Shown piece after piece: positions 1-60,150 of a stretch of DNA of 60,150 nucleotides (position 1 is its first letter; each line of letters starts with the position of its first letter). Position numbers and translations under genes: made by a program. Source of the stretch: Saprospiraceae bacterium (GTDB lineage Bacteria > Bacteroidota > Bacteroidia > Chitinophagales > Saprospiraceae); the NCBI GenBank assembly GCA_026986005.1, contig JALSPK010000021.1, forward strand, positions 1-60,150, written 5' to 3'. Under the pieces are notes generated by a model. It was not told where the DNA came from and made no database searches. It saw only the letters and a list, made by a program, of their open reading frames with translations.

Positions 1-2
1 AT

Positions 3-65
3 CCGGTAAATCCTCCACCCACACAAGGAAACTTTTTTGCTCCTCAAAACTTCAAAATAAAGTAA
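3..65 (+). CDS. Possible C-terminal tail of a truncated gene
   Basis: An open frame enters from the left edge and reads about 20 residues ending in GNFFAPQNFKIK before a TAA. The proline- and aromatic-rich composition reads like real protein, but the piece is too short to assign to a family. The stop lies seven bases before the left end of the dispersed inverted-repeat element. It may equally be chance. Confidence 0.3.
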   Translation, partial: PVNPPPTQGNFFAPQNFKIK

Positions 66-71
66 CTACTT

Positions 72-135
72 AGTGTCTGTCTATAAAATCATTAAAATTT
101 AAAAATAATCAAAAATACTAACTAAAGAAAAATTC
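72..135 (+). repeat. Left end of the dispersed AGTGTCTGTC element
   Basis: Starts AGTGTCTGTCTATAAA and continues with ATTAAAATTTAAAAAT, matching the left end of the complete copy at 34810-34971 almost base for base. No GACAGACACT end follows before 985, so this is a solo or truncated end. The sequence after about 110 diverges from the other copies, so the inner boundary is approximate. Confidence 0.7.
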
Positions 136-710
136 ACCTTGCAATCCTTACTACAAAAACTCGATATTGACTTGAATTTTGTCAGTAGCGGCACTTTGGA
201 TTTGGGCTTGTCAAAAGCAATAATGCTGTGGATATTCACAGATATTATATTACTTCACTTCCGACCATATCGGAACAACTGACTTCTAAAAACAATAATT
301 TTAATAACAGCTTGAACATAAGACAAATAATTGAGAATTGTGAATGACTAAAACAATTAAAATATATAAACCGGTTGAATCGAAAAAGCAGATTGATATA
401 AAGCACTTAAGATCAAGTACCTCTAATGACAGATTAAAAAAATTTTTCAAATCTTAAAGTTTCAAAATACAGACTAATCTACGAACGAAGTGAATCTGTT
501 TTAAACCGGCTTTGAAGTCATGCTATCGCATGCTTTCAAGTCCTACCTGCAAATGTCGAAAAATGATTTACAGTGAGCTATTTTAATATCCTTCCAAAGA
601 GTTTAAATTTGAAAAAATGATTAACGTGAATCCAAGCAAATACCAGCAGCATCAATGTGTCATGATTTGGCACTGTGAGATTTACTCACTCGATTCTCTC
701 CGAGACCTTT
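136..710. other. Degraded non-coding stretch
   Basis: No frame stays open for a useful length. A broken plus-strand reading around 150-345 contains peptide-like pieces (for example SSGTLDLGLSK, then after a frameshift YYITSLPTISEQL and NIRQIIENCE), which suggests a decayed gene. A small GCATG hairpin lies near 520-535. I cannot name the ancestral gene. Together with the fragment at 711-827 and the repeat end at 72, this looks like a graveyard of insertions and dead genes. Confidence 0.5.
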
Positions 711-827
711 CAGTCATTTATCAAGACAAAAGTTAAAATCTACCCGAATCATTCAAAACAAAAAATAAATATTAGTTTTGAAGATTCATTTACAGGTGAT
801 GTAGAAATAGTAGATGAAATGCTCTAG
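711..827 (+). pseudogene. Decayed T9SS C-terminal sorting domain fragment
   Basis: One frame reads VKIYPNHSKQKINISFED followed by SFTGDVEIVD and then a stop at 825-827. This is the typical start of a T9SS type A sorting domain: the 'YPNPs..' turn, a beta strand and '..v.i.d..G'. It has no upstream open frame, and it stops before the final strand and the basic C-terminus. A following frame (about 834-910) reads NTVDVSYDDYDCDGVNIGTS and then stops. I infer the dead remains of a secreted protein gene. Confidence 0.6.
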
Positions 828-962
828 TGGGTGTTTGTAATACAGTAGATGTTTCTTATGATGATTATGATTGTGATGGTGTTAATATAGGCACAAGCCA
901 CATTCTATAGTATGGGATGTTATAAATATTGTGAGGAAGACCTATCTAATAAAGTTTGTTAA

Positions 963-991
963 AGAGTGATTAATATACGGTTAATCACTCT
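963..991 (-). terminator. Terminator of the btuB-btuG operon
   Basis: Perfect 11-bp stem AGAGTGATTAA / TTAATCACTCT with a 7-base loop. On the minus strand it is followed by a T-rich run. The btuG-like stop codon (985-987) lies inside the stem, so terminator and coding end overlap. Confidence 0.75.
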
Positions 992-2085
992 TGCCTGACT
1001 ATCTGTTGTGGATATATACCTGTTTCTGTTTCGGATTGAAACGTATTGTTAAGTATGTTGAAAGAGAGGATTTTTCCGGTTTCTGTAGCACTTGGAGACT
1101 TCAATACAAATATGCTACCTACTACTCTATCAACGGCTATATCCGTAAAACTATTACCGGTTATTACCGGTGATGCTGATATATCATTTGTTTCGGTATT
1201 GATTTTGTATATTTCTGATTTTGTGCCCGGATATTGCTCTCTTGCGATCAAATACAAATCGTTACCTTCTAACGAAATTTCTCCATTGTTACTGATACCT
1301 GGTACTTGTATTTTATCAATTATGTTTTGGGTCTTGGTATCTATTTCAACTATCCCCAAAGAATCTTTGGAAAATGGGGTAGTGTATTTGCTAACTATAG
1401 AGGCGTATAATTTACTATTATAGGTTTTGACAAAATGTTGAGCAATCGCCGGTACATCAATAAAAGAAAATACTTCCGTGTCCAAATCCATTACAGCAAT
1501 TTTATTGATTGCTGACAATGCTATATATAATTTGTTTTTGATAATAATAATGCCTTCCGGACCTGCGGTCAATGGTATTTTTTTTACTGTTTTAGTTTTT
1601 AAATTCAGTTTGGCTATATACGAGTGTTCTAGTTTTGTCCAGTCATTTACTTCACCCCAACAAGAGATATAAGCCGTATTGGAATCCTTGGCTACAAAAT
1701 ACCTTGGTTTTGTGATATTCTCAAATATTGGGTTTGATACTACTTTGAGTGTCTTTGCATCCAAAACATCAATTTTATCACCATTATTGGACATTAAATA
1801 CATTTTGCCTTGAAAAATTGTAGCTGATTGTACATTGGAATTTAGTTCTATGTCATTAGCATTTTTGTATGCTGTATTTGTTATTTTTTTACTATAAGGA
1901 TTAAAAGTACTTATTTCGCTCTTTGTCCCCCCATAGTTGCCATAATTAATGATATAATATATAGCATCTCCTTCAATTGGGATATGATCTTTTCCTTTTT
2001 CGTCAAAATCATTAAAACAAGCAAAAAATGATACTGTTACCGTTAAAACAGCTAAAATCTGAAAAAATATTCTATTCTTCTTCAT
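985..2085 (-). CDS. btuG: BtuG-like surface lipoprotein, beta-propeller, cobalamin capture
   Basis: A 366-residue lipoprotein. The signal peptide ends in the lipobox FFAC (Cys23), so it is probably surface-anchored. The rest is YVTN/YncE-like beta-propeller sequence with repeated 'N.LYI', 'V.D..T' and 'I..INT.T' strands and an early 'YYIINYGNYGG' motif, as in DUF5074/BtuG proteins. BtuG proteins of Bacteroides bind cobalamin with high affinity and sit on top of BtuB; that role is inferred here from the family and from position. The gene overlaps the end of btuB by 14 bp and shares its cobalamin riboswitch. The stop codon lies within the terminator stem. A different ligand is possible, but the riboswitch makes B12 by far the likeliest. 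Confidence 0.78.
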   Translation of the reverse strand: MKKNRIFFQILAVLTVTVSFFACFNDFDEKGKDHIPIEGDAIYYIINYGNYGGTKSEISTFNPYSKKITNTAYKNANDIELNSNVQSATIFQGKMYLMSNNGDKIDVLDAKTLKVVSNPIFENITKPRYFVAKDSNTAYISCWGEVNDWTKLEHSYIAKLNLKTKTVKKIPLTAGPEGIIIIKNKLYIALSAINKIAVMDLDTEVFSFIDVPAIAQHFVKTYNSKLYASIVSKYTTPFSKDSLGIVEIDTKTQNIIDKIQVPGISNNGEISLEGNDLYLIAREQYPGTKSEIYKINTETNDISASPVITGNSFTDIAVDRVVGSIFVLKSPSATETGKILSFNILNNTFQSETETGIYPQQIVRQE

Positions 2086-3991
2086 TGAAATTATATTTTA
2101 AATTGAATTTAAAATTTCGTCCCGGCATAGCATAATATTCCCAGTTTTGATATGTTTTATTAAGGATATTATTAATGCTTACACCAATATTAATAGCGTG
2201 ATTACTCATTAAGATATTTTTATCCAAATGTATGTTCCAAAGCCAATATCTGTTCAATACCTTGTATGTCTCTGTATATCTATCACCGGTATATGCAATG
2301 TTTGTTTGAATGATCCAAGACTCAAACTTAATGCTACTGAAAAATTTGGCGATATTTACCGGAGTATAAATTAGCTGCTTACCAATTGAGCTATTAATAT
2401 TTTGATAAGATTTAACTTCCTTTGCTCTAGTAAAACTATAATTAAATCCTGTTTGATAATCGAATTTATTTATTGACCATTTTGTGTTAAGACTTATTTC
2501 TATACCACTATTTTTTACTTGTTTCAAGTTGACAGGTCTCCAGGTATCCAAATTAATCCATTGTATCCAATTATCAACAATCATTTGATAGGCATTAATA
2601 CTAAAATTGAAATTTCCAAATACAAACTTCGAGAGTAGGTTTGCTCCAAATTCATAGTTAAAACCGGTTTCAGGCAAGATATTAGTGTTTCCGTTCGGAT
2701 ACCAAAATCTCTGATTAAATGTTGGTATCTTGTAACTTTTCGAAACAGATGTTTTCAGAATAAGTTTTCTGCTTTTATTGAGATTCATAACATAATTTAA
2801 TCCTACTGAAGGGGCATGATTTTTTTTATAGTCTACGACAATGGATTCTCTTAAGTTTATAATCGCTTCAAAACCCGGAATAACCATCTTTTTGTATGAA
2901 CCAAATACATCAATTCTATCTTCCTTTATATCGTTTTTATAGGCGTAAACATCGGGTTTTATATACTTGTACAGCATACCAATATTTAATATGCCTCCCC
3001 ATAGTTTAGTATAGTAATAATTTAGGTTTGTGATAAATGATGTGGTGGAAATAATTTGGTTTTTATTCTGATTGTATTTCTGATAATCATATACATATCC
3101 AAAATCCATTGTGAATTTTCCCATTCCTTTGTAATATTTAAAACCGGAAATCGCTCGCAAATGTTTATTTTCAATTTTTGCATTATCCCCCCCATAATAA
3201 TTGGCAGACATATTGGGTTGAATTTGTCTACAATTGTTATCGTACCATATTTTTGAATAAAAGAAAAGCTTGTCTGAATACTTGTAATACATTTCTTCCA
3301 AAAAACCAAAACTCTTTTGTGAAGAATTTTTAGTGGTATCTTTTACGAATTTATTCGAATCAAAATCTTTTACAGCAGTATTAATAAATGGAAAGTCATT
3401 ATCTATCAAATTGCGATATATTTTTAGGTGAAATATCCGTTTTTTATCGCTATAACCCGCTTTTACCCCTGAAAAAAGTGAACCGAAACTGCCAAAATAT
3501 TGTTCCAGACCGAGCGAAATACCCTTATCCCATCGTGGAGTATTCTCCAATTGGATACTTCCACCAATAGCATCAGAACCGTAAAGTGATGCTGAACTCC
3601 CGTATTGAATTTTGAGCTTGTCAAAAATAAATAAAGGAATCGAAGATATATTGGACTGACCCAAGGTAAGTGAATTAATATTAATACCGTTAAATAATAT
3701 TGCGGTATGTTCAGCGCTGGTACCACGAAATCGTATGGTTGAAAGTCCCCCCGCATTGCTTTTTACGTATATCGGCAAATAGTTTTTGATAGCATCATTT
3801 AAACTGCCTGAAGAAATGCTTTTTAATTGTAGCGTATCTAGCTTTTCCAGTTTACTGCCTACAAGAAAAATTTCCTTATTTGCAGTTATTTTAACTGGAC
3901 TTAATACGATATTGGTGTCTAAAACCTGAGCCCAAAAAGTGCAACTTAGAAATATAAACAACATTATGAAGCTCAATCTAAAACAAGTCAT
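2072..3991 (-). CDS. btuB: TonB-dependent outer-membrane cobalamin receptor BtuB
   Basis: About 639 residues. Signal peptide MTCFRLSFIMLFIFLSCTFWAQ, then a TonB-box-like strand (VLSPVKITA), a plug domain (roughly residues 45-150, with TIRFRGTSAEHTAILFNG and YGSSASLYGSDAIGGS) and a 22-strand type barrel ending in FKFNLKYNF. The open frame extends 24 codons further upstream to 4063, but those codons lie inside the cobalamin riboswitch, so I place the start at the ATG of 3989-3991, which gives a clean signal peptide. Followed by btuG with a 14-bp overlap. Imports corrinoids with TonB energy; expression is expected to fall when cobalamin is plentiful. No inner-membrane BtuFCD genes are adjacent. 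Confidence 0.9.
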   Translation of the reverse strand: MTCFRLSFIMLFIFLSCTFWAQVLDTNIVLSPVKITANKEIFLVGSKLEKLDTLQLKSISSGSLNDAIKNYLPIYVKSNAGGLSTIRFRGTSAEHTAILFNGININSLTLGQSNISSIPLFIFDKLKIQYGSSASLYGSDAIGGSIQLENTPRWDKGISLGLEQYFGSFGSLFSGVKAGYSDKKRIFHLKIYRNLIDNDFPFINTAVKDFDSNKFVKDTTKNSSQKSFGFLEEMYYKYSDKLFFYSKIWYDNNCRQIQPNMSANYYGGDNAKIENKHLRAISGFKYYKGMGKFTMDFGYVYDYQKYNQNKNQIISTTSFITNLNYYYTKLWGGILNIGMLYKYIKPDVYAYKNDIKEDRIDVFGSYKKMVIPGFEAIINLRESIVVDYKKNHAPSVGLNYVMNLNKSRKLILKTSVSKSYKIPTFNQRFWYPNGNTNILPETGFNYEFGANLLSKFVFGNFNFSINAYQMIVDNWIQWINLDTWRPVNLKQVKNSGIEISLNTKWSINKFDYQTGFNYSFTRAKEVKSYQNINSSIGKQLIYTPVNIAKFFSSIKFESWIIQTNIAYTGDRYTETYKVLNRYWLWNIHLDKNILMSNHAINIGVSINNILNKTYQNWEYYAMPGRNFKFNLKYNFNEEE

Positions 3992-4017
3992 TTTTTTGTG
4001 TTTAACCCGAACAATAA

Positions 4018-4195
4018 ACTTGGCAGGTCTTCTGGCTTGTTCTTGTCTTTGAAGCCTTCCCATTCGTATAGAATAGTGACTATTGATTCAAAAACTAAAC
4101 AGAACTTACAGCTACGGGTATAGCTCCGGATTTGCACCGGATTCCCTTTTCATCTCAATCAAGAATAATGCTCTTAATCAAGACACCGAGTATTT
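4018..4195 (-). ncRNA. Cobalamin riboswitch
   Basis: Read on the minus strand, the leader contains GGGAATCCGGTGCAAATCC, then GGAGC, CCCGTAGCTGTAAG and finally AAGCCAGAAGACCTGCC. These are the conserved core and the B12-box region of cobalamin riboswitches, in the expected order. It ends about 25 bases before the btuB ATG, so ligand binding probably controls translation of btuB or transcription into it. A perfect TATCTTTG -7 element lies just upstream. The 5' boundary is approximate. Confidence 0.93.
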
Positions 4196-4201
4196 CATAT
4201 A

Positions 4202-4209
4202 CAAAGATA
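4202..4209 (-). promoter_or_regulatory. -7 promoter element of the riboswitch-btuB operon
   Basis: TATCTTTG on the minus strand is a perfect match to the Bacteroidota -7 consensus TANNTTTG. It would start transcription about seven bases downstream, close to the 5' end of the riboswitch. No convincing -33 TTTG is seen. Confidence 0.6.
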
Positions 4210-4352
4210 TGATTTTTTTCTCTAATAACTGTATTTTATCATAGATTTACAGGTTTTAGTGTTTGTCCGTAAAAAGATCTACTTCATATTTCTCTTTATA
4301 TCTTATGTTATTTCTTCAACTGTGGGAATATATTTTTTACGCAATTTTTTAT

Positions 4353-7022
4353 TTAAAATAACATTCTCAGTCCTATATCCGGAAAAAATGGTAAACCTAT
4401 CCTGTCTGTCTTTACTATAAATGGAGTATCAACATCATTTAGGAATTTTAGTGTATAATTTCGTTGCAAATAATTTTTCCGGTTCATAATGTTGATGGCA
4501 GAAACCGTTATTTTACCTCTTAACCATTTAAAAGTAAATTTCCACGAAAGCCCCAAATCTATTCTGTAATACGGAATCAGGTTTTTGTTATTGAAACTTT
4601 GGTATTCTATCCAGTATCCCGGATTATTGGGATCAGACAAATCCATTCCAATACTATCTACAGCCGTGTATGGCAAACCTGAACCAAATTTTATTGCCGT
4701 GGATAGTGTGAAGTTTTTAAAAATCACTCCTAGTAAAATATCCAACTGATGTTTTTGGTTGTAGGAAGGAGAAACGGGATATTCCGGGTACTCAAATTCG
4801 TATTTTACCCTGTTAAAGGTATAACCAAGAAATGTATAAAAGTATTTGTTTTTTTTCTGAATACTCAACTCCAATCCCGAAGATGACATATTTCCGGAAT
4901 AATTTGGAAAGTCTTTTGTATCGAATCTTAATGTTCTTGACGTAATGCCTTTATAATATCTATCGTAAAATGTCAAATCAATATTCCATGATAACATTTT
5001 CAGAGCGAATCCCATTGAATATTGTGTGTTTTTTACGGCAGAATACAAATCTCTACTGCCTTTGCTACGAGATAATAGCCAGAGATTATCTTCTGCATTT
5101 AGTTTATTAAATTCTACAATCTGGTTAATAGTTTGGTGATATATACCACCTGCAAGTTTAAATGAAAAAATCTTTATGGGATATACTTTCACTATAAATC
5201 GCGGTTCAAAGTATATATTGTTTGTGAGATTGTAGTGATTGAGTCTTAATCCAAAGTTAAAATCAATTCTATCCAAATCCAATCTATAATCGGTAAATAA
5301 CGTGTTTGTTATCCCATTGATATCGTCATCAAAACTAAAATCTGTTTGATTTTCATCTTTTTTAAACACTTTGGCTACCTCGGTAATACTATTGAACTGA
5401 TACCCGAATGAAAAATATTGATTATCTTTTTTTAAGTGATTTGAAATATAAAATGAATAGTCATTTAAAAAGTTAGCGTTTTTGTACAAGGTTTTAGCGG
5501 AATCAACATGAAAATTGTCTTTGTATGAAAATTTATTTTTATACTTTGAAATAGAAAGTCCTAAATCAGAATCAAATACGTCAGACCAAATATGATTCCA
5601 GTTCAAATTCACTCCATTATTTTGTATATTTAATGTGCTTTCCTCATAGTACGAATCCTTTTGATCATAAATATAATCTAATTTGTCCTTAATCATAATG
5701 CTGCTAAACGACACATTATTTTGTGAATCCGGTTGCCAAAGAATCTTGCTATTCCAATCGTAAAAAGATGTTACGGGTGTATTATCGGTAATTGAATCTA
5801 TTCCGGAATTTTTAATATATTCATTGTCTTCTGAAATAATGGAATTTTGAAATATCTGATTGAAATTTCGTTTATAGGAAGGTGAATTTAAGTACTCTGT
5901 AAACGAATGCCTATAATTGATAAAAACAGCCATTTTGTTTTTAAGAAATGGCATCTCAAAATTTATATCTCCTGACAAAAGGCTACCTTCAAGAACTACA
6001 GACTTATATTCCGGGATACTATTTTTTCCTTCAATATCGATAACTCCGGATACTCTGCTCCCATACGAAGACGAATATCCTTCCTTGGAAATCTGTACTT
6101 TTTCAATTGCATTAGGATTAATTGAAGATATTTTTCCAAAAAAATGGCCATTGTGATACATAGGAATATTGTCATAAAGTATAAGTGTTTGTCCGGTATT
6201 TCCACCTCTTATATGTATTTGGGAGGAAGATTCATCGGTTGAATTTATACCCGGAAGTAATTGTACGATTTGAAAAACATCCTTTTGTACCAAGCCGGCA
6301 ATTTGTTGGATATCTTCCATCTCAAAAGTAGTGGAACTTACGTTTTCCGTAGATAGAAAAGTATTGTTTTCAACGTCATAAAACAGTCTGTCTGTAATAA
6401 TAATTTCGTTCATATTTTGAACATCAAGATTGAGAATTATCTTTCTGCATGGCGTTGCTTTCAAATCTTGAATATCAATATACTTTGTTTTGTATCCGAG
6501 ATAACTGAATATAACTGTGTCGTGTTTTACCAAAGGTGCATTGAGAGAGAAATTTCCGTTTAAATCCGATGTTGTACCTATTTTTGTACCTTTAAGAACT
6601 ATATTGGTATAAGGAAGAGCAGATGAGTTTTTGTCTAATATCAAACCGCAAATAGTTGTCTTAAAAGCGTCATAACCATTATCTGTCCTTCTTTTTAAGA
6701 TATAGTTCTTTGGAGAGATCTGTTCAAATTCCAATCGTGTACCTCTCAATAATTTTATCAGCATACTTTCAATTGATAGATTTGAAAAATCCCCTGAAAT
6801 ACTATTACCTTTTATCAAATCATAATCATAAGAAAATGAGATTTTGTTTTTTTCTCCCCACTCTTTCAGGACGATTTCCAATGGGGTATTATCATAAATA
6901 CATTTAGAATCGGACTGAGCAAATAGTCCTTGACAATTAAATGTTATTATAATTGTAAAAACAATGCCTAGTAAAATTGTATTTTTAACAGAAAATTTCA
7001 TCCGGTATTGAAGATTATTCAT
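4353..7022 (-). CDS. TonB-dependent receptor with STN signalling domain (FecA-like)
   Basis: An 889-residue outer-membrane receptor. After a signal peptide ending near 'GLFAQ' comes an STN domain (about 40-110, 'TPLEIVLKEWGEKNKISFSY'), which in FecA-type receptors signals to an anti-sigma factor. Next is a carboxypeptidase-regulatory-like domain (about 122-210, GTKIGTTSDLNGNFSL), then a plug (about 220-340, IHIRGGNTGQTLILYDNIP) and a barrel to the C-terminus ending in IGLRMLF. The FecR-like and ECF sigma genes directly upstream on the same strand make a complete surface-signalling set. There is no SusD partner. The substrate cannot be read from sequence; iron chelates are common for FecA-like receptors, but other substrates or processing of surface proteins are possible. 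ATG codons at 7022 and 7001 are both possible starts. Confidence 0.87.
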   Translation of the reverse strand: MNNLQYRMKFSVKNTILLGIVFTIIITFNCQGLFAQSDSKCIYDNTPLEIVLKEWGEKNKISFSYDYDLIKGNSISGDFSNLSIESMLIKLLRGTRLEFEQISPKNYILKRRTDNGYDAFKTTICGLILDKNSSALPYTNIVLKGTKIGTTSDLNGNFSLNAPLVKHDTVIFSYLGYKTKYIDIQDLKATPCRKIILNLDVQNMNEIIITDRLFYDVENNTFLSTENVSSTTFEMEDIQQIAGLVQKDVFQIVQLLPGINSTDESSSQIHIRGGNTGQTLILYDNIPMYHNGHFFGKISSINPNAIEKVQISKEGYSSSYGSRVSGVIDIEGKNSIPEYKSVVLEGSLLSGDINFEMPFLKNKMAVFINYRHSFTEYLNSPSYKRNFNQIFQNSIISEDNEYIKNSGIDSITDNTPVTSFYDWNSKILWQPDSQNNVSFSSIMIKDKLDYIYDQKDSYYEESTLNIQNNGVNLNWNHIWSDVFDSDLGLSISKYKNKFSYKDNFHVDSAKTLYKNANFLNDYSFYISNHLKKDNQYFSFGYQFNSITEVAKVFKKDENQTDFSFDDDINGITNTLFTDYRLDLDRIDFNFGLRLNHYNLTNNIYFEPRFIVKVYPIKIFSFKLAGGIYHQTINQIVEFNKLNAEDNLWLLSRSKGSRDLYSAVKNTQYSMGFALKMLSWNIDLTFYDRYYKGITSRTLRFDTKDFPNYSGNMSSSGLELSIQKKNKYFYTFLGYTFNRVKYEFEYPEYPVSPSYNQKHQLDILLGVIFKNFTLSTAIKFGSGLPYTAVDSIGMDLSDPNNPGYWIEYQSFNNKNLIPYYRIDLGLSWKFTFKWLRGKITVSAINIMNRKNYLQRNYTLKFLNDVDTPFIVKTDRIGLPFFPDIGLRMLF

Positions 7023-7145
7023 TTACAAAATTAAATTTAAAAATGAATTTATCGCAATTTCAGGATGTGTTTTACTTCCTGTCATCTTTTCAATAATAAT
7101 AATCTGTTAGTGACAAATAGTTGGGGTGTCTATATCTGTTGTGGC

Positions 7146-8054
7146 TTAGTATATCCTTATTGTCTTATTATCCGGCAGAAAGGTATAATTCAAATTCATT
7201 GCTCCGCATATTTTTTTTAAAGCATTTTCAATGTTATCATTTTTAAAATCGCCTGTAAACTTTCGTTGCAAATCTACATTATTAATTTGTAATTTTACAT
7301 CGAATTGGCGTTCAAATTCGTTAAATACATTTTTTAAACTTTCTTTGTAGAAAACGTAAACGCCACTTAACCATAACGGCTCATTTATCATTTCTTCAAT
7401 AGGGGAGCTATTCCCGTTTTTGATAATAAGGCCCTGTCCCCTTTCCAATATTTTATTTAATTTTATTTGTTCTGACTCAACCTCTACTTTCCCACGGTAA
7501 CAAACTACCGTTAATGTATTTTTTCTGGCGTAAACATTAAATTGTGTACCTAAAACTCTAATTATTCCCTTTTTAGTCTTTACCTCAAATAAAACACCTT
7601 TTGTTACTTTGAAAAATGCCTCACCTTCCAATTCCATCTTCCTTTCTTTATCCCAATTATCTTCAAAATATTTAAGTTTTGAACCTGAATTAAGTACTAC
7701 ATTGGATTTATTCGGCAGAATGATGTTTTTTCTTTCGCCATTTTGAGCAATAACTACTACTCCCTGATTATTCCACCACCAAAATGCTCCGAAAATCAAT
7801 AAAATAGAAGCAGCAATGCTTATCCAAACCGGGAAAACAGATTTTTGTTTTGGTTTATTCTTATTACGTTTATCTGACAACTTATTCCACAACTTTTCTA
7901 CATCCATAGATTCGAAGTCATAATCTTTTAATCTCGATAAAGATGCTTCAAGATCAGTCAAATCACCTTGTTTTTCCAATATTTTGCGCTCTTCAATGGA
8001 AATCGTTCCTTCAAGCCATTTTGCTAATAAAATATGTATGTCAGTTTCTGCCAT
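7146..8054 (-). CDS. FecR-family anti-sigma factor
   Basis: 302 residues. A cytoplasmic N-terminal part (ILLAKWLEGTISIEERK) that would hold the sigma factor is followed by one membrane helix at about 72-93 (VWISIAASILLIFGAFWWW). A periplasmic FecR domain (about 100-200, 'VLNSGSKLKY...GEAFFKV') and a DUF4974-type C-terminal domain (about 230-300) follow; the last is STN-like and probably contacts the receptor. It lies between the sigma gene (48 bp upstream) and the STN-receptor gene (123 bp downstream), the standard order for Bacteroidota trans-envelope signalling. Confidence 0.92.
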   Translation of the reverse strand: MAETDIHILLAKWLEGTISIEERKILEKQGDLTDLEASLSRLKDYDFESMDVEKLWNKLSDKRNKNKPKQKSVFPVWISIAASILLIFGAFWWWNNQGVVVIAQNGERKNIILPNKSNVVLNSGSKLKYFEDNWDKERKMELEGEAFFKVTKGVLFEVKTKKGIIRVLGTQFNVYARKNTLTVVCYRGKVEVESEQIKLNKILERGQGLIIKNGNSSPIEEMINEPLWLSGVYVFYKESLKNVFNEFERQFDVKLQINNVDLQRKFTGDFKNDNIENALKKICGAMNLNYTFLPDNKTIRIY

Positions 8055-8102
8055 TTTTTTTAATACGTACTAATTAATAATTACCCTACCGGTTGCAAAA
8101 AA

Positions 8103-8627
8103 TTATTTAATATACAAGGATATTTTCTTCCTGAGTATTTCCAAAGCTATACCCATTCTTTTTTCAACGGCTTTTTGACTCAACTCCAATCTTTCCGCAA
8201 TTTCTCTATAAGTCATGTTTTCAATTCTACTCATCAAGAAGACAATCCTACTGTTTTCAGGTAATATTTCAATTATATTTTCAATTATATTTTTAAATTC
8301 TTTTTCTTCCAATTTATGTAAAGGAGACTCATTGGTTATTTTATTTAGATTTTGCTTTTGTCTGTGAATAAGTACAATTTTTTGATGACGATAATGATCA
8401 GTAAGTTGGTTTTCAGCAGCTCTGTAAAGATATGATTTTACCGTTTCAAACCGTATCTCAGCACATTTTTTCCATAGCTTTAGAAAAACATCCTGCACTA
8501 TATCTTCTGCCATAGCCATATCTCCGGATTTTGATAAAATATAGTTTCTGATATTACGTGCATATTTGTAAAACAATGCTTTATACACTGTCTCAACGCA
8601 TATATCTATGATTTTTTTTACTGACAA
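8103..8627 (-). CDS. ECF RNA polymerase sigma factor (FecI/RpoE-like)
   Basis: 174 residues with sigma region 2 (about 37-72: AEDIVQDVFLKLWKK) and region 4 helix-turn-helix (about 136-165: MTYREIAERLELSQKAVEKR). It directs transcription of target genes when the FecR protein below releases it. The frame has no ATG upstream of region 2: a TAG stop precedes a TTG codon at 8627, with a GTG a few codons later. Initiation is therefore probably at TTG, or the true N-terminus is lost. It is transcribed divergently from the secreted-protein locus that begins at 8749. Confidence 0.88.
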   Translation of the reverse strand: MSVKKIIDICVETVYKALFYKYARNIRNYILSKSGDMAMAEDIVQDVFLKLWKKCAEIRFETVKSYLYRAAENQLTDHYRHQKIVLIHRQKQNLNKITNESPLHKLEEKEFKNIIENIIEILPENSRIVFLMSRIENMTYREIAERLELSQKAVEKRMGIALEILRKKISLYIK

Positions 8628-8748
8628 AAGCTATATTTTAATAATAAAATGCAAAATACAAAAAAATATTTTCTTTTCAAGTAGGGTACAATAATATCTA
8701 TCCGTATCAGAGGCAAATTAATTATTAAATAATGAAAAAAAATAAATA

Positions 8749-11133
8749 ATGAAAAAATTAGTGATTTTAATAGCGTTTTTTCTATTAGGAAATTCAATTT
8801 TCTCACAAACAAATACAGCTTGTCTGAAAATGGGGATGCAGATCTTTCCCCCCCAATATTACGGTACTTCATATCCCTTTGTTAATATTATGAAAAATGC
8901 AGATAAATGGCATACACGTAATGTAAGTTATGTTGAAAATGGAGAAAACTTGTGGGATACTGAATTATTGAATTATATACCATTGGATGAAAACGGCTAT
9001 CCTCTTGAATTGCCTGTCAATATCAATCACGCAAATGCTGAAACAGAACAGGGTGTATTTACATTATGGGCGGCAGCTACTTCTCTTCCGGAAGGTAATT
9101 ACGTGATTTTGTATGACGGAGAAGGCGAAATGGAGATTTCGGGTGGAGGAGTTACTTCGGTTATTTCACAGATACCCGGAAGAATAGAATTTAGCTTTTC
9201 TCCTACTGAAGATTATCTCGAATTATTTATAAAAGCATCTACTCTTGGAAACCATATTCGAAATATCAGGGTTCTTTTGCCAGGAACAGAAGATACATAT
9301 CAAACTCAACCCTGGTGTTCATCCTGGATAGATAAATTAGCCCCATTTAAGACAATTAGATTTATGGAATTTGGGCGTATTAATGGCTCTACTGAGAGCA
9401 AATGGAGTGATAGAACCTTGCCCGATTATTATACTTTTGGTTCAGACGAGAGCAATGGAGTTCCTTATGAACAGATGATTCAATTGTGCAATGAAACTCA
9501 ATCAAACGCCTGGATAAATATTCCCCATTTAGCAGATGAAAATTATATTATTGAGCTGGCAAATTTCTTCAAATCTCATCTTAATCCAAATCTTAAGATA
9601 TATATTGAGTATTCAAATGAAACCTGGAATTGGATGTTTGAGCAAACTTCTTATCTTGATAGTATAGGCAATCAGTCATTGCCGTGGCCTGAGAGAACAG
9701 TGTCTAAAATAGGATGGGCATTGGAGACATGGACAAATGCTTTTGGTGATAGCCCGGATAGAGTTACACGGGTTTTGGCGACACAGGGAGGGTGGTTTGA
9801 TATTGGCAATCGTCAGTTTGAACAGATGGAACTTGAAGGTACTGACCAATTTGTTGATGCGATATCCGTTGCTGCTTATTTACCGATTGAAGCGGATTTA
9901 CTTACAGGGAATTCTACCGTTTCCGATGTCTTTTCAAATTCTCATAACGCTTCTTTTGGCCCGGACAACAATTTTTTCAATCCATTAAAAGAGTATGCCT
10001 CTTTAGCAAAATCAAAGAATAAAAAAATATTGATTTACGAAGGGGGGCAGCATTTCACTCCTGATCCATTTGGAACCGAACAAGCTTACAATCAGGTATT
10101 GATAGATGCACAAACAGATGTTCAGATGTATGCTGCTTATGTGGAATTGTTTGATTCACTAAAGACCCTAAGCGAGGATGAAATATTATTTATACATCAC
10201 GTATTGGTTTCGCCCAAGAATGGACCGTATGGCTCTTGGGGTTCACTTGAAAATCAATTTTCACAGACAGCACCATATAAAGTAATAGCGCCAAAATACC
10301 AGGTTTTATTGGATTATTTGAATGATTGTGGAAGTGGAGTTGTAGATACGGATGGTGATGGAATTCCTGACGAGGAAGACCCCTGTCCTTTCGATCCGAC
10401 TAACGAATGTGACTCCATCGTTTATTGCAATTCAACTGGCTTAGAAGCGTGGTATGAATGGATAAATGAAGTGAAATTTAATGCATTTTCCAATATAAGT
10501 AGCAACAATTGGGGCTATGGTGATTACACAAATTCAGCAATTGAATTTAATAGAGGAGAACTAATACATTTTGAATTAACTCCGGGATTTAACGAAGATG
10601 CATATAAAGAAAATTGGAGAATTTGGATTGATTATAATATGGATGGTGATTTTGATGATGCAGAAGAATTAGTATATTCATCTCTGCATGCAAGTAACAG
10701 CACGGTAAGAGGATCTTTTAATATTTCCAGTTCGGCAATTAATGGAAATACCCGAATGAGAGTGTCAATGTCGTATGAAGAATTGCCCAATTCATGCGGA
10801 GAAATAGAATATGGTGAAGTAGAAGATTATACCGTAAATATCAATTCGACCTTCAATACAAGAACAAATAGAATTACAAATTCGACCAATAACAGTTCAT
10901 GGGAAATATACCCAAATCCTGCTTCTGGTTTTGTTAATATTAATGTTGAAACACAAGAGCCAAGAAAACTACATATTGTCGTGGTGGATGTATTGGGTAG
11001 AACAGTATTTGAAAGGAACATTAATAATCTTATAGAGAAAAAACACATTCAAATTGATATAAAAGAATTAAAAAGCGGGCAGTATTTTTTAAGTATTAAT
11101 GAAAACAGCAAACGATTTATAATTGCGCGTTAA
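8749..11133 (+). CDS. Secreted putative glycoside hydrolase with GEVED and T9SS domains
   Basis: 794 residues. A signal peptide ends at 'NSIFSQ'. Residues about 25-525 resemble TIM-barrel glycosidase-like proteins: 'IYIEYSNETWNWMF' holds a candidate acid/base Glu in an N-E-x-W-N setting, and 'KKILIYEGGQHF' holds a candidate nucleophile Glu. A thrombospondin type-3 calcium motif (DTDGDGIPDEEDPCPFD) then links to a GEVED domain (about 560-695, ending GEVEDYTV) and a T9SS sorting domain (about 720-794, WEIYPNPASG ... RFIIAR). It is thus exported by T9SS to the surface or medium. The catalytic assignment is inference from motif context; no CAZy family is claimed. It is the first gene of a run of secreted proteins. 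Confidence 0.7.
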   Translation: MKKLVILIAFFLLGNSIFSQTNTACLKMGMQIFPPQYYGTSYPFVNIMKNADKWHTRNVSYVENGENLWDTELLNYIPLDENGYPLELPVNINHANAETEQGVFTLWAAATSLPEGNYVILYDGEGEMEISGGGVTSVISQIPGRIEFSFSPTEDYLELFIKASTLGNHIRNIRVLLPGTEDTYQTQPWCSSWIDKLAPFKTIRFMEFGRINGSTESKWSDRTLPDYYTFGSDESNGVPYEQMIQLCNETQSNAWINIPHLADENYIIELANFFKSHLNPNLKIYIEYSNETWNWMFEQTSYLDSIGNQSLPWPERTVSKIGWALETWTNAFGDSPDRVTRVLATQGGWFDIGNRQFEQMELEGTDQFVDAISVAAYLPIEADLLTGNSTVSDVFSNSHNASFGPDNNFFNPLKEYASLAKSKNKKILIYEGGQHFTPDPFGTEQAYNQVLIDAQTDVQMYAAYVELFDSLKTLSEDEILFIHHVLVSPKNGPYGSWGSLENQFSQTAPYKVIAPKYQVLLDYLNDCGSGVVDTDGDGIPDEEDPCPFDPTNECDSIVYCNSTGLEAWYEWINEVKFNAFSNISSNNWGYGDYTNSAIEFNRGELIHFELTPGFNEDAYKENWRIWIDYNMDGDFDDAEELVYSSLHASNSTVRGSFNISSSAINGNTRMRVSMSYEELPNSCGEIEYGEVEDYTVNINSTFNTRTNRITNSTNNSSWEIYPNPASGFVNINVETQEPRKLHIVVVDVLGRTVFERNINNLIEKKHIQIDIKELKSGQYFLSINENSKRFIIAR

Positions 11134-11271
11134 GAAGACTTTTTTAAAATTATTAGGTATTAAGCAGGATTGTTTACATGAAAATATTTAATCATGCTAT
11201 TTTGGCTAATAAAAAACACAAATTTGCATATTAAAAGCAATAATATTATGTATAGGCTAAATCTTTATAAA

Positions 11272-14112
11272 ATGAAAAATGGAAAATATCGCTTAATTGT
11301 TAGTTTAATATTTCTTATTATTTGGAGTCAAGTATATGGGCAACTCTCGGATAAAACCATCTATCTTGAACCCCAAAATAGCCCCAAACTCCAACAACTC
11401 GCTAATGATTTAAAGTCATACTTGGAGAAAATTGACGGAGCCACCCACACTATATCCACTAACAGTTTTAGTGGCATCGGTATCGTCCTCGCCATTGCTG
11501 ATTCGAGCAATATCATTGCGGTAAGCGACAAAATCACCCTAGATGCGCTCAATTTTGAAGGTTATTTGCTTGACGCTAATGCTTCCCGTGTTATTATCTG
11601 TGGACGCACGGCACTAGCCGTCCAACAGGGAATGTATGATTTTTTGGAGCGTATCGGATGCCGCTTTCTTGCACCTTCATCCGACTGGACGGTCATTCCT
11701 GAAAATGAAATATGGAGCCTTTCAGTCAAGACGTTCAACGACCCCGACTTTACTTGGCGGGATATATGGTATTCCAATTACCAAGGCGAAGGCTATGCTC
11801 CTGATAATTCTTTGACGGAAATTGCCGAAGACCATCATCGCTTTTTTAATTCCACGAGACAGGGAGGTGTGGCTCCCATTCGGATTGACCATTCTTTTAC
11901 CGACTTGCATATCATTTATGCTGATAGTTTTGCGGTACATCCCGAGTGGTTTGGCATGAAAGAAGACGGTACTCGCTGGACACCGGCCGATATTCAATGG
12001 GGAGTAGCTTATTCCTATGAATACAGCGACACTACTCTCGCTAATTTTCTCCTAAAATTGCGTCTCGAACAATATGAACAACAAGTAGCCCTCGACCCGT
12101 TCAATGTCATGGTCTCCATGGAACCGCAGGATGGTTCAGGACAATCATATAGCCCTGAAAGTCTGGCATTGGGAAATAAAAGTGACCAGGTTTTATACCT
12201 TGCCAATTGGGTTGCCAAGCGTTTAAAAGCCATACATCCAGAGGCGATCGTTGCCATTAGTTTATACGCCAATCATTTAGCCCCACCTTTGAATGTGGTT
12301 GCCGAAGATAATATTTTTGCACAAATGGCACTGGCTTTCAATGAAAGTGGGATGAGTTATAATGATATCATTCAAGGCTGGCGAGATCATGGGTTACAAA
12401 ACATTTCCATTTACGAATATGCCGCTGAAATGCAATGGACAGCCGCCATGCCAGCAGATGGGAAGTTGACTTTTGATTATATCAGCAAAGCCATTCCCCA
12501 TTTTTATAATGATTGGGGCATTACGGGTATGTCGGTGGAGTCCAGTTCGTATTATGGTCGAATGGGGGCGCCTACCTACCTGATGCGAAAATTGTATTGG
12601 GATGCCAATGCCGACGCAGAGCAGATTTACAGCGAATATTTCAATGTGGCATTTGGGGCTGCTGCTCCACAGATGCGAGCATTATTCGATTTGTGGGAAA
12701 CAGATGAAGGAGCAGCTTTAACGGCGATAAACGTCGGGAGATGGCTGGATAAGATGAACGAGGCTTTCGTCGCCGCTCAAAGCGAACCCGCTCCGATCCA
12801 AAAGCGACTGGATGATATGGCCGCATATTTACACCTCACAGCTTTGTATTATGAGGCTACGATCAGCAATTGTGGAGGCGCTGGCGATACAACGGAGGTC
12901 AAAGAAAAAGTGGGAAATCTTTATAAATTCGCCTGGAGAATTCGAATGCGGGAGATGGTTTCCTTTTATCCTTTTTGGGATTATACGAGTGGCATTTTAG
13001 ATGAGGTGTTACCCGAAGGATGGTACACAGAAGAAGCCGCCACCGACCCTAGTTTTGAGGAAGCATGGGAGTGGAATATTGTCAATATGTTGCAGGGGAA
13101 TTGTATTTGGCAGGAAAACAGCGATGATTATTCTTCGGCAGAAATCAGGGCTTTGATTAATGCCGACCACCAGCAGTTTAATGATCATGAATCGCTTTTT
13201 GAATATACAGAAAGCTTATTTCCTTATAACGATAATGCACCGGTTCTTTGGGAGGGCGTAGATGATTTTTATGGCTGCACCGGTAAATCAGTCTGGCATA
13301 TAAAAATAGACGAACCGGGAGCCTTAAAAGTCAATTTTAAATCAACGGGCGTACCACTTCAAGGGGCTGTTTTGCAAAATGAAGCGGGAGATACTATTTT
13401 TTCCAATATCGCTTCAGGCTTTGACGAAGTAGCCATAGATAGTTTGGATATTCCCGTTCCAGCAGCGGGTATTTATCGTCTGTTATTGATAAGTTATCAA
13501 AATGACCCTTTCAATCCTGTCTTTAATGCACCTTATAAATTTGTGGTGGAAGCCTCTGAAAAACATCCTTTGGAGTCCACTTATTTTACGCCCTTATATT
13601 TTCTAGTACCCGAAGGAACGGACACTTTGAAAATAGCGTATAAAACCTTCCTTTCCATCAAAGCACCAAGCTGGGCGGAACAACAGGAATATTCAGAAGA
13701 TCAATGTGGCATATTAAAAATTCCCGTCAATGGTGATTTTGGCATTTGGTCATTTGAGCACGTTACGGCCTCGGATATTGCCTTGCTGAATGTGCCACCG
13801 TTTTTGAGCACCCATGTGGATAATTTATTGACGGTAAACAGATCGACTACGGCTACAACTACTGTTTATAATGATAAAATGGATTTTAAAGTTTATCCCA
13901 ATCCGACAAGTGGAACTGTCCATCTTGTTTTTCCGAAAAACAGGCAGGGTGTTGTTGTAATATCGGATATTACAGGCAAACCTATTTTTCGACAAAACAT
14001 AAATTCGGCGAAAGCAGATATTGATTTAAACACATTGCCTAATGGGATTTATTTGGTTAGTTGGCGAACAGCTAAGAACACCATTACTGAAAAATTTATT
14101 TTACAAAGATAA
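11272..14112 (+). CDS. Secreted DUF4838 protein with T9SS sorting domain, copy 1
   Basis: About 946 residues. I start at ATG 11272, giving MKNGKYRLIVSLIFLIIWSQ followed by VYGQ as signal peptide; further in-frame starts at 11194 and 11248 only add a poor leader. The N-terminal part resembles the alpha/beta domain found before glycosidase barrels ('LANDLKSYLEKIDG', 'VQQGMYDFLERIGCRFLAP'). The DUF4838 barrel-like region follows ('SMEPQDGSGQSYSP', 'ISLYANHLAPP', 'SVESSSYYGRMG'). A T9SS domain (FKVYPNPTSG) ends in KFILQR. DUF4838 proteins are probably carbohydrate-active, but the reaction is unknown to me. The central part is visibly richer in G+C than neighbouring genes, while the sorting domain is AT-rich. 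It is paralogous to the gene at 16560. Confidence 0.75.
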   Translation: MKNGKYRLIVSLIFLIIWSQVYGQLSDKTIYLEPQNSPKLQQLANDLKSYLEKIDGATHTISTNSFSGIGIVLAIADSSNIIAVSDKITLDALNFEGYLLDANASRVIICGRTALAVQQGMYDFLERIGCRFLAPSSDWTVIPENEIWSLSVKTFNDPDFTWRDIWYSNYQGEGYAPDNSLTEIAEDHHRFFNSTRQGGVAPIRIDHSFTDLHIIYADSFAVHPEWFGMKEDGTRWTPADIQWGVAYSYEYSDTTLANFLLKLRLEQYEQQVALDPFNVMVSMEPQDGSGQSYSPESLALGNKSDQVLYLANWVAKRLKAIHPEAIVAISLYANHLAPPLNVVAEDNIFAQMALAFNESGMSYNDIIQGWRDHGLQNISIYEYAAEMQWTAAMPADGKLTFDYISKAIPHFYNDWGITGMSVESSSYYGRMGAPTYLMRKLYWDANADAEQIYSEYFNVAFGAAAPQMRALFDLWETDEGAALTAINVGRWLDKMNEAFVAAQSEPAPIQKRLDDMAAYLHLTALYYEATISNCGGAGDTTEVKEKVGNLYKFAWRIRMREMVSFYPFWDYTSGILDEVLPEGWYTEEAATDPSFEEAWEWNIVNMLQGNCIWQENSDDYSSAEIRALINADHQQFNDHESLFEYTESLFPYNDNAPVLWEGVDDFYGCTGKSVWHIKIDEPGALKVNFKSTGVPLQGAVLQNEAGDTIFSNIASGFDEVAIDSLDIPVPAAGIYRLLLISYQNDPFNPVFNAPYKFVVEASEKHPLESTYFTPLYFLVPEGTDTLKIAYKTFLSIKAPSWAEQQEYSEDQCGILKIPVNGDFGIWSFEHVTASDIALLNVPPFLSTHVDNLLTVNRSTTATTTVYNDKMDFKVYPNPTSGTVHLVFPKNRQGVVVISDITGKPIFRQNINSAKADIDLNTLPNGIYLVSWRTAKNTITEKFILQR

Positions 14113-14207
14113 AAACATCCGTTCACCCAAACAGGAAATACCCGTGTACTAGGATAAGGATAGATAGATAAAATGTCTTTCTTCATTTTTAAACACTTGT
14201 TGGGATT

Positions 14208-14249
14208 TGTTAAAAATATTGAATATTAATAACTTTATGGACAGACACT
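14208..14249 (+). repeat. Right end of the dispersed AGTGTCTGTC element
   Basis: AATATTAATAACTTTATGG followed by ACAGACACT and flank ATTTAG matches the right end of the complete copy at 49998-50082, with one change inside the terminal repeat. No left end is found upstream, so it is a solo end. It lies 25 bp before the beta-helix gene. Confidence 0.6.
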
Positions 14250-14274
14250 ATTTAGTCTTTTTAAATTATAAAAT

Positions 14275-15987
14275 ATGAGAACAGTCATTTTATTTGCTTT
14301 TATATTTATTACAATTCAGCTGTCTGCCCAAAATACTTGGTATGTCCGACCGGCATTCTCCGGACAAACATACGGTTTAGAAGACGGCACCTCCTATAAT
14401 GATGCTTGGAATGGACTGGAGACGCTCAATGAAAAATTTCAGGATGGAACCATTGGAGCTACCGATCAAATTTATATTTGCGGCAGGCATGTTTTTCATG
14501 ATACAACTTTCAATAATCCTATTGCTCTTCAGGGGAAAATTGGAATTAAATCGGGACAATCACCTGCTGCCAGGCTAGTTGTCAGGGGTGATTATCCAGG
14601 AGATGAGGGAGTGATTTGGGGACATGAAAGAATGGATTTTGAGCAATGGGTGGATAGGGGGAATAATGTTTGGAGCATTTATTTACATGCCTATTACCGC
14701 TGGAATTGGTATTTTCAGGATATTGAATCTACTGAGCCAGATAATCCTATTATTTTGAATGCCGTAAATAGTATGACAGAATTAATAAATACACCAGGCA
14801 GTACATATAGTCCAAGTTATGCTTATGATTCGCTTTACGTTCATTTGACGGATGGCGGAAATCCGACCCATAGAATTTACTCCCCTTCCTTTGGTTATAC
14901 TTTTGATTTTGATAATTACATCAATACTTTTTCGCCTTTGCATAACATTGTGTTTAAAAATCTACAAATGTATGGAATGGGAGTGACTTCTAATCTGCCC
15001 TATACCCATATAAAATGGGAGGGATGTATATGGGCATGGAGTCCTGGTAGGGCGGTTAGCTTTTGGAAGGGACAGGATAATAATGAGATTGTCAATTGTG
15101 ACATTGGATGGTGTTCGGATGGAGTCTATGGTATAGACAATACCAATGATGGAGGCGCCAAGCATATTCTGATAAAAGGAAATCATTTTCACGATTTAGG
15201 AGATCGCCCTGAGCACCAAAATTCTGATGAACACGCTGTTGGAATGCAAGGAGGCACGGATTGGATTATTGAAAATAATTATATAGAAAGGTGCGGAAGT
15301 GGTCCACTCATTTATGCTTACACCAATCAACGGCTCACCAATACAATTATCCGATATAATTTCATTAAAGACTGTGATCCCGATGGAAGCGCTACCGGAT
15401 ATGGTATTGCGACTCAGTGCAATAACAACTCTTTTTCTGATAAATCCGGCAATCAAGTTTATTATAATATAGTGGTCAATTGTAAGGCAGGAATACGCTT
15501 GCAGTTTGAGGATATGCAGGATTGTTATAATAACACGATTTACAACTGTGAAAACAGTTTTGTATCGGGTCGTAATTATGATCGAAAAGGGGCAAGAGTT
15601 GATTTTAAAAATAATATTTCTGTCAATCCTGCCAATAAGCACATCTTATGGTACAGTGGCGCGGATACCATCTCATTTTTATCGGATTACAATTTATTTA
15701 ATCCTGATGGCACAAAATTCTATTGGGTTTACGTTCCTGACTTTATTAATGAACGAACTTTTGCCCAATGGAAGGTATTAGTTATGGACAGCTGCACTTT
15801 TGATCCAAATAGTAGTATAGGATCGCCCTTATTCGAAAATGGAACAGGCACGTTTTCCGAACCAGAAGATTTTAGGTTAACTGCTAATTCTCCAGCCATT
15901 AATGTTGGAATAAATGTGGGTTTAAGTGCCGATTATGCAGGCAATGCTATTGTTGGGTCACCTGATATTGGTGCTTATGAGTATTAG
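14275..15987 (+). CDS. Secreted parallel beta-helix protein, cut short by in-frame TAG
   Basis: 570 residues up to the TAG. The signal peptide ends at 'IQLSAQ'. The body has right-handed parallel beta-helix features: repeated short strands with Asn and Ile ladders ('IVFKNLQMYGMG', 'ILIKGNHFHDLGDR', 'IIENNYIERCGSGP', 'TIIRYNFIKDCDP', 'YYNIVVNCKAGI'), ending 'SPDIGAYEY', the usual end of such domains. This fold is typical of pectate-lyase-like and alginate-lyase-like enzymes and of some carbohydrate-binding proteins; the substrate is unknown. After the TAG the same frame goes straight on into a linker and T9SS sorting domain (see 16018). As written, the product would lack its export signal for the outer membrane. 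Confidence 0.8.
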   Translation: MRTVILFAFIFITIQLSAQNTWYVRPAFSGQTYGLEDGTSYNDAWNGLETLNEKFQDGTIGATDQIYICGRHVFHDTTFNNPIALQGKIGIKSGQSPAARLVVRGDYPGDEGVIWGHERMDFEQWVDRGNNVWSIYLHAYYRWNWYFQDIESTEPDNPIILNAVNSMTELINTPGSTYSPSYAYDSLYVHLTDGGNPTHRIYSPSFGYTFDFDNYINTFSPLHNIVFKNLQMYGMGVTSNLPYTHIKWEGCIWAWSPGRAVSFWKGQDNNEIVNCDIGWCSDGVYGIDNTNDGGAKHILIKGNHFHDLGDRPEHQNSDEHAVGMQGGTDWIIENNYIERCGSGPLIYAYTNQRLTNTIIRYNFIKDCDPDGSATGYGIATQCNNNSFSDKSGNQVYYNIVVNCKAGIRLQFEDMQDCYNNTIYNCENSFVSGRNYDRKGARVDFKNNISVNPANKHILWYSGADTISFLSDYNLFNPDGTKFYWVYVPDFINERTFAQWKVLVMDSCTFDPNSSIGSPLFENGTGTFSEPEDFRLTANSPAINVGINVGLSADYAGNAIVGSPDIGAYEY

Positions 15988-16017
15988 AATCCTCTGGCGG
16001 TCGAGTACCTCTCTCCT

Positions 16018-16521
16018 TTGCAGGCATTCCAGAAGGAGGACAGAGTGATTTTAAAATGGGCGACTGCTACAGAAGTAAATAATGATTATTTCATCGTACA
16101 GTGTTTAAGCGATGAGAACTTGTGGGTAAATATTGGTAAAGTGGGAAGTAAAGGAAATGCCTCGGGTATCTATAGATTGGTTGATACAAACCCGGGAATC
16201 GGAACACGGTATTACCGCCTCAAACAATACGACTATGATGACTCCTTTTCTTATTCCAACATAGCCTCAGTCTATATTGAATCAATTGATATGCAAATTT
16301 CTCCTAATCCCTCAATTGGAATAGTGCATATTGTTTTGCCGAAAAACACAACCGGGGAAGTAATGCTATATAATGCCAATGGCAAACAAGTATTGCAAAA
16401 AACAAGAATTAGGAAACAAGAGACAAATATCGACTTAAGTCATCTACCAAATGGAGTTTACCTCATTACTTTTATATCAAATGGGGAAATTATGAATAAA
16501 AAAGTAGTATTAGAAAGGTAA
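16018..16521 (+). CDS. Detached C-terminal part of the beta-helix protein: linker and T9SS domain
   Basis: 167 residues in the same frame as the gene ending at 15987, separated from it only by the TAG at 15985-15987. The codons just after the stop read NPLAVEYLSPLQAFQ, matching the 'LPVEL..F.A' entry to the Fn3-like linker that precedes many T9SS domains. 'LKWATATEVNNDYFIVQ' and 'RYYRLKQYDYDDSFSYS' complete that linker, and 'MQISPNPSIG ... KKVVLER' is the sorting domain. On its own it has no signal peptide. It is best read as the tail of one gene broken by a nonsense change, a sequencing error, or a stop that is read through. Confidence 0.75.
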   Translation: MQAFQKEDRVILKWATATEVNNDYFIVQCLSDENLWVNIGKVGSKGNASGIYRLVDTNPGIGTRYYRLKQYDYDDSFSYSNIASVYIESIDMQISPNPSIGIVHIVLPKNTTGEVMLYNANGKQVLQKTRIRKQETNIDLSHLPNGVYLITFISNGEIMNKKVVLER

Positions 16522-16559
16522 GAAAAACAATTATTCTTAATCATAAAAACAATGATGAA

Positions 16560-19469
16560 ATGAAAAAATTAAAAATATTTATCACGCTCTTTTTACTGAC
16601 TGTTTTTACAATAGAAAGCCATGCTCAACTCGCGAATAAAACCATCTACATCCAGCCTGCCAACGATACCAATATGGTCAATTTAGCGGAAGAGTTAGCC
16701 GATTATTTGCAACAAATTGAAGGTAATACCTACACGATTGCGACAAGCGGATATGATGATACAGGTATATTATTGGCTATTAGTGAAAATACTCAAGTGT
16801 TATCGGATAGCGATAAGGAGACCCTCGCCGGCATGAACAGCGAAGCGTTTTTAAGTGATGTCAATACCAGTCGAGTGCTTATTATTGGCAATGAACGAAT
16901 AGGCGTACAGCACGGCATTTTTGATTTTGTCAAACAACTCGGCTGCAAATTTCTGACCCCATCACCAGCATGGACGATTATTCCCAATAATCCAAATTGG
17001 GCATTTACGCATAAAAAATTCGATGAACCGGATTTTATTTCCCGCGATATATGGTATGCGAATGGAGATGGGGATGGATTTGAAGAAGTTTTGTCAAAAA
17101 ATGCACGAGATAGGGAACATTTTTTTAGAGCCACACAGCAAGGTAGTATTGCCAATACTCAAGGGATGGATTATCCAAGTACTTTTGCCGTAGGACATAC
17201 TTATCAGGATGATATGGCAGCAGATCCGGATGAATTTCAGGCGCATCCTGAATATTTTGCTACAAAAAAAGATGGTACTTTATATACTTGGCAGGATTAT
17301 TTGGACAATGGCGCTGGAGGTGATGGTATTTCGTTGGAATACAGTAATCTGAATTTAGCTCAATTGATGTTGGAAAACCGGATTGACTGGCTCAACCAAT
17401 ATAAAGTGGAAAACCCGAAAGAGTTTCTCATTTCCATTGATCCACAGGACGGTTCTCAAATTTCCTATCATCCGGATGCCTTGGCTTTGGGCAATGGTAC
17501 CGATCAGGCACTCCATATTGCCAATTATGTAGCAGCTGGTGTAGCAAACGCAATTCCCGGGGCATGGTCGGCCATTTATATGTATCCTTCTCATTTGCTC
17601 CCGCCCGAAAACACGACCATTTCCCCCAATATTTATGCACAAATTGCCTTGGCTTTCAATAGCTCAAATTTGAGTTTTAATGAAATTGTCCAAGGGTGGA
17701 ATAATGCCGGATTGCAACATTTCGGTGTTCGGGATTACCTTGGCGAATATCAATGGGACATGGGACTGCCCCTTGGACAACCGACCGTTACCCTTGAATA
17801 CATCAAAAAACATTTCCCTTTCATTTATAACGAATGGAATGCCCGTTCTTATAGCGCGGAATCTCAGGCCAACTGGATGCGTGGCGGTCCGTCCTATTAC
17901 GTTGCCCGCAAATTGTTGTGGGACATCCATGCCAATGCCGATAGCCTCTATAATGACTGGATAGAATCCGCTTTTGGTAATGCTGCCGAACCAATGAAGG
18001 AACTATATGATAATTGGGAACACGACCCTTCCCAATTAAGAAGTGAAAATACCTATATCAAAATCAACCGCTGGCTACAACTTATCCAACAGGCATTTAA
18101 TCAGGTCGATGAAGGAACGCCGGAATACAAGCGGGTAGAAGACATGTACAGTTATGTGCATTACAGCATCCTTTTTCACGAGTTTTATGAGGCAGAAAGA
18201 GCCGCGACACCTAATAGTGATACTTTGATGGTTCAAAATGCCGCGTTACCCTTATTGAAATACGGCTATCGCATTCGTCGTCGTCATGTCATCCAATTTT
18301 GGGCATTTCAGCTGCGTTTGCTTTTCGAGCATGGATTAATAGAAAATTTTGATCGATGGGATGGTTGGAATTTTTTTAAAATGGATACACATCCCACCCT
18401 TTGGATGGTAAATGGGGCTGATTTTACTACCGATGAAATGCAACAAATGCTCGCCCAGGATCTAATTAAATATCCCGAAGAAAGTTTATTAAAAAGTTAT
18501 TCCAAAAAACTCATACCACTTTATCCTGATAAGACACCTTCGTTAATCGAACCACTAATTGAGCCATTCGACCAAACGAAGTCCGCAGGTCCTTTTGGTA
18601 CAACCAATTGGTATTTCCTGGCAGAAACCAATGAAAACCTAAGCATCGAAATGCGACAGTCTAATGTATATAGCCCCTCTTGGGAATCTGAAATAGGTGA
18701 AGGGTATGTCAAAAATACAGAAACAGCTACCTACGTATTTGATAAAAGATTAGAGATTAGCTATTTTAATGGAGAATACCAGATCAATCACATTAACAAT
18801 CTTCAGCTCACAAAAGGACTGTATGAAATGGCGTTTGATAATGGAGATTATAATACCTACTTCCCCATTTTCGATACGCCCCATCGTTTTGTTTTGGAAG
18901 CCTCCGAAGAGCATCCATTGAGTTTCAACGACTGGACGCCCATGTATTTTTACGTTCCTGCCGATGTAGATACCATTTTATTGCATTATGACTGGGCTTA
19001 TATCAATATCAAAGCCCCTTCGCAAACAGACGGCATCCAACACGGCGTAGATGAATTGGGTTTCTTGAAAATTCCAGTAACAAATGACATGGATAGAGAC
19101 ACGGTATGGGAAATTCAAGATCTATTTTGGGTAGATGCTTTTTATTTTCTTAATATACCTCCATATCTAAGTAATGCACCTGAGAATATGCTGGTGCCGG
19201 AACCTCTTTCAACCGCTGTTACAGAAGTAAAAGAAACTTTTGATTTTCAAATGTTCCCCAATCCAACAAGCGGAGAGGTTAATATTATTTTACCAATGCA
19301 ATTCTCCGGTGAAATACTGGTGAAGGACATTGCTGGAAGGCAGCTACTTTCTAAATATATTACAGGCAAACAAACTTCACTTAGCTTGAATCATTTGGTC
19401 AATGGTATTTATTTGATAGAATTAAAAAACGGAAGTCATGTGACAGGTAAAAAACTACTGTTGTTTTAG
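16560..19469 (+). CDS. Secreted DUF4838 protein with T9SS sorting domain, copy 2
   Basis: 969 residues with signal peptide MKKLKIFITLFLLTVFTIES then HAQ. It has the same layout as the protein at 11272: 'IYIQPANDTNMVNLAEELAD', 'VQHGIFDFVKQLGCKFLTP', 'DEPDFISRDIWYA', 'SIDPQDGSQISYHPDALALG', 'IYMYPSHLLPPE', then a beta-rich part and the T9SS domain FQMFPNPTSG ... KKLLLF. The two copies are clearly paralogous over their full length but diverged, so this is an old tandem duplication or a joint acquisition. Like copy 1, its core is more G+C-rich than the surroundings. A secreted carbohydrate-active role is inferred from the family and its neighbours. Confidence 0.75.
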   Translation: MKKLKIFITLFLLTVFTIESHAQLANKTIYIQPANDTNMVNLAEELADYLQQIEGNTYTIATSGYDDTGILLAISENTQVLSDSDKETLAGMNSEAFLSDVNTSRVLIIGNERIGVQHGIFDFVKQLGCKFLTPSPAWTIIPNNPNWAFTHKKFDEPDFISRDIWYANGDGDGFEEVLSKNARDREHFFRATQQGSIANTQGMDYPSTFAVGHTYQDDMAADPDEFQAHPEYFATKKDGTLYTWQDYLDNGAGGDGISLEYSNLNLAQLMLENRIDWLNQYKVENPKEFLISIDPQDGSQISYHPDALALGNGTDQALHIANYVAAGVANAIPGAWSAIYMYPSHLLPPENTTISPNIYAQIALAFNSSNLSFNEIVQGWNNAGLQHFGVRDYLGEYQWDMGLPLGQPTVTLEYIKKHFPFIYNEWNARSYSAESQANWMRGGPSYYVARKLLWDIHANADSLYNDWIESAFGNAAEPMKELYDNWEHDPSQLRSENTYIKINRWLQLIQQAFNQVDEGTPEYKRVEDMYSYVHYSILFHEFYEAERAATPNSDTLMVQNAALPLLKYGYRIRRRHVIQFWAFQLRLLFEHGLIENFDRWDGWNFFKMDTHPTLWMVNGADFTTDEMQQMLAQDLIKYPEESLLKSYSKKLIPLYPDKTPSLIEPLIEPFDQTKSAGPFGTTNWYFLAETNENLSIEMRQSNVYSPSWESEIGEGYVKNTETATYVFDKRLEISYFNGEYQINHINNLQLTKGLYEMAFDNGDYNTYFPIFDTPHRFVLEASEEHPLSFNDWTPMYFYVPADVDTILLHYDWAYINIKAPSQTDGIQHGVDELGFLKIPVTNDMDRDTVWEIQDLFWVDAFYFLNIPPYLSNAPENMLVPEPLSTAVTEVKETFDFQMFPNPTSGEVNIILPMQFSGEILVKDIAGRQLLSKYITGKQTSLSLNHLVNGIYLIELKNGSHVTGKKLLLF

Positions 19470-19487
19470 GCAAAACTCGTTTCCCGG

Positions 19488-19561
19488 TCTCCTAAAGGAG
19501 ATGCATCAACCCGCACTGTTTCAAAAATCGAGGTTGTGGGTTGATTTCCCCTTTAGGAGGA
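19488..19561. repeat. Long imperfect inverted repeat in convergent spacer
   Basis: Left arm TCTCCTAAAGGAG plus ATGCATCAACCCGCA (19488-19515) pairs with the right arm 19535-19561 (TGTGGGTTGAT ... CTTTAGGAGGA) with a few mismatches around a 19-base loop. It lies between the convergent ends of the genes at 16560 and 19712. It could be a REP-like element or a two-way terminator, though it has no clear U-tract. Confidence 0.6.
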
Positions 19562-19578
19562 TTAAGGAGTGAGAACCA

Positions 19579-19598
19579 CAAGGGACTGACGTCCCTTG
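19579..19598. repeat. Perfect 8-bp hairpin
   Basis: CAAGGGAC / GTCCCTTG around a TGAC loop, directly after the larger inverted repeat. A third hairpin, GTTTCAAAT / ATTTGAAAC (19638-19657), follows. Probably part of the same palindromic spacer. Confidence 0.6.
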
Positions 19599-19711
19599 CA
19601 ATAATATGTCGCTTCTACGAGGCTTTGAACTTAGGTGGTTTCAAATTTATTTGAAACTAATGCGTCCTGTAAGTGTGCAAAAACCCCAATTCAAAAATCT
19701 AATAAGTATTT

Positions 19712-22700
19712 CTAATTCCCGAGCACAATCAATTTTTTAAATAGCAGCTTATTATTTGATTTTATTCTAAAGAAATAAGTTGCAGGTTTTAGATTGCTAA
19801 CTTCAACATTAATATGATGAAACCCTGATGGCAGATTATCATCAATTATATTTTCCTGAATTATTTTTCCATTCAAATCAAAAAGATCAATTTTAACCTT
19901 TGAATCAGCAGCTAAACTAAGATTTAATGAAGTTTGAACGTTAGCAGGATTTGGGTAAACATCAATTAGATGATTTCCGGTCTGTCCTCCAATAAATACG
20001 GCGACCGTTTTACTGTTTATTGTTTTTCCATCATAATCAACTTCAATAATTCTATAGTAGTATATTCCCTCTACAAATTCTCCGGTATCATATGTTTTAT
20101 AAGAGTTTGATGATTTACCTATTGCATTAACTTCATTTATATCTGAGAAATTATTTGAGCTGTTATACGATTTTTGTACTATGTATTTTTGTACATTTAC
20201 TTCATTTGCAGTTGTCCAATATACTGCAACTTTATCCTTTTCCCATTTAGCCCCTACGGAAAGATAATTGATTGGAAGCGTCCCTGTTGCTAATCCGGCA
20301 TCTTGATGCTCCTTGTTTTCTTTTGGCTGTAACGTAAATAAATCAGTTGTTCCATAACCATAATCTCCGGTTACATCACTATCAAAATCATCATTACCTT
20401 GATTGTTTATTGTAAAAGAATATGAAGAGTAGTTATCAGGAGTATTGAATTTGAGATAATAATCTTCTGCCTGCAAATAATCTAAACTATATTCTCCATT
20501 TTCATCGGTAATAGTAGTACTATACAATTCACCATAAGCATTATATATTTCCACTTCTGTATTGGGCAAACCTGATTCTTCAGCATCTCTTATTCCATTA
20601 AAGTTGTCATCAATCCATACCAAACTATTAGTTATTGTCGACATATCATAATAACCTGCATCAATTGTATTATTTCCTGTAGTTCCGGATTTAAGAACAA
20701 AGGTATTAGTAGTTCCTTTACCATGATAATTTGTTATATCACTATCTATGGTAGGGTCATTTCCAATATGTGGTTGCGCAGGGACAATACCTTGTTGAGG
20801 TGTGACAAATTCTAAGTAATAAGTTCCGGGATTAGTACAAAATGAATAATACCCATCGCCACATATACTATTTGAATTAATTCCTGTATATTTTATATCC
20901 CACAAGACCCAACTGCTGTTAAAATATCTGTAAAGCTTAACTTGTAAACCATTAATTCCATTTTCATCAGGGTCATATATGTTGTTCTCATGAAAATCTA
21001 ACCATACCAAATCACCAACAGTAACGCAGTGATAAAAACCCGCATCTAAATTGGTGATAGTATCTCTTTTTTCTACTGAGAAATAATCAGTAGTCATATA
21101 TCCGTTCGTTCCATCAACATCACTATCAATATCATCATTTGGACTGATGTTACTATCAGTTGCATCCGTATAATTTGTAGGTAAATCAAACTTGAGGTAA
21201 TACTCTCCAGGTTCAATTTCATCAAATTGATATTTTCCTTGAAAATCGGTAGTAGTTGATTTCACAATAGTCCTATTGATATTATATAAATACACTTTTG
21301 CCCCGTTAATTCCCGGTTCGTTATTGTCTTGCAATCCATCCCCGTCAATATCATGCCATACATAATCTCCAATGACAGCATAAGGTTCTTCAAGTACAGA
21401 TATATATACAGTAGCGATGCTACATGCCGTTGGATTTCCTTCATCACATACCTCATAGACATATTGGTCATTTCCGAAAAAGTCTTGCACAGGAGTATAT
21501 GTATATGAACCATCTTGATTGAGAGTCAATGAGCCGTGAAGAGGAGCTACAATCGGGATTGAATTTACCATTGTATTATCGCCCTCAGGATCAAAATCAT
21601 TATCTGATACATTGCCTGTTCCTGATTCATTTTGCATCATAATTAGAGCATCATCATTTGCAAAAGTCGAATTGTTTCCTTTGTTATCAATAACTTCTAT
21701 AATAGCTAAGGTTGTATCGCATAATACCGGATTACCATCATCACACAATTGGTAATAAAAAGTATCTAATCCGACAAAGTCAGTATTTGGCATATATTGG
21801 AAAGTACCATTAGAATTTAGTGATAAGCTACCATTTTTTTGTGATATAACAGGAATAGCATTAACTGTAAGATTATCAAAATCAGGATCACTATCGTTTA
21901 CCAATACATTACCAGACGTTGGAGTATTTATCAATGTTTGACTAAAATCCGGAACTCCTACAGGCGGATTATTATTTTTATTTTCAAAGTCAAATACTTC
22001 AATGTACACATCTGCTATATCACAAACGCTAATAGGTGCATCATCACAAACTCTATATCTGAACACATCTACACCGACAAAACCGCTATTGGGAGTATAT
22101 GTATACGAACCGTCCGAGTTAAGTGTCAACAGCCCATTTGAAGGATTGATTAGAGCCGTAGTCTCTACTATTTGATTATCTCCCTGCGGATCTGTATCAT
22201 TTGACAATACATTACCTGAAACAGGCATGTTTTTCTGAGTGATATTCACATCGTTTTTAGCAAATGTCTCATTGCAAACAGCATTGCATTCATTGCTTAT
22301 TTGTGCAGTAGCATCATTATCAGCTTGTGCCCCGAAAGTATAAGGTTCAGCGTATTTTGCCCAAAAATCATATTCATATACCCCTGGAGATGTCTCTGTT
22401 AAGACAAGATTGCCGGCTAATATATTTTCACTATCGTCATAAATATTTGAGGAAGTAGTAAAATCTACTGTCACGACTAAGCCTTCTGAACCTCTTACAA
22501 TAACATGCTCGTGAAAATAATATGTGTTTGTACCCCTATAATTTAATTGGTCATCACAATTGCACAAATCAACAAGTTCAATACCCAATAACGGATCTTC
22601 CGTTGGGTCATCTGTAGTGTTCCCATCAAGGTCATCCCCATCGTCACTAATATCACTTACCCATATATTTCTATTGTCTCTCCCAGTTGCTGTAGCACTA

Positions 22701-25700
22701 TTTCTTATTCCATTTGCATCAATATCGGATTGAGTTATTGTATAAGAAGCAATATAGGTTGCTGTTTCGCCGGTTTGCAAGTTACCTTCGTTACTTCCTG
22801 CATCTGCATTAATGAAAGTTGGACCTGAATCCAAAGTTAATCCCGTATTATTATAGTCTTTTAGATCATCAGAGAGACTTACATCAAACAGCTCTACATT
22901 TCCTGTGTTTTGTACAGTAATAGTATAATTCACAAAATCACCTGTTCCAATTCCTATTGGCAAATTATCGGTAAAAGTTGAAGTTTTCGTCGCTTCAATA
23001 CTCGGGTGAGCATCATCGTCCAATATCTTTGTTGAGTCTCTTTGAACACCATCTTCAGTAGCATTATTAACAGTGTTTATATCAACAATTACAGATTCAT
23101 CATCTTCAACAATTGCATCATCAATTGCCAAAATATTTAGCGTCGAATTAGCATTATTTGCAGATATCACAATATCTTTATTATTGACTTGTAGATTGTC
23201 ACTTTGATCTACATAATCTGTCGCATCAGTAGCAACTCCTGAAGTTACGATGTTTACAGTAGTAGCAAAATTTGTGGTTGGATTGATATCTACTTGCACA
23301 ATCGCAACTCCACCATTTTCAGGTATAGATTCTTTGTCGATAGAAAGCGTAACTTTAGCATCGTCAAAGCCAAAATTTTTGTCAAGGATATCTGCACCAA
23401 GAACATTGATAGCGATTCCTTTGGAAGTAGTCAGACCATAAGTTAATGAACCATTATTAGGATCATTATTTAAAGCTGTGTCGGAATCATCCACAACAAT
23501 AGTGTAGTCTCCTTCAAAAACTTTTTCAAATTTGTAAGACCCGTCGGGTGCAGTTGAAGTCTGCTGGAAAAGTGTTTCTCCAATATCATAAACTCCATTG
23601 TGGTTGTTGTCATTATATAAATTAACCGTTACATCACGTAAACCTGTAATCTCTGTTATGTCCATATTACCATTTGCATTTTCATCATACCAAACCATTC
23701 CGGACACATCAAAACTCAATGTATACTCAACTGTTATCTGATCCAATTCTACTTTTTGGGATCCGTTGGATATTAAAAATGCTCTACAACTAAAACTTCC
23801 TCCATTATTTGCTAAGTTGGCTATATTATTATTAATTTCCACGGCTGAATTGGTGTTTGTGCCATCATTGTTTGAAGTACTTTGCCAATTTGCACCGTCA
23901 TGATACTTCCAATTTGAGCCACCATCAATGGAGACTTGATATCTAACATTCCCTTTATTATTATTTGATAGTAAGGCGTCGAAAGAATTGACTGTCGTTC
24001 TGAATGGTAATGGAGAGCTAAAAGCTACATTTGGTTTGGTTGTAGCATAAGAAGCCGGAAATTCCTCTGCGATACCATCTTTACTCAAAATTATACCTGC
24101 AATATGATTGACGTCATTGTCGTAAGTTTGACCTGCAACGGAAGTACTATGGTAATTATCTTTTGAGTACCAGGTAATCATAATATTACCATTTGCAAGC
24201 AGTACAACATCAGGCTCGGTTTGCCATAATTCGATTTCATAATTAACCTGAAATTCATCAACAAAAGTTGAACCGTCAGGATTGATAATCTTCGCTGCAA
24301 TATGGTAATTGTCTCCATCTTTAGGAAATAGTGTTGGACTTGTATCATTGATATAGTCTTTTGATTGCCAAGTTATGAAAATTTTGCCATTTTCTAAAAC
24401 GACTAAATTTGGAGCTTTCTGATCTGAAAATACATTGTCATTAACCTGAAATTCCGCTTTGGCTACTGTACCGTCAGAGTTGTAAATTTTAGCGGCAACA
24501 TGATAACTATTATCGTCATTATCTTGACCGACTTTATTTGTAGAGTGCGTAAAATCTTTTGTTTCCCAAGTAATGATAATCTGTCCATTATTTAATATTG
24601 CCGGAATTGGAGAATCTTGAATACTTTCCACTTCATCATTGACCTGAAATTCTGAGATATTAACAGTTCCGTCCGGATTAATTATTTTTGCAGCGATATG
24701 GTAATGATCATTATCATTCGTTTGACCTACTGCATTTGTGGAATGATTGATATCCTTAGAAGCCCAAGTGATAAAAATTCTTCCATCGTCTAAGACTACT
24801 GCTTTAGGATGAGTTTGTAGCTCTTCAACTTCATCATTTATCTGTATTTCTGATATAGCTGTTGATCCGTCAGTATTTAGGATTTTTGCAGCTATATGAC
24901 GAATACTACCATCATTATCTTGACCTACGGCATTAGTCGTATGTAAGGTGTCTCCTGAAGCCCAAGTGATAAAAATCTGTCCATTATTTAATACGGTAGC
25001 ATTTGGAAAATATTCTCTTAGTTCAATTTCGTCATTGACTTGAAATTCTGCTTTAGCAACAGTCCAGTCCGTATTGTATATTTTAGCTGCTACATGTTCT
25101 TCATCATTATCATTTGTCTGCCCAGGTTCATTGGTATTGTGATTCAAATCTTTGGTATACCATGATATGAATATTTGCCCATTGTCCAAAATGGTGACAT
25201 CAGGGTAATCCTGCCAGCTTTCAATTTCGTCATTAACCTGAAATTCGGATACTACTACTGAACCATCAGGGTTTATTACTTTAGCTGCGATATGTGATTC
25301 AGAATTATCATTAGTTTGTCCTGTTACATTTGTACTATGATTATCGTCATTTGATTGCCATACGATAATTATATCACCATTATTTAAAAGAGCGCTGGTT
25401 TGATGCGCTTGCCAATCATTTACAGCATCATTTACTTGAAATTCCGATACGGAAATCAATTGGGCAACTCCATTATCTACTTTAAGTTTATCAGCATCTG
25501 AAATTGTGTAATCAGAAGTATTGCCATAATCCCAAACTCTAATACCGTGAGATATATCCGTCTGTTCATTGACGATATCAACAACAGAAATAATAAAGGC
25601 TTCTTCATAAGTTCCTCCGTGCCCATCATCAACTTTTAGTCTGATGGAATATGAATTTTTTGTTTCAAAATCCGGTACTGTATTGAGCATTAATTTATTG

Positions 25701-26077
25701 TGTCGCTCAATATAAAAACTTGAATTGTCCGAATCTCCAATTCCCGAAACTAAGGAGAAGTTCAGAGTATCTCCCGGATCCGTATCATTAGAAGTGAGGA
25801 TGGAAACAAGACTACCAACAGGTCTGTTTTCATTTACCGCATCAGTATCTCCACCGTCAAGTTTTATATCTGAGGGGATATTGTTTGGAGGTTGAGGAAT
25901 CAAGGCATTTATTTCGACATTAAGGCTGAAATCTTTAACCGATATTTTATTAGTATTACTAAATGCATGAAAAGATAGTAAAATACTAATAAAAACGATG
26001 TATTCTTTTTTTAAAAAGAAAGAAAGGATTAATAAAATCATATCCTTTAGGTGCAAAAAAGATCTATGTGTTTTCAT
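19712..26077 (-). CDS. Giant multidomain adhesin with seven propeller-like repeats and T9SS domain
   Basis: 2121 residues. The long N-terminal hydrophobic stretch probably contains a signal peptide ending near 'FHAFSN'. In order: a cadherin-like domain (about 75-165); seven ~66-residue repeats (about 207-667) each with 'EFQVNDE', 'NGQIFITW', 'GQTNDN' and 'HIAAKI.N.DG'; a beta-rich part; an SdrD-B-like domain (about 790-870); a Calx-beta-like domain; a DUF11 domain (VNYTITVQNTGNVELFDVSL); three Big_9-like repeats with 'SGNVL.ND.DP' and 'GSYTYTP'; three further SdrD-B-like domains; the Fn3-like linker and a T9SS domain (IDVYPNPA ... LIVLGN). The many D.D.DG loops suggest calcium-stiffened rods. 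Probably a cell-surface or secreted adhesin. Transcribed alone, converging on the secreted-protein locus. Confidence 0.82.
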   Translation of the reverse strand: MKTHRSFLHLKDMILLILSFFLKKEYIVFISILLSFHAFSNTNKISVKDFSLNVEINALIPQPPNNIPSDIKLDGGDTDAVNENRPVGSLVSILTSNDTDPGDTLNFSLVSGIGDSDNSSFYIERHNKLMLNTVPDFETKNSYSIRLKVDDGHGGTYEEAFIISVVDIVNEQTDISHGIRVWDYGNTSDYTISDADKLKVDNGVAQLISVSEFQVNDAVNDWQAHQTSALLNNGDIIIVWQSNDDNHSTNVTGQTNDNSESHIAAKVINPDGSVVVSEFQVNDEIESWQDYPDVTILDNGQIFISWYTKDLNHNTNEPGQTNDNDEEHVAAKIYNTDWTVAKAEFQVNDEIELREYFPNATVLNNGQIFITWASGDTLHTTNAVGQDNDGSIRHIAAKILNTDGSTAISEIQINDEVEELQTHPKAVVLDDGRIFITWASKDINHSTNAVGQTNDNDHYHIAAKIINPDGTVNISEFQVNDEVESIQDSPIPAILNNGQIIITWETKDFTHSTNKVGQDNDDNSYHVAAKIYNSDGTVAKAEFQVNDNVFSDQKAPNLVVLENGKIFITWQSKDYINDTSPTLFPKDGDNYHIAAKIINPDGSTFVDEFQVNYEIELWQTEPDVVLLANGNIMITWYSKDNYHSTSVAGQTYDNDVNHIAGIILSKDGIAEEFPASYATTKPNVAFSSPLPFRTTVNSFDALLSNNNKGNVRYQVSIDGGSNWKYHDGANWQSTSNNDGTNTNSAVEINNNIANLANNGGSFSCRAFLISNGSQKVELDQITVEYTLSFDVSGMVWYDENANGNMDITEITGLRDVTVNLYNDNNHNGVYDIGETLFQQTSTAPDGSYKFEKVFEGDYTIVVDDSDTALNNDPNNGSLTYGLTTSKGIAINVLGADILDKNFGFDDAKVTLSIDKESIPENGGVAIVQVDINPTTNFATTVNIVTSGVATDATDYVDQSDNLQVNNKDIVISANNANSTLNILAIDDAIVEDDESVIVDINTVNNATEDGVQRDSTKILDDDAHPSIEATKTSTFTDNLPIGIGTGDFVNYTITVQNTGNVELFDVSLSDDLKDYNNTGLTLDSGPTFINADAGSNEGNLQTGETATYIASYTITQSDIDANGIRNSATATGRDNRNIWVSDISDDGDDLDGNTTDDPTEDPLLGIELVDLCNCDDQLNYRGTNTYYFHEHVIVRGSEGLVVTVDFTTSSNIYDDSENILAGNLVLTETSPGVYEYDFWAKYAEPYTFGAQADNDATAQISNECNAVCNETFAKNDVNITQKNMPVSGNVLSNDTDPQGDNQIVETTALINPSNGLLTLNSDGSYTYTPNSGFVGVDVFRYRVCDDAPISVCDIADVYIEVFDFENKNNNPPVGVPDFSQTLINTPTSGNVLVNDSDPDFDNLTVNAIPVISQKNGSLSLNSNGTFQYMPNTDFVGLDTFYYQLCDDGNPVLCDTTLAIIEVIDNKGNNSTFANDDALIMMQNESGTGNVSDNDFDPEGDNTMVNSIPIVAPLHGSLTLNQDGSYTYTPVQDFFGNDQYVYEVCDEGNPTACSIATVYISVLEEPYAVIGDYVWHDIDGDGLQDNNEPGINGAKVYLYNINRTIVKSTTTDFQGKYQFDEIEPGEYYLKFDLPTNYTDATDSNISPNDDIDSDVDGTNGYMTTDYFSVEKRDTITNLDAGFYHCVTVGDLVWLDFHENNIYDPDENGINGLQVKLYRYFNSSWVLWDIKYTGINSNSICGDGYYSFCTNPGTYYLEFVTPQQGIVPAQPHIGNDPTIDSDITNYHGKGTTNTFVLKSGTTGNNTIDAGYYDMSTITNSLVWIDDNFNGIRDAEESGLPNTEVEIYNAYGELYSTTITDENGEYSLDYLQAEDYYLKFNTPDNYSSYSFTINNQGNDDFDSDVTGDYGYGTTDLFTLQPKENKEHQDAGLATGTLPINYLSVGAKWEKDKVAVYWTTANEVNVQKYIVQKSYNSSNNFSDINEVNAIGKSSNSYKTYDTGEFVEGIYYYRIIEVDYDGKTINSKTVAVFIGGQTGNHLIDVYPNPANVQTSLNLSLAADSKVKIDLFDLNGKIIQENIIDDNLPSGFHHINVEVSNLKPATYFFRIKSNNKLLFKKLIVLGN
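24075..25455 (-). repeat. Seven tandem ~197-bp coding repeats
   Basis: Seven consecutive copies of a ~66-codon unit inside the adhesin gene. Protein identity is visible by eye ('FQVNDE...NGQIFITW...HIAAKI'), but the DNA has diverged, so these are old repeats. Seven units of this length fit a seven-bladed beta-propeller. Confidence 0.8.
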
Positions 26078-26416
26078 TACTTATTGGGGGTTTAATTACA
26101 AATAAATATTTTATCGCTTTCTATTACATGATAGAAAACAATTAACAACTCAAAACAAGTTTACTGAAAATTAGGACGTTGTAGATTATTAAAGATTATG
26201 TTAATAATCTTTACCGCACAAAGATAAGAATTAATTTTTACATATGCAAATATATTATTAATTTTTTTAACATTTATTAGTCTGTGTAACAACAATTATT
26301 AATTGTCTGTCTAAATTTAACTTGAATATATTTGCATTTGTAAATTTGGGAGATTGTAAAATGTCATAAGTCATTTTTGCTCTGGAGGTAAAGGTGAAAG
26401 AAGGGTTGAAAAATAA
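26078..26416. other. Intergenic region upstream of the adhesin gene
   Basis: No gene seen. It holds a TTTCTAT / ATAGAAA hairpin (about 26119-26138) and a perfect 10-bp hairpin AGATTATTAA / TTAATAATCT (26183-26210). A weak resemblance to the AGTGTCTGTC element end lies near 26300. The hairpins could fold in the 5' leader of the adhesin mRNA or mark operators; the function is unknown. Confidence 0.5.
26183..26210. repeat. Perfect 10-bp inverted repeat upstream of adhesin
   Basis: AGATTATTAA / TTAATAATCT separated by 8 bases, 106 bp upstream of the adhesin start codon. No U-tract supports a terminator on either strand. Confidence 0.6.
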
Positions 26417-26440
26417 AAAAGCCCTTAGAAAAGGGCTTTG
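26417..26440 (-). terminator. Rho-independent terminator of tRNA-Met
   Basis: On the minus strand, directly after the tRNA: AAAGCCCTT / AAGGGCTTT stem followed by a run of T (TTTTTTATTTTT). Confidence 0.85.
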
Positions 26441-26514
26441 TAGCGTGAGGCAGGCTTGAACTGCCGACCTCAGGATTATGAATCCTGCGCTCTAACCAGC
26501 TGAGCTACCACGCC
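26441..26514 (-). tRNA. tRNA-Met (CAU), elongator type
   Basis: 74 nt; the minus strand starts GGCGTGGTAGCTCAGC and folds into a full cloverleaf. The D arm is AGCTCAGCTGGTTAGAGC and the anticodon loop is TTCATAA (anticodon CAT, stem AGGAT/ATCCT). The T arm GGCAGTTCAAGCCTGCC is normal. The acceptor stem has G-U pairs at both ends. CCA is not encoded. It lacks the mismatch at 1-72 and the GC-rich anticodon stem of initiator tRNA, so elongator Met is most likely; an Ile2 (lysidine) identity is less likely. Confidence 0.93.
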
Positions 26515-26529
26515 ATGTAGCAAGTATTT

Positions 26530-26558
26530 CAAAACTATCTCTTACGGTCTAACACAAT
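26530..26558 (-). promoter_or_regulatory. Promoter of tRNA-Met
   Basis: On the minus strand ATTG, 17 bases, then TAGTTTTG: a -33 TTG-type box and a perfect TANNTTTG -7 box at the usual Bacteroidota spacing. The -7 box ends 15 bases before the tRNA. Confidence 0.7.
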
Positions 26559-26701
26559 GAATGCCGGAAAGATGTCATGCCATTTTATAATGGACTGCAA
26601 AGATACATCAATTTTGTAAAATCAAAAATACTCCAATGTTTTTTTTATAAAATCATGAAAATAATGATTAAACCAATTTCAGAATACATCTGATTTTGTA
26701 T

Positions 26702-27940
26702 TTATTCATATCTCAATGACTCAATTGGATCCAACTTTGCTGCTTTCATTGCAGGATAAACACCTGATAAAAGTCCTACAATAGTATTTATTACAATAGC
26801 TAAGCCTATCCATGCCCAAGGCATCCTGAATTGACCATCTATATAATGTGCTAAAACGATACCAATTACAACTCCAAAAATAATTCCCAACAAACCACCA
26901 ATCTGACTGATAATTACAGATTCTGTTAAAAACTGAGTCAAGATATGTTTGTTTGTGGCGCCTATTGATTTTCTAATGCCGATTTCTCTTGTCCTTTCTG
27001 AAACCATGACTAACATAATATTCATCAATCCGATTGCTGCCCCTAGAAGAGTAATTAATGCGATCGCAATCGTTGCAAAACGAATCTTGAAAGTGGCATC
27101 CTTTAGCATCTTTAAAATGTTATCACTTTTGGTTATTTCAAAGTCATTTTTATCTTTTATATTAAGCTTTCTCACATTTCTGAAAACACCGGTAGCTTTA
27201 GATATTGCATCTTCCATTTGTAATGAACTTCTAATTCCAACATTAAGAGAGTAAGCTTTATTTTCAAAATGATAATATCTTTTGCCGTTTAATAGTGGTA
27301 TTAGAGCAGATTGATCGACATTTGAATTTTTATTGCTCCCTTGTTCTTTCATAATACCAATTATCTTATATTTATATCCATTTATATCAACAATTTTCCC
27401 GATTACTTTTTCTTTTTTTACTTTAAATATTTTTTTAACAATCCCATTTCCAAGTATGACTTTGTGCATTCCGTCTCTGAGCTCGGAATTATTAAAAAAT
27501 CTACCAACCCCAATTTCAATTCCGGATATTTCCATATAATTATCATCAATTCCTATAACTTTTTTATTTGGATTTGTCTTTTTATCCCCGTATTTTATAG
27601 TAGAATCAAAAAGATAATTTGTAAAAATTGTAGTTTTAGCACCAGAAAAGTTATATTTTTTCTTGAATTGATTGGCTTGCCTAAAGCTTATATTATCACC
27701 GATTTTTTTTCTTCTACCATGTCGATTTGACTTTAAAGATTCATAAGACGGTCTTATTTTAAAAGAATTGGCTCCAATGCTGCTGAAATTATCATTAATA
27801 GAATATAACATCGTATCTATTGCAGTCAATATTCCTACTAATGCTGTAATACCGACCATAATAATCAATATTGTTAGCAATGATCTTAATAAACTTGATT
27901 TTATAGAACGAATCGCAATATTTATATTTTCTATTAACAT
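26702..27940 (-). CDS. MacB/FtsX-family ABC transporter permease
   Basis: About 412 residues from the ATG at 27938-27940; a start at 27958 adds six codons. One N-terminal membrane helix (about 20-42, LLTILIIMVGITALVGILTA) is followed by a large periplasmic MacB-PCD-like domain with 'GVGRFFNNSELRDG' and 'VILGNGIVKKIF'. Three C-terminal helices follow with the FtsX core 'ERTREIGIRKSIGAT' and 'SGVYPAMKAAKLDPIESLRYE'. MacB-type permeases use ATP hydrolysis by a partner ATPase to move substrates across the envelope without carrying them through the inner membrane. No ATPase gene is beside it, so the partner must be encoded elsewhere. Confidence 0.87.
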   Translation of the reverse strand: MLIENINIAIRSIKSSLLRSLLTILIIMVGITALVGILTAIDTMLYSINDNFSSIGANSFKIRPSYESLKSNRHGRRKKIGDNISFRQANQFKKKYNFSGAKTTIFTNYLFDSTIKYGDKKTNPNKKVIGIDDNYMEISGIEIGVGRFFNNSELRDGMHKVILGNGIVKKIFKVKKEKVIGKIVDINGYKYKIIGIMKEQGSNKNSNVDQSALIPLLNGKRYYHFENKAYSLNVGIRSSLQMEDAISKATGVFRNVRKLNIKDKNDFEITKSDNILKMLKDATFKIRFATIAIALITLLGAAIGLMNIMLVMVSERTREIGIRKSIGATNKHILTQFLTESVIISQIGGLLGIIFGVVIGIVLAHYIDGQFRMPWAWIGLAIVINTIVGLLSGVYPAMKAAKLDPIESLRYE

Positions 27941-28034
27941 GGCGTAAAAATAACTCACAAGTAGAACAATCCACTATTTTATAGAGGTACACATTAATTT
28001 AATAGATAAACGAATTGATTTTTTAAAGAAACCA

Positions 28035-28610
28035 TTAGAATTCGATAATAATATCATGCTTATATAATAATCCGCTAATACCGGAAATTGAAAATTTGGC
28101 TTTAAACATGTCATTGTTTTGTGGATCTATCAAATAGTTTGCAGATGTCCTAAAATCAGCTTTGTTTAATATTGTTTTTTCAAATATAGCTTTTTTCAGA
28201 TCGCATTTTTCAAATACCGTTTGAGTCATGTCGGCTTCGGTAAAATCAACTTCAATCAGATCACAATTTATGAAAGAAGTATTCTTCAATTTCAATTTGT
28301 AAAAAGAAGCTAAGTTTAAATTACAATCTTGAAATTCAAAAGATAATAAAAAAGGGTTGCAGTAACTAAAATTCAATCCTAATAATTTACAATTATAAAA
28401 TTTAATATCTGTAAATTTAGTATTATCTAATTTTGATAAGCTAAAGTCGCAATCAGAAAAGATACACTCAGTATAGGAACACCCTGATAAATTTGAATTT
28501 GAAAAATCACAATTTATAAATTCACAATTTTCATACTCCATACCGGAAAAATCTATTTCTGTAAATTTTTTGTTTTCTATTATTGCATTCTCAACGTAAT
28601 TAATAGCCAT
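28035..28610 (-). CDS. Pentapeptide-repeat protein
   Basis: 191 residues almost entirely made of A(D/N)LXX/F-type pentapeptides ('CEFINCDFSNSNLSGCSY', 'CDLIEVDFTEADMTQTVF', 'CDLKKAIFEKTILNKADF') that would form a right-handed quadrilateral beta-helix. The tail with 'FRTSANYLIDPQNN' and a last helix resembles the C-terminal end of Qnr/McbG-like proteins. Some members mimic DNA and protect gyrase; that cannot be claimed for this one. It starts 12 bp after the DksA-like gene, so the two are probably co-transcribed. Confidence 0.85.
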   Translation of the reverse strand: MAINYVENAIIENKKFTEIDFSGMEYENCEFINCDFSNSNLSGCSYTECIFSDCDFSLSKLDNTKFTDIKFYNCKLLGLNFSYCNPFLLSFEFQDCNLNLASFYKLKLKNTSFINCDLIEVDFTEADMTQTVFEKCDLKKAIFEKTILNKADFRTSANYLIDPQNNDMFKAKFSISGISGLLYKHDIIIEF

Positions 28611-28622
28611 TTAACTAATAGT

Positions 28623-28955
28623 TTAATTTGAACAATTAACACAATAAGGACTTTGAGGAACTAGTAGCATTCTTTGGAGTGGTATTTTTTTACCGCATTT
28701 CTTACAAAGTCCGAATTCTTGTGTGTCAATATTTGTAATCATATATTCAAGTCCGCTCAATTCCTTTTGTGCTTCTCTAAGTCCTGCTTCAGCCACACTT
28801 TTATTATTTATTGCATCCATTCTTGATATCCTTCCAATTGAATTATCAGGAGAAATTGGCTTAGTCAATTCTTGGTAACTTTCAATTTTTCTTTTTAATC
28901 TATCAATCTTTTTATTAATCAATAACAATACTTCATCTTTATTTATACCACTCAT
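28623..28955 (-). CDS. DksA/TraR-family C4 zinc-finger protein
   Basis: 110 residues. An N-terminal coiled-coil pair contains the 'DNSIGRISRMDA' loop, and the C-terminus has a four-cysteine zinc finger CKKCGKKIP ... YCVNC. DksA-family proteins insert into the RNA polymerase secondary channel and alter initiation. It is shorter than E. coli DksA (151 residues), in the size range of short Bacteroidota members. First gene of a likely two-gene operon with the pentapeptide protein. Confidence 0.88.
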   Translation of the reverse strand: MSGINKDEVLLLINKKIDRLKRKIESYQELTKPISPDNSIGRISRMDAINNKSVAEAGLREAQKELSGLEYMITNIDTQEFGLCKKCGKKIPLQRMLLVPQSPYCVNCSN

Positions 28956-29131
28956 CTCATTTAAATATTTGGTTTGTTTTTTACAAATATATAAATATTA
29001 TTCAATTAGTAAATAGTGCTTTCCGAATTTTTCCACTTTTTATCTGAGTAGTTAATAAAAAAAATTATTTAAACATTTGTGTTTTTCATTAATTTGTGTT
29101 TAATTTGCACATATGTTCATAAAGTAATATA

Positions 29132-29572
29132 ATGCCAAGACACAAAAAAGATAGAATAGTTAAGAATCCTCCGCTTTTCAATGGATTTAAACCTACAGGA
29201 ATAGAGGGGAAACAACTCAATAATATATTCATGAGTATAGATGAATATGAAGCTATCAGGTTGGCTGATTTTCTAGGATTAAACCATGAAGAAGCTTCAA
29301 TTGAGATGAAGATATCAAGATCTACCTTTACGCGTTTGATTGAGATGGCGAGAAAGAAACTCTCACAAATGCTAGTAAAAGGAAAAAAATTAAATATAGA
29401 GGGAGGAAATATTCATTTTAAGCAAAATATTATTGAATGTAATAATTGTGGACATATGTTCAAAATAGATATTGGTAGTAGTTTTGATGTTTGTCCCAAT
29501 TGTGAAGCGCATGATTTATTTAATGTCGCAGGAAGTTTTGGACACGGTAGATGTTGTATTGTACTTGATTAA
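29132..29572 (+). CDS. DUF134 (UPF0251) family predicted DNA-binding regulator
   Basis: 146 residues. Starts MPRHKKDRIVKNPP, followed by the DUF134 signature 'MSIDEYEAIRLADFLGLNHEEAS' and a sigma-4-like helix-turn-helix ('MKISRSTFTRLIEMARKKLSQML'). A C-terminal four-cysteine zinc ribbon (CNNCG ... CPNCE) ends in 'GHGRCCIVLD'. It heads an operon with a His/Cys-rich protein and a 10-TM putative metal exporter, so I infer a metal- or redox-responsive regulator of that operon. A near-consensus -7 box (TTAATTTG) lies about 20 bases upstream of the start. Confidence 0.82.
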   Translation: MPRHKKDRIVKNPPLFNGFKPTGIEGKQLNNIFMSIDEYEAIRLADFLGLNHEEASIEMKISRSTFTRLIEMARKKLSQMLVKGKKLNIEGGNIHFKQNIIECNNCGHMFKIDIGSSFDVCPNCEAHDLFNVAGSFGHGRCCIVLD

Positions 29573-29603
29573 AATTATTTGTCAGTAAGTAAAAATTCAA
29601 AAA

Positions 29604-29855
29604 ATGAAAAATTCAATTTACTTTTATCATCATGAAGAAGGTCATCAACACGGGAAAGGACATGAAAGCGGTCATCATAAGAACAGAACTGGAGGTGGAT
29701 TTGGACCGAAAGGTACTTGTACATGTTTAAAGTGTGGATTTTCAATGAAACATCAACGAGGCGTCAAATGCACTACTGTAAAATGTCCTGAATGCGGACA
29801 TGTTTTGGCTAGAAAAGAATTGGTTGACCAAAAGAAAGATACTAAAAAGAAATAG
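29604..29855 (+). CDS. Small His-rich zinc-ribbon protein
   Basis: 83 residues. The N-terminal third is rich in histidine (HHEEGHQHGKGHESGHHKN), and the rest has two CxxC knuckles, CTCLKCGF and CPECGH, making a zinc ribbon. It has no membrane segment or signal peptide. It starts 31 bp after the DUF134 gene, and its stop codon abuts the ATG of the exporter. I infer a metal-binding chaperone or sensor that feeds the exporter; the metal is not identified. Confidence 0.75.
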   Translation: MKNSIYFYHHEEGHQHGKGHESGHHKNRTGGGFGPKGTCTCLKCGFSMKHQRGVKCTTVKCPECGHVLARKELVDQKKDTKKK

Positions 29856-30887
29856 ATGCAGGAATTATTAATAAGAGTAACCAAAGAAAGTTTTATAATT
29901 ACGGGATTTATTTTTGTAATGATGATGGTTATAGAATACATTAACGTACGTACAAGTGGATTGTGGAAGAATTTTATTAAAGGTGAAAAATGGAAGCAGT
30001 ATGTTATCGCGGCGATATTAGGAGCGATTCCCGGGTGTCTTGGTGCATATACTGCTGTCGCTCTTTTTTCTCATCGTTTATTTAGTTTGGGTGCTATCGT
30101 GACAACTATGATTGCGACAAGTGGAGATGAAGCTTTTGTAATGTTTGCAATGATTCCCGGAGAGGCGACTATTGTCACAGCTGTACTGATATTTGTCGCG
30201 ATTTTGGCCGGTTATCTGACTGATAGATTTATCAAAGACAAAAAGTCATACAATAATTTTGGCGAAAATGATTTTCCACTTCATGAACACGGCAAATGCG
30301 AGTGTTACAATCCTCATACTCTCAAGCAAAATTTTAGTAATCCTTCAATAAAAAGGATATTTATTAGCTTTTTGATTTTGGTTTTAATATTAATTATCTC
30401 TACCGGAATAGTAATGAATGATGCACCTGCTTGGATAAAATTAACGGTAATAGCAACAGCCTTATTTTCATTGTTTGTTGTTGTTAGCGTGCCGGAGCAT
30501 TTTATAACAGAGCACATATGGGCACATATTATCAAAGTACATTTACCTAATATTTTTATATGGACATTAGGAACACTATTTATTGTTAATATTTTATTGT
30601 ATTATATACATATTGATTCATATATTAATGATAATATGATTTTGGTTTTATTGTTTTCAGTATTGGTTGGAATCATACCCCAATCAGGGCCACACTTGGT
30701 TTTTATATCGTTATTTGCTCAGGGCACAATTCCATTAAGCATATTGATTGCCAGTTCTATTTCTCAAGATGGACATGGGATGTTGCCATTATTGGCAGAA
30801 TCTAAAAAATCATTTTTTGTAGTCAAGTCAATAAATGTAATTGTTGCATTAATTGTAGGATATAGTTTACTATTATTTGGGCTGTAA
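29856..30887 (+). CDS. Putative 10-TM heavy-metal exporter (ArsP_2-like)
   Basis: 343 residues with about ten hydrophobic helices in two related halves. Each half has a G-I/A-I-P-G/Q motif ('LGAIPGCLGAYTAVALFS' and 'VGIIPQSGPHLVFISLFA') followed by an S/T-x-D-E/G-H/A helix ('ATSGDEAFVMFAMIPG' and 'SISQDGHGMLPLLAESK'). The inverted-repeat organisation, with acidic residues in the membrane, matches the putative 10TM heavy-metal exporter family. A cytosolic loop carries HEHGKCECY, a plausible metal site. Third gene of the DUF134 operon. The substrate (manganese, zinc, arsenical or other) is unknown. Confidence 0.78.
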   Translation: MQELLIRVTKESFIITGFIFVMMMVIEYINVRTSGLWKNFIKGEKWKQYVIAAILGAIPGCLGAYTAVALFSHRLFSLGAIVTTMIATSGDEAFVMFAMIPGEATIVTAVLIFVAILAGYLTDRFIKDKKSYNNFGENDFPLHEHGKCECYNPHTLKQNFSNPSIKRIFISFLILVLILIISTGIVMNDAPAWIKLTVIATALFSLFVVVSVPEHFITEHIWAHIIKVHLPNIFIWTLGTLFIVNILLYYIHIDSYINDNMILVLLFSVLVGIIPQSGPHLVFISLFAQGTIPLSILIASSISQDGHGMLPLLAESKKSFFVVKSINVIVALIVGYSLLLFGL

Positions 30888-30975
30888 TACCGGTATACAA
30901 CACAAAATAGACAGTTTGAAAACAGGCATTAAACACAAAATTTCATCACCACTTAGTTTAGTAATAAGAAAATTT

Positions 30976-30983
30976 TATCTTTG
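30976..30983 (+). promoter_or_regulatory. -7 promoter element of the S9 peptidase gene
   Basis: TATCTTTG, a perfect TANNTTTG match, 18 bases before the ATG at 31002. This supports that ATG over the in-frame TTG at 30981, which lies inside the box. Confidence 0.6.
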
Positions 30984-31001
30984 TTTAAAAAATCAAAAAT
31001 A

Positions 31002-33263
31002 ATGAAGAATCTTTTATTTTTCACAGTACTGTTTTTCTTTTCAATCAACATATATTCTCAAACTAACTCTGATAAATCAAAAATAACTTTAAAAAGAATT
31101 TATACATCTAAGGACTTTTCAAGAGAATGGTTTGGACCTTATAAATGGTATAAAAACGGAAATTTTTATACAAAGCTAGAGCCTTCCAAATCAATCAAAT
31201 ACGGAGTGGATATAGTTAGGTATTCATCAAAAAGCGGTAAAAAACAAATTATTATTGCTGCCAATAAACTAATACCAAAAGGAGATTCAATTCCATTGAG
31301 AGTGGAAAAGTACTTTTGGTCTCACGATTTATCAAAATTACTGATTTTTAATAATAGCAAAAAGGTATGGAGATCCAATACCAGAGGAGATTACTGGGTA
31401 TATGATACAATAAATAAAACGCTTAAAAAAATTGGAAAATCCTTGCCTGAAAGCTCATTGATGTTTGCTAAATTTTCCCATGATGACAAAAAAATTGCAT
31501 ATGTAAGCGGTAACAATATATACGTTGAGGATATAAATTCGGGTAATATAAAGCAATTAACTTTTGACGGAAATAAACAAATAATAAATGGTACTTTTGA
31601 TTGGGCTTATGAAGAAGAATTGAAATGTAGAGATGGTTTTAGATGGAGTAGCGATGATAGAAATATAGCTTTTTGGCAAGTAGATGCAACAGATATAAAA
31701 AACTTTTTGATGATAAATAATACGGATTCTGTTTATAGCCACACAATACCCGTACAATATCCAAAGGTAGGATTTGACCCTTCTTCTGCTAAAATAGGAA
31801 TTGTGAATTTATCAATGGGACAAATAAAATGGATTCCTGTTCCCGGCGATCCTAAACAGCATTATTTGCCTAGGTTGCAGTGGTTGAAAGACGAAAACAA
31901 AATAGTGATACAACAACTTAACAGGAAACAAAACACAAATAAACTGTGGATGTATGATTTGAATAGTGAAAAAATAAATAATTTCTTTACAGATGAAGAT
32001 GATGCGTGGATTGATATCGATTGGTCAGATGTATCACAAACAAAATGGGGGCCTACCGAAATAGTTTTTTATAACAACAACAAAGACTTTCTATGGGTAA
32101 GTGAAAAGGATGGTTGGAGACATATATACACCGTTAATGTGGAATCCGGAAATGAAAGATTAATAACAAAAGGAAAGTATGATATAGCATCTCTTTACGG
32201 ATTTGATACCAAAGAAGAATTAATTTATTTTAATGCTTCTCCTGATAATTCTACCGAAAGGTATTTGTATAAAATCAATTTGTCCGGAAAAAAAATGAAA
32301 CGATTGACTCCCCAAACATTTAAAGGTGTTAATCTATATGATATAGCACCCAATTTTTCTTATGCCATCCAAGATTTTAGTTCGGTTGATCGCGTTCCTA
32401 TTAAAAACTTAATCGGTTTAAAGGATCACGGCATAAATATAAAATTAATAGGAAATACAAAACTAAAGTCTACTATTGAACAATTGAATTTGGGAAAAAT
32501 TGAATTTTTCAAAATAAAAACCGAAGACAATGTCGAACTTGATGGATATATGATAAAACCTCCTGATTTTGATGCGAGCAAAAAATATCCTGTTCTGTTT
32601 TATGTGTATGGAGAACCATGGGGACAAACAGCTTTAAATAGATGGCCAAGTATATGGAATAACATGATAGCTCAAGAAGGGGTTTTGGTTATAACTATGG
32701 ACAATCGCGGAACTCCTTGTTTAAAAGGTCGTGAATGGAGAAAATCAATATACCGAAAAATAGGTGTTGTCAACTCTAGAGATCAAGCAATGGCAGCAAA
32801 AGAAATATTGAAATGGACTTTCGTTGATACAAGTAAAATAGCAGTTTGGGGCTGGAGTGGAGGAGGTTCAATGACCTTGAATCTATTGTTTAGATACCCT
32901 GAGATATACAAAATAGGTATGTCGGTTGCACCTGTTACGGATCTTTTATATTATGACAATATTTATGAAGAGAGGTATATGGGATTGCCTAAGGAAAACC
33001 TTGAAGACTACAAACAAGGATCACCAATAACTTTCGCAAAAGGTCTTAAAGGAAAACTATTATTAGTTCATGGTACAGGTGATGATAATGTTCATTATCA
33101 GAATACAGAGGCTTTGGTAAATGAGTTGATAAAGCAAAATAAACAATTTAGTATGATGTCATATCCCAATAGAACCCATGGAATTTATGAGGGCAAAAAC
33201 ACAAGATATCACCTGTATACATTGCTGACAGACTTTTTAAAAACAAATTTGGGTATCAAATGA
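31002..33263 (+). CDS. Dipeptidyl-peptidase IV-like serine peptidase (family S9)
   Basis: About 753 residues. The signal peptide is MKNLLFFTVLFFFSINIYSQ. An N-terminal DPP-IV beta-propeller (about 80-480, with 'DWAYEEE' carrying the Glu pair that holds the substrate amino group) is followed by an alpha/beta-hydrolase domain. The catalytic triad is visible: Ser619 in GWSGGG, Asp694 in GTGDDNVHYQ and His726 in RTHGIYEG. It is expected to cut dipeptides (X-Pro or similar) from peptide N-termini in the periplasm or at the surface. Its stop overlaps the start of the thioredoxin-like gene by four bases. Confidence 0.92.
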   Translation: MKNLLFFTVLFFFSINIYSQTNSDKSKITLKRIYTSKDFSREWFGPYKWYKNGNFYTKLEPSKSIKYGVDIVRYSSKSGKKQIIIAANKLIPKGDSIPLRVEKYFWSHDLSKLLIFNNSKKVWRSNTRGDYWVYDTINKTLKKIGKSLPESSLMFAKFSHDDKKIAYVSGNNIYVEDINSGNIKQLTFDGNKQIINGTFDWAYEEELKCRDGFRWSSDDRNIAFWQVDATDIKNFLMINNTDSVYSHTIPVQYPKVGFDPSSAKIGIVNLSMGQIKWIPVPGDPKQHYLPRLQWLKDENKIVIQQLNRKQNTNKLWMYDLNSEKINNFFTDEDDAWIDIDWSDVSQTKWGPTEIVFYNNNKDFLWVSEKDGWRHIYTVNVESGNERLITKGKYDIASLYGFDTKEELIYFNASPDNSTERYLYKINLSGKKMKRLTPQTFKGVNLYDIAPNFSYAIQDFSSVDRVPIKNLIGLKDHGINIKLIGNTKLKSTIEQLNLGKIEFFKIKTEDNVELDGYMIKPPDFDASKKYPVLFYVYGEPWGQTALNRWPSIWNNMIAQEGVLVITMDNRGTPCLKGREWRKSIYRKIGVVNSRDQAMAAKEILKWTFVDTSKIAVWGWSGGGSMTLNLLFRYPEIYKIGMSVAPVTDLLYYDNIYEERYMGLPKENLEDYKQGSPITFAKGLKGKLLLVHGTGDDNVHYQNTEALVNELIKQNKQFSMMSYPNRTHGIYEGKNTRYHLYTLLTDFLKTNLGIK

Positions 33264-34426
33264 AAAAGTTAATAGTATTAATACTTATCTTTATATCATT
33301 AAATTCATTTGCTCAAGGCACAAAGTTTTTTAAGGGTTCTTGGGCAGAAGTTTTGAGTCAAGCAAAGCATAAGAATAAAATGATTTTTGTAGATGTATCT
33401 ACGACTTGGTGCAGACCCTGTAAAAAAATGAAGAAGGAAATACTACCACAAAAGAAAGTAGGTGATATACTGAATGCCAATTTCATAAATGTCTCGATAA
33501 ATGCCTACAATTTGGACGGATTAGAGTTTAATTTATTTTACAAAGTCAATTCCTATCCTGCGTTTATATTTTTAGATAAAAAAGGTAAAATAATATATAG
33601 AGGATATGGTTTTAAAACCGCTAATCAAATGGTTACTTTAGGCAAAACAGCTATAAAATTACACAATAAAATAGACGATTTTGAACGAGATTATAATGCC
33701 GGCAAAAGAAATTATGCATTTATTATAAAATATATCAATGCATTGAATAATTTGGATAAACCTTCTGAATTTTTAGCTTCTGAATTTTTAATGTCCAATA
33801 AAATAAGAGAAGATTTAAGACTTAAATTTATATATAGAACTATTTATACAACTCAAAATAGCCTTTTTAGTGAATTGATTAATAATATTGATAAAGTAAA
33901 AAGCATATACGAAGCAGAAGAAGTAGATAGAAAGATTTATTCTCTTTTCTTAAGCGATATTGAAAAGTCGGGAATAAAAGGAAATAATATAAAGATAAAA
34001 AAGGTTTTAAAATTAATAAAAGAAATAGATTTTTTATCTTATAATGAATTCAAAACTTATTCGAAATTGATAAAATCAGAAAAATCTCACAATACTAAAA
34101 AGTACGTGAAATTTGCTAAAAAATACTTTGACTTGATACAAAATGATATTAGGAAAATAGAATTTATAAAATCTCTATACCTAAAACAAATTAAAGGAGA
34201 AAGTATGATGAGTCTCGCATTTGAACTATCAAAAAAAATGTATAATAACTCAAAGACATCAGCAAATCAAGTGCTTTATATAAAACTTGCAGTTTTAACT
34301 AAACATTACAAAATTGCTGAAGTCGAACTAAAAAATGCATTTAAAAATATTGGAGAAAACCCAAACAATGAATTGAGAATCTTGCTTAAAAACTACTACA
34401 ATTATATTATAAAGATTAAAAAATAA
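33260..34426 (+). CDS. Exported thioredoxin-like protein with long helical C-terminus
   Basis: 388 residues. The signal peptide is followed by a thioredoxin fold (about 30-130) with the active site WCRPC and the cis-Pro strand 'YPAFIFLDKKG'. The remaining ~250 residues are Lys-rich and helical with no family I recognise. ATGA overlap with the S9 peptidase indicates co-translation. Probably a periplasmic disulfide reductase or a protein-folding helper for exported proteins; the C-terminal part may bind a partner. Confidence 0.82.
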   Translation: MKKLIVLILIFISLNSFAQGTKFFKGSWAEVLSQAKHKNKMIFVDVSTTWCRPCKKMKKEILPQKKVGDILNANFINVSINAYNLDGLEFNLFYKVNSYPAFIFLDKKGKIIYRGYGFKTANQMVTLGKTAIKLHNKIDDFERDYNAGKRNYAFIIKYINALNNLDKPSEFLASEFLMSNKIREDLRLKFIYRTIYTTQNSLFSELINNIDKVKSIYEAEEVDRKIYSLFLSDIEKSGIKGNNIKIKKVLKLIKEIDFLSYNEFKTYSKLIKSEKSHNTKKYVKFAKKYFDLIQNDIRKIEFIKSLYLKQIKGESMMSLAFELSKKMYNNSKTSANQVLYIKLAVLTKHYKIAEVELKNAFKNIGENPNNELRILLKNYYNYIIKIKK

Positions 34427-34499
34427 TAAGTAGGGCTAAATCTATATGTTTTTGGAACAAAAGTTAATTTTAAAGTGTTAGGCAAAGAAAAAGAAATAG

Positions 34500-34811
34500 A
34501 TGAAAAAGAAAAAAGTATCGTTTAAGGACTTAATCAATAGCAAAACTCCTGTAATTGTCGATTTTGCTGCCGATTGGTGTCAACCGTGTAAAATGCAAAA
34601 ACCAATTTTGCAAAAATTAGCTAAAGAGGAGGCAGGAAGAGTAAAAATAATAACAATTGATGTAGATAGAAATAAAGCGGTAGCTCAAAAATACAATATT
34701 ATGAGTGTTCCAACTCTTATGATATTTAAGGCAGGCAAAACAATGCACAGGCAGGCAGGAGTTCATCAATTGGGACAACTAAAACAACTGATTGATAAAT
34801 TCTCTAATTAG
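34500..34811 (+). CDS. Thioredoxin
   Basis: 103 residues, the normal size of a cytoplasmic thioredoxin. The active site is WCQPC in 'VDFAADWCQPCKMQKP', with the cis-Pro loop 'NIMSVPTLMIFKAGK' and the end 'QLKQLIDKFSN'. It has no signal peptide. WCQPC instead of WCGPC may shift the redox potential. The TAG stop (34809-34811) is formed at the junction with a mobile repeat inserted into the shared stop codons of this gene and the convergent anti-sigma gene; the ancestral TAG is regenerated, so the protein is unchanged. Confidence 0.92.
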   Translation: MKKKKVSFKDLINSKTPVIVDFAADWCQPCKMQKPILQKLAKEEAGRVKIITIDVDRNKAVAQKYNIMSVPTLMIFKAGKTMHRQAGVHQLGQLKQLIDKFSN

Positions 34812-34971
34812 TGTCTGTCCACAAAGTCATTAAAATTTAAAAATATTCTTTTTGCGATATTTTTACTTTATTCAAATTACTGATGCTAAGGCATCACTAA
34901 TTCTCAGAAAGACAAAAATCTCATCAAAAATCTTTATTTTTCAAAAATCAAGCACTTTATAGACAGACACT
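34810..34971. mobile_element. Complete copy of the AGTGTCTGTC inverted-repeat element (MITE-like)
   Basis: 162 bp bounded by AGTGTCTGTC and GACAGACACT, flanked by a 4-bp direct repeat AATT (34806-34809 and 34972-34975). It has no coding capacity. Inside is a TGATGC-TAAG-GCATCA hairpin, and the right end reads CAAAAATCAAGCACTTTATA before the terminal repeat. The inner right half is nearly identical to the copy at 45376-45484, so movement or gene conversion was recent. It would need a transposase in trans. Confidence 0.85.
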
Positions 34972-36100
34972 AATTAGAATTCCATGATCTTTCAATTCCA
35001 AAGCGTCCGATATTTATAGCAAGGTATTTTTTTCCGGTATCTTTGGATTTATTATAGTTCAGTTTTCCTAATTTTGATTTTTCAAGTGTAGCTGATACCA
35101 CATCAACTATACTTACTTTATCATAGTTTTTATCATCGATATCCAGTTTGTTTTTAACTGATTTGATTATAAATTGTTTAGGAGTTAACAATTTGGAATT
35201 CTCTATTGCAACTTCTTCTTCTTCAGTAGTATGAATTCTGTGCTTCAACATCGGCAAACTAGTAATACTAGGTAAATTGTACTCAAGCAAATCTGTCTTT
35301 TGTCTAGAGGGCTTAACAAAAGAGATGTGGATTTGTTGTTCGTCAATATTGGTATTCTTTTGTTTCCTATCAGAAACTAAACTTTCATCTAAAGCAATAG
35401 GTTTTTTTGATGCATTTATTATATTTGTTTTTCTATATTTTTTTTGTTCATCTCTTTCCAAAACAAGTCGTGATTTTTGATTTGATAGCATTGAATCATC
35501 TATTTTATTGATTTGTTTTGACCCGGCAACAGACTTGTTTTCAATGTTTATTGTTGATTTATTTAGTAATTTTGCTATAGTGTTAGTTATATTGTTCTCA
35601 GTCTTTAATACTTTTGAAACAAAAAACACAAACACAGCTATTGCAGCGATGGAACTTACGTATTTTATCCATAGAGGTATGACTTTACGGCTTTTCTTTT
35701 TTAAAGATTCTTTTTTGGAAAACACGATAGAGTTATCAGCTTTAAGTATAGTTTTTTCAATAACTTTAAATTCATTTCTCAATTCATCAGAAAAACGAAT
35801 CATGCTATTAAGTTCTTTCTCTTCTTCTCTGGTTATATTTCCTTCTATTTTATTTATTGCTAATATTTCAAAATCATTTAGCCCGATAACTTGTTCTATG
35901 TCGATACTTTTCTCTAACGATTCTTTATTGGCAAATTCAAATCTTTCAGCATCCAAAAATACTAAATTTAAACTGTCAAACTCTTCTTGCAAATCAGGGT
36001 TTTTCTTTAAAAAGTAATTTAAAGAGTCAATTTTCTCTTCCGAAAGATTACCTTCGGCAAAGTCCAAAAACCATGCTTCATAATTATTTCTATTTATCAT
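34970..36100 (-). CDS. Anti-sigma-like membrane protein
   Basis: 376 residues. The N-terminus 'NYEAWFLDFAEGNLSEE' is the motif typical of Bacteroidota anti-sigma partners of ECF factors, and a related motif (INKIEGNITREEEKELNSM) recurs near residue 80. One membrane helix lies at about 143-163 (YVSSIAAIAVFVFFVSKVL), followed by a long Lys/Ser/Asn-rich periplasmic part with no recognised domain. ATGA overlap with the ECF sigma gene upstream. There is no zinc-binding ZAS motif. Its TAG stop lies at the junction with the mobile element at 34810-34971, and the ancestral stop is regenerated. Confidence 0.78.
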   Translation of the reverse strand: MINRNNYEAWFLDFAEGNLSEEKIDSLNYFLKKNPDLQEEFDSLNLVFLDAERFEFANKESLEKSIDIEQVIGLNDFEILAINKIEGNITREEEKELNSMIRFSDELRNEFKVIEKTILKADNSIVFSKKESLKKKSRKVIPLWIKYVSSIAAIAVFVFFVSKVLKTENNITNTIAKLLNKSTINIENKSVAGSKQINKIDDSMLSNQKSRLVLERDEQKKYRKTNIINASKKPIALDESLVSDRKQKNTNIDEQQIHISFVKPSRQKTDLLEYNLPSITSLPMLKHRIHTTEEEEVAIENSKLLTPKQFIIKSVKNKLDIDDKNYDKVSIVDVVSATLEKSKLGKLNYNKSKDTGKKYLAINIGRFGIERSWNSN

Positions 36101-36582
36101 AGTTCAATTCCTTTTAACACTAGATAATCTTTTAGTTTTTTTCTCGCTCTATAAATGTAAACTTTAACTTGTGAATTTGTTAAACCCGCTATTTCTCCTA
36201 TTTCGCCATAAGAATATCCTTCATAATCTCTCAACATCAATACTGTTTTTTGGATTTGCGGCAATATATTTACTGCTTTTTCCAGTTGCTCCTTGATGTC
36301 AGAATATTCGTCGGTAAATGAATAAGTGTTTTTATTGACCAATTCAAAATCTGCTATCCTTTTATTTTTCCTAAAATAATCAATCATTAGATTATGTGCT
36401 ATTCTAAACAAATACGATTTGACCTTATCAAAATCCACCTCTTTAACATGCTGCCATAGACGCATAAAAGTATCCTGCACGACATCGTTGGCTGTATTGG
36501 TATCACGAACACTTTTCAGAGCAAATCTAAAAATATTGTCGGAAAATAATTCTACACACTTATTGTATTCTGTTGTTGTCAT
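36097..36582 (-). CDS. ECF RNA polymerase sigma factor
   Basis: 161 residues from the ATG at 36580-36582; a TTG two codons earlier is also in frame. Region 2 is 'ANDVVQDTFMRLWQHVKEV' and 'SYLFRIAHNLMIDYFRK'. Region 4 is 'YSYGEIGEIAGLTNSQVKVYIYRARKKLKDYL'-like, given here only by its ends. It is followed with a 4-base overlap by its likely anti-sigma factor. The regulon and signal are not visible. Confidence 0.92.
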   Translation of the reverse strand: MTTTEYNKCVELFSDNIFRFALKSVRDTNTANDVVQDTFMRLWQHVKEVDFDKVKSYLFRIAHNLMIDYFRKNKRIADFELVNKNTYSFTDEYSDIKEQLEKAVNILPQIQKTVLMLRDYEGYSYGEIGEIAGLTNSQVKVYIYRARKKLKDYLVLKGIEL

Positions 36583-36654
36583 ATCCAAATAAAATCATAT
36601 CACTTGTAAGCAATACGTGAAGATATAAAAAAAGTTACAATTAGATAAATATTT

Positions 36655-37425
36655 TTAAAATTTCAAATGCCTTACGGTTTGAGCGTTATTAATCAACTGA
36701 TTTAGTGATTTGATACCTATTTCAAGATGTTTATCCATATAACTTTTATCAACTTTTTTATCTGAAGAAGATGTTTTAACTCCTTCCGGAATCATTGGAA
36801 TATCTGAAACAAGTAATAGTGCCCCTGTCGGTATTTTATTTGCAAATCCAACACTAAATATAGTAGCTGTTTCCATATCAATAGCCATTGTACGGATTCC
36901 TCTAAGGTACTGTTTAAATTCATCATCATGTTCCCATACCCTTCTGTTTGTAGTATAAACAGTTCCTGTCCAATAATCAAGTTTTTCATCTCTAATAGTA
37001 GTAGATATCGCTTTTTGAAGAGCAAAAGCAGGTAATGCCGGAACTTCAGGAGGAAAGTAATCATCAGAAGTACCATCACCTCTTACGGCAGCAATCGGTA
37101 AGATAAAGTCACCGATATTGTTTTTGCGTTTGAGCCCGCCACATTTTCCTAAAAATAAACATGCTTTTGGTTTAATAGCTGTTAACAGATCCATTATAGT
37201 TGCAGCATTTGCACTTCCCATACCAAAGTTTATCAAGGTAATGTTGCCGGCTGTTACTGCTCGCATAGCATTCTTCCTTCCGTATACTTTTGCATTATGT
37301 CTTTTTGCAAATTTATCAACATATTTACTGAAATTTACTAATATTATATATTCCCCAAACTGATTTAATGGCATTCCTGTATATCTTGGAAGCCAATCCA
37401 ATACTATTTCTTCTTTTGTTTTCAT
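36655..37425 (-). CDS. amn: AMP nucleosidase
   Basis: About 256 residues of the nucleoside phosphorylase (PNP/UDP) superfamily. 'GMGSANAATIMDLL' and 'CLFLGKCGGLK' form the phosphate/ribose site. 'AIDMETATIFSVGFA' holds the ribose-binding Glu, and 'LLLVSDIPM' the base-contacting Asp. The short single-domain form and the 'DGTSDDYFPPEVPALPA' stretch match Bacteroidota AMP nucleosidases, which split AMP into adenine and ribose 5-phosphate. I start at ATG 37425; ATG 37431 is also possible. Confidence 0.88.
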   Translation of the reverse strand: MKTKEEIVLDWLPRYTGMPLNQFGEYIILVNFSKYVDKFAKRHNAKVYGRKNAMRAVTAGNITLINFGMGSANAATIMDLLTAIKPKACLFLGKCGGLKRKNNIGDFILPIAAVRGDGTSDDYFPPEVPALPAFALQKAISTTIRDEKLDYWTGTVYTTNRRVWEHDDEFKQYLRGIRTMAIDMETATIFSVGFANKIPTGALLLVSDIPMIPEGVKTSSSDKKVDKSYMDKHLEIGIKSLNQLINNAQTVRHLKF

Positions 37426-37529
37426 ATACATTCTTTCAAATATCAACGCAATTTTTATGCCATAAGTATTGTTAGTCTATACTACTATGAAAAAAATAAT
37501 TATCTTCGTGCCATATTATAATTATTACG

Positions 37530-38228
37530 ATGATACTATATATTATACCAACACCCATATCTGAGGATTTTGAAAAGACAATTCCGGATTATGTTATAAA
37601 AATCATGCATGGTTTGAAGTTTTTTATTGTTGAAAGGGCCAGAACTTCAAGAAGATATATTAGGGCTTCAGGGTACAAAGGTAATATGGAAGACTTGACT
37701 TTTTTTGAACTTGATAAAAGGGATAAGAATATTATTCCAAAAGAATTTTTTAAACCAGCGCTAGATGGTAATCCAATTGGATTAATGTCAGAGGCCGGTA
37801 TGCCGGGAATAGCAGATCCGGGAGCGGTAGTAGTGGCCAGAGCGCAAGAATTAGAGATAAAGATAGTTCCATTAGTAGGCCCTTCTTCGATTTTTTTATC
37901 CCTTGCTGCTTCAGGATTGAATGGACAAAATTTTACTTTTGATGGGTATTTGCCTGTAAAAACACCAGAATTAAAGAGTAAATTACTATTTATTGGAAAA
38001 GAGATTCAGAATAAAGGAACGACACATATTTTTATAGAAACACCATATAGAAATAATAGAATGGTTGAATTATTATTAGATTCATTCAAGAGCGACATCA
38101 AACTATGTATTGCATCTGAAATTACTGGTATTAATGAATATATATTGACTAAAACAATCGGACAATGGAAAAAAAACAAGCCGATTGATTTGCATAAAAA
38201 AACCTGTATTTTCTTGTTGGGCAAATAG
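37530..38228 (+). CDS. RsmI-like tetrapyrrole-methylase-fold SAM methyltransferase
   Basis: 232 residues. The fold shows in 'LMSEAGMPGIADPGAVVV' (the SAM-binding loop of TP methylases), 'VPLVGPSSIFLSLAASGLNG' and 'IFIETPYRNNRM'. These motifs match the RsmI family that 2'-O-methylates C1402 of 16S rRNA. The N-terminus is shorter than in E. coli RsmI and lacks its usual 'YVVxTPIGNL' form ('LYIIPTPISED' instead), as in a second Bacteroidota subfamily. The rRNA target is therefore not certain. Confidence 0.82.
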   Translation: MILYIIPTPISEDFEKTIPDYVIKIMHGLKFFIVERARTSRRYIRASGYKGNMEDLTFFELDKRDKNIIPKEFFKPALDGNPIGLMSEAGMPGIADPGAVVVARAQELEIKIVPLVGPSSIFLSLAASGLNGQNFTFDGYLPVKTPELKSKLLFIGKEIQNKGTTHIFIETPYRNNRMVELLLDSFKSDIKLCIASEITGINEYILTKTIGQWKKNKPIDLHKKTCIFLLGK

Positions 38229-38307
38229 TAGAGGGGTAATGTATAATAATAATCGCACTTTTTCAGTTAATAATAAGCTTTTCGAGCTAAATAAAAAATG
38301 TAAATAT

Positions 38308-39942
38308 ATGAGACGGATTTTAATAAATATATTGCTTATCACATTGTCCTATTCTGCGAGTAGCTACGCGCAAGATCAATCACGATTATATGATATAGGT
38401 AAAAATATTGAAATATACACTAATATATATAAGGAGTTAAATAAAAATTTTGTTGATAAAATAGACCCTAATATACTTATGAAAAAGGGGATTGATGCAA
38501 TGACAAAATCTTTGGATCCTTATACACGATATTTCTCTGAATCAGAAGCCGAAAGTTTTAGAATTTCAACGCAAGGCAAATACAGTGGTATTGGTTCAGT
38601 AATGAAAAATATTGATAGTGTGATAACTGTTGTAGAGTTATACAAAGATAGTCCATCATATAAAGCAGGATTAAGGATTGGAGATCAAATATTGGAAGTA
38701 GAAGGAAAATCAACCAAAGGAAAATCAAGCAAGGAAGTAGCTAGTATCGTAAGGGGAGCGCCCGGTACGGATATTGTTTTTACTGTAAAGAGTTTCAATG
38801 AAAATAAGACAAAGAAAATAACAATAAATAGAGGAGAAATTAATATTCCCAATGTACCGTATTTTGGTCTTGTAAACGATAGTATTGGATATATCCATCT
38901 ATCCACCTTTACTGCTGACGCCGGAAGAAATGTTAGAAATGCTTTAAAGAAATTGAAAGATAGCGTTGACTTAAAGGGAGTGATCTTGGATTTGAGATAC
39001 AATGGAGGTGGATTGCTAAGAGAGGCGATAAACGTAGTAAATGTTTTTGTAGGAAAAGGAGAGGAACTAGTATCAACACGAGGAAAAATTGAAGATAAAA
39101 ACAGGGTATATATCACTCAAAAAAATGCACTTGATGACGATATTCCTTTAGTGGTATTAATAAATGACAGAAGTGCTTCTGCTTCAGAAATAGTGAGTGG
39201 TTCTATTCAAGATCTAGATAGAGGTGTATTAATCGGGCAAAAATCATTTGGAAAAGGTTTGGTGCAAAATGTATTTCCTATCGGATATAATTCGAAAGTA
39301 AAAATCACAATCGCAAAATATTATATACCTAGTGGACGGTGTATTCAAAGCAAAGTTTATGAAAATGGTAAGGCTGTATATATTAAAAAAGATAAGAGAA
39401 ATGCATTTAAAACAAAAAAAGGGAGAAAGGTATATGATGTAGGAGGAGTAGAACCCGATATTTTAGTAGAAAAAGAAAAACCTTCTGCATTTGTGAATAG
39501 TCTTATCAAAAACAATATTATTTTTAAATATGTGAATGAATACAGTTCTCAACACAAATCAATACCTCCAATTGAAGATTTTGAGTACAAAGATTATTCA
39601 GAATTCAAAGAGTTTTGCACTAAACTTAATTATAGCTTTGAAACCAAAACAGAAAAGGGAATTGAAAACCTAAAAAAAATGATTGTAGACGATAACCTTA
39701 AGTCTATTACTAATAATGACCTTGACAAACTATTGGATATGGTAAAATTAGAAAAAAAGAGTTATTTGGATAGTAATATGGATGAGATTAAAAGATTGAT
39801 TGAAAAAGAAATCGTAAAAAGATATTACTTTAATAAGGGTAAGATCAAAGACTCTTTAAAAAATGATATAGAGATAAAAAAAGCAATTGAAGTACTGAGC
39901 CAATCTGATAAATACAATGGCATACTAGCAAAACCTGAGTGA
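38308..39942 (+). CDS. C-terminal processing peptidase (family S41)
   Basis: About 544 residues. ATG 38308 gives the signal peptide MRRILINILLITLSYSASSYAQ; longer frames from 38185 overlap the preceding gene. An S41 N-terminal helical part ('MTKSLDPYTRYFSESE') is followed by a PDZ domain (about 90-170, 'GSVMKNIDSVITVVELYKDS'). The protease core has a Ser-Lys dyad: 'DRSASASE' with Ser291, and Lys316 in 'SFGKGLVQ', 25 residues apart as in Tsp. Cuts periplasmic proteins from their C-termini. Overlaps tsaB. Confidence 0.92.
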   Translation: MRRILINILLITLSYSASSYAQDQSRLYDIGKNIEIYTNIYKELNKNFVDKIDPNILMKKGIDAMTKSLDPYTRYFSESEAESFRISTQGKYSGIGSVMKNIDSVITVVELYKDSPSYKAGLRIGDQILEVEGKSTKGKSSKEVASIVRGAPGTDIVFTVKSFNENKTKKITINRGEINIPNVPYFGLVNDSIGYIHLSTFTADAGRNVRNALKKLKDSVDLKGVILDLRYNGGGLLREAINVVNVFVGKGEELVSTRGKIEDKNRVYITQKNALDDDIPLVVLINDRSASASEIVSGSIQDLDRGVLIGQKSFGKGLVQNVFPIGYNSKVKITIAKYYIPSGRCIQSKVYENGKAVYIKKDKRNAFKTKKGRKVYDVGGVEPDILVEKEKPSAFVNSLIKNNIIFKYVNEYSSQHKSIPPIEDFEYKDYSEFKEFCTKLNYSFETKTEKGIENLKKMIVDDNLKSITNNDLDKLLDMVKLEKKSYLDSNMDEIKRLIEKEIVKRYYFNKGKIKDSLKNDIEIKKAIEVLSQSDKYNGILAKPE

Positions 39943-40622
39943 TGAACTATATCTTACATATTGAATCCGCCACAGATATTTGTTCTGTGGCTATAAGCGC
40001 TAATAATACAATTTTAGCGATTAACGAGGAGATCAATAGCCTAAAACATTCTGAGCTCATAACGCTACAAATAAAAGATGTTATGGACAAAGCTAAGATT
40101 ATGTTTGATAGTCTTTCTGCAGTTTCATTAAGTGAAGGCCCTGGATCGTATACTTCTCTAAGAGTAGGTATGTCCGCTGCAAAAGCAATATGCTATGGTA
40201 ATGATATCCCACTGATAGGAGTTAACACCTTACAATCTCTTGCATATATGAGTAGATCCAACAGCAAAGAGAAATATCTTGTATGCTCTATGATAGATGC
40301 CAGAAGAATGGAGGTCTATGCTTCATTGTTTACGCAAAAAATGGATGTTATTTTTGAAAACGAACCCATCATTTTAGATGAAAATACTTTTTCAAATTAT
40401 TTTGATGCCGGATATAAAATTATATTTTCAGGCAATGGTGCGGATAAAACCAAAAAGCTATTTCAACATTTGAATAGTGAATACTCCAATATTGTTTGTT
40501 CATCAAAAAACCTAATAAATATTGCTACAAATAAATTCCAAAATAAGCAATTTGAAGATATAGCATATTTTTCTCCTAATTATATCAAGCCACCAAACAT
40601 TACCAAGCCAAAGGTTAAATAA
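39942..40622 (+). CDS. tsaB: TsaB, tRNA threonylcarbamoyladenosine (t6A) biosynthesis
   Basis: About 226 residues; ATG 39942 overlaps the TGA of the protease gene, and a GTG codon directly before it is also in frame. N-terminal ASKHA fold 'ILHIESATDICSVAIS', then 'LSLSEGPGSYTSLRVGMSAAK'-type motif (given in part) and 'LIGVNTLQSLAYMS', all typical of TsaB. TsaB supports TsaD in forming t6A37 on ANN-reading tRNAs. Confidence 0.92.
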   Translation: MNYILHIESATDICSVAISANNTILAINEEINSLKHSELITLQIKDVMDKAKIMFDSLSAVSLSEGPGSYTSLRVGMSAAKAICYGNDIPLIGVNTLQSLAYMSRSNSKEKYLVCSMIDARRMEVYASLFTQKMDVIFENEPIILDENTFSNYFDAGYKIIFSGNGADKTKKLFQHLNSEYSNIVCSSKNLINIATNKFQNKQFEDIAYFSPNYIKPPNITKPKVK

Positions 40623-40779
40623 CTGTTAATAAGCAATATATTTTGATTAGATTTATTTATATTCTATAAGAAAAATAAATATGTGAAAAATTGTATGGTG
40701 AAATACAGGTAAAATTAAAAGTTGGTACGGTTTATGTTATATGTAGAGCATATTAGTCAACTTTTAATAATAGATAATT

Positions 40780-41118
40780 ATGAGAGACAAAAAGAACGAA
40801 ACTGTAATACTGAAAAAAGGTGGTAAAGATATTTTATTGGATTATGCTGATTTGAGAAAAGCAGTATTGGTCCTTAGAGCGGTAAATCACCAGTTGCGCC
40901 AAAGGATAATTGACCTTTTGGAAGAAAGTGAAGGCATAACGGTTACCGATATCTACATCAAGTTAAGACTTGAGCAATCTGTAGCATCTCAACATCTTGC
41001 TATCTTGAGAAGAGCAGGGGTAGTAAGAACTGAAAGAAACGGTAAATTTATTTACTATTCCTTGGACAAAGATAGACTAAAGCAGATAGACAAATTAGTC
41101 TCTGATTTAGCTGGCTAG
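40780..41118 (+). CDS. ArsR-type winged helix-turn-helix regulator, copy 1
   Basis: 112 residues. ArsR-like winged helix: 'LRAVNHQLRQRIIDLLEE', recognition helix 'LEQSVASQHLAILRRAGVV', and wing 'RTERNGKFIYYSLD'. There are no cysteines and no obvious His/Asp metal site, so it is probably not a metal sensor. It is followed by a strong terminator and then by a second, related regulator gene. Targets are unknown. Confidence 0.88.
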   Translation: MRDKKNETVILKKGGKDILLDYADLRKAVLVLRAVNHQLRQRIIDLLEESEGITVTDIYIKLRLEQSVASQHLAILRRAGVVRTERNGKFIYYSLDKDRLKQIDKLVSDLAG

Positions 41119-41146
41119 ATTTCAGTACTACAAAAAAAATATATCT

Positions 41147-41200
41147 AGCTTGCCATTATTATTGAGTTAAATTTAGTTTTGGCAAGCTGTTTATTTTTTT
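41147..41200 (+). terminator. Rho-independent terminator after ArsR-type gene 1
   Basis: Stem AGCTTGCCA (41147-41155) / TGGCAAGCT (41180-41188) followed by GTTTATTTTTTT. Confidence 0.8.
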
Positions 41201-41376
41201 AAAACTCTGATTTTTATCCCAAATTATTAAAAGAATTCCTTTCGGAATTGTTAGTTTTTTTACAAATTATAAAAATATTTAATATATTATTAGGATATAT
41301 TAAATAAATGTATCATATTTGCAGCGAGGTTACTACAAAATGTCTCAAATTTTAAGAAAACTACAAAGATTTTGGA

Positions 41377-41682
41377 ATGGAAAAGACTAAGGTACTATTA
41401 GACGTCAGCAAACTACAATATGCTGTCGAACTGACAAGAGCACTTGCACATCCTTTGAGGATGAAGATACTTGAATTTATTGATAGAAACGGCGATATTA
41501 ATGTTAACAACATATATAGAGCTCTGCAATTAGAGCAATCTATTACATCGCATCACTTAAGAATATTGAGAAGTGCAGATGTCGTAAGTTCAAAAAAGGA
41601 AGGAAAATTGATGATTTATTCTATTAATTACGATGTTGTGAGAAAGGCTGTTGGTGCGGTAAACAATTTTTTAGGAAAGTAA
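41377..41682 (+). CDS. ArsR-type winged helix-turn-helix regulator, copy 2
   Basis: 101 residues with the same layout as the gene at 40780: 'TRALAHPLRMKILEFI', 'LEQSITSHHLRILRSADVV', and 'KEGKLMIYSI'. The recognition helices of the two are very similar (LEQS-ASQHL/LEQS-TSHHL), so they may bind similar operators. It also has no cysteine. It has its own upstream region of 176 bp after the terminator, with a near-consensus CATATTTG -7 box around 41315. Confidence 0.88.
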   Translation: MEKTKVLLDVSKLQYAVELTRALAHPLRMKILEFIDRNGDINVNNIYRALQLEQSITSHHLRILRSADVVSSKKEGKLMIYSINYDVVRKAVGAVNNFLGK

Positions 41683-41707
41683 GCAATTGAGCTCTTTTAG
41701 CACATTT

Positions 41708-41737
41708 TATTATTAATCCCCAAACCGATTAATAATA
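41708..41737. terminator. Perfect 11-bp hairpin between convergent genes
   Basis: TATTATTAATC / GATTAATAATA with an 8-base loop, between the converging ArsR-type gene and pyrD. AT-rich and without a long U-tract, so a terminator role is plausible but not certain. Confidence 0.5.
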
Positions 41738-41819
41738 CCCATGTTTTGAATATCTATATTCATTACTTGATTTGTCATGTGCATTAATAATCTCTTACAT
41801 TAACCCTGTAATGGCTATT

Positions 41820-42857
41820 TTAGTGAAGTGCAATTGCTTTATTTATCCTTTTTATTAATGACGGTCCTTCGTATATAAATCCGGTAAACACCTGGATTAA
41901 ATCAGCTCCGGCCTCTAATTTTTCAATTGCATCTTGGGGCTTTGATATTCCCCCAACTCCGATTATCTTTTTGTTTTTATTAAGGTTTTTTCTCAAATAT
42001 TTTATTATCTCTATACTTCGTATTGTCAATGGCATTCCGCTGAGTCCTCCATTACCTATTGCATTTAGTTTACTTTCAGAAGTAATCAAACCCTCTCTAC
42101 TAATTGTAGTATTTGTTGCTATTATCCCCGAAAGCTGTGAATTGTTTGCAATATCAATAATATCGTCTAATTGCGATAAGGTCAAATCCGGAGCGATTTT
42201 AAGAAAAACAGGTTTGGGATATTTTTTTTTATTATTCAAATTCAAAATCTTATTTATCAGTATTGTCAAAGGCTTCTTATCCTGGAGTTTTCTAAGATTA
42301 GGGGTATTAGGTGATGATACATTTATCACAAAATAATCAACATAAGGGAAAAGTTTTTCAAATGAATAGATATAATCCTGATCAGCTTTTTCTAATGGAG
42401 TTATCTTGTTCTTGCCTATATTACCACCAATAATTAAGTTTTTATTTTTGCGGCTTTTTAGTTTTTCAATCGCTATATTTATTCCGTGATTATTGAAGCC
42501 CATTCTGTTTATAAGTGCTTTGTCCTTTTTTAACCTGAATAATCTTGGTTTAGGATTTCCACTTTGAGCTTTAGGCGTCAGAGTTCCTATTTCGACAAAT
42601 CCAAATCCAAGCAGGCCTAATTCATCAAAAGCATCAGCATCTTTGTCAAATCCCGCTGCCAGCCCTACCGGATTTTGAAATATTAAACCTGATATATCTC
42701 TCTTTAAGTTTTCAGATTTATACTCAAATAAATTTTTTATTAGCAATTTTGTTGGATAAAATCGACCGAAAAAAGACAAACCTACTAAGGCAATGCGATG
42801 TGCTTTTTCAGGATCAAGCAGAAAAAATATTGGTCTGATAAAAGACTTGTATATCAT
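41820..42857 (-). CDS. pyrD: Dihydroorotate dehydrogenase (quinone), class 2
   Basis: About 345 residues from ATG 42857; a longer frame would need an ATT start. The N-terminal helix '[16 protein letters not shown]' binds membrane and quinone in class 2 enzymes. FMN-barrel motifs: '[16 protein letters not shown]', 'NRMGFNNHG', '[15 protein letters not shown]' (catalytic Ser region), 'VFLKIAPDL' and '[20 protein letters not shown]'. Oxidises dihydroorotate to orotate in pyrimidine synthesis. Starts 17 bp after the Crp-like gene. Confidence 0.94.
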
Positions 42858-42874
42858 TAAAATCAATTAAATTA

Positions 42875-43513
42875 TTAGCAAATACCGCTTTTCAACTTTT
42901 CAATATCTCTAACCAATAGCCTGTGTCTATCAAATGTTATTATTCCTTGATTTTTCAAAATATTTAATACGGTAGTAACAGTCTGTCTTGAAGTTGACGT
43001 AAGATTTGCTATTTCCTGATGTGTCATAAACTGTCTCAATACGATTTCGTATCCTACTTTTTTCCCTTTTTTATCAATCAATTTCAACAAATAATCAATT
43101 ATCCTTGTTTTTGAATCTTTGAATACAATTGATTCCAATCTTTCGTCGAGAGCTATGTTTCTTTCCCCTAAAAGATTGATGAAAAACCATGACAAATCCT
43201 TATCAACTTTGGCTATCTCCTTAAGTTTAAAAATATCTATTTTCTGTATAACAGTTTCTTCAAGTGCAAAAGCGTAATCTCTCCTTTTTTTTAATCCCGC
43301 AATAGATTGTTCCCCAAATATTTCGTTTTGATAAAAAATAAATTTAGTTATTTCTCTTCCTTTTTCATTGTAACAACCTATTTTGACACTTCCTACTTTT
43401 ATACAGTATATTTCATTTACTTTTGTGCCCGGGGTATATATTTTATCACCTTTTTGAAAGGTTAATGTCTCAGAATTTTTATCAAAAATTGATTTTATTT
43501 TCGTTAATGTCAT
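42875..43513 (-). CDS. Crp/Fnr-family transcription regulator
   Basis: About 212 residues from ATG 43513, ten bases after the dnaX stop. A cyclic-nucleotide-binding-like domain (about 15-120: 'FQKGDKIYTPGT', 'IFGEQSIAG') is followed by a dimerisation helix and a winged helix ('FMTHQEIANLTSTSRQTVTTVL'). The phosphate-binding cassette is not the canonical cAMP one (RxAT missing), and there is no N-terminal cysteine cluster, so neither cAMP nor an Fe-S signal is supported. Lies between dnaX and pyrD in a compact three-gene run. Confidence 0.88.
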   Translation of the reverse strand: MTLTKIKSIFDKNSETLTFQKGDKIYTPGTKVNEIYCIKVGSVKIGCYNEKGREITKFIFYQNEIFGEQSIAGLKKRRDYAFALEETVIQKIDIFKLKEIAKVDKDLSWFFINLLGERNIALDERLESIVFKDSKTRIIDYLLKLIDKKGKKVGYEIVLRQFMTHQEIANLTSTSRQTVTTVLNILKNQGIITFDRHRLLVRDIEKLKSGIC

Positions 43514-43523
43514 TTTGATATTT

Positions 43524-45290
43524 TTATGAATCAATATGTAGATCAAATTGTTTTATAAAATCCACGATCAATGGATTCTTATTTACTAACAATTCATATT
43601 TCTCTTTTGTTGACAAAATTTTCTTTGTTTTTATTTCTTGATGATCCGGAAACTTTTTCAAATCAACAATAATCTCAATATCCAGTACCGGATTATAATG
43701 AATCTCTCTAATTCTACTCAATAATTGTTTTTCATCTGTCAATACATCTTTTGCCAGTTTAGTAGGCACATAGATTTTCAAATCACCTTTCACATCTTCA
43801 AAATCAAGTTCTTTCAATACATTGATAGTAATTTGTGAATTATGCTTATTTATCAATTCAAAAACAACATTTTTAATTAAATTTGTGTCAATTTCTATCG
43901 GTTCTTTTTTATCTGCCTCTTCTTTTTTGATCTGATCTATAAGTGCATTTAATCTAGGAACTTTAAAGGAGGAATTGGAAATAGATTTATTTTCTTTTAT
44001 TTTCTTAAGCTCTATTTTTTCTTCTTCATGGGAAGAAGAATCAGAGTGGACATTTCCCTGAATAGTAGATTTATTTTCTTTTTGCAGGCTCTTTTTTTTG
44101 TCATTATCTTTAGAAGTGGAAATTTTTGTTTCCGTATTTTGCTTTAGATTAGTCTTTTTTTTTTCAGGGACTCTATCCTCCCCTTTTAATATATCTTTTA
44201 AATGACACATTTTACTAAGAGTAATCTCAACATGTAATCTTTTATTTTGAGCCAATGGATATTGGTAATCGCATTGATTTAATATATTTAAAGCAGACAA
44301 TACGAAGTTTTTATCCACGAGATTGGATTGATTAATATATCTTGTTTTTAATTCTTCTCCCACCTCTAATAATATATGTGTTCTTGGATCTTTACTGATT
44401 AATAATTGTCTTAAATGCTCAGTTAATCCATTTATAAATAGATTTGCATCAAATCCTTCTCTAAGGACTTTACTGAAAAGAAGTAAAACACTTGACAAAT
44501 CACTTTGTAAAATATGGTCGGTTATTTTGAAAAAATAATCATAATCAAGTAAATTGAGATTTTGAAATACTTGTTTATATGTGATTGTACTATTTTCTGA
44601 TGAGCTCACTATTCTGTCAAATATGGACAAAGCATCTCTCATCGCACCATCTGCTTTGTTAGCAATAACATGAAGCGCCTCTTTTTCCGCGGTAATATTT
44701 TCTTTCTCACAAATAAGTTCCAGTTGCTTTACTATATCACTCACTTGAATGGCACGAAAGTCATATATCTGACATCTGGATAAAATCGTAGGTATTATTT
44801 TATGCTTTTCTGTGGTTGCGAGTATAAATATTACATGCTTTGGCGGTTCTTCCAAAGTTTTTAAAAATGCATTGAAAGCAGACTTAGAAAGCATATGTAC
44901 CTCATCAATAATAAATACCTTATAAGTTCCCTTTTGTGGTAAATACCGTACTTGTTCATCCACAAGCATACGGATATGATCTACGCTATTATTGGAAGCA
45001 GCATCAAGTTCAAAAATATTAAACGAAGCATTTCCATCAAAAGCCTTACAGGATTCACACTCGTTGCAAGCCGTGTTTTTGTCTATAGGGTTTTCACAAT
45101 TAACTACTTTTGCCAGTATCCGAGCACAAGTAGTTTTACCAACACCTCTAGGTCCGGTAAAGAGATAAGCCTGAGCTAACTGACCTTTGTGCAAAGCAGA
45201 TTTCAGTGTAGAAGTGACATGTTCTTGTCCTACCACTTCATCGAATGAACCCGGTCTGTATTTTCTAGCTGATACAATATATTCTCCCAT
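43524..45290 (-). CDS. dnaX: DNA polymerase III subunit gamma/tau
   Basis: About 588 residues from the ATG of 'MGEYIVSARKYRPGSF'. AAA+ clamp-loader ATPase: P-loop GPRGVGKTT, a zinc module with four cysteines (CENPIDKNTACNECESC), Walker B DEVHML and sensor 'ILSRCQIYDF'. Domain III then gives way to a low-complexity Lys/Glu/Ser linker (about 375-440) and a C-terminal tau-like domain. No programmed-frameshift signal is evident by eye. Confidence 0.95.
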   Translation of the reverse strand: MGEYIVSARKYRPGSFDEVVGQEHVTSTLKSALHKGQLAQAYLFTGPRGVGKTTCARILAKVVNCENPIDKNTACNECESCKAFDGNASFNIFELDAASNNSVDHIRMLVDEQVRYLPQKGTYKVFIIDEVHMLSKSAFNAFLKTLEEPPKHVIFILATTEKHKIIPTILSRCQIYDFRAIQVSDIVKQLELICEKENITAEKEALHVIANKADGAMRDALSIFDRIVSSSENSTITYKQVFQNLNLLDYDYFFKITDHILQSDLSSVLLLFSKVLREGFDANLFINGLTEHLRQLLISKDPRTHILLEVGEELKTRYINQSNLVDKNFVLSALNILNQCDYQYPLAQNKRLHVEITLSKMCHLKDILKGEDRVPEKKKTNLKQNTETKISTSKDNDKKKSLQKENKSTIQGNVHSDSSSHEEEKIELKKIKENKSISNSSFKVPRLNALIDQIKKEEADKKEPIEIDTNLIKNVVFELINKHNSQITINVLKELDFEDVKGDLKIYVPTKLAKDVLTDEKQLLSRIREIHYNPVLDIEIIVDLKKFPDHQEIKTKKILSTKEKYELLVNKNPLIVDFIKQFDLHIDS

Positions 45291-45375
45291 AATCAGCAAC
45301 AAAGATAAAGTATTAATTTGGAACGCAAAATTTATCTATCTGTGTTTTTTAAATTTATTTTATCTGTATAGTTAC

Positions 45376-45484
45376 TTACTTTATTCAAATTACTGATGCT
45401 AAGGCATCACTAATTCTCAGAAAGACAAAAATCTCATCAAAAATCTTTATTTTTCAAAAATCAAGCACTTTATAGACAGACACT
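45376..45484. mobile_element. Left-truncated copy of the AGTGTCTGTC element
   Basis: From TTACTTTATTCAAATTACTG to GACAGACACT it is nearly identical to the inner and right part of the copy at 34810-34971, including the TGATGC/GCATCA hairpin. The left terminal repeat is absent. Lies upstream of the iron-type transporter operon. Confidence 0.8.
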
Positions 45485-45546
45485 AATTTGAAACATCTAC
45501 AAATCAAAACTTGTCTGTTTTCATGTAGACACTAGTTATTTTTTTG

Positions 45547-45554
45547 TATTTTTG
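45547..45554 (+). promoter_or_regulatory. -7 promoter element of the ABC transporter operon
   Basis: TATTTTTG fits TANNTTTG and lies 18 bases before the ATG at 45573, the same spacing as in front of the S9 peptidase. The surrounding sequence is T-rich, so chance matches are easy. Confidence 0.4.
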
Positions 45555-45572
45555 ATTAATAAAAGATAAAAC

Positions 45573-46577
45573 ATGAAAAACATTTACTTTATTTCAATAC
45601 TTTTGATCATTATCACCCTTTTTGCATGCAATGATAATCCTAATACAATTGTAGTTTACACAACGATAGATCAAGTGTTTTCTCAACCGATATTGAATGA
45701 TTTTGAAAGCCAAACAGGAATAAATGTAAAAGCTGTTTATGATACTGAAGAGACCAAGTCAACAGGAATCTTAAATCGTCTAATAGCCGAAAAAGCTAAC
45801 CCCCAGTGTGATGTCTTTTGGAGTGGCGATCCGATTAGAACCATTGTTTTATTGAATCAAAATATTCTATATCCATATAAGTCAAAATCAGCAAAAGGAA
45901 TAAATCAATTATTTAAAGATAAGGATTATTATTGGACTGGATTTTCTGCACGAGCTAGAGTTTTGATTTACAACAAAGATTTACTTGGTGAAGAAGATGT
46001 GCCAAAATCTATTTTTGACTTGACTAAAGAAAAATATAAGGGAAAAGTAACATTAGCAAATCCCTTATTTGGCACCACCACTTTTCATTTGGCTGCATTG
46101 TTCACAGCACTCGGAGATGAAAGAGCTAAAGCTTTTTTGATGAATTTGAAAAAAAATGATATTGTCTTAGCCTCTAGCAATGGTGATGTGAAAAGACGTG
46201 TAGTCAAAGGAGAACAATACTGTGGATTGACAGATACCGATGATGCCAATGAGGCTATTAAAGAAGGCGCTAATATAGGAATTGTTTTTTTAGATCAGGA
46301 TGGAATTGGTAGTCTTATAGTCCCAAATACTTTAAGTTTAATCAAAAAAAATAAAATTTCAAACAATGCAAAAAAATTATTTGATTTTTTATTAAGTAAG
46401 GAGACAGAATCAAAATTGGCTGCTTCTTGCGCACAAATGCCATTGCACAAAGAAGTACCCATTCCCAAAGGCATGCTCTCCCTAGACAAAATAAATCCGA
46501 TGAAAATAGATTACAATACAACAGCAAATAAATTGAATAAGATACAAAAATACTTAAAAAATTGGGTTGAAAAATAA
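45573..46577 (+). CDS. ABC transporter substrate-binding lipoprotein (FbpA-like, iron type)
   Basis: 334 residues. Lipobox 'TLFAC' (Cys19). Periplasmic-binding-protein class 2 fold as in FbpA: 'IVVYTTIDQVFSQPILNDFE', 'CDVFWSGDPIRTI', 'TGFSARARVLIYNKD' and 'GLTDTDDANEAIKEG'. Members bind ferric iron, or in related families thiamine or phosphonates; the ligand tyrosines cannot be placed with certainty here. First gene of an operon with a fused permease and an ATPase. Confidence 0.83.
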   Translation: MKNIYFISILLIIITLFACNDNPNTIVVYTTIDQVFSQPILNDFESQTGINVKAVYDTEETKSTGILNRLIAEKANPQCDVFWSGDPIRTIVLLNQNILYPYKSKSAKGINQLFKDKDYYWTGFSARARVLIYNKDLLGEEDVPKSIFDLTKEKYKGKVTLANPLFGTTTFHLAALFTALGDERAKAFLMNLKKNDIVLASSNGDVKRRVVKGEQYCGLTDTDDANEAIKEGANIGIVFLDQDGIGSLIVPNTLSLIKKNKISNNAKKLFDFLLSKETESKLAASCAQMPLHKEVPIPKGMLSLDKINPMKIDYNTTANKLNKIQKYLKNWVEK

Positions 46578-46602
46578 TTCAAAACGGCATTGCCTCTCAA
46601 CT

Positions 46603-48174
46603 ATGATAAGACAACAAAATATAAGAATTATTTATCTGGTAACTTTGATTTTGCTTGTATTATTTATCGTTTTACCTATTGTCAATGTGCTTGGGTTAAC
46701 TTTTTTTGGTGTTGGATTTAGTGAAAATTTTAAGGAACTTAATAACGATCTGCTGAGTCTATTATTCAAAAGCTCATTGCTTGCATTATCAGTTGCTTTT
46801 TTCTCTACAATATCGGGAGTGATTCTAGGATTTATTCTTTATAAAACGAATGTCAAATACAGAAACTTTTTCAAATTATTAATACTTATTCCATTATTTA
46901 TTTCTCCTTACATTCTTGCGATAGCATGGAAGGATTTGTCTTTTTTTGTGTTTAATAGTATCGAGTATGATATATATAAAAAGTATTCTTATTTTGCTAT
47001 AATATTGGTTCACAGCACTATCTATATTCCGCTATCAATACTTATTATTGGCTCAAGTATGACAAATATCTCAAAGCAATTGGAGGAATCAGCTCTTTTG
47101 ATGACTGATTTTCCAAATGTCTTTTTCAAAATACTAATACCTTTGATAAAACCGGCTATTTTATCGTCATTTGTCCTGATTTTTATTTTTAGCATTTCAG
47201 AGTTTTCTGTTCCATCATATTTTGGCATAAGGGTATATACAACAGAAATATTTACGCAGTTCTCTGCATTTTACAATCATGGATTAGCTGTACTTCAATC
47301 CGTTTTATTGATAGTACTTTGTATGATTTTATTGTTATCTGAAAAAAAGCATATTTCAGAATCCACGTTTTTATCAGTTGGGACAAAGGGAAAGGAAGCA
47401 AAGATTTATGATTCTAATAGACTAAATATAATAGGATTTTGGATAATGATAACGGTGGTTTTTATTATGATATGCCTTCCCGTCATAGTTTTAATTTTAC
47501 ATTCATTTGTTGATGGTTTAGATGAATTTGTAAAAGCCTTCAATCTTTTGTTGCCCTCATTTGGCAATTCAATATTACTGGCTCTACTTGGGGCTGTTTG
47601 TACGGTTGTTATAGGTTTTGTTGCTGCCTATTACTCAGTGAGATATAATCAAAACACAATAGATAGAATTCTGTTATTTACTTTCGCGATTCCATCTATT
47701 ATATTGGGTATAGCATTGATTAAATTTTATAACAAACCCTACCTTAATTTTATTTATTCAGGGCTTGGAATAATAATACTCGGCTATATCGGTAAATATA
47801 GCTTTATATCAGCTAAAATAATCCGTAATTCATTAAAACAAATTCCAAAATCAATGGAAGATGCAGCAAAAATACAGGGAGTAGGATATATAAAAAGGAT
47901 ACTAAAAATCGTTATCCCACTAATTTTTCCTGCTATTTATGCGGCTTTTATCATTAATTTTCTTTTTTGTCTTGGCGATCTTGGGACTACAATTATGGTA
48001 TATCCACCCGGGACGGAGATTATGCCTATAAAGGTATTTACCATTATGGCAAATGCACCTGATTCACTAACAAGTTCTATGGCGTTGATTGTATTTATAT
48101 TTACTATCTTGCTTATTTCAATTTTGTTTTATACTTTTAAAAAAATATTAACCGAATACAATGTCAATTATTAA
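46603..48174 (+). CDS. ABC transporter permease, fused double-domain (FbpB-like)
   Basis: About 523 residues from ATG 46603; an in-frame TTG at 46567 would overlap the binding-protein gene. Two MetI-type permease halves with about twelve membrane helices. The coupling-loop motifs are 'EESALLMTDFPNVFFKILIP' in the first half and 'EDAAKIQGVGYIKRI' followed by 'LKIVIPLI' in the second. Two fused halves are usual for FbpB/ThiP-type iron and thiamine systems. Overlaps the ATPase gene by 14 bp. Confidence 0.88.
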   Translation: MIRQQNIRIIYLVTLILLVLFIVLPIVNVLGLTFFGVGFSENFKELNNDLLSLLFKSSLLALSVAFFSTISGVILGFILYKTNVKYRNFFKLLILIPLFISPYILAIAWKDLSFFVFNSIEYDIYKKYSYFAIILVHSTIYIPLSILIIGSSMTNISKQLEESALLMTDFPNVFFKILIPLIKPAILSSFVLIFIFSISEFSVPSYFGIRVYTTEIFTQFSAFYNHGLAVLQSVLLIVLCMILLLSEKKHISESTFLSVGTKGKEAKIYDSNRLNIIGFWIMITVVFIMICLPVIVLILHSFVDGLDEFVKAFNLLLPSFGNSILLALLGAVCTVVIGFVAAYYSVRYNQNTIDRILLFTFAIPSIILGIALIKFYNKPYLNFIYSGLGIIILGYIGKYSFISAKIIRNSLKQIPKSMEDAAKIQGVGYIKRILKIVIPLIFPAIYAAFIINFLFCLGDLGTTIMVYPPGTEIMPIKVFTIMANAPDSLTSSMALIVFIFTILLISILFYTFKKILTEYNVNY

Positions 48175-48877
48175 ATTAAATAATATTACTCATTCTTACT
48201 CCAATGCAATGATATTAAATAATCTGTTTTTAGAGTTTGAAAAAAATAAAGTTACTTACATCTTGGGTGAGTCAGGTAGTGGTAAAACAACGATATTAAG
48301 ACTTATTGCCGGTTTGGAAATTCCGCAAAAAGGCAGTATATTTATTAATAATAGGATAGTAACAAAAGGCGAAACTATTATTGTTCAACCTGAAAAAAGA
48401 GAAATTGGTTTTATATTTCAAGACTTGGCGCTTTGGCCTCATTTTACAGTTTATGAAAATATTGCATTTGGACTAAAGCAAAGAGGGAAGAAACATATTG
48501 AAGAAACTGTTTTTGAAATACTTGAATTTTTTGGTTTAACAGATTATTCAAAAAAGTTTCCTCATCAAATGTCAGGAGGACAGCAACAAATGATTGCAAT
48601 AGCACGAGCTTTGGTTTTAAAACCCACAATATTGTTGATGGACGAGCCTTTGGCCAGCCTTGATGTAAAATCAAAAAGGAAAATTTTAAAGTTTATTTCT
48701 TTATTAATGAAAAAATACAATTTAACTATTATTTATGTTACGCACGATCATAGAGAAGCCCTGAAGTATGCAGATAATATTGCTGTCATCAATAAGGGTA
48801 TATTACAAGAATCGGGTAGTGTAGAACAAATAAAGAACTCTAAAAATGAATTTGTAAAATATTTTTTAGAATATTAA
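48161..48877 (+). CDS. ABC transporter ATP-binding protein (FbpC-like)
   Basis: 238 residues. Walker A GESGSGKTT, Q-loop 'FIFQDLALWPHFTVYENI', signature 'MSGGQQQMIAIARAL', Walker B 'ILLMDEPLASLD', H-loop 'YVTHDHREAL'. It is shorter than typical FbpC/PotA ATPases (about 350) because the C-terminal TOBE domain is missing. Energises the permease just upstream. Confidence 0.92.
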   Translation: MSIIKLNNITHSYSNAMILNNLFLEFEKNKVTYILGESGSGKTTILRLIAGLEIPQKGSIFINNRIVTKGETIIVQPEKREIGFIFQDLALWPHFTVYENIAFGLKQRGKKHIEETVFEILEFFGLTDYSKKFPHQMSGGQQQMIAIARALVLKPTILLMDEPLASLDVKSKRKILKFISLLMKKYNLTIIYVTHDHREALKYADNIAVINKGILQESGSVEQIKNSKNEFVKYFLEY

Positions 48878-48937
48878 AATAATAGATTGCTTTATCAACA
48901 AAAATATTATAATTTAGCATCAATAAAACTTATTAAA

Positions 48938-49648
48938 ATGAAAACATCCTTAATATTTTTGATCAGTATTCTTTTTTTTTACAATTGTAAACCGATAAAA
49001 CCTACTGAAAATAACAAATCAGCAACCAACCAAGTTAGGAAGAATTTTGAATCAAAATATGATACATTATTTGATTTTGAGAATAATGAAAAAGGAAAAC
49101 TTCCGGTCGGATGGTCACAGTATTTTACCGGACGCGGTAAGATTACTGATTGGAAAATCGTAGATGACAAAGGGAATAAGGTCTTAGCTCAACTTTCTCA
49201 GGATAGGCCAAATTATCATTTTAATGATATTGTTTTTGATGATTTAAGCATTAAAAATATTGAATTGGAAGTAAGGATGAAAGGGGTCGATGGCGATATG
49301 GATCAAGGAGGAGGTTTCATTTGGCGATTTACTGACAAGAACAATTACTATGTGGTAAGAGCCAATCCACTTGAAGATAATGTAGTGCTCTACAAAGTGA
49401 AAAACGGCAGAAGAACAGATTTACCTGTTGTGGGCAAAGGTAGGACTTATGGGGTTGATGTCAGTCCTTTAGGGCATGGATGGAATAAATTGGGCTTGGT
49501 TGTTCAAGATGATTTGTTCTCTGTATTTCTTAATGGAAATGAGATTTTCCAGGTAAAAGATAATACTTTTACCAAAGCAGGGAAAATTGGCTTGTGGACA
49601 AAAGCAGATGCTGTTACTTATTTTGATGACTTTAGAGTGAAATATTGA
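48938..49648 (+). CDS. Lipoprotein with LamG/DUF1080-like beta-sandwich
   Basis: About 236 residues. ATG 48938 gives a signal peptide with lipobox 'FYNC'. The rest is a single jelly-roll resembling the family of 3-keto-disaccharide hydrolase/DUF1080 and concanavalin-like proteins ('FDFENNEKGKLPVGWSQYFTG', in part; 'GGGFIWRFTDKNNYYVVRAN'; 'GKIGLWTKADAVTYFDDF'). Probably binds or hydrolyses a sugar derivative in the envelope. It follows the ABC operon by 60 bp, but no functional link to iron uptake can be shown. Confidence 0.75.
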   Translation: MKTSLIFLISILFFYNCKPIKPTENNKSATNQVRKNFESKYDTLFDFENNEKGKLPVGWSQYFTGRGKITDWKIVDDKGNKVLAQLSQDRPNYHFNDIVFDDLSIKNIELEVRMKGVDGDMDQGGGFIWRFTDKNNYYVVRANPLEDNVVLYKVKNGRRTDLPVVGKGRTYGVDVSPLGHGWNKLGLVVQDDLFSVFLNGNEIFQVKDNTFTKAGKIGLWTKADAVTYFDDFRVKY

Positions 49649-49675
49649 ATGTCTGCTGATAAGATCTTTTGTAAA

Positions 49676-49708
49676 AAAGGAGTTACCAAACTACATGATA
49701 ACCCCTTT
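49676..49708 (-). terminator. Terminator after dodecin gene
   Basis: On the minus strand AAAGGGGTTA / TAACTCCTTT (one G-U pair) followed by TTTT. It lies between the convergent lipoprotein and dodecin genes and may serve both. Confidence 0.65.
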
Positions 49709-49729
49709 CATATTTTAACGTGATAATAG

Positions 49730-49930
49730 TTATTTCACTTCAAAAGTGACTTTAACATTCACTCTATAAGCGTCCACTTTCCCTTTCTTTACAACCACGC
49801 TTTGACTTTGTACATATGCTGATTTTACACCTTTTACACTTCCGCTTGCTTTTTCAACAGCTTTTTTTGTAGCGTCTTCCCAACTTGTTTTTGAATCTGC
49901 CATGATTTCAATTACTTTCATTATTGCCAT
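49730..49930 (-). CDS. Dodecin, flavin-binding protein
   Basis: 66 residues, the normal dodecin length. 'VIEIMADSKTSWEDATKKAV' includes the Trp that stacks on flavin in archaeal-type dodecins; 'VKGVKSAYVQSQSVVVKKGK' and 'YRVNVKVTFEVK' complete the beta-alpha-beta-beta fold. Dodecins form hollow dodecamers that store or buffer flavins. Single gene. Confidence 0.92.
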   Translation of the reverse strand: MAIMKVIEIMADSKTSWEDATKKAVEKASGSVKGVKSAYVQSQSVVVKKGKVDAYRVNVKVTFEVK

Positions 49931-49997
49931 AATATCTCTTTTTTTTATTGAAGTTATTTGTTTTTTTAAATAAACTTCTTTGTTAATAAATACATTT

Positions 49998-50082
49998 AGT
50001 GTCTGTCTATAAAGTGCTTGATTTTTGAAAACAAAGATTTTAATAATATTTTTAAATTTTAATGACTTTATAGACAGACACT
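49998..50082. mobile_element. Complete short copy of the AGTGTCTGTC element
   Basis: 85 bp with ends AGTGTCTGTC / GACAGACACT and a 4-bp direct repeat ATTT on each side (49994-49997, 50083-50086). It is inverted relative to the 34810 copy (its left half reads AGTGCTTGATTTTTG) and has lost the middle, including the TGATGC hairpin. Lies 40 bp upstream of the promoter of the next gene. Confidence 0.85.
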
Positions 50083-50121
50083 ATTTAGACATATATAACA
50101 GCGATAGTCACGCAAATTGTT

Positions 50122-50129
50122 TATATTTG
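50122..50129 (+). promoter_or_regulatory. -7 promoter element of the T9SS CxxCH protein gene
   Basis: TATATTTG matches TANNTTTG and lies 18 bases before ATG 50148, supporting that start over an in-frame ATG at 50025 inside the mobile element. Confidence 0.55.
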
Positions 50130-50147
50130 TCACAAAAATTGCAACAA

Positions 50148-51392
50148 ATGTCACGTTCAATACTTTTTATTGCTATAATATCATCAATTTTATTCATAAA
50201 TTATTATGCTAATCCACCGGATGGCTATACAGGAGCTCCAATAAATGACGAATATTCTTGCACTATCTGTCATCAGATTAGTTCTATTAGTCCATATGGT
50301 TATTCGGAAGTCAAAGGTTTTCCTTCAATAATACTACCTGGGCAAGATTATAATATTGAAGTTGTGGTAAAAAGCGATGATTCAAGAGCAAAATATACAA
50401 ATTTTCAACTGATGGTAGTTGACAAAGACAAAAGTGTTGGGAAATTATCAAAATCATTGCAAAATGTAAATATATCAAAATATAAAAATAGAGAATATGC
50501 GGAAAGCAAACCGGCTATTAAGATAAAAAATGGATATGCTTCATTTGAATTTAATTGGAAAGCACCAAACACGGGCGACAACAAGATTTTAACACTATAT
50601 TACACCACAATAATAGCAAATGGAGATGGCTCTTTTGCCGGAGATAGAGTTTTTGAGTCAAAAGCTATTGGAGTGATTGGTAGTTCACTTGATATATCGA
50701 TTGAAGATCAACAAAATAACTTATGTCCGGATGATAGTTCGGCATTTGTAAAAATAACCGCTGAAGGTGGTCAAGCACCATATTCTTTTCTTTGGTCAAA
50801 TAATGAATCATCACAAGAAATATACAATTTGAAATCAGGTGAATATTTTGTAACAGTGACCGATAAAAACGGTTTGTTGGGTGTGAAAACTATAAAAATC
50901 ACAAATCCGAAAAAACTTGAAATATCTTCTATTATTAAACAGGATATTGACTCTGGTCACAAAGGTTCTATTTCAGTATCAGTGACAGGAGGTTCCGGGC
51001 AGTATTCATACAGATGGTTTAAAAATGATGAAGTTTTTTCTACAGATAGTAATATTAACAATTTGGATAAAGGCTGTTACAAAGTTGAGGTTAAGGATAG
51101 TTGTGAATCAATCGTTGATTCAACTATTTGCCTGATGGATTTTAGTGCTGTTATTGATAATGACTTTAATGATATATTAAGTATATACCCCAATCCTGTA
51201 AGTGATGTTTTAGTATTAAAATGCGATAAAGGTCATCAGGAGAGGTACAAAATAATAGATGTACATGGAAAAATAGTCATGAAAAGCAATAGGAACAGAA
51301 TTGATGTGTCAGTATTATCTCCGGGTTTATATTTCCTTGTTTTGGAATCCAAGGATTACAGAATTGTTAAAAGATTTATATTGGAAAGATGA
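50148..51392 (+). CDS. T9SS-secreted protein with choice-of-anchor V (CxxCH) and SprB-like repeats
   Basis: About 414 residues from ATG 50148. The signal peptide is followed at once by 'NPPDGYTGAPINDEYSCTICH', given here up to the CxxCH motif, which is the start of a choice-of-anchor V domain (about 20-190). Two SprB-like Ig repeats follow ('GGQAPYSFLWSNNESSQEI', 'VTGGSGQYSYRWF'), then a T9SS domain (LSIYPNPVSD ... KRFILER). CxxCH could hold a c-type haem. The predicted place is the cell surface. Confidence 0.82.
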   Translation: MSRSILFIAIISSILFINYYANPPDGYTGAPINDEYSCTICHQISSISPYGYSEVKGFPSIILPGQDYNIEVVVKSDDSRAKYTNFQLMVVDKDKSVGKLSKSLQNVNISKYKNREYAESKPAIKIKNGYASFEFNWKAPNTGDNKILTLYYTTIIANGDGSFAGDRVFESKAIGVIGSSLDISIEDQQNNLCPDDSSAFVKITAEGGQAPYSFLWSNNESSQEIYNLKSGEYFVTVTDKNGLLGVKTIKITNPKKLEISSIIKQDIDSGHKGSISVSVTGGSGQYSYRWFKNDEVFSTDSNINNLDKGCYKVEVKDSCESIVDSTICLMDFSAVIDNDFNDILSIYPNPVSDVLVLKCDKGHQERYKIIDVHGKIVMKSNRNRIDVSVLSPGLYFLVLESKDYRIVKRFILER

Positions 51393-51399
51393 TTTGGTA

Positions 51400-51747
51400 T
51401 TACTCTTTCCTAAGGTCAAAGAATTTATCACCCAAAACCGGATATCTTTTATAAAGCCATTTGGAAAGCCCGTCTTCGAGATTTGACACATTGATAAAAC
51501 CTTTATTTAGTAACATTTTAGAGATCTTAGCACCTGTCTTACCATATGATGAAGCCACAATAATAGGTCTATCCCTTGGAATTTCGTTATATCTACCATG
51601 TATTTCACTATAAGGTATATGCAGAATATGAGGGACATCAAACTTTACCTTGTCAAATTCATCATTTTCTCTAATGTCCAGTAATAAATTATCATCCATC
51701 AAAGCTTTGTATGATGAACCTGTACAATATTGCTTAACTTTATGCAT
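51400..51747 (-). CDS. Rhodanese-like domain protein lacking the catalytic cysteine
   Basis: About 115 residues from ATG 51747. Rhodanese fold: 'NLLLDIRENDEFDKVKFDVPH', given in part, and 'ALMDDN', 'GLSKWLYKRYPV'. The active-site loop, normally 'VYCxSGxRS', reads 'IIVASSYGKTGAK', so Ser replaces the sulfur-carrying Cys. Probably a binding or regulatory domain, not a sulfurtransferase. Its start overlaps the end of the YheT-like hydrolase gene by 8 bp, so the two are co-translated. Confidence 0.83.
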   Translation of the reverse strand: MHKVKQYCTGSSYKALMDDNLLLDIRENDEFDKVKFDVPHILHIPYSEIHGRYNEIPRDRPIIVASSYGKTGAKISKMLLNKGFINVSNLEDGLSKWLYKRYPVLGDKFFDLRKE

Positions 51748-52681
51748 TTTCAATAAATTTTAAAATCCTTTTTTCAAGCCAAAAATTCTTTTTATGGTTA
51801 AAGGAAACATTGAATCCAACATGTCCTCCATATATTGGAACCTCAAGTGTAAAATATTTATTTAACTTTGCTTCTTCATATGGATAACAACCTTTTCCTA
51901 AAAATGTGTCATCAGAGGCGTTAATCAGCAAAGATGGTATTCTGATCGAAGTCAGAAACTGCTTACTTGAGTTTTTAACCCAATAGTCTTCAGCATCTTT
52001 AAACCCATGTGCAACTGATGTATAAATATCATCAAACCGATTAAAGTTATTAATGCTATTTATCGTTGTCATATCAATATCAATTCCAAATCTGATAACA
52101 CGTTCTTTTAGCTTTGTTTTCATTTCTTTCATAAACATATAATTGTACAAAAAGTTCTTTGTCTTAGCCAATTCAACAGATGAGCTTTTTAGATCAACCG
52201 GTACAGATACTCCGATAGATTTTTTTATACTTCTGTTAATTGTGTTACTCTTCTCTCCTGTATATTTCATGACTATATTACCACCAAGGCTATATCCTAA
52301 CAGATAGATTATATCATATTTTTTTGAAATAAAATCAACGACTAAGTCCAAATCATCGGTTTTACCACTATGATATGAGCTATAAAGTTTGTTTGATTCA
52401 CCGCTACATCCTCTCATGTTCATAGCACAAACATCAAAACCATTTTTATTAAAAAATTCTGTATTGGAAAGTATATATTTTGATTTGGAACTACCTTCAA
52501 GGCCGTGAACTATTATAAAAATCTTATTTGAATCTACGGTAGAAATATCAATATCAATAAAATCTTCATCATCAGTAATAAGTCTTTTTCTTTTGTACAA
52601 TACCCTATAAGAAGTAAATGCTTTTCTATAAATGGTATTAAAATGAGCATTTCTAAAAGGTAAAATCGGTTGATAAATCAT
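51740..52681 (-). CDS. YheT-family alpha/beta hydrolase
   Basis: 313 residues. 'FIIVHGLEGSSKSKY' (oxyanion loop), nucleophile elbow 'LLGYSLGGNIVMKY' with Ser, acid region 'LINASDDTFLG', and 'YGGHVGF' with the catalytic His. This is the YheT/ABHD1-3 layout, a family with esterase or lipase activity and unclear substrates. Upstream partner of the rhodanese-like gene. Confidence 0.9.
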   Translation of the reverse strand: MIYQPILPFRNAHFNTIYRKAFTSYRVLYKRKRLITDDEDFIDIDISTVDSNKIFIIVHGLEGSSKSKYILSNTEFFNKNGFDVCAMNMRGCSGESNKLYSSYHSGKTDDLDLVVDFISKKYDIIYLLGYSLGGNIVMKYTGEKSNTINRSIKKSIGVSVPVDLKSSSVELAKTKNFLYNYMFMKEMKTKLKERVIRFGIDIDMTTINSINNFNRFDDIYTSVAHGFKDAEDYWVKNSSKQFLTSIRIPSLLINASDDTFLGKGCYPYEEAKLNKYFTLEVPIYGGHVGFNVSFNHKKNFWLEKRILKFIENA

Positions 52682-52741
52682 AAATATCTATAAAATTAAC
52701 ATAGTTTTAAAATTCAACGGTTATAATACAGGTACTAAATA

Positions 52742-54031
52742 TTACTTATTAACAGCTGTTTCGGCTTGTTTGAAATCAGTCAAAACTAAAAACACTAACC
52801 CTATTAAAAAGAAAAATGCAAGAGAAAGTACACTTTTTCTTAAATCACCGGTTATTTCATTGACGATGCCAAATGCAAAAGTGCCAATAACAATAGATAA
52901 TTTGTACACGATATCGTAAAAGCTGAAATAGGAAGTCAAATCCTCTTTTTCAGAATCTATTATTTTTGAATATGCCGATCTTGATTGAGATTGGATTCCT
53001 CCCATTACCATACCTACAAACCCTGCTAAAGCGTAAAATTGGGTTTTATTTTCTATCAAAAATGCAATGACAGCTATTATCACCCAGATAATAACTTGAA
53101 TAATAAGTGATATTTTATTTCCGGTTTTGTCAGAAATAATAGCAAATAAATACGCACCGACTATGGCGACCAATTGAAGTATTAAAATAACAATTATTAA
53201 TTCATCTGTTTCAAATTTTAATTCTTCTTTTGCAAATATCGAAGCTAAATAAATTACAGTTTGAACCCCCGCACTATAGAAAAAGAAAGCAGCTAAAAAT
53301 TTCAATAAATTTGAATTGTTTTTTACCTTGAAAAGTACTTTTTTTATCTCATCAATACCTTTTGATATCATATCTTTACTAAAACTTGTACTAGTTCCCT
53401 TTGGTAGCCTGATAAAAGTAATCTGAGCAAATCCGATCCACCAAATGCCAACTAAGGCAAACCCTAATCTATAAGGAATTGTTGTACCTTCAGGTATGCC
53501 GAACATCAGGGGTTTAAGCGACATAAACAATATAAAAACCAACAAAATAACACTTCCTATATATCCATATGCAAATCCTTTGGCACTAACCTGATCATAT
53601 CTGTCTTCAGTTACAATTTCCGGTAAATAGGCGTTATAAAAAACCATACCTCCTGATGCTCCTATTGTGGCAAGCATAAATGCAGAAATTCCAATCCATA
53701 CATTGCTATCCCCTGTAAAAAATGACAGGGCAATACATGAAACAGAACCTATTACAGTAAACAATTTCAAGAAAAACATCCGTTTACCACCATAATCTGC
53801 AATTCCGGATAGTATAGGAGAGAGGAACACAATCACCAAATATGACAATGATACAGCATACGAAAAGACAGAACTATTAGTCAATTCCATACCGAAGAAA
53901 TCTATTTTACTACTAGTTCTTGCCAAAAAATATGCGGGAAATATTGCCGTGGATATCACTAAAAAATATGCTGAATTTGCCCAATCATAAAATGCCCACC
54001 CTGTTATAGTTTTTTTATCATTTAATGCCAT
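52742..54031 (-). CDS. MFS transporter, UMF1 (Atg22-like) family
   Basis: 429 residues, about twelve membrane helices. 'TGWAFYDWANSAYFLVISTA' at the N-terminus is the hallmark of the UMF1 family, and 'SPILSGIADYGGKRMFFLK' is its first cytoplasmic-loop motif. 'GMVMGGIQSQSRSAYSKII' lies in the second half. Yeast Atg22 exports amino acids from the vacuole; bacterial substrates are unknown. Confidence 0.9.
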   Translation of the reverse strand: MALNDKKTITGWAFYDWANSAYFLVISTAIFPAYFLARTSSKIDFFGMELTNSSVFSYAVSLSYLVIVFLSPILSGIADYGGKRMFFLKLFTVIGSVSCIALSFFTGDSNVWIGISAFMLATIGASGGMVFYNAYLPEIVTEDRYDQVSAKGFAYGYIGSVILLVFILFMSLKPLMFGIPEGTTIPYRLGFALVGIWWIGFAQITFIRLPKGTSTSFSKDMISKGIDEIKKVLFKVKNNSNLLKFLAAFFFYSAGVQTVIYLASIFAKEELKFETDELIIVILILQLVAIVGAYLFAIISDKTGNKISLIIQVIIWVIIAVIAFLIENKTQFYALAGFVGMVMGGIQSQSRSAYSKIIDSEKEDLTSYFSFYDIVYKLSIVIGTFAFGIVNEITGDLRKSVLSLAFFFLIGLVFLVLTDFKQAETAVNK

Positions 54032-54163
54032 TTGTCGGTTTTTATTAAGTGTAAAATTGTTAAAAGAAGTGCAAAATAGATATTTTTTACATATAAAGAT
54101 TCTTTTATTGATGAATATTGATATCTTGCTGACAAAAGAAATAAATTTAAGAATAAATATAAG

Positions 54164-55048
54164 ATGAATATAATAATTTTATCAAGAAGTTCTGCTTTGT
54201 ACAGCACACAAAGTTTGTATAGAGCTGCTGCCATGAAAGGTCATTTTGTACAGGTAATTGACCATATGTATTGTGATCTTTTAATAGAAGACGGAATGTC
54301 TAAGGTATTTTATAATGGCTATGAGCTACAGGGAATACACGCTATAATACCGAGAATTGGCGCTACTGCTACTGAATATGGTTCTTATGTGATTAGGCAT
54401 TTTGAAAACAGGGGTGTTTATAGTGTTCTGAAATCAGAAAGTTTATTGAAAGCTAGAAATAAATTTACCTGCCTTCAGATATTGTCAAGAAATGGTATTC
54501 CGATTCCTAATACGGCTACTACAAATTATTCGGAGGACTTGGATGGCTTTTTAGAGTTGTTTTCCGAACATCCGATAATTATAAAACTACTCAATAGTAC
54601 GCATGGAGAAGGAGTTATAAAATCAGATAATTCTAGTGTCAGTGCTACTTTACTTGAAGCTTTTTTGAATTTAAAGCACAAAGTACTTGTTCAAGAATTT
54701 ATCAAAGAGTCTTCGGGTACTGATATTAGAGCATTTATTGTAGGGGATAGAGTCGTCGCAGCTATGAGAAGAACTGCAGTAGGAGGAGAATTTCGTTCAA
54801 ATCTTCATCGAGGAGGTAGCTCAACTAGCATAAAGTTGACAAATGAAGAAATATCTCTTGCAAAAAAATCTGCAAGAATTCTCGGCTTGCAAATTGCCGG
54901 AGTAGATATATTAAGGTCAAATAAAGGTCCAATGGTCATTGAAGTAAATGCTTCTCCGGGACTGGAAGGTATTGAGACAACAACAAACGTAAATATTGCT
55001 CGTTCGATAATTTCATTAGTGGAAAGAAATTCAAAATTTAGATTATGA
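54164..55048 (+). CDS. RimK-like ATP-grasp alpha-L-glutamate ligase
   Basis: 294 residues. RimK layout: 'ILSRSSALYSTQSLYRAAA' at the N-terminus, 'IIPRIGATATEYGSYVIRHF', ATP-grasp 'IIKLLNSTHGEGV', 'VQEFIKESSGTDIRAFIVGD', and 'VIEVNASPGLEGIE' with the Mg-binding Glu/Asn. E. coli RimK adds glutamates to the C-terminus of ribosomal protein S6 and makes poly-alpha-glutamate. It overlaps a succinylglutamate-desuccinylase/aspartoacylase-like gene by four bases, which suggests an added group that is later removed. Confidence 0.9.
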   Translation: MNIIILSRSSALYSTQSLYRAAAMKGHFVQVIDHMYCDLLIEDGMSKVFYNGYELQGIHAIIPRIGATATEYGSYVIRHFENRGVYSVLKSESLLKARNKFTCLQILSRNGIPIPNTATTNYSEDLDGFLELFSEHPIIIKLLNSTHGEGVIKSDNSSVSATLLEAFLNLKHKVLVQEFIKESSGTDIRAFIVGDRVVAAMRRTAVGGEFRSNLHRGGSSTSIKLTNEEISLAKKSARILGLQIAGVDILRSNKGPMVIEVNASPGLEGIETTTNVNIARSIISLVERNSKFRL

Positions 55049-55995
55049 TGAAAATTAATGGCCATGAGATTTTACCGGGCGAAAATAAAAAAATAAAAAT
55101 AAGAGTTGGAAAACTTCCTTCCGGTACACATATCAATATATTTGCAAATGTTTATAGAGCGAAGAAAAAAGGGAAAACCTTATTGGTTTTGGGGGGAATA
55201 CACGGTGATGAAATAAATGGTGTAGAGATAATTAGACGTTCTATTGAACAAGAATACTACGAAGATTTAGAGTCCGGAACAGTAATAGTGATTCCGCTTC
55301 TTAATGTTTATGGCTTTATTAACTTTAGTAGAGAAGTGCCGGATGGTAAAGATGTAAATAGAAGCTTTCCCGGAGTAAATACCGGCTCTTTGGCTTCTAG
55401 AGTAGCAAGAAAACTCACTAAATTTATATTGCCCCATGTGGATATGGGTATTGATTTTCATACAGGTGGAGATTCAAGATATAATTATCCACAAATAAGA
55501 TACTCCAAAGGAGTTGATGAATCAAAAACTTTAGCAAGTATTTTTAATGCTCCGTTTATGATTGAAAAACCAATGATTAAAAAGTCGTTGAGAAAAGCAG
55601 CCAATGATAGGGGCATTCCTATCATCGTGTTTGAAGGTGGTGAATCAAAAAGGCTAGATGATTTGTCTATTGAAAAGGGACTTGCAGGGATTAAAAACAT
55701 CTTGTATCATTTTGGTATGATAAAACCTGAAGAATCAGATAATCATATAACTACTTCTATTAAAATAAATAAAACATCGTGGATAAGAGCAAGGGATTCC
55801 GGACTATTCAGAGCCTTGAAAAAATCAGGTTATCAAGTTGAAGAAAAAGAACTTATAGGAATGATAAAAGATGTGTTGGGAGAAGAATCCAAGAATATTC
55901 ATTCCAGTCGGAAAGCATATATTTTAGGACACAATAATGCTCCTGTCGTAAATATGGGGGATGCGTTATTCAATTTGGGATGGCAGGATAAATAA
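55045..55995 (+). CDS. Succinylglutamate desuccinylase/aspartoacylase-family zinc hydrolase
   Basis: 316 residues. Zinc-carboxypeptidase-like motifs: 'LGGIHGDEINGVEIIRR' (His and Glu ligands), 'VNRSFPG' (substrate-binding Asn-Arg) and 'MGIDFHTGGDSR' (third His ligand), with 'IVFEGGESK' carrying the likely catalytic Glu. ATG codons at 55045 and 55048 both overlap the stop of the RimK-like gene. The substrate is not defined; possibly N-acyl- or glutamyl-amino acid groups made by the partner. Confidence 0.87.
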   Translation: MMKINGHEILPGENKKIKIRVGKLPSGTHINIFANVYRAKKKGKTLLVLGGIHGDEINGVEIIRRSIEQEYYEDLESGTVIVIPLLNVYGFINFSREVPDGKDVNRSFPGVNTGSLASRVARKLTKFILPHVDMGIDFHTGGDSRYNYPQIRYSKGVDESKTLASIFNAPFMIEKPMIKKSLRKAANDRGIPIIVFEGGESKRLDDLSIEKGLAGIKNILYHFGMIKPEESDNHITTSIKINKTSWIRARDSGLFRALKKSGYQVEEKELIGMIKDVLGEESKNIHSSRKAYILGHNNAPVVNMGDALFNLGWQDK

Positions 55996-56031
55996 TAAAG
56001 AGTTGAAAATACAATTACCGATATAAATTAT

Positions 56032-57246
56032 TTATTCTTCTCGTATAAATGCAGAAATATTACCGGCTTTTTTAGCAGGGAGGAGAGATATTAAAAATCC
56101 TATTAATAAAACAGTAATTGTCACGATTATAAAATCAAATAATCTTAATTGTACCGGATAAGCATCAATAATAGTAGCTCCCTCCGGTATGCCTATCAAG
56201 TCAAAATTCTTTTGGGCAAAATAAAACAAAAGAGCAATGACAAATCCCAAAATCAATCCAAAACCGGATATTAGCATTCCTACATACAAAAATATTTGTC
56301 TAATTGTACTTTTCTTTGCACCCATAGATTGGAGCATAGAAATGTCTTTCTTTTTGTCCAAAACAATCATCCAAAGGCTACCGATTAGGTTAATGGCAAT
56401 CAAAAACAGAGATAGCGAAACAATCACATATGCAATCCATTTTTCCATATTCATTATCTTCATCAACTCTTCATCCTGCTCTTTCCTGTTTTTTATATAA
56501 AAATTTTCACCAAACAAGGATTTTAATTCATTCTGCACATCATTAATATTACCTTTGGTTTTTACTTCTATAGCTGAATATTTCGCTGTATCATTAGATT
56601 TAGAATTTCCTATTAAGTACTGGGCTTGATCTATTGAAATAAGAACATATTCCAAATCAGATTGACTGAGAATAGCAAATTTTCCCGAAGGAAATACCTC
56701 TCCTCTTTTGGATCCATTGGTTTTCTTGTTTAGCACATGAATATTTATAGGTGTTATTTTGTCAGAAATATTTATTCCCATTTTTGCTGCTAACCCATTT
56801 CCGATTACACCATAATTTATATCTTGTTTTTCCAATAAAAATTCACCGGCTACAATCGCAGTATCAATATTGTTGACTATTTTAAATTTATTATCTACAC
56901 CCTTTATTTGACCAAAAGACTGACTATCTCCATAAACAAAATAGGCTACTTCTTCAACAGTGAGAGAATAATCAGAAATACCTTGTATGGTGTTTAATTT
57001 CTCAATAAAACCACTATCGACCTTGAAAAATTTTCCTTTTTTAGCTGTGATCTTTAGTTCTGGATTGAATGTATTAAAGTGCTCACCAATCAAATCCTCA
57101 AAACCATTGAAAACCGATAATATCAATACTAGTGCCGCAGCACCAATAGAAATACCAAAAACAGAAATACCTGTAATTATATTAATAGCATTAATAGTCT
57201 TTTTACCAACCAAATATCTTCGCGCTATATCAAATGCAAGTTTCAT
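56032..57246 (-). CDS. LolC/LolE-type ABC permease
   Basis: About 404 residues from ATG 57246. 'FDIARRYLVGKKTINAINII' and 'ILSVFNGFEDLIGEHFN' at the N-terminus are typical of lipoprotein-releasing permeases. A large periplasmic domain and three C-terminal helices with 'KKDISMLQSMGAKKSTIRQIF' follow. It likely works with a LolD-like ATPase encoded elsewhere to release lipoproteins to LolA. There is one gene only, as usual for Bacteroidota. Confidence 0.88.
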   Translation of the reverse strand: MKLAFDIARRYLVGKKTINAINIITGISVFGISIGAAALVLILSVFNGFEDLIGEHFNTFNPELKITAKKGKFFKVDSGFIEKLNTIQGISDYSLTVEEVAYFVYGDSQSFGQIKGVDNKFKIVNNIDTAIVAGEFLLEKQDINYGVIGNGLAAKMGINISDKITPINIHVLNKKTNGSKRGEVFPSGKFAILSQSDLEYVLISIDQAQYLIGNSKSNDTAKYSAIEVKTKGNINDVQNELKSLFGENFYIKNRKEQDEELMKIMNMEKWIAYVIVSLSLFLIAINLIGSLWMIVLDKKKDISMLQSMGAKKSTIRQIFLYVGMLISGFGLILGFVIALLFYFAQKNFDLIGIPEGATIIDAYPVQLRLFDFIIVTITVLLIGFLISLLPAKKAGNISAFIREE

Positions 57247-57331
57247 CAATGCAAACTTAGTCAAAAAGATTGATGTTAGGAATTATATGGATACATTTCA
57301 ACTGTCCCATGTATAATTGAAATAATTTATA

Positions 57332-58252
57332 CTATATTGTAAATTCGATATTCCTTTTGAGGCCTCCAAATTTTGCTCTAGCTATTGGTGTTCCAAAAAA
57401 CAGTTCTTCAAACTTATCTTCTGTTAGATTAATCCAATCTTCTTTTGTCAAGTTTAAAAACTCTTCCTTGGGTATGAAATCGCTTTCCCTATGTTCCTCA
57501 GCAAAACGATTCCATGGGCATACATCTTGACAGATATCACAACCAAAAATATAGTTTTCCATTTTATTTTCAAATTCAACAGGTATTTCCTTTTTATTTT
57601 CTATTGTTAAATATGAAATGCATTTATTTGCATCTACTACATATCCTTCGGGTTTTATCGCATTAGTAGGACAAGCGTCTATACATTTAGTACAATTACC
57701 ACAATGATTTGAAATAGGCGAATTGTAATAGAGTTCTAAGTCTATTATGATTTCAGAAAGGAAAAAATAACTACCCTTTTTAGGATTAATTAATAATGAA
57801 TTTTTTCCTATCCATCCCAAACCGGAGCTACTTGCCCAAGATCCTTCCATCACCGGCGCTGAATCTACAAATATTCTACCTTTGATAGGATGAATTTCAT
57901 TATTAATATAATTGAATAGTATTTTTAATTTATTTTTTACGACTTTGTGATAATCTCTACCAAAAGCATATTTGGATACAGTCAATTCTGAATTCTCATT
58001 TTGTGAAGTTTCAGTATAATAATTATATAAAAACGAAATGACTGTCTTTGCATTTGGGACAAGTTCGGTTGGATCTAGCCTTTTATCAAAATGATTATTC
58101 ATGTATTCCATTCCGGCATTGTATCCTTTATCAAGCCATTTTTTCAACCAAACCTCATCTTCATCAAGTTTTTTTGCTCTCGAAAAACCAATTTCAGAAA
58201 ACCCAAGTTCTTTCGCTTTGTCTATTATGCGTTTGTTAAAATTGGAATTCAT
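57332..58252 (-). CDS. queG: Epoxyqueuosine reductase QueG
   Basis: 306 residues. N-terminal cobalamin-binding part ('AKELGFSEIGFSRAKKLDED', 'YMNNHFDKRLDPTELVP', 'ASSSGLGWIGKNSLL') and two 4Fe-4S clusters from 'CGNCTKCIDACPTNAI' and 'CDICQDVCPWN'. QueG performs the last step of queuosine synthesis and needs B12, which links it to the btuB-btuG operon in this window. Confidence 0.95.
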   Translation of the reverse strand: MNSNFNKRIIDKAKELGFSEIGFSRAKKLDEDEVWLKKWLDKGYNAGMEYMNNHFDKRLDPTELVPNAKTVISFLYNYYTETSQNENSELTVSKYAFGRDYHKVVKNKLKILFNYINNEIHPIKGRIFVDSAPVMEGSWASSSGLGWIGKNSLLINPKKGSYFFLSEIIIDLELYYNSPISNHCGNCTKCIDACPTNAIKPEGYVVDANKCISYLTIENKKEIPVEFENKMENYIFGCDICQDVCPWNRFAEEHRESDFIPKEEFLNLTKEDWINLTEDKFEELFFGTPIARAKFGGLKRNIEFTI

Positions 58253-58398
58253 ATTGTTTTTTTTAAGTTTTTTATAAAAATAACTATTAATTGTTTTATA
58301 TTAAGAAATTTGTTAGACTTTTTGATATTATCTTTGTCTAACATAAGCTAAAAGGCATTTGTTTAAATGAAAAATTGATAAATATTCAATTAATAATA

Positions 58399-58406
58399 TA
58401 TCTTTG
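58399..58406 (+). promoter_or_regulatory. -7 promoter element upstream of unknown gene
   Basis: TATCTTTG, perfect TANNTTTG, 27 bases before the ATG at 58433; a TTG at 58375-58377 could be the -33 box. Another TATCTTTG lies at 58329-58336. Confidence 0.55.
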
Positions 58407-58432
58407 CCGCAATAATAGTAAACTTAATATAA

Positions 58433-58993
58433 ATGAAAACAAATACTACAAAGATTTTAAGCGAATTGTATCTTGAAGCTAAGGCGCTAAATGGGATATC
58501 TTTAAGTGAAGAACCTATAAGATTTGATGTAGCAGCACCAATTATATCTGCTTGGAAAGAGCTAAACCGTGAAAGACTAACATCGATTAACGATAAAAGA
58601 GATACAAGCAAGTTTCTACAAAGCGTAATATCTGTTGCGGATATTCAAGTACCCTATGACAGAAAAGAAACCAAAGTTATTTTTGAAACAGGAATATCCT
58701 TTGTTTCCGTACTTTTCGCTAGAAATACCAACGGTGATCCGACTATTATGCTTAGAGCTTATATCCCTACAGAAAATAGATTTTTTAATTTTGAAAGGCT
58801 TACAACAGTACTATCTAAAACGTATTGTCCTAATGAAGGTATATCGTGGAATGATTTGTGTGAAGATATTAAAACTCTAGGTATTTCTGAAGAATTTCAC
58901 ATGATTGTAGAGGAATTCAAAAAAACAATTCACGAGGTAAAAAGCAGAGAAGAGTTGGAAACAAAAGTCCACAAGACTTTTAGATTAGTATAG
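58433..58993 (+). CDS. Conserved-looking protein of unknown function
   Basis: 186 residues, not recognised. It is a soluble mixed alpha/beta protein without signal peptide or membrane segment, and has two cysteines (in 'TYCPNEG' and 'DLCEDI'). Its codon use resembles the core genes nearby and it has a good promoter, so it is very likely real. It converges on the cassette-like region at the right edge and is divergent from queG. Confidence 0.75.
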   Translation: MKTNTTKILSELYLEAKALNGISLSEEPIRFDVAAPIISAWKELNRERLTSINDKRDTSKFLQSVISVADIQVPYDRKETKVIFETGISFVSVLFARNTNGDPTIMLRAYIPTENRFFNFERLTTVLSKTYCPNEGISWNDLCEDIKTLGISEEFHMIVEEFKKTIHEVKSREELETKVHKTFRLV

Positions 58994-59314
58994 TTTGCGA
59001 ACTGTTTGGTTTAAGTATTCCCCCATATACACCGGATTAGTCAACAAAGCATTCAACCCTTGACACCTATCGGCGGGTCTAGTGCTTAGTTGTTAGGGGT
59101 AGTATTTACTCGTCATTTCTCAATGTTGTTGCTCGTTTATGCGTAAGGTACTACTACCAATTTCGTGGGTAAGTAAATATCGAAAAATAAATTCTGATTA
59201 TTTCCTTTAAGTACATTTCTTAAATTCCCATTAAAGAGGGGAATATTAAAGGGCAAAATATATATTGCAATCTTTTAAGTTTGTCTTTCTTCCACTAAAT
59301 TGGTAGTAGAACCT
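58994..59314. other. Non-coding stretch with attC-like hairpin
   Basis: No gene seen. It contains the hairpin at 59051-59098 and an outer imperfect inverted repeat GGGGTAGTATTTAC (about 59095) / GTAAGGTACTACTACC (about 59142-59157). The remaining ~150 bases up to the gene at 59315 are plain AT-rich sequence. Confidence 0.5.
59051..59098 (-). repeat. attC-like hairpin 1
   Basis: On the minus strand CCCTAAC then CAAC...GTTG pairing, a CCGATAGG inner motif, and a GTTGAAT end that fits the integron R' core GTTRRRY exactly. The left core fits RYYYAAC at six of seven positions. At 48 bp it is slightly shorter than most attC sites. It lies downstream of the gene at 59315-59935, where a cassette recombination site would be. 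Confidence 0.4.
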
Positions 59315-59935
59315 TTATTTTCTATTAGTTGTATCTTTTTTGAATCCGATTATTGTGCCTATTTCAATTTCATCAATTAATTCTTTGAACTCTACTTCTT
59401 CCAGAATCCTAATTCTCTTTAGCCATTCCAATTGAGCTATTTTATGTTCTTTTGGTGAATTTTCGTCCCATTTTAAATATTCATCTTTATAAGCATTTTT
59501 TATCCGAGTCTTTAATTCTTCTATAAATTCGTTGACCTCTTTTGTATTTGGTTTCTCTTGAAAAAATTCAATATTTTTTTGTCCTCCAGTTATATAAATT
59601 AATTTTTTTCCAGGTTGCCATCTTAAAAAGAAAATGAATCCTAAGAAAAACCCACTTCCAAGTGACCAATAAATTAGCATTCCTTTATTATCTGCTTCAA
59701 AAATTAAAGATTGAATTAAAAGTCCAAATTGTAAAATGAAAAAAGCCCAAAAGAACAATTCTAAGAATCCAGAGTTTTTGATAGATTTCTTTACTGTTTT
59801 CACACCAAGTTCTAAGTAATCAACTGAATATTCTGATTCTTCGTTTATCTTTTTATCATAGACTTCAATTTCGTGTTTTTTGAGTTCAAATCTCTTCTCT
59901 CCAAAAAATCGTTTCTGTTTTAGTTTAGCACTCAT
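59315..59935 (-). CDS. Hypothetical membrane protein, possible gene-cassette cargo
   Basis: 206 residues, family not recognised. Charged N-terminus, two adjacent membrane helices at about 58-80 and 87-106 (FLELFFWAFFILQFGLLIQS; MLIYWSLGSGFFLGFIFFL), then a Lys/Glu-rich cytosolic part. This 2TM-plus-cytosolic-domain plan is common among orphan genes. It is framed by two attC-like hairpins and oriented as in an integron cassette. Function unknown. Confidence 0.75.
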   Translation of the reverse strand: MSAKLKQKRFFGEKRFELKKHEIEVYDKKINEESEYSVDYLELGVKTVKKSIKNSGFLELFFWAFFILQFGLLIQSLIFEADNKGMLIYWSLGSGFFLGFIFFLRWQPGKKLIYITGGQKNIEFFQEKPNTKEVNEFIEELKTRIKNAYKDEYLKWDENSPKEHKIAQLEWLKRIRILEEVEFKELIDEIEIGTIIGFKKDTTNRK

Positions 59936-59955
59936 TTTTCATTTTTTTTTATGGC

Positions 59956-60023
59956 ATACAACACAAGCATACCTGACAGAGTCTGCCGATAGGCGGCTCT
60001 GGTATGGTCATGCATTGTTGTCA
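59956..60023 (-). repeat. attC-like hairpin 2
   Basis: Arms ACAACACAAGCATACC (plus strand 59958-59973) and GGTATGGTCATGCATTGTTG (60001-60020) pair with bulges, around an inner imperfect stem containing GCCGATAGG. On the minus strand it starts TGACAAC and ends GTTGTAT, close to RYYYAAC/GTTRRRY. It begins at the stop codon of the upstream gene and ends 20 bases before the ATG at 59935. Confidence 0.45.
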
Positions 60024-60149
60024 GTAGGCTTCTTTAGTTTCAATTTTTAATCTATTTTGGTTTTCCAAGCGAGCTGGTATTTCTTTAAATTTTGTAGTTG
60101 TTTTCCAGACATTTAGTTCAAATTCTAGGTTACATAATTCCTCTTGAAA
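60021..60149 (-). CDS. C-terminal fragment of a gene running off the right edge
   Basis: An open minus-strand frame of 42 codons ends with 'LENQNRLKIETKEAY' and a TGA at 60021-60023. The Lys/Glu/Asn-rich composition resembles real coding sequence. The stop codon is the first base triplet of the attC-like hairpin, as in integron cassettes. Too short for family assignment. Confidence 0.6.
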   Translation of the reverse strand, partial: FQEELCNLEFELNVWKTTTKFKEIPARLENQNRLKIETKEAY

Positions 60150-60150
60150 T

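Follow-up and report, generated by a model that had tools for sequence, protein, structure and literature searches.

A proposed FecI/FecR/receptor-type switch for a divergent operon of T9SS-tailed, putatively glycan-cutting enzymes in a Saprospiraceae bacterium

Results and Discussion

A surface-signalling switch of the FecI/FecR/receptor type appears to control a divergent operon of T9SS-tailed, putatively glycan-cutting enzymes on contig C21 of a 3.8 Mb Saprospiraceae draft genome. We assign this reading a probability of roughly 0.6, with the enzymes acting outside the cell and most likely on glycoproteins. Positions given below refer to the window, that is, the whole stretch of 60,150 nucleotides that was analysed, and genes of the enzyme half are named after their first position.

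Layout of the Locus and Its Sensor Half

The minus-strand half consists of a FecI-like ECF sigma factor with a TTG start (8103-8627; TIGR02985, 135.6 bits, cut-off 126.4), a FecR anti-sigma factor (7146-8054; PF04773 at 63.6 bits and PF16344 at 46.2 bits, both above cut-off) and a TonB-dependent receptor (4353-7022) with Pfam/NCBIfam matches to CarbopepD_reg_2, Plug and, weakly, STN. The same order is found in FecI/FecR/FecA-type signalling and is kept in two relatives, G041 and G623. A first-pass annotation of this DNA had placed an ECF sigma/FecR/STN-receptor set back to back with the secreted proteins. The sigma factor, FecR and the TonB receptor are borne out, whereas the STN domain scores 22.7 bits (E 8.5e-5), below its cut-off of 28.4, and no STN is among the matches of the G623 receptor at E values up to 1.

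By model score the receptor is not SusC. With the NCBIfam SusC model, which was applied to ten window proteins, it reaches 77.7 bits, far below the cut-off of 368. Pfam scans of the non-overlapping window ORFs 120 aa or longer, at E values up to 0.01 or 1e-6, found no SusD, and each of the seven SusD matches in the genome lies on another contig. The earlier description of the locus as lacking SusC/SusD therefore stands for the ORFs scanned, and the adjacent SusC/SusD pair that defines a PUL in the SusC/SusD sense is absent. The Pfam scan of ORFs likewise revealed neither a sugar transporter gene nor a gene for an intracellular enzyme at the locus.

Several neighbouring features deserve a brief description. 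A cobalamin riboswitch (4005-4205, minus strand, 110.7 bits) precedes a BtuB-like receptor (2072-4063) and a DUF5074 protein (985-2085). Because of this riboswitch, the region 985-4063 was rejected as part of the locus, and the two genes probably form a separate unit of ordinary B12 uptake. On the other side, a 2121-residue surface protein with SdrD_B, Big_9 and cadherin-like domains and a T9SS tail (19712-26077, minus strand) is convergent with the locus. The window also harbors a second ECF-type sigma gene (36097-36588, minus strand); the 376-residue ORF directly behind it (34970-36100) has no Pfam match at 1e-6 and is perhaps its anti-sigma factor.

One Two-Box Site Ahead of the Enzyme Operon and of fecR

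The connection between the two halves rests mainly on a promoter-like site. An alignment of the 121-base gap between the sigma gene and gene 8749 with the corresponding upstream sequences from G041, G623 and G077 brought out a single strongly kept block, GTAGGGTA-N13-CCGTAT, with all specified bases identical in 4/4 sequences. These four are all the genomes with a close 8749 orthologue (at least 70% in the catalytic part) among the 396 searched. In each of them the site is exact and lies 41-50 nt ahead of the start codon; in the window it occupies 8681-8707 on the plus strand, at a distance of 41 nt from the 8749 ATG.

A second copy with one mismatch is located between the sigma gene and fecR, on the strand of fecR (8063-8089, minus strand, 8 nt before the fecR ATG). 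The corresponding sites of G041 and G623 carry two mismatches each, so that all three junctions read contain a copy. Only 7-9 nt separate the end of these fecR sites from the ATG, so that a transcript starting there would have hardly any leader. A further copy with one mismatch stands ahead of the DUF4838 gene of G773, where it is contained in the first part of a long ORF on the other strand. Over the eight sites (four before 8749, three before fecR and that of G773), TAGGGTA-N14-CGTA is invariant. Dinucleotide shuffles did as well as the fecR-region site in 2 of 3000 cases for the window and in 0 of 3000 for both G041 and G623, and the G773 site also gave 0 of 3000. The four 8749 regions gave 0 of 3000 as well, but the pattern was derived from those very regions.

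No copy was found before 11194, the beta-helix gene, 16560 or the receptor gene, nor on the strand of the sigma gene. In the window, the sites could yield one transcript for the whole plus-strand set and one for fecR plus receptor. The solitary DUF4838 gene of G142 has no site upstream, the closest match there being equalled by 1744 of 3000 shuffles. Allowing up to one mismatch, the genome of this bacterium contains two sites, both in the locus, against none for the control, and for this reason the idea of a general genome promoter was dropped.

The evidence for the site lies in its position and not in counts, which do not beat their controls. At up to three mismatches the window contains two matches where 1.96 are expected, and at least two appear in 59 of 100 shuffles; over eight genomes, up to one mismatch gives eight sites for the pattern and nine for the pattern read backwards. 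A search for exact sites in the 396 family genomes returned 15 for the pattern versus 6 for the backwards control. They are spread over 14 genomes, which include the four locus genomes, while the other ten are without the locus. These ten genomes hold 11 exact sites, and no part of the locus was recognised beside any of them (by eye, from ORF beginnings). A search of the open-access literature for the letters of the first box gave nothing relevant among the matches listed.

Since the same two-box site precedes both 8749 and fecR, control of both halves probably lies with the sigma factor, with its reading of the sites deduced from their placement. The link between the enzymes and the sigma/FecR/receptor set, proposed earlier from adjacency, is strengthened accordingly.

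Conservation and Possible Exchange of the Enzyme Half

A lack of conserved synteny had been named beforehand as a possible refutation of the proposed unit. Instead, the complete divergent arrangement, sigma-FecR-receptor against 8749-DUF4838-beta-helix, is kept in G623 of the same genus and in G041 of another genus. Identities of the window proteins to their same-place counterparts in G623 are 59% for the receptor, 46% for FecR, 62% for the sigma factor, 61% for the 8749 protein, 73% for DUF4838 and 66% for the beta-helix protein; the corresponding values for G041 are 40, 42, 60, 61, 73 and 63%. G041 also encodes a SusC-like receptor (L061:1434-4625, minus strand) about 3.8 kb past the beta-helix gene, in the same orientation and behind two genes for unrelated enzymes, FTCD and HI0933-like; by eye a SusD-like lipoprotein ORF adjoins it. 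This neighbour is a point against our reading.

Other relatives carry parts of the locus. In G077 (same genus), one contig holds 8749 and part of the DUF4838 gene and a second holds the remaining DUF4838 part, a C25 peptidase gene and the beta-helix gene; the sensor half is absent from the stretches read. The C25 (gingipain-type) peptidase (L089:8453-11581, minus strand), with propeptide, PKD, GEVED and T9SS tail, lies within the enzyme operon in this one genome only. G142 has the DUF4838 gene (86%) alone from the locus in the first 20,000 of 23,509 contig bases. In G773, of a third genus, the DUF4838 gene sits at a contig end, and no sensor gene occurs in the 14.6 kb read of the 20.6 kb contig. 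Gene order within the enzyme half differs slightly: the 16560-type gene directly follows 8749 in G041, G623 and G077, whereas in the window the paralogue 11194 takes this place and 16560 comes last.

Between G041 and G623, the enzymes are 87, 88 and 83% identical, as opposed to 69% for the sigma factor, 46% for FecR and 41% for the receptor. In the DUF4838 tree, window 16560 groups with G142 (100/100) and G041 with G623 (100/99), across genus lines. These unequal identities, along with a tree that crosses genera, suggest that the enzyme half may have been exchanged with its promoter kept; unequal rates of change are the alternative.

The same divergence fits a different explanation, in which the sensor set controls some other uptake, such as that of a siderophore or vitamin, adjacency to the enzymes is historical and the site is an old shared promoter. 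A receptor that falls short of the SusC model and a B12 uptake unit next door would also agree with it. On the other hand, a purely historical arrangement accounts poorly for a two-box site before the enzyme operon in 4/4 genomes, and for the copy before the G773 DUF4838 gene, where no sensor gene is seen in 14.6 of 20.6 kb. We consider this explanation quite improbable and retain control of the enzymes by the adjoining switch.

The 8749 Protein as a Putative Glycosidase

The first gene of the enzyme half (8749-11133, plus strand) encodes a secreted protein with a GEVED domain, a T9SS type A tail and, at approximately residues 187-530, a putative glycosidase of clan GH-A-like fold, as judged from the ORF, its domain matches and a structural model. 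Residues 1-550 have no Pfam/NCBIfam match apart from a sub-threshold thrombospondin-repeat at 533-550, and in three scanned relatives little beyond the tail was matched.

The AlphaFold model, built from six sequences, has a mean pLDDT of 55. Within residues 111-430, 21 of the 32 ten-residue blocks average at least 70; residues 171-240 stay at 52-62, and residues 291-309, at the first of the glutamates discussed below, are under 50. With this model, Foldseek gave TM-scores by query length of 0.08-0.29. We take 44 of its 50 rows listed to be clan GH-A enzymes, with clan labels assigned partly from general knowledge, and the others include adenosine deaminases and an isoamylase. A second structural comparison ranked a bacterial heparanase best (5bwi_B, Z 17.9, 268 residues, rmsd 3.2), followed by GH51 arabinofuranosidases at Z of about 17 (2c7f_D, Z 17.5, 282 residues); a beta-glucuronidase is also among the best matches. 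Taken together, the weak model points with modest confidence to a clan GH-A-like barrel.

The hallmark of clan GH-A is a pair of conserved glutamates on strands 4 and 7, the first of which occurs as Asn-Glu. In the window protein and 32 relatives, SNE is present in 33/33 and EGG in 32/33 sequences, the exception being L097. The relatives were chosen as the top-scoring matches, not at random, and comprise 5 of the 13 loci from the genome collection, 8 of 10 class-profile matches and 19 of 20 family matches. All 13 loci match the 8749 protein, 5 of them over the catalytic part, which were used, and 8 over GEVED or tail only. The first pass took only ORFs with [YF]SNE and dropped 3 of the 32, which were inspected separately. 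E291 and E431 are hence candidates for the acid/base and the nucleophile, with strands 4 and 7 as their presumed placement. Structures without any plausible active site had also been named beforehand as a refutation; for this protein, the modest model and the two glutamates speak against that outcome.

Relatives of the protein are common. The family profile matches 9 of 149 class genomes at 1e-30, this genome included, and at E <= 1e-40 there are matches in 122 of 396 family genomes; beyond the four orthologues, identity is 29-48% among the matches listed. A second member in the same genome (G000:C178:7752-9338, minus strand) shares 37% identity and has no two-box site nearby at up to one mismatch. 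With the modest confidence of the model, these matches suggest a widely distributed family of glycosidases; in the proteins scanned, no Pfam/NCBIfam model covers its main domain.

DUF4838 Proteins and the Likely Substrate

Two genes encode DUF4838 proteins with T9SS tails: a divergent paralogue (11194-14112, plus strand; PF16126 74.0 bits, tail 45.8 bits), which by eye probably starts at 11272, where a signal peptide begins, and the conserved orthologue of the locus (16560-19469, plus strand; PF16126 69.7 bits). Both exceed the PF16126 gathering score of 26.6. The G+C content of the enzyme genes is 0.36-0.42, with a window value of 0.327, and is highest in these two genes.

The two proteins are 36% identical to each other. 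The 16560 protein shares 73-86% identity with G041, G623 and G142, and at E <= 1e-60 it has matches in 6 of 398 family genomes and 3 of 112 genera. Compared with the complete 16560-type proteins, the 11194 protein is 36-38% identical; with the partial G773 gene, the value is 43% over 412 columns. It is placed as sister to the 16560 group with 100/100 support. Its nearest match elsewhere, among 396 order genomes, is at 37%, and a search for relatives in viral contigs gave two pattern matches, neither confirmed.

In the part of PMC9870897 considered here, a DUF4838 protein is listed as GH163. The GH163 enzyme of B. thetaiotaomicron is described, in the portion of PMC10154615 drawn on, as a cell-surface enzyme that cuts GlcNAc-beta-1,2-Man antennae of complex N-glycans, thereby removing LacNAc antennae. 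The window proteins share the family label with that enzyme; they differ in being distant and T9SS-tailed, with an activity that is presumed. Of 150 family genomes, 24 contain DUF4838 matches, and the 70-74 bits of the window proteins stand far from the 295-377 bits of the 17 best rows of the family search, so GH163 activity might not transfer to them. One aspartate is invariant in 15/15 aligned DUF4838 rows. The sequence search for solved relatives returned T9SS tails and weak or chance matches, and no solved structure covering the DUF4838 part. In the DUF4838 protein of L003, the match to 6q63 is confined to the C-terminal part, and the N-terminal part shows a weak match to NagJ chains. A fold model from the two window paralogues was discarded at a pLDDT of 33.8.

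The substrate can be approached from two sides. Heparanases, GH51 enzymes, beta-glucuronidases and many beta-helix proteins act on polysaccharides or their side chains. The enzymes might then process surface polysaccharide or matrix of the cell itself or of a neighbour, not food glycoproteins, with the switch sensing matrix fragments. The structural matches of the 8749 protein to a bacterial heparanase, GH51 arabinofuranosidases and a beta-glucuronidase lean this way, as does a locus devoid of both sugar transporter and intracellular enzyme genes. Yet the described GH163 acts on N-glycans (PMC10154615, in the portion cited), and a C25 peptidase joins the operon in G077; we regard matrix processing as rather unlikely. 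The GH163 label and the G077 peptidase also shift the substrate away from the polysaccharide first suggested for the locus and make glycoprotein the most economical guess. Degradation of glycoproteins or glycans is accordingly favoured over polysaccharide import.

Beta-Helix Gene and T9SS Tails

The locus had been described as four adjacent secreted proteins with T9SS domains. A type A C-terminal sorting domain is indeed present in three of the four enzyme-half proteins (8749, 11194 and 16560), but is absent from the beta-helix ORF (14275-15987, plus strand; choice_anch_Q), for which no Pfam match was found at 0.01, while its G041 orthologue matches PF13229. An in-frame TAG at 15985-15987 separates this beta-helix-type secreted protein from its severed tail, which continues in the same frame (16018-16521, plus strand; PF18962, 50.2 bits). 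The gene runs uninterrupted through the tail in G041, G623 and G077, to whose intact proteins it is 63-66% identical. As sequenced, the TAG leaves the protein without a T9SS tail, and it is probably not T9SS-exported in this strain; a sequencing or assembly error is a possible source of the stop. The T9SS machinery itself is represented in the genome by SprA (TIGR04189, 2023 bits).

The interrupted gene, together with a duplicated and diverged DUF4838 gene, might mark a decaying locus that has lost its function in this strain, all the more as G665 and G696 of the same genus have no DUF4838, beta-helix or 8749 match at the cut-offs used. This seems very improbable to us: the remaining locus genes are open, the tail past the stop still scores as a sorting domain, both two-box sites are present, and the TAG might be an error of sequencing or assembly. 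A working, switch-controlled operon is the reading we continue with.

Proposed Mechanism

In the proposed mechanism, the TonB receptor would bind a product released outside the cell, and its N-terminal domain would, by analogy with its family, signal via FecR; the receptor might in addition take up this product. The sigma factor freed by this step would read the GTAGGGTA-N13-CCGTAT sites observed before 8749 and fecR and raise both the enzymes and the sensor. The clan GH-A-like and DUF4838/GH163 proteins, which carry the observed tails, would exit via T9SS and cut the glycan.

A more detailed picture combines all of these elements. The locus may be an import-free, sensor-switched module for stripping glycoproteins. 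T9SS would export a Pfam-uncovered clan GH-A-type family and GH163-type enzymes (accompanied by a C25 protease in a relative), the released product would be sensed by a FecA-like receptor, and a single two-box promoter would let the sigma factor switch on both halves. The enzyme half may also pass from genus to genus with its promoter kept, plugging into the local sensor half. As a whole we hold this combination to be tentative, and not all of its parts are likely to be right at once. If the proposed control holds, surface-signalling switches in these bacteria govern digestion outside the cell directly, and not SusC/SusD uptake alone. The locus brings together, over a short distance, a testable sigma factor, a pair of candidate promoters and several enzymes for export.

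Comparison with Known Systems

Among the open-access papers listed for our searches, none showed exactly such a layout, and T9SS combined with an ECF sigma factor gave no match. The FecI/FecR/FecA ferric citrate system consists of a sigma factor, FecR and a TonB receptor with a signalling domain, and controls a transporter operon. The window locus shares the first three components, with a weakly scoring signalling domain, but its presumed controlled operon encodes secreted hydrolase-like proteins instead of a transporter.

In gut Bacteroides, PULs are regulated by ECF sigma/anti-sigma factors (PMC12596196, PMC3243724; both in part). The adjoining of ECF sigma/anti-sigma genes and glycan genes is common to these PULs and the window, whereas the window locus lacks SusC/SusD and has a two-box site common to both halves, a contrast drawn with the portions of these sources considered. 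The nearest published layout found is the sigG-fecR/susC-susD-glcA locus of Tannerella forsythia, where, according to the part of PMC13352502 used here, an ECF sigma factor and FecR regulate an adjoining gene for a glycan-cutting enzyme. In both loci an ECF sigma factor and FecR adjoin such an enzyme gene. The T. forsythia locus has SusC/SusD, in contrast to the non-SusC receptor, missing SusD, divergent operon and T9SS-tailed enzymes of the window (PMC13352502, same part). Since this nearest layout has SusC/SusD, we count the window locus as a variant of known signalling. What had been called a new layout is better described as a variant of surface signalling of the FecI/FecR/FecA type, one that has T9SS enzymes but no SusC/SusD.
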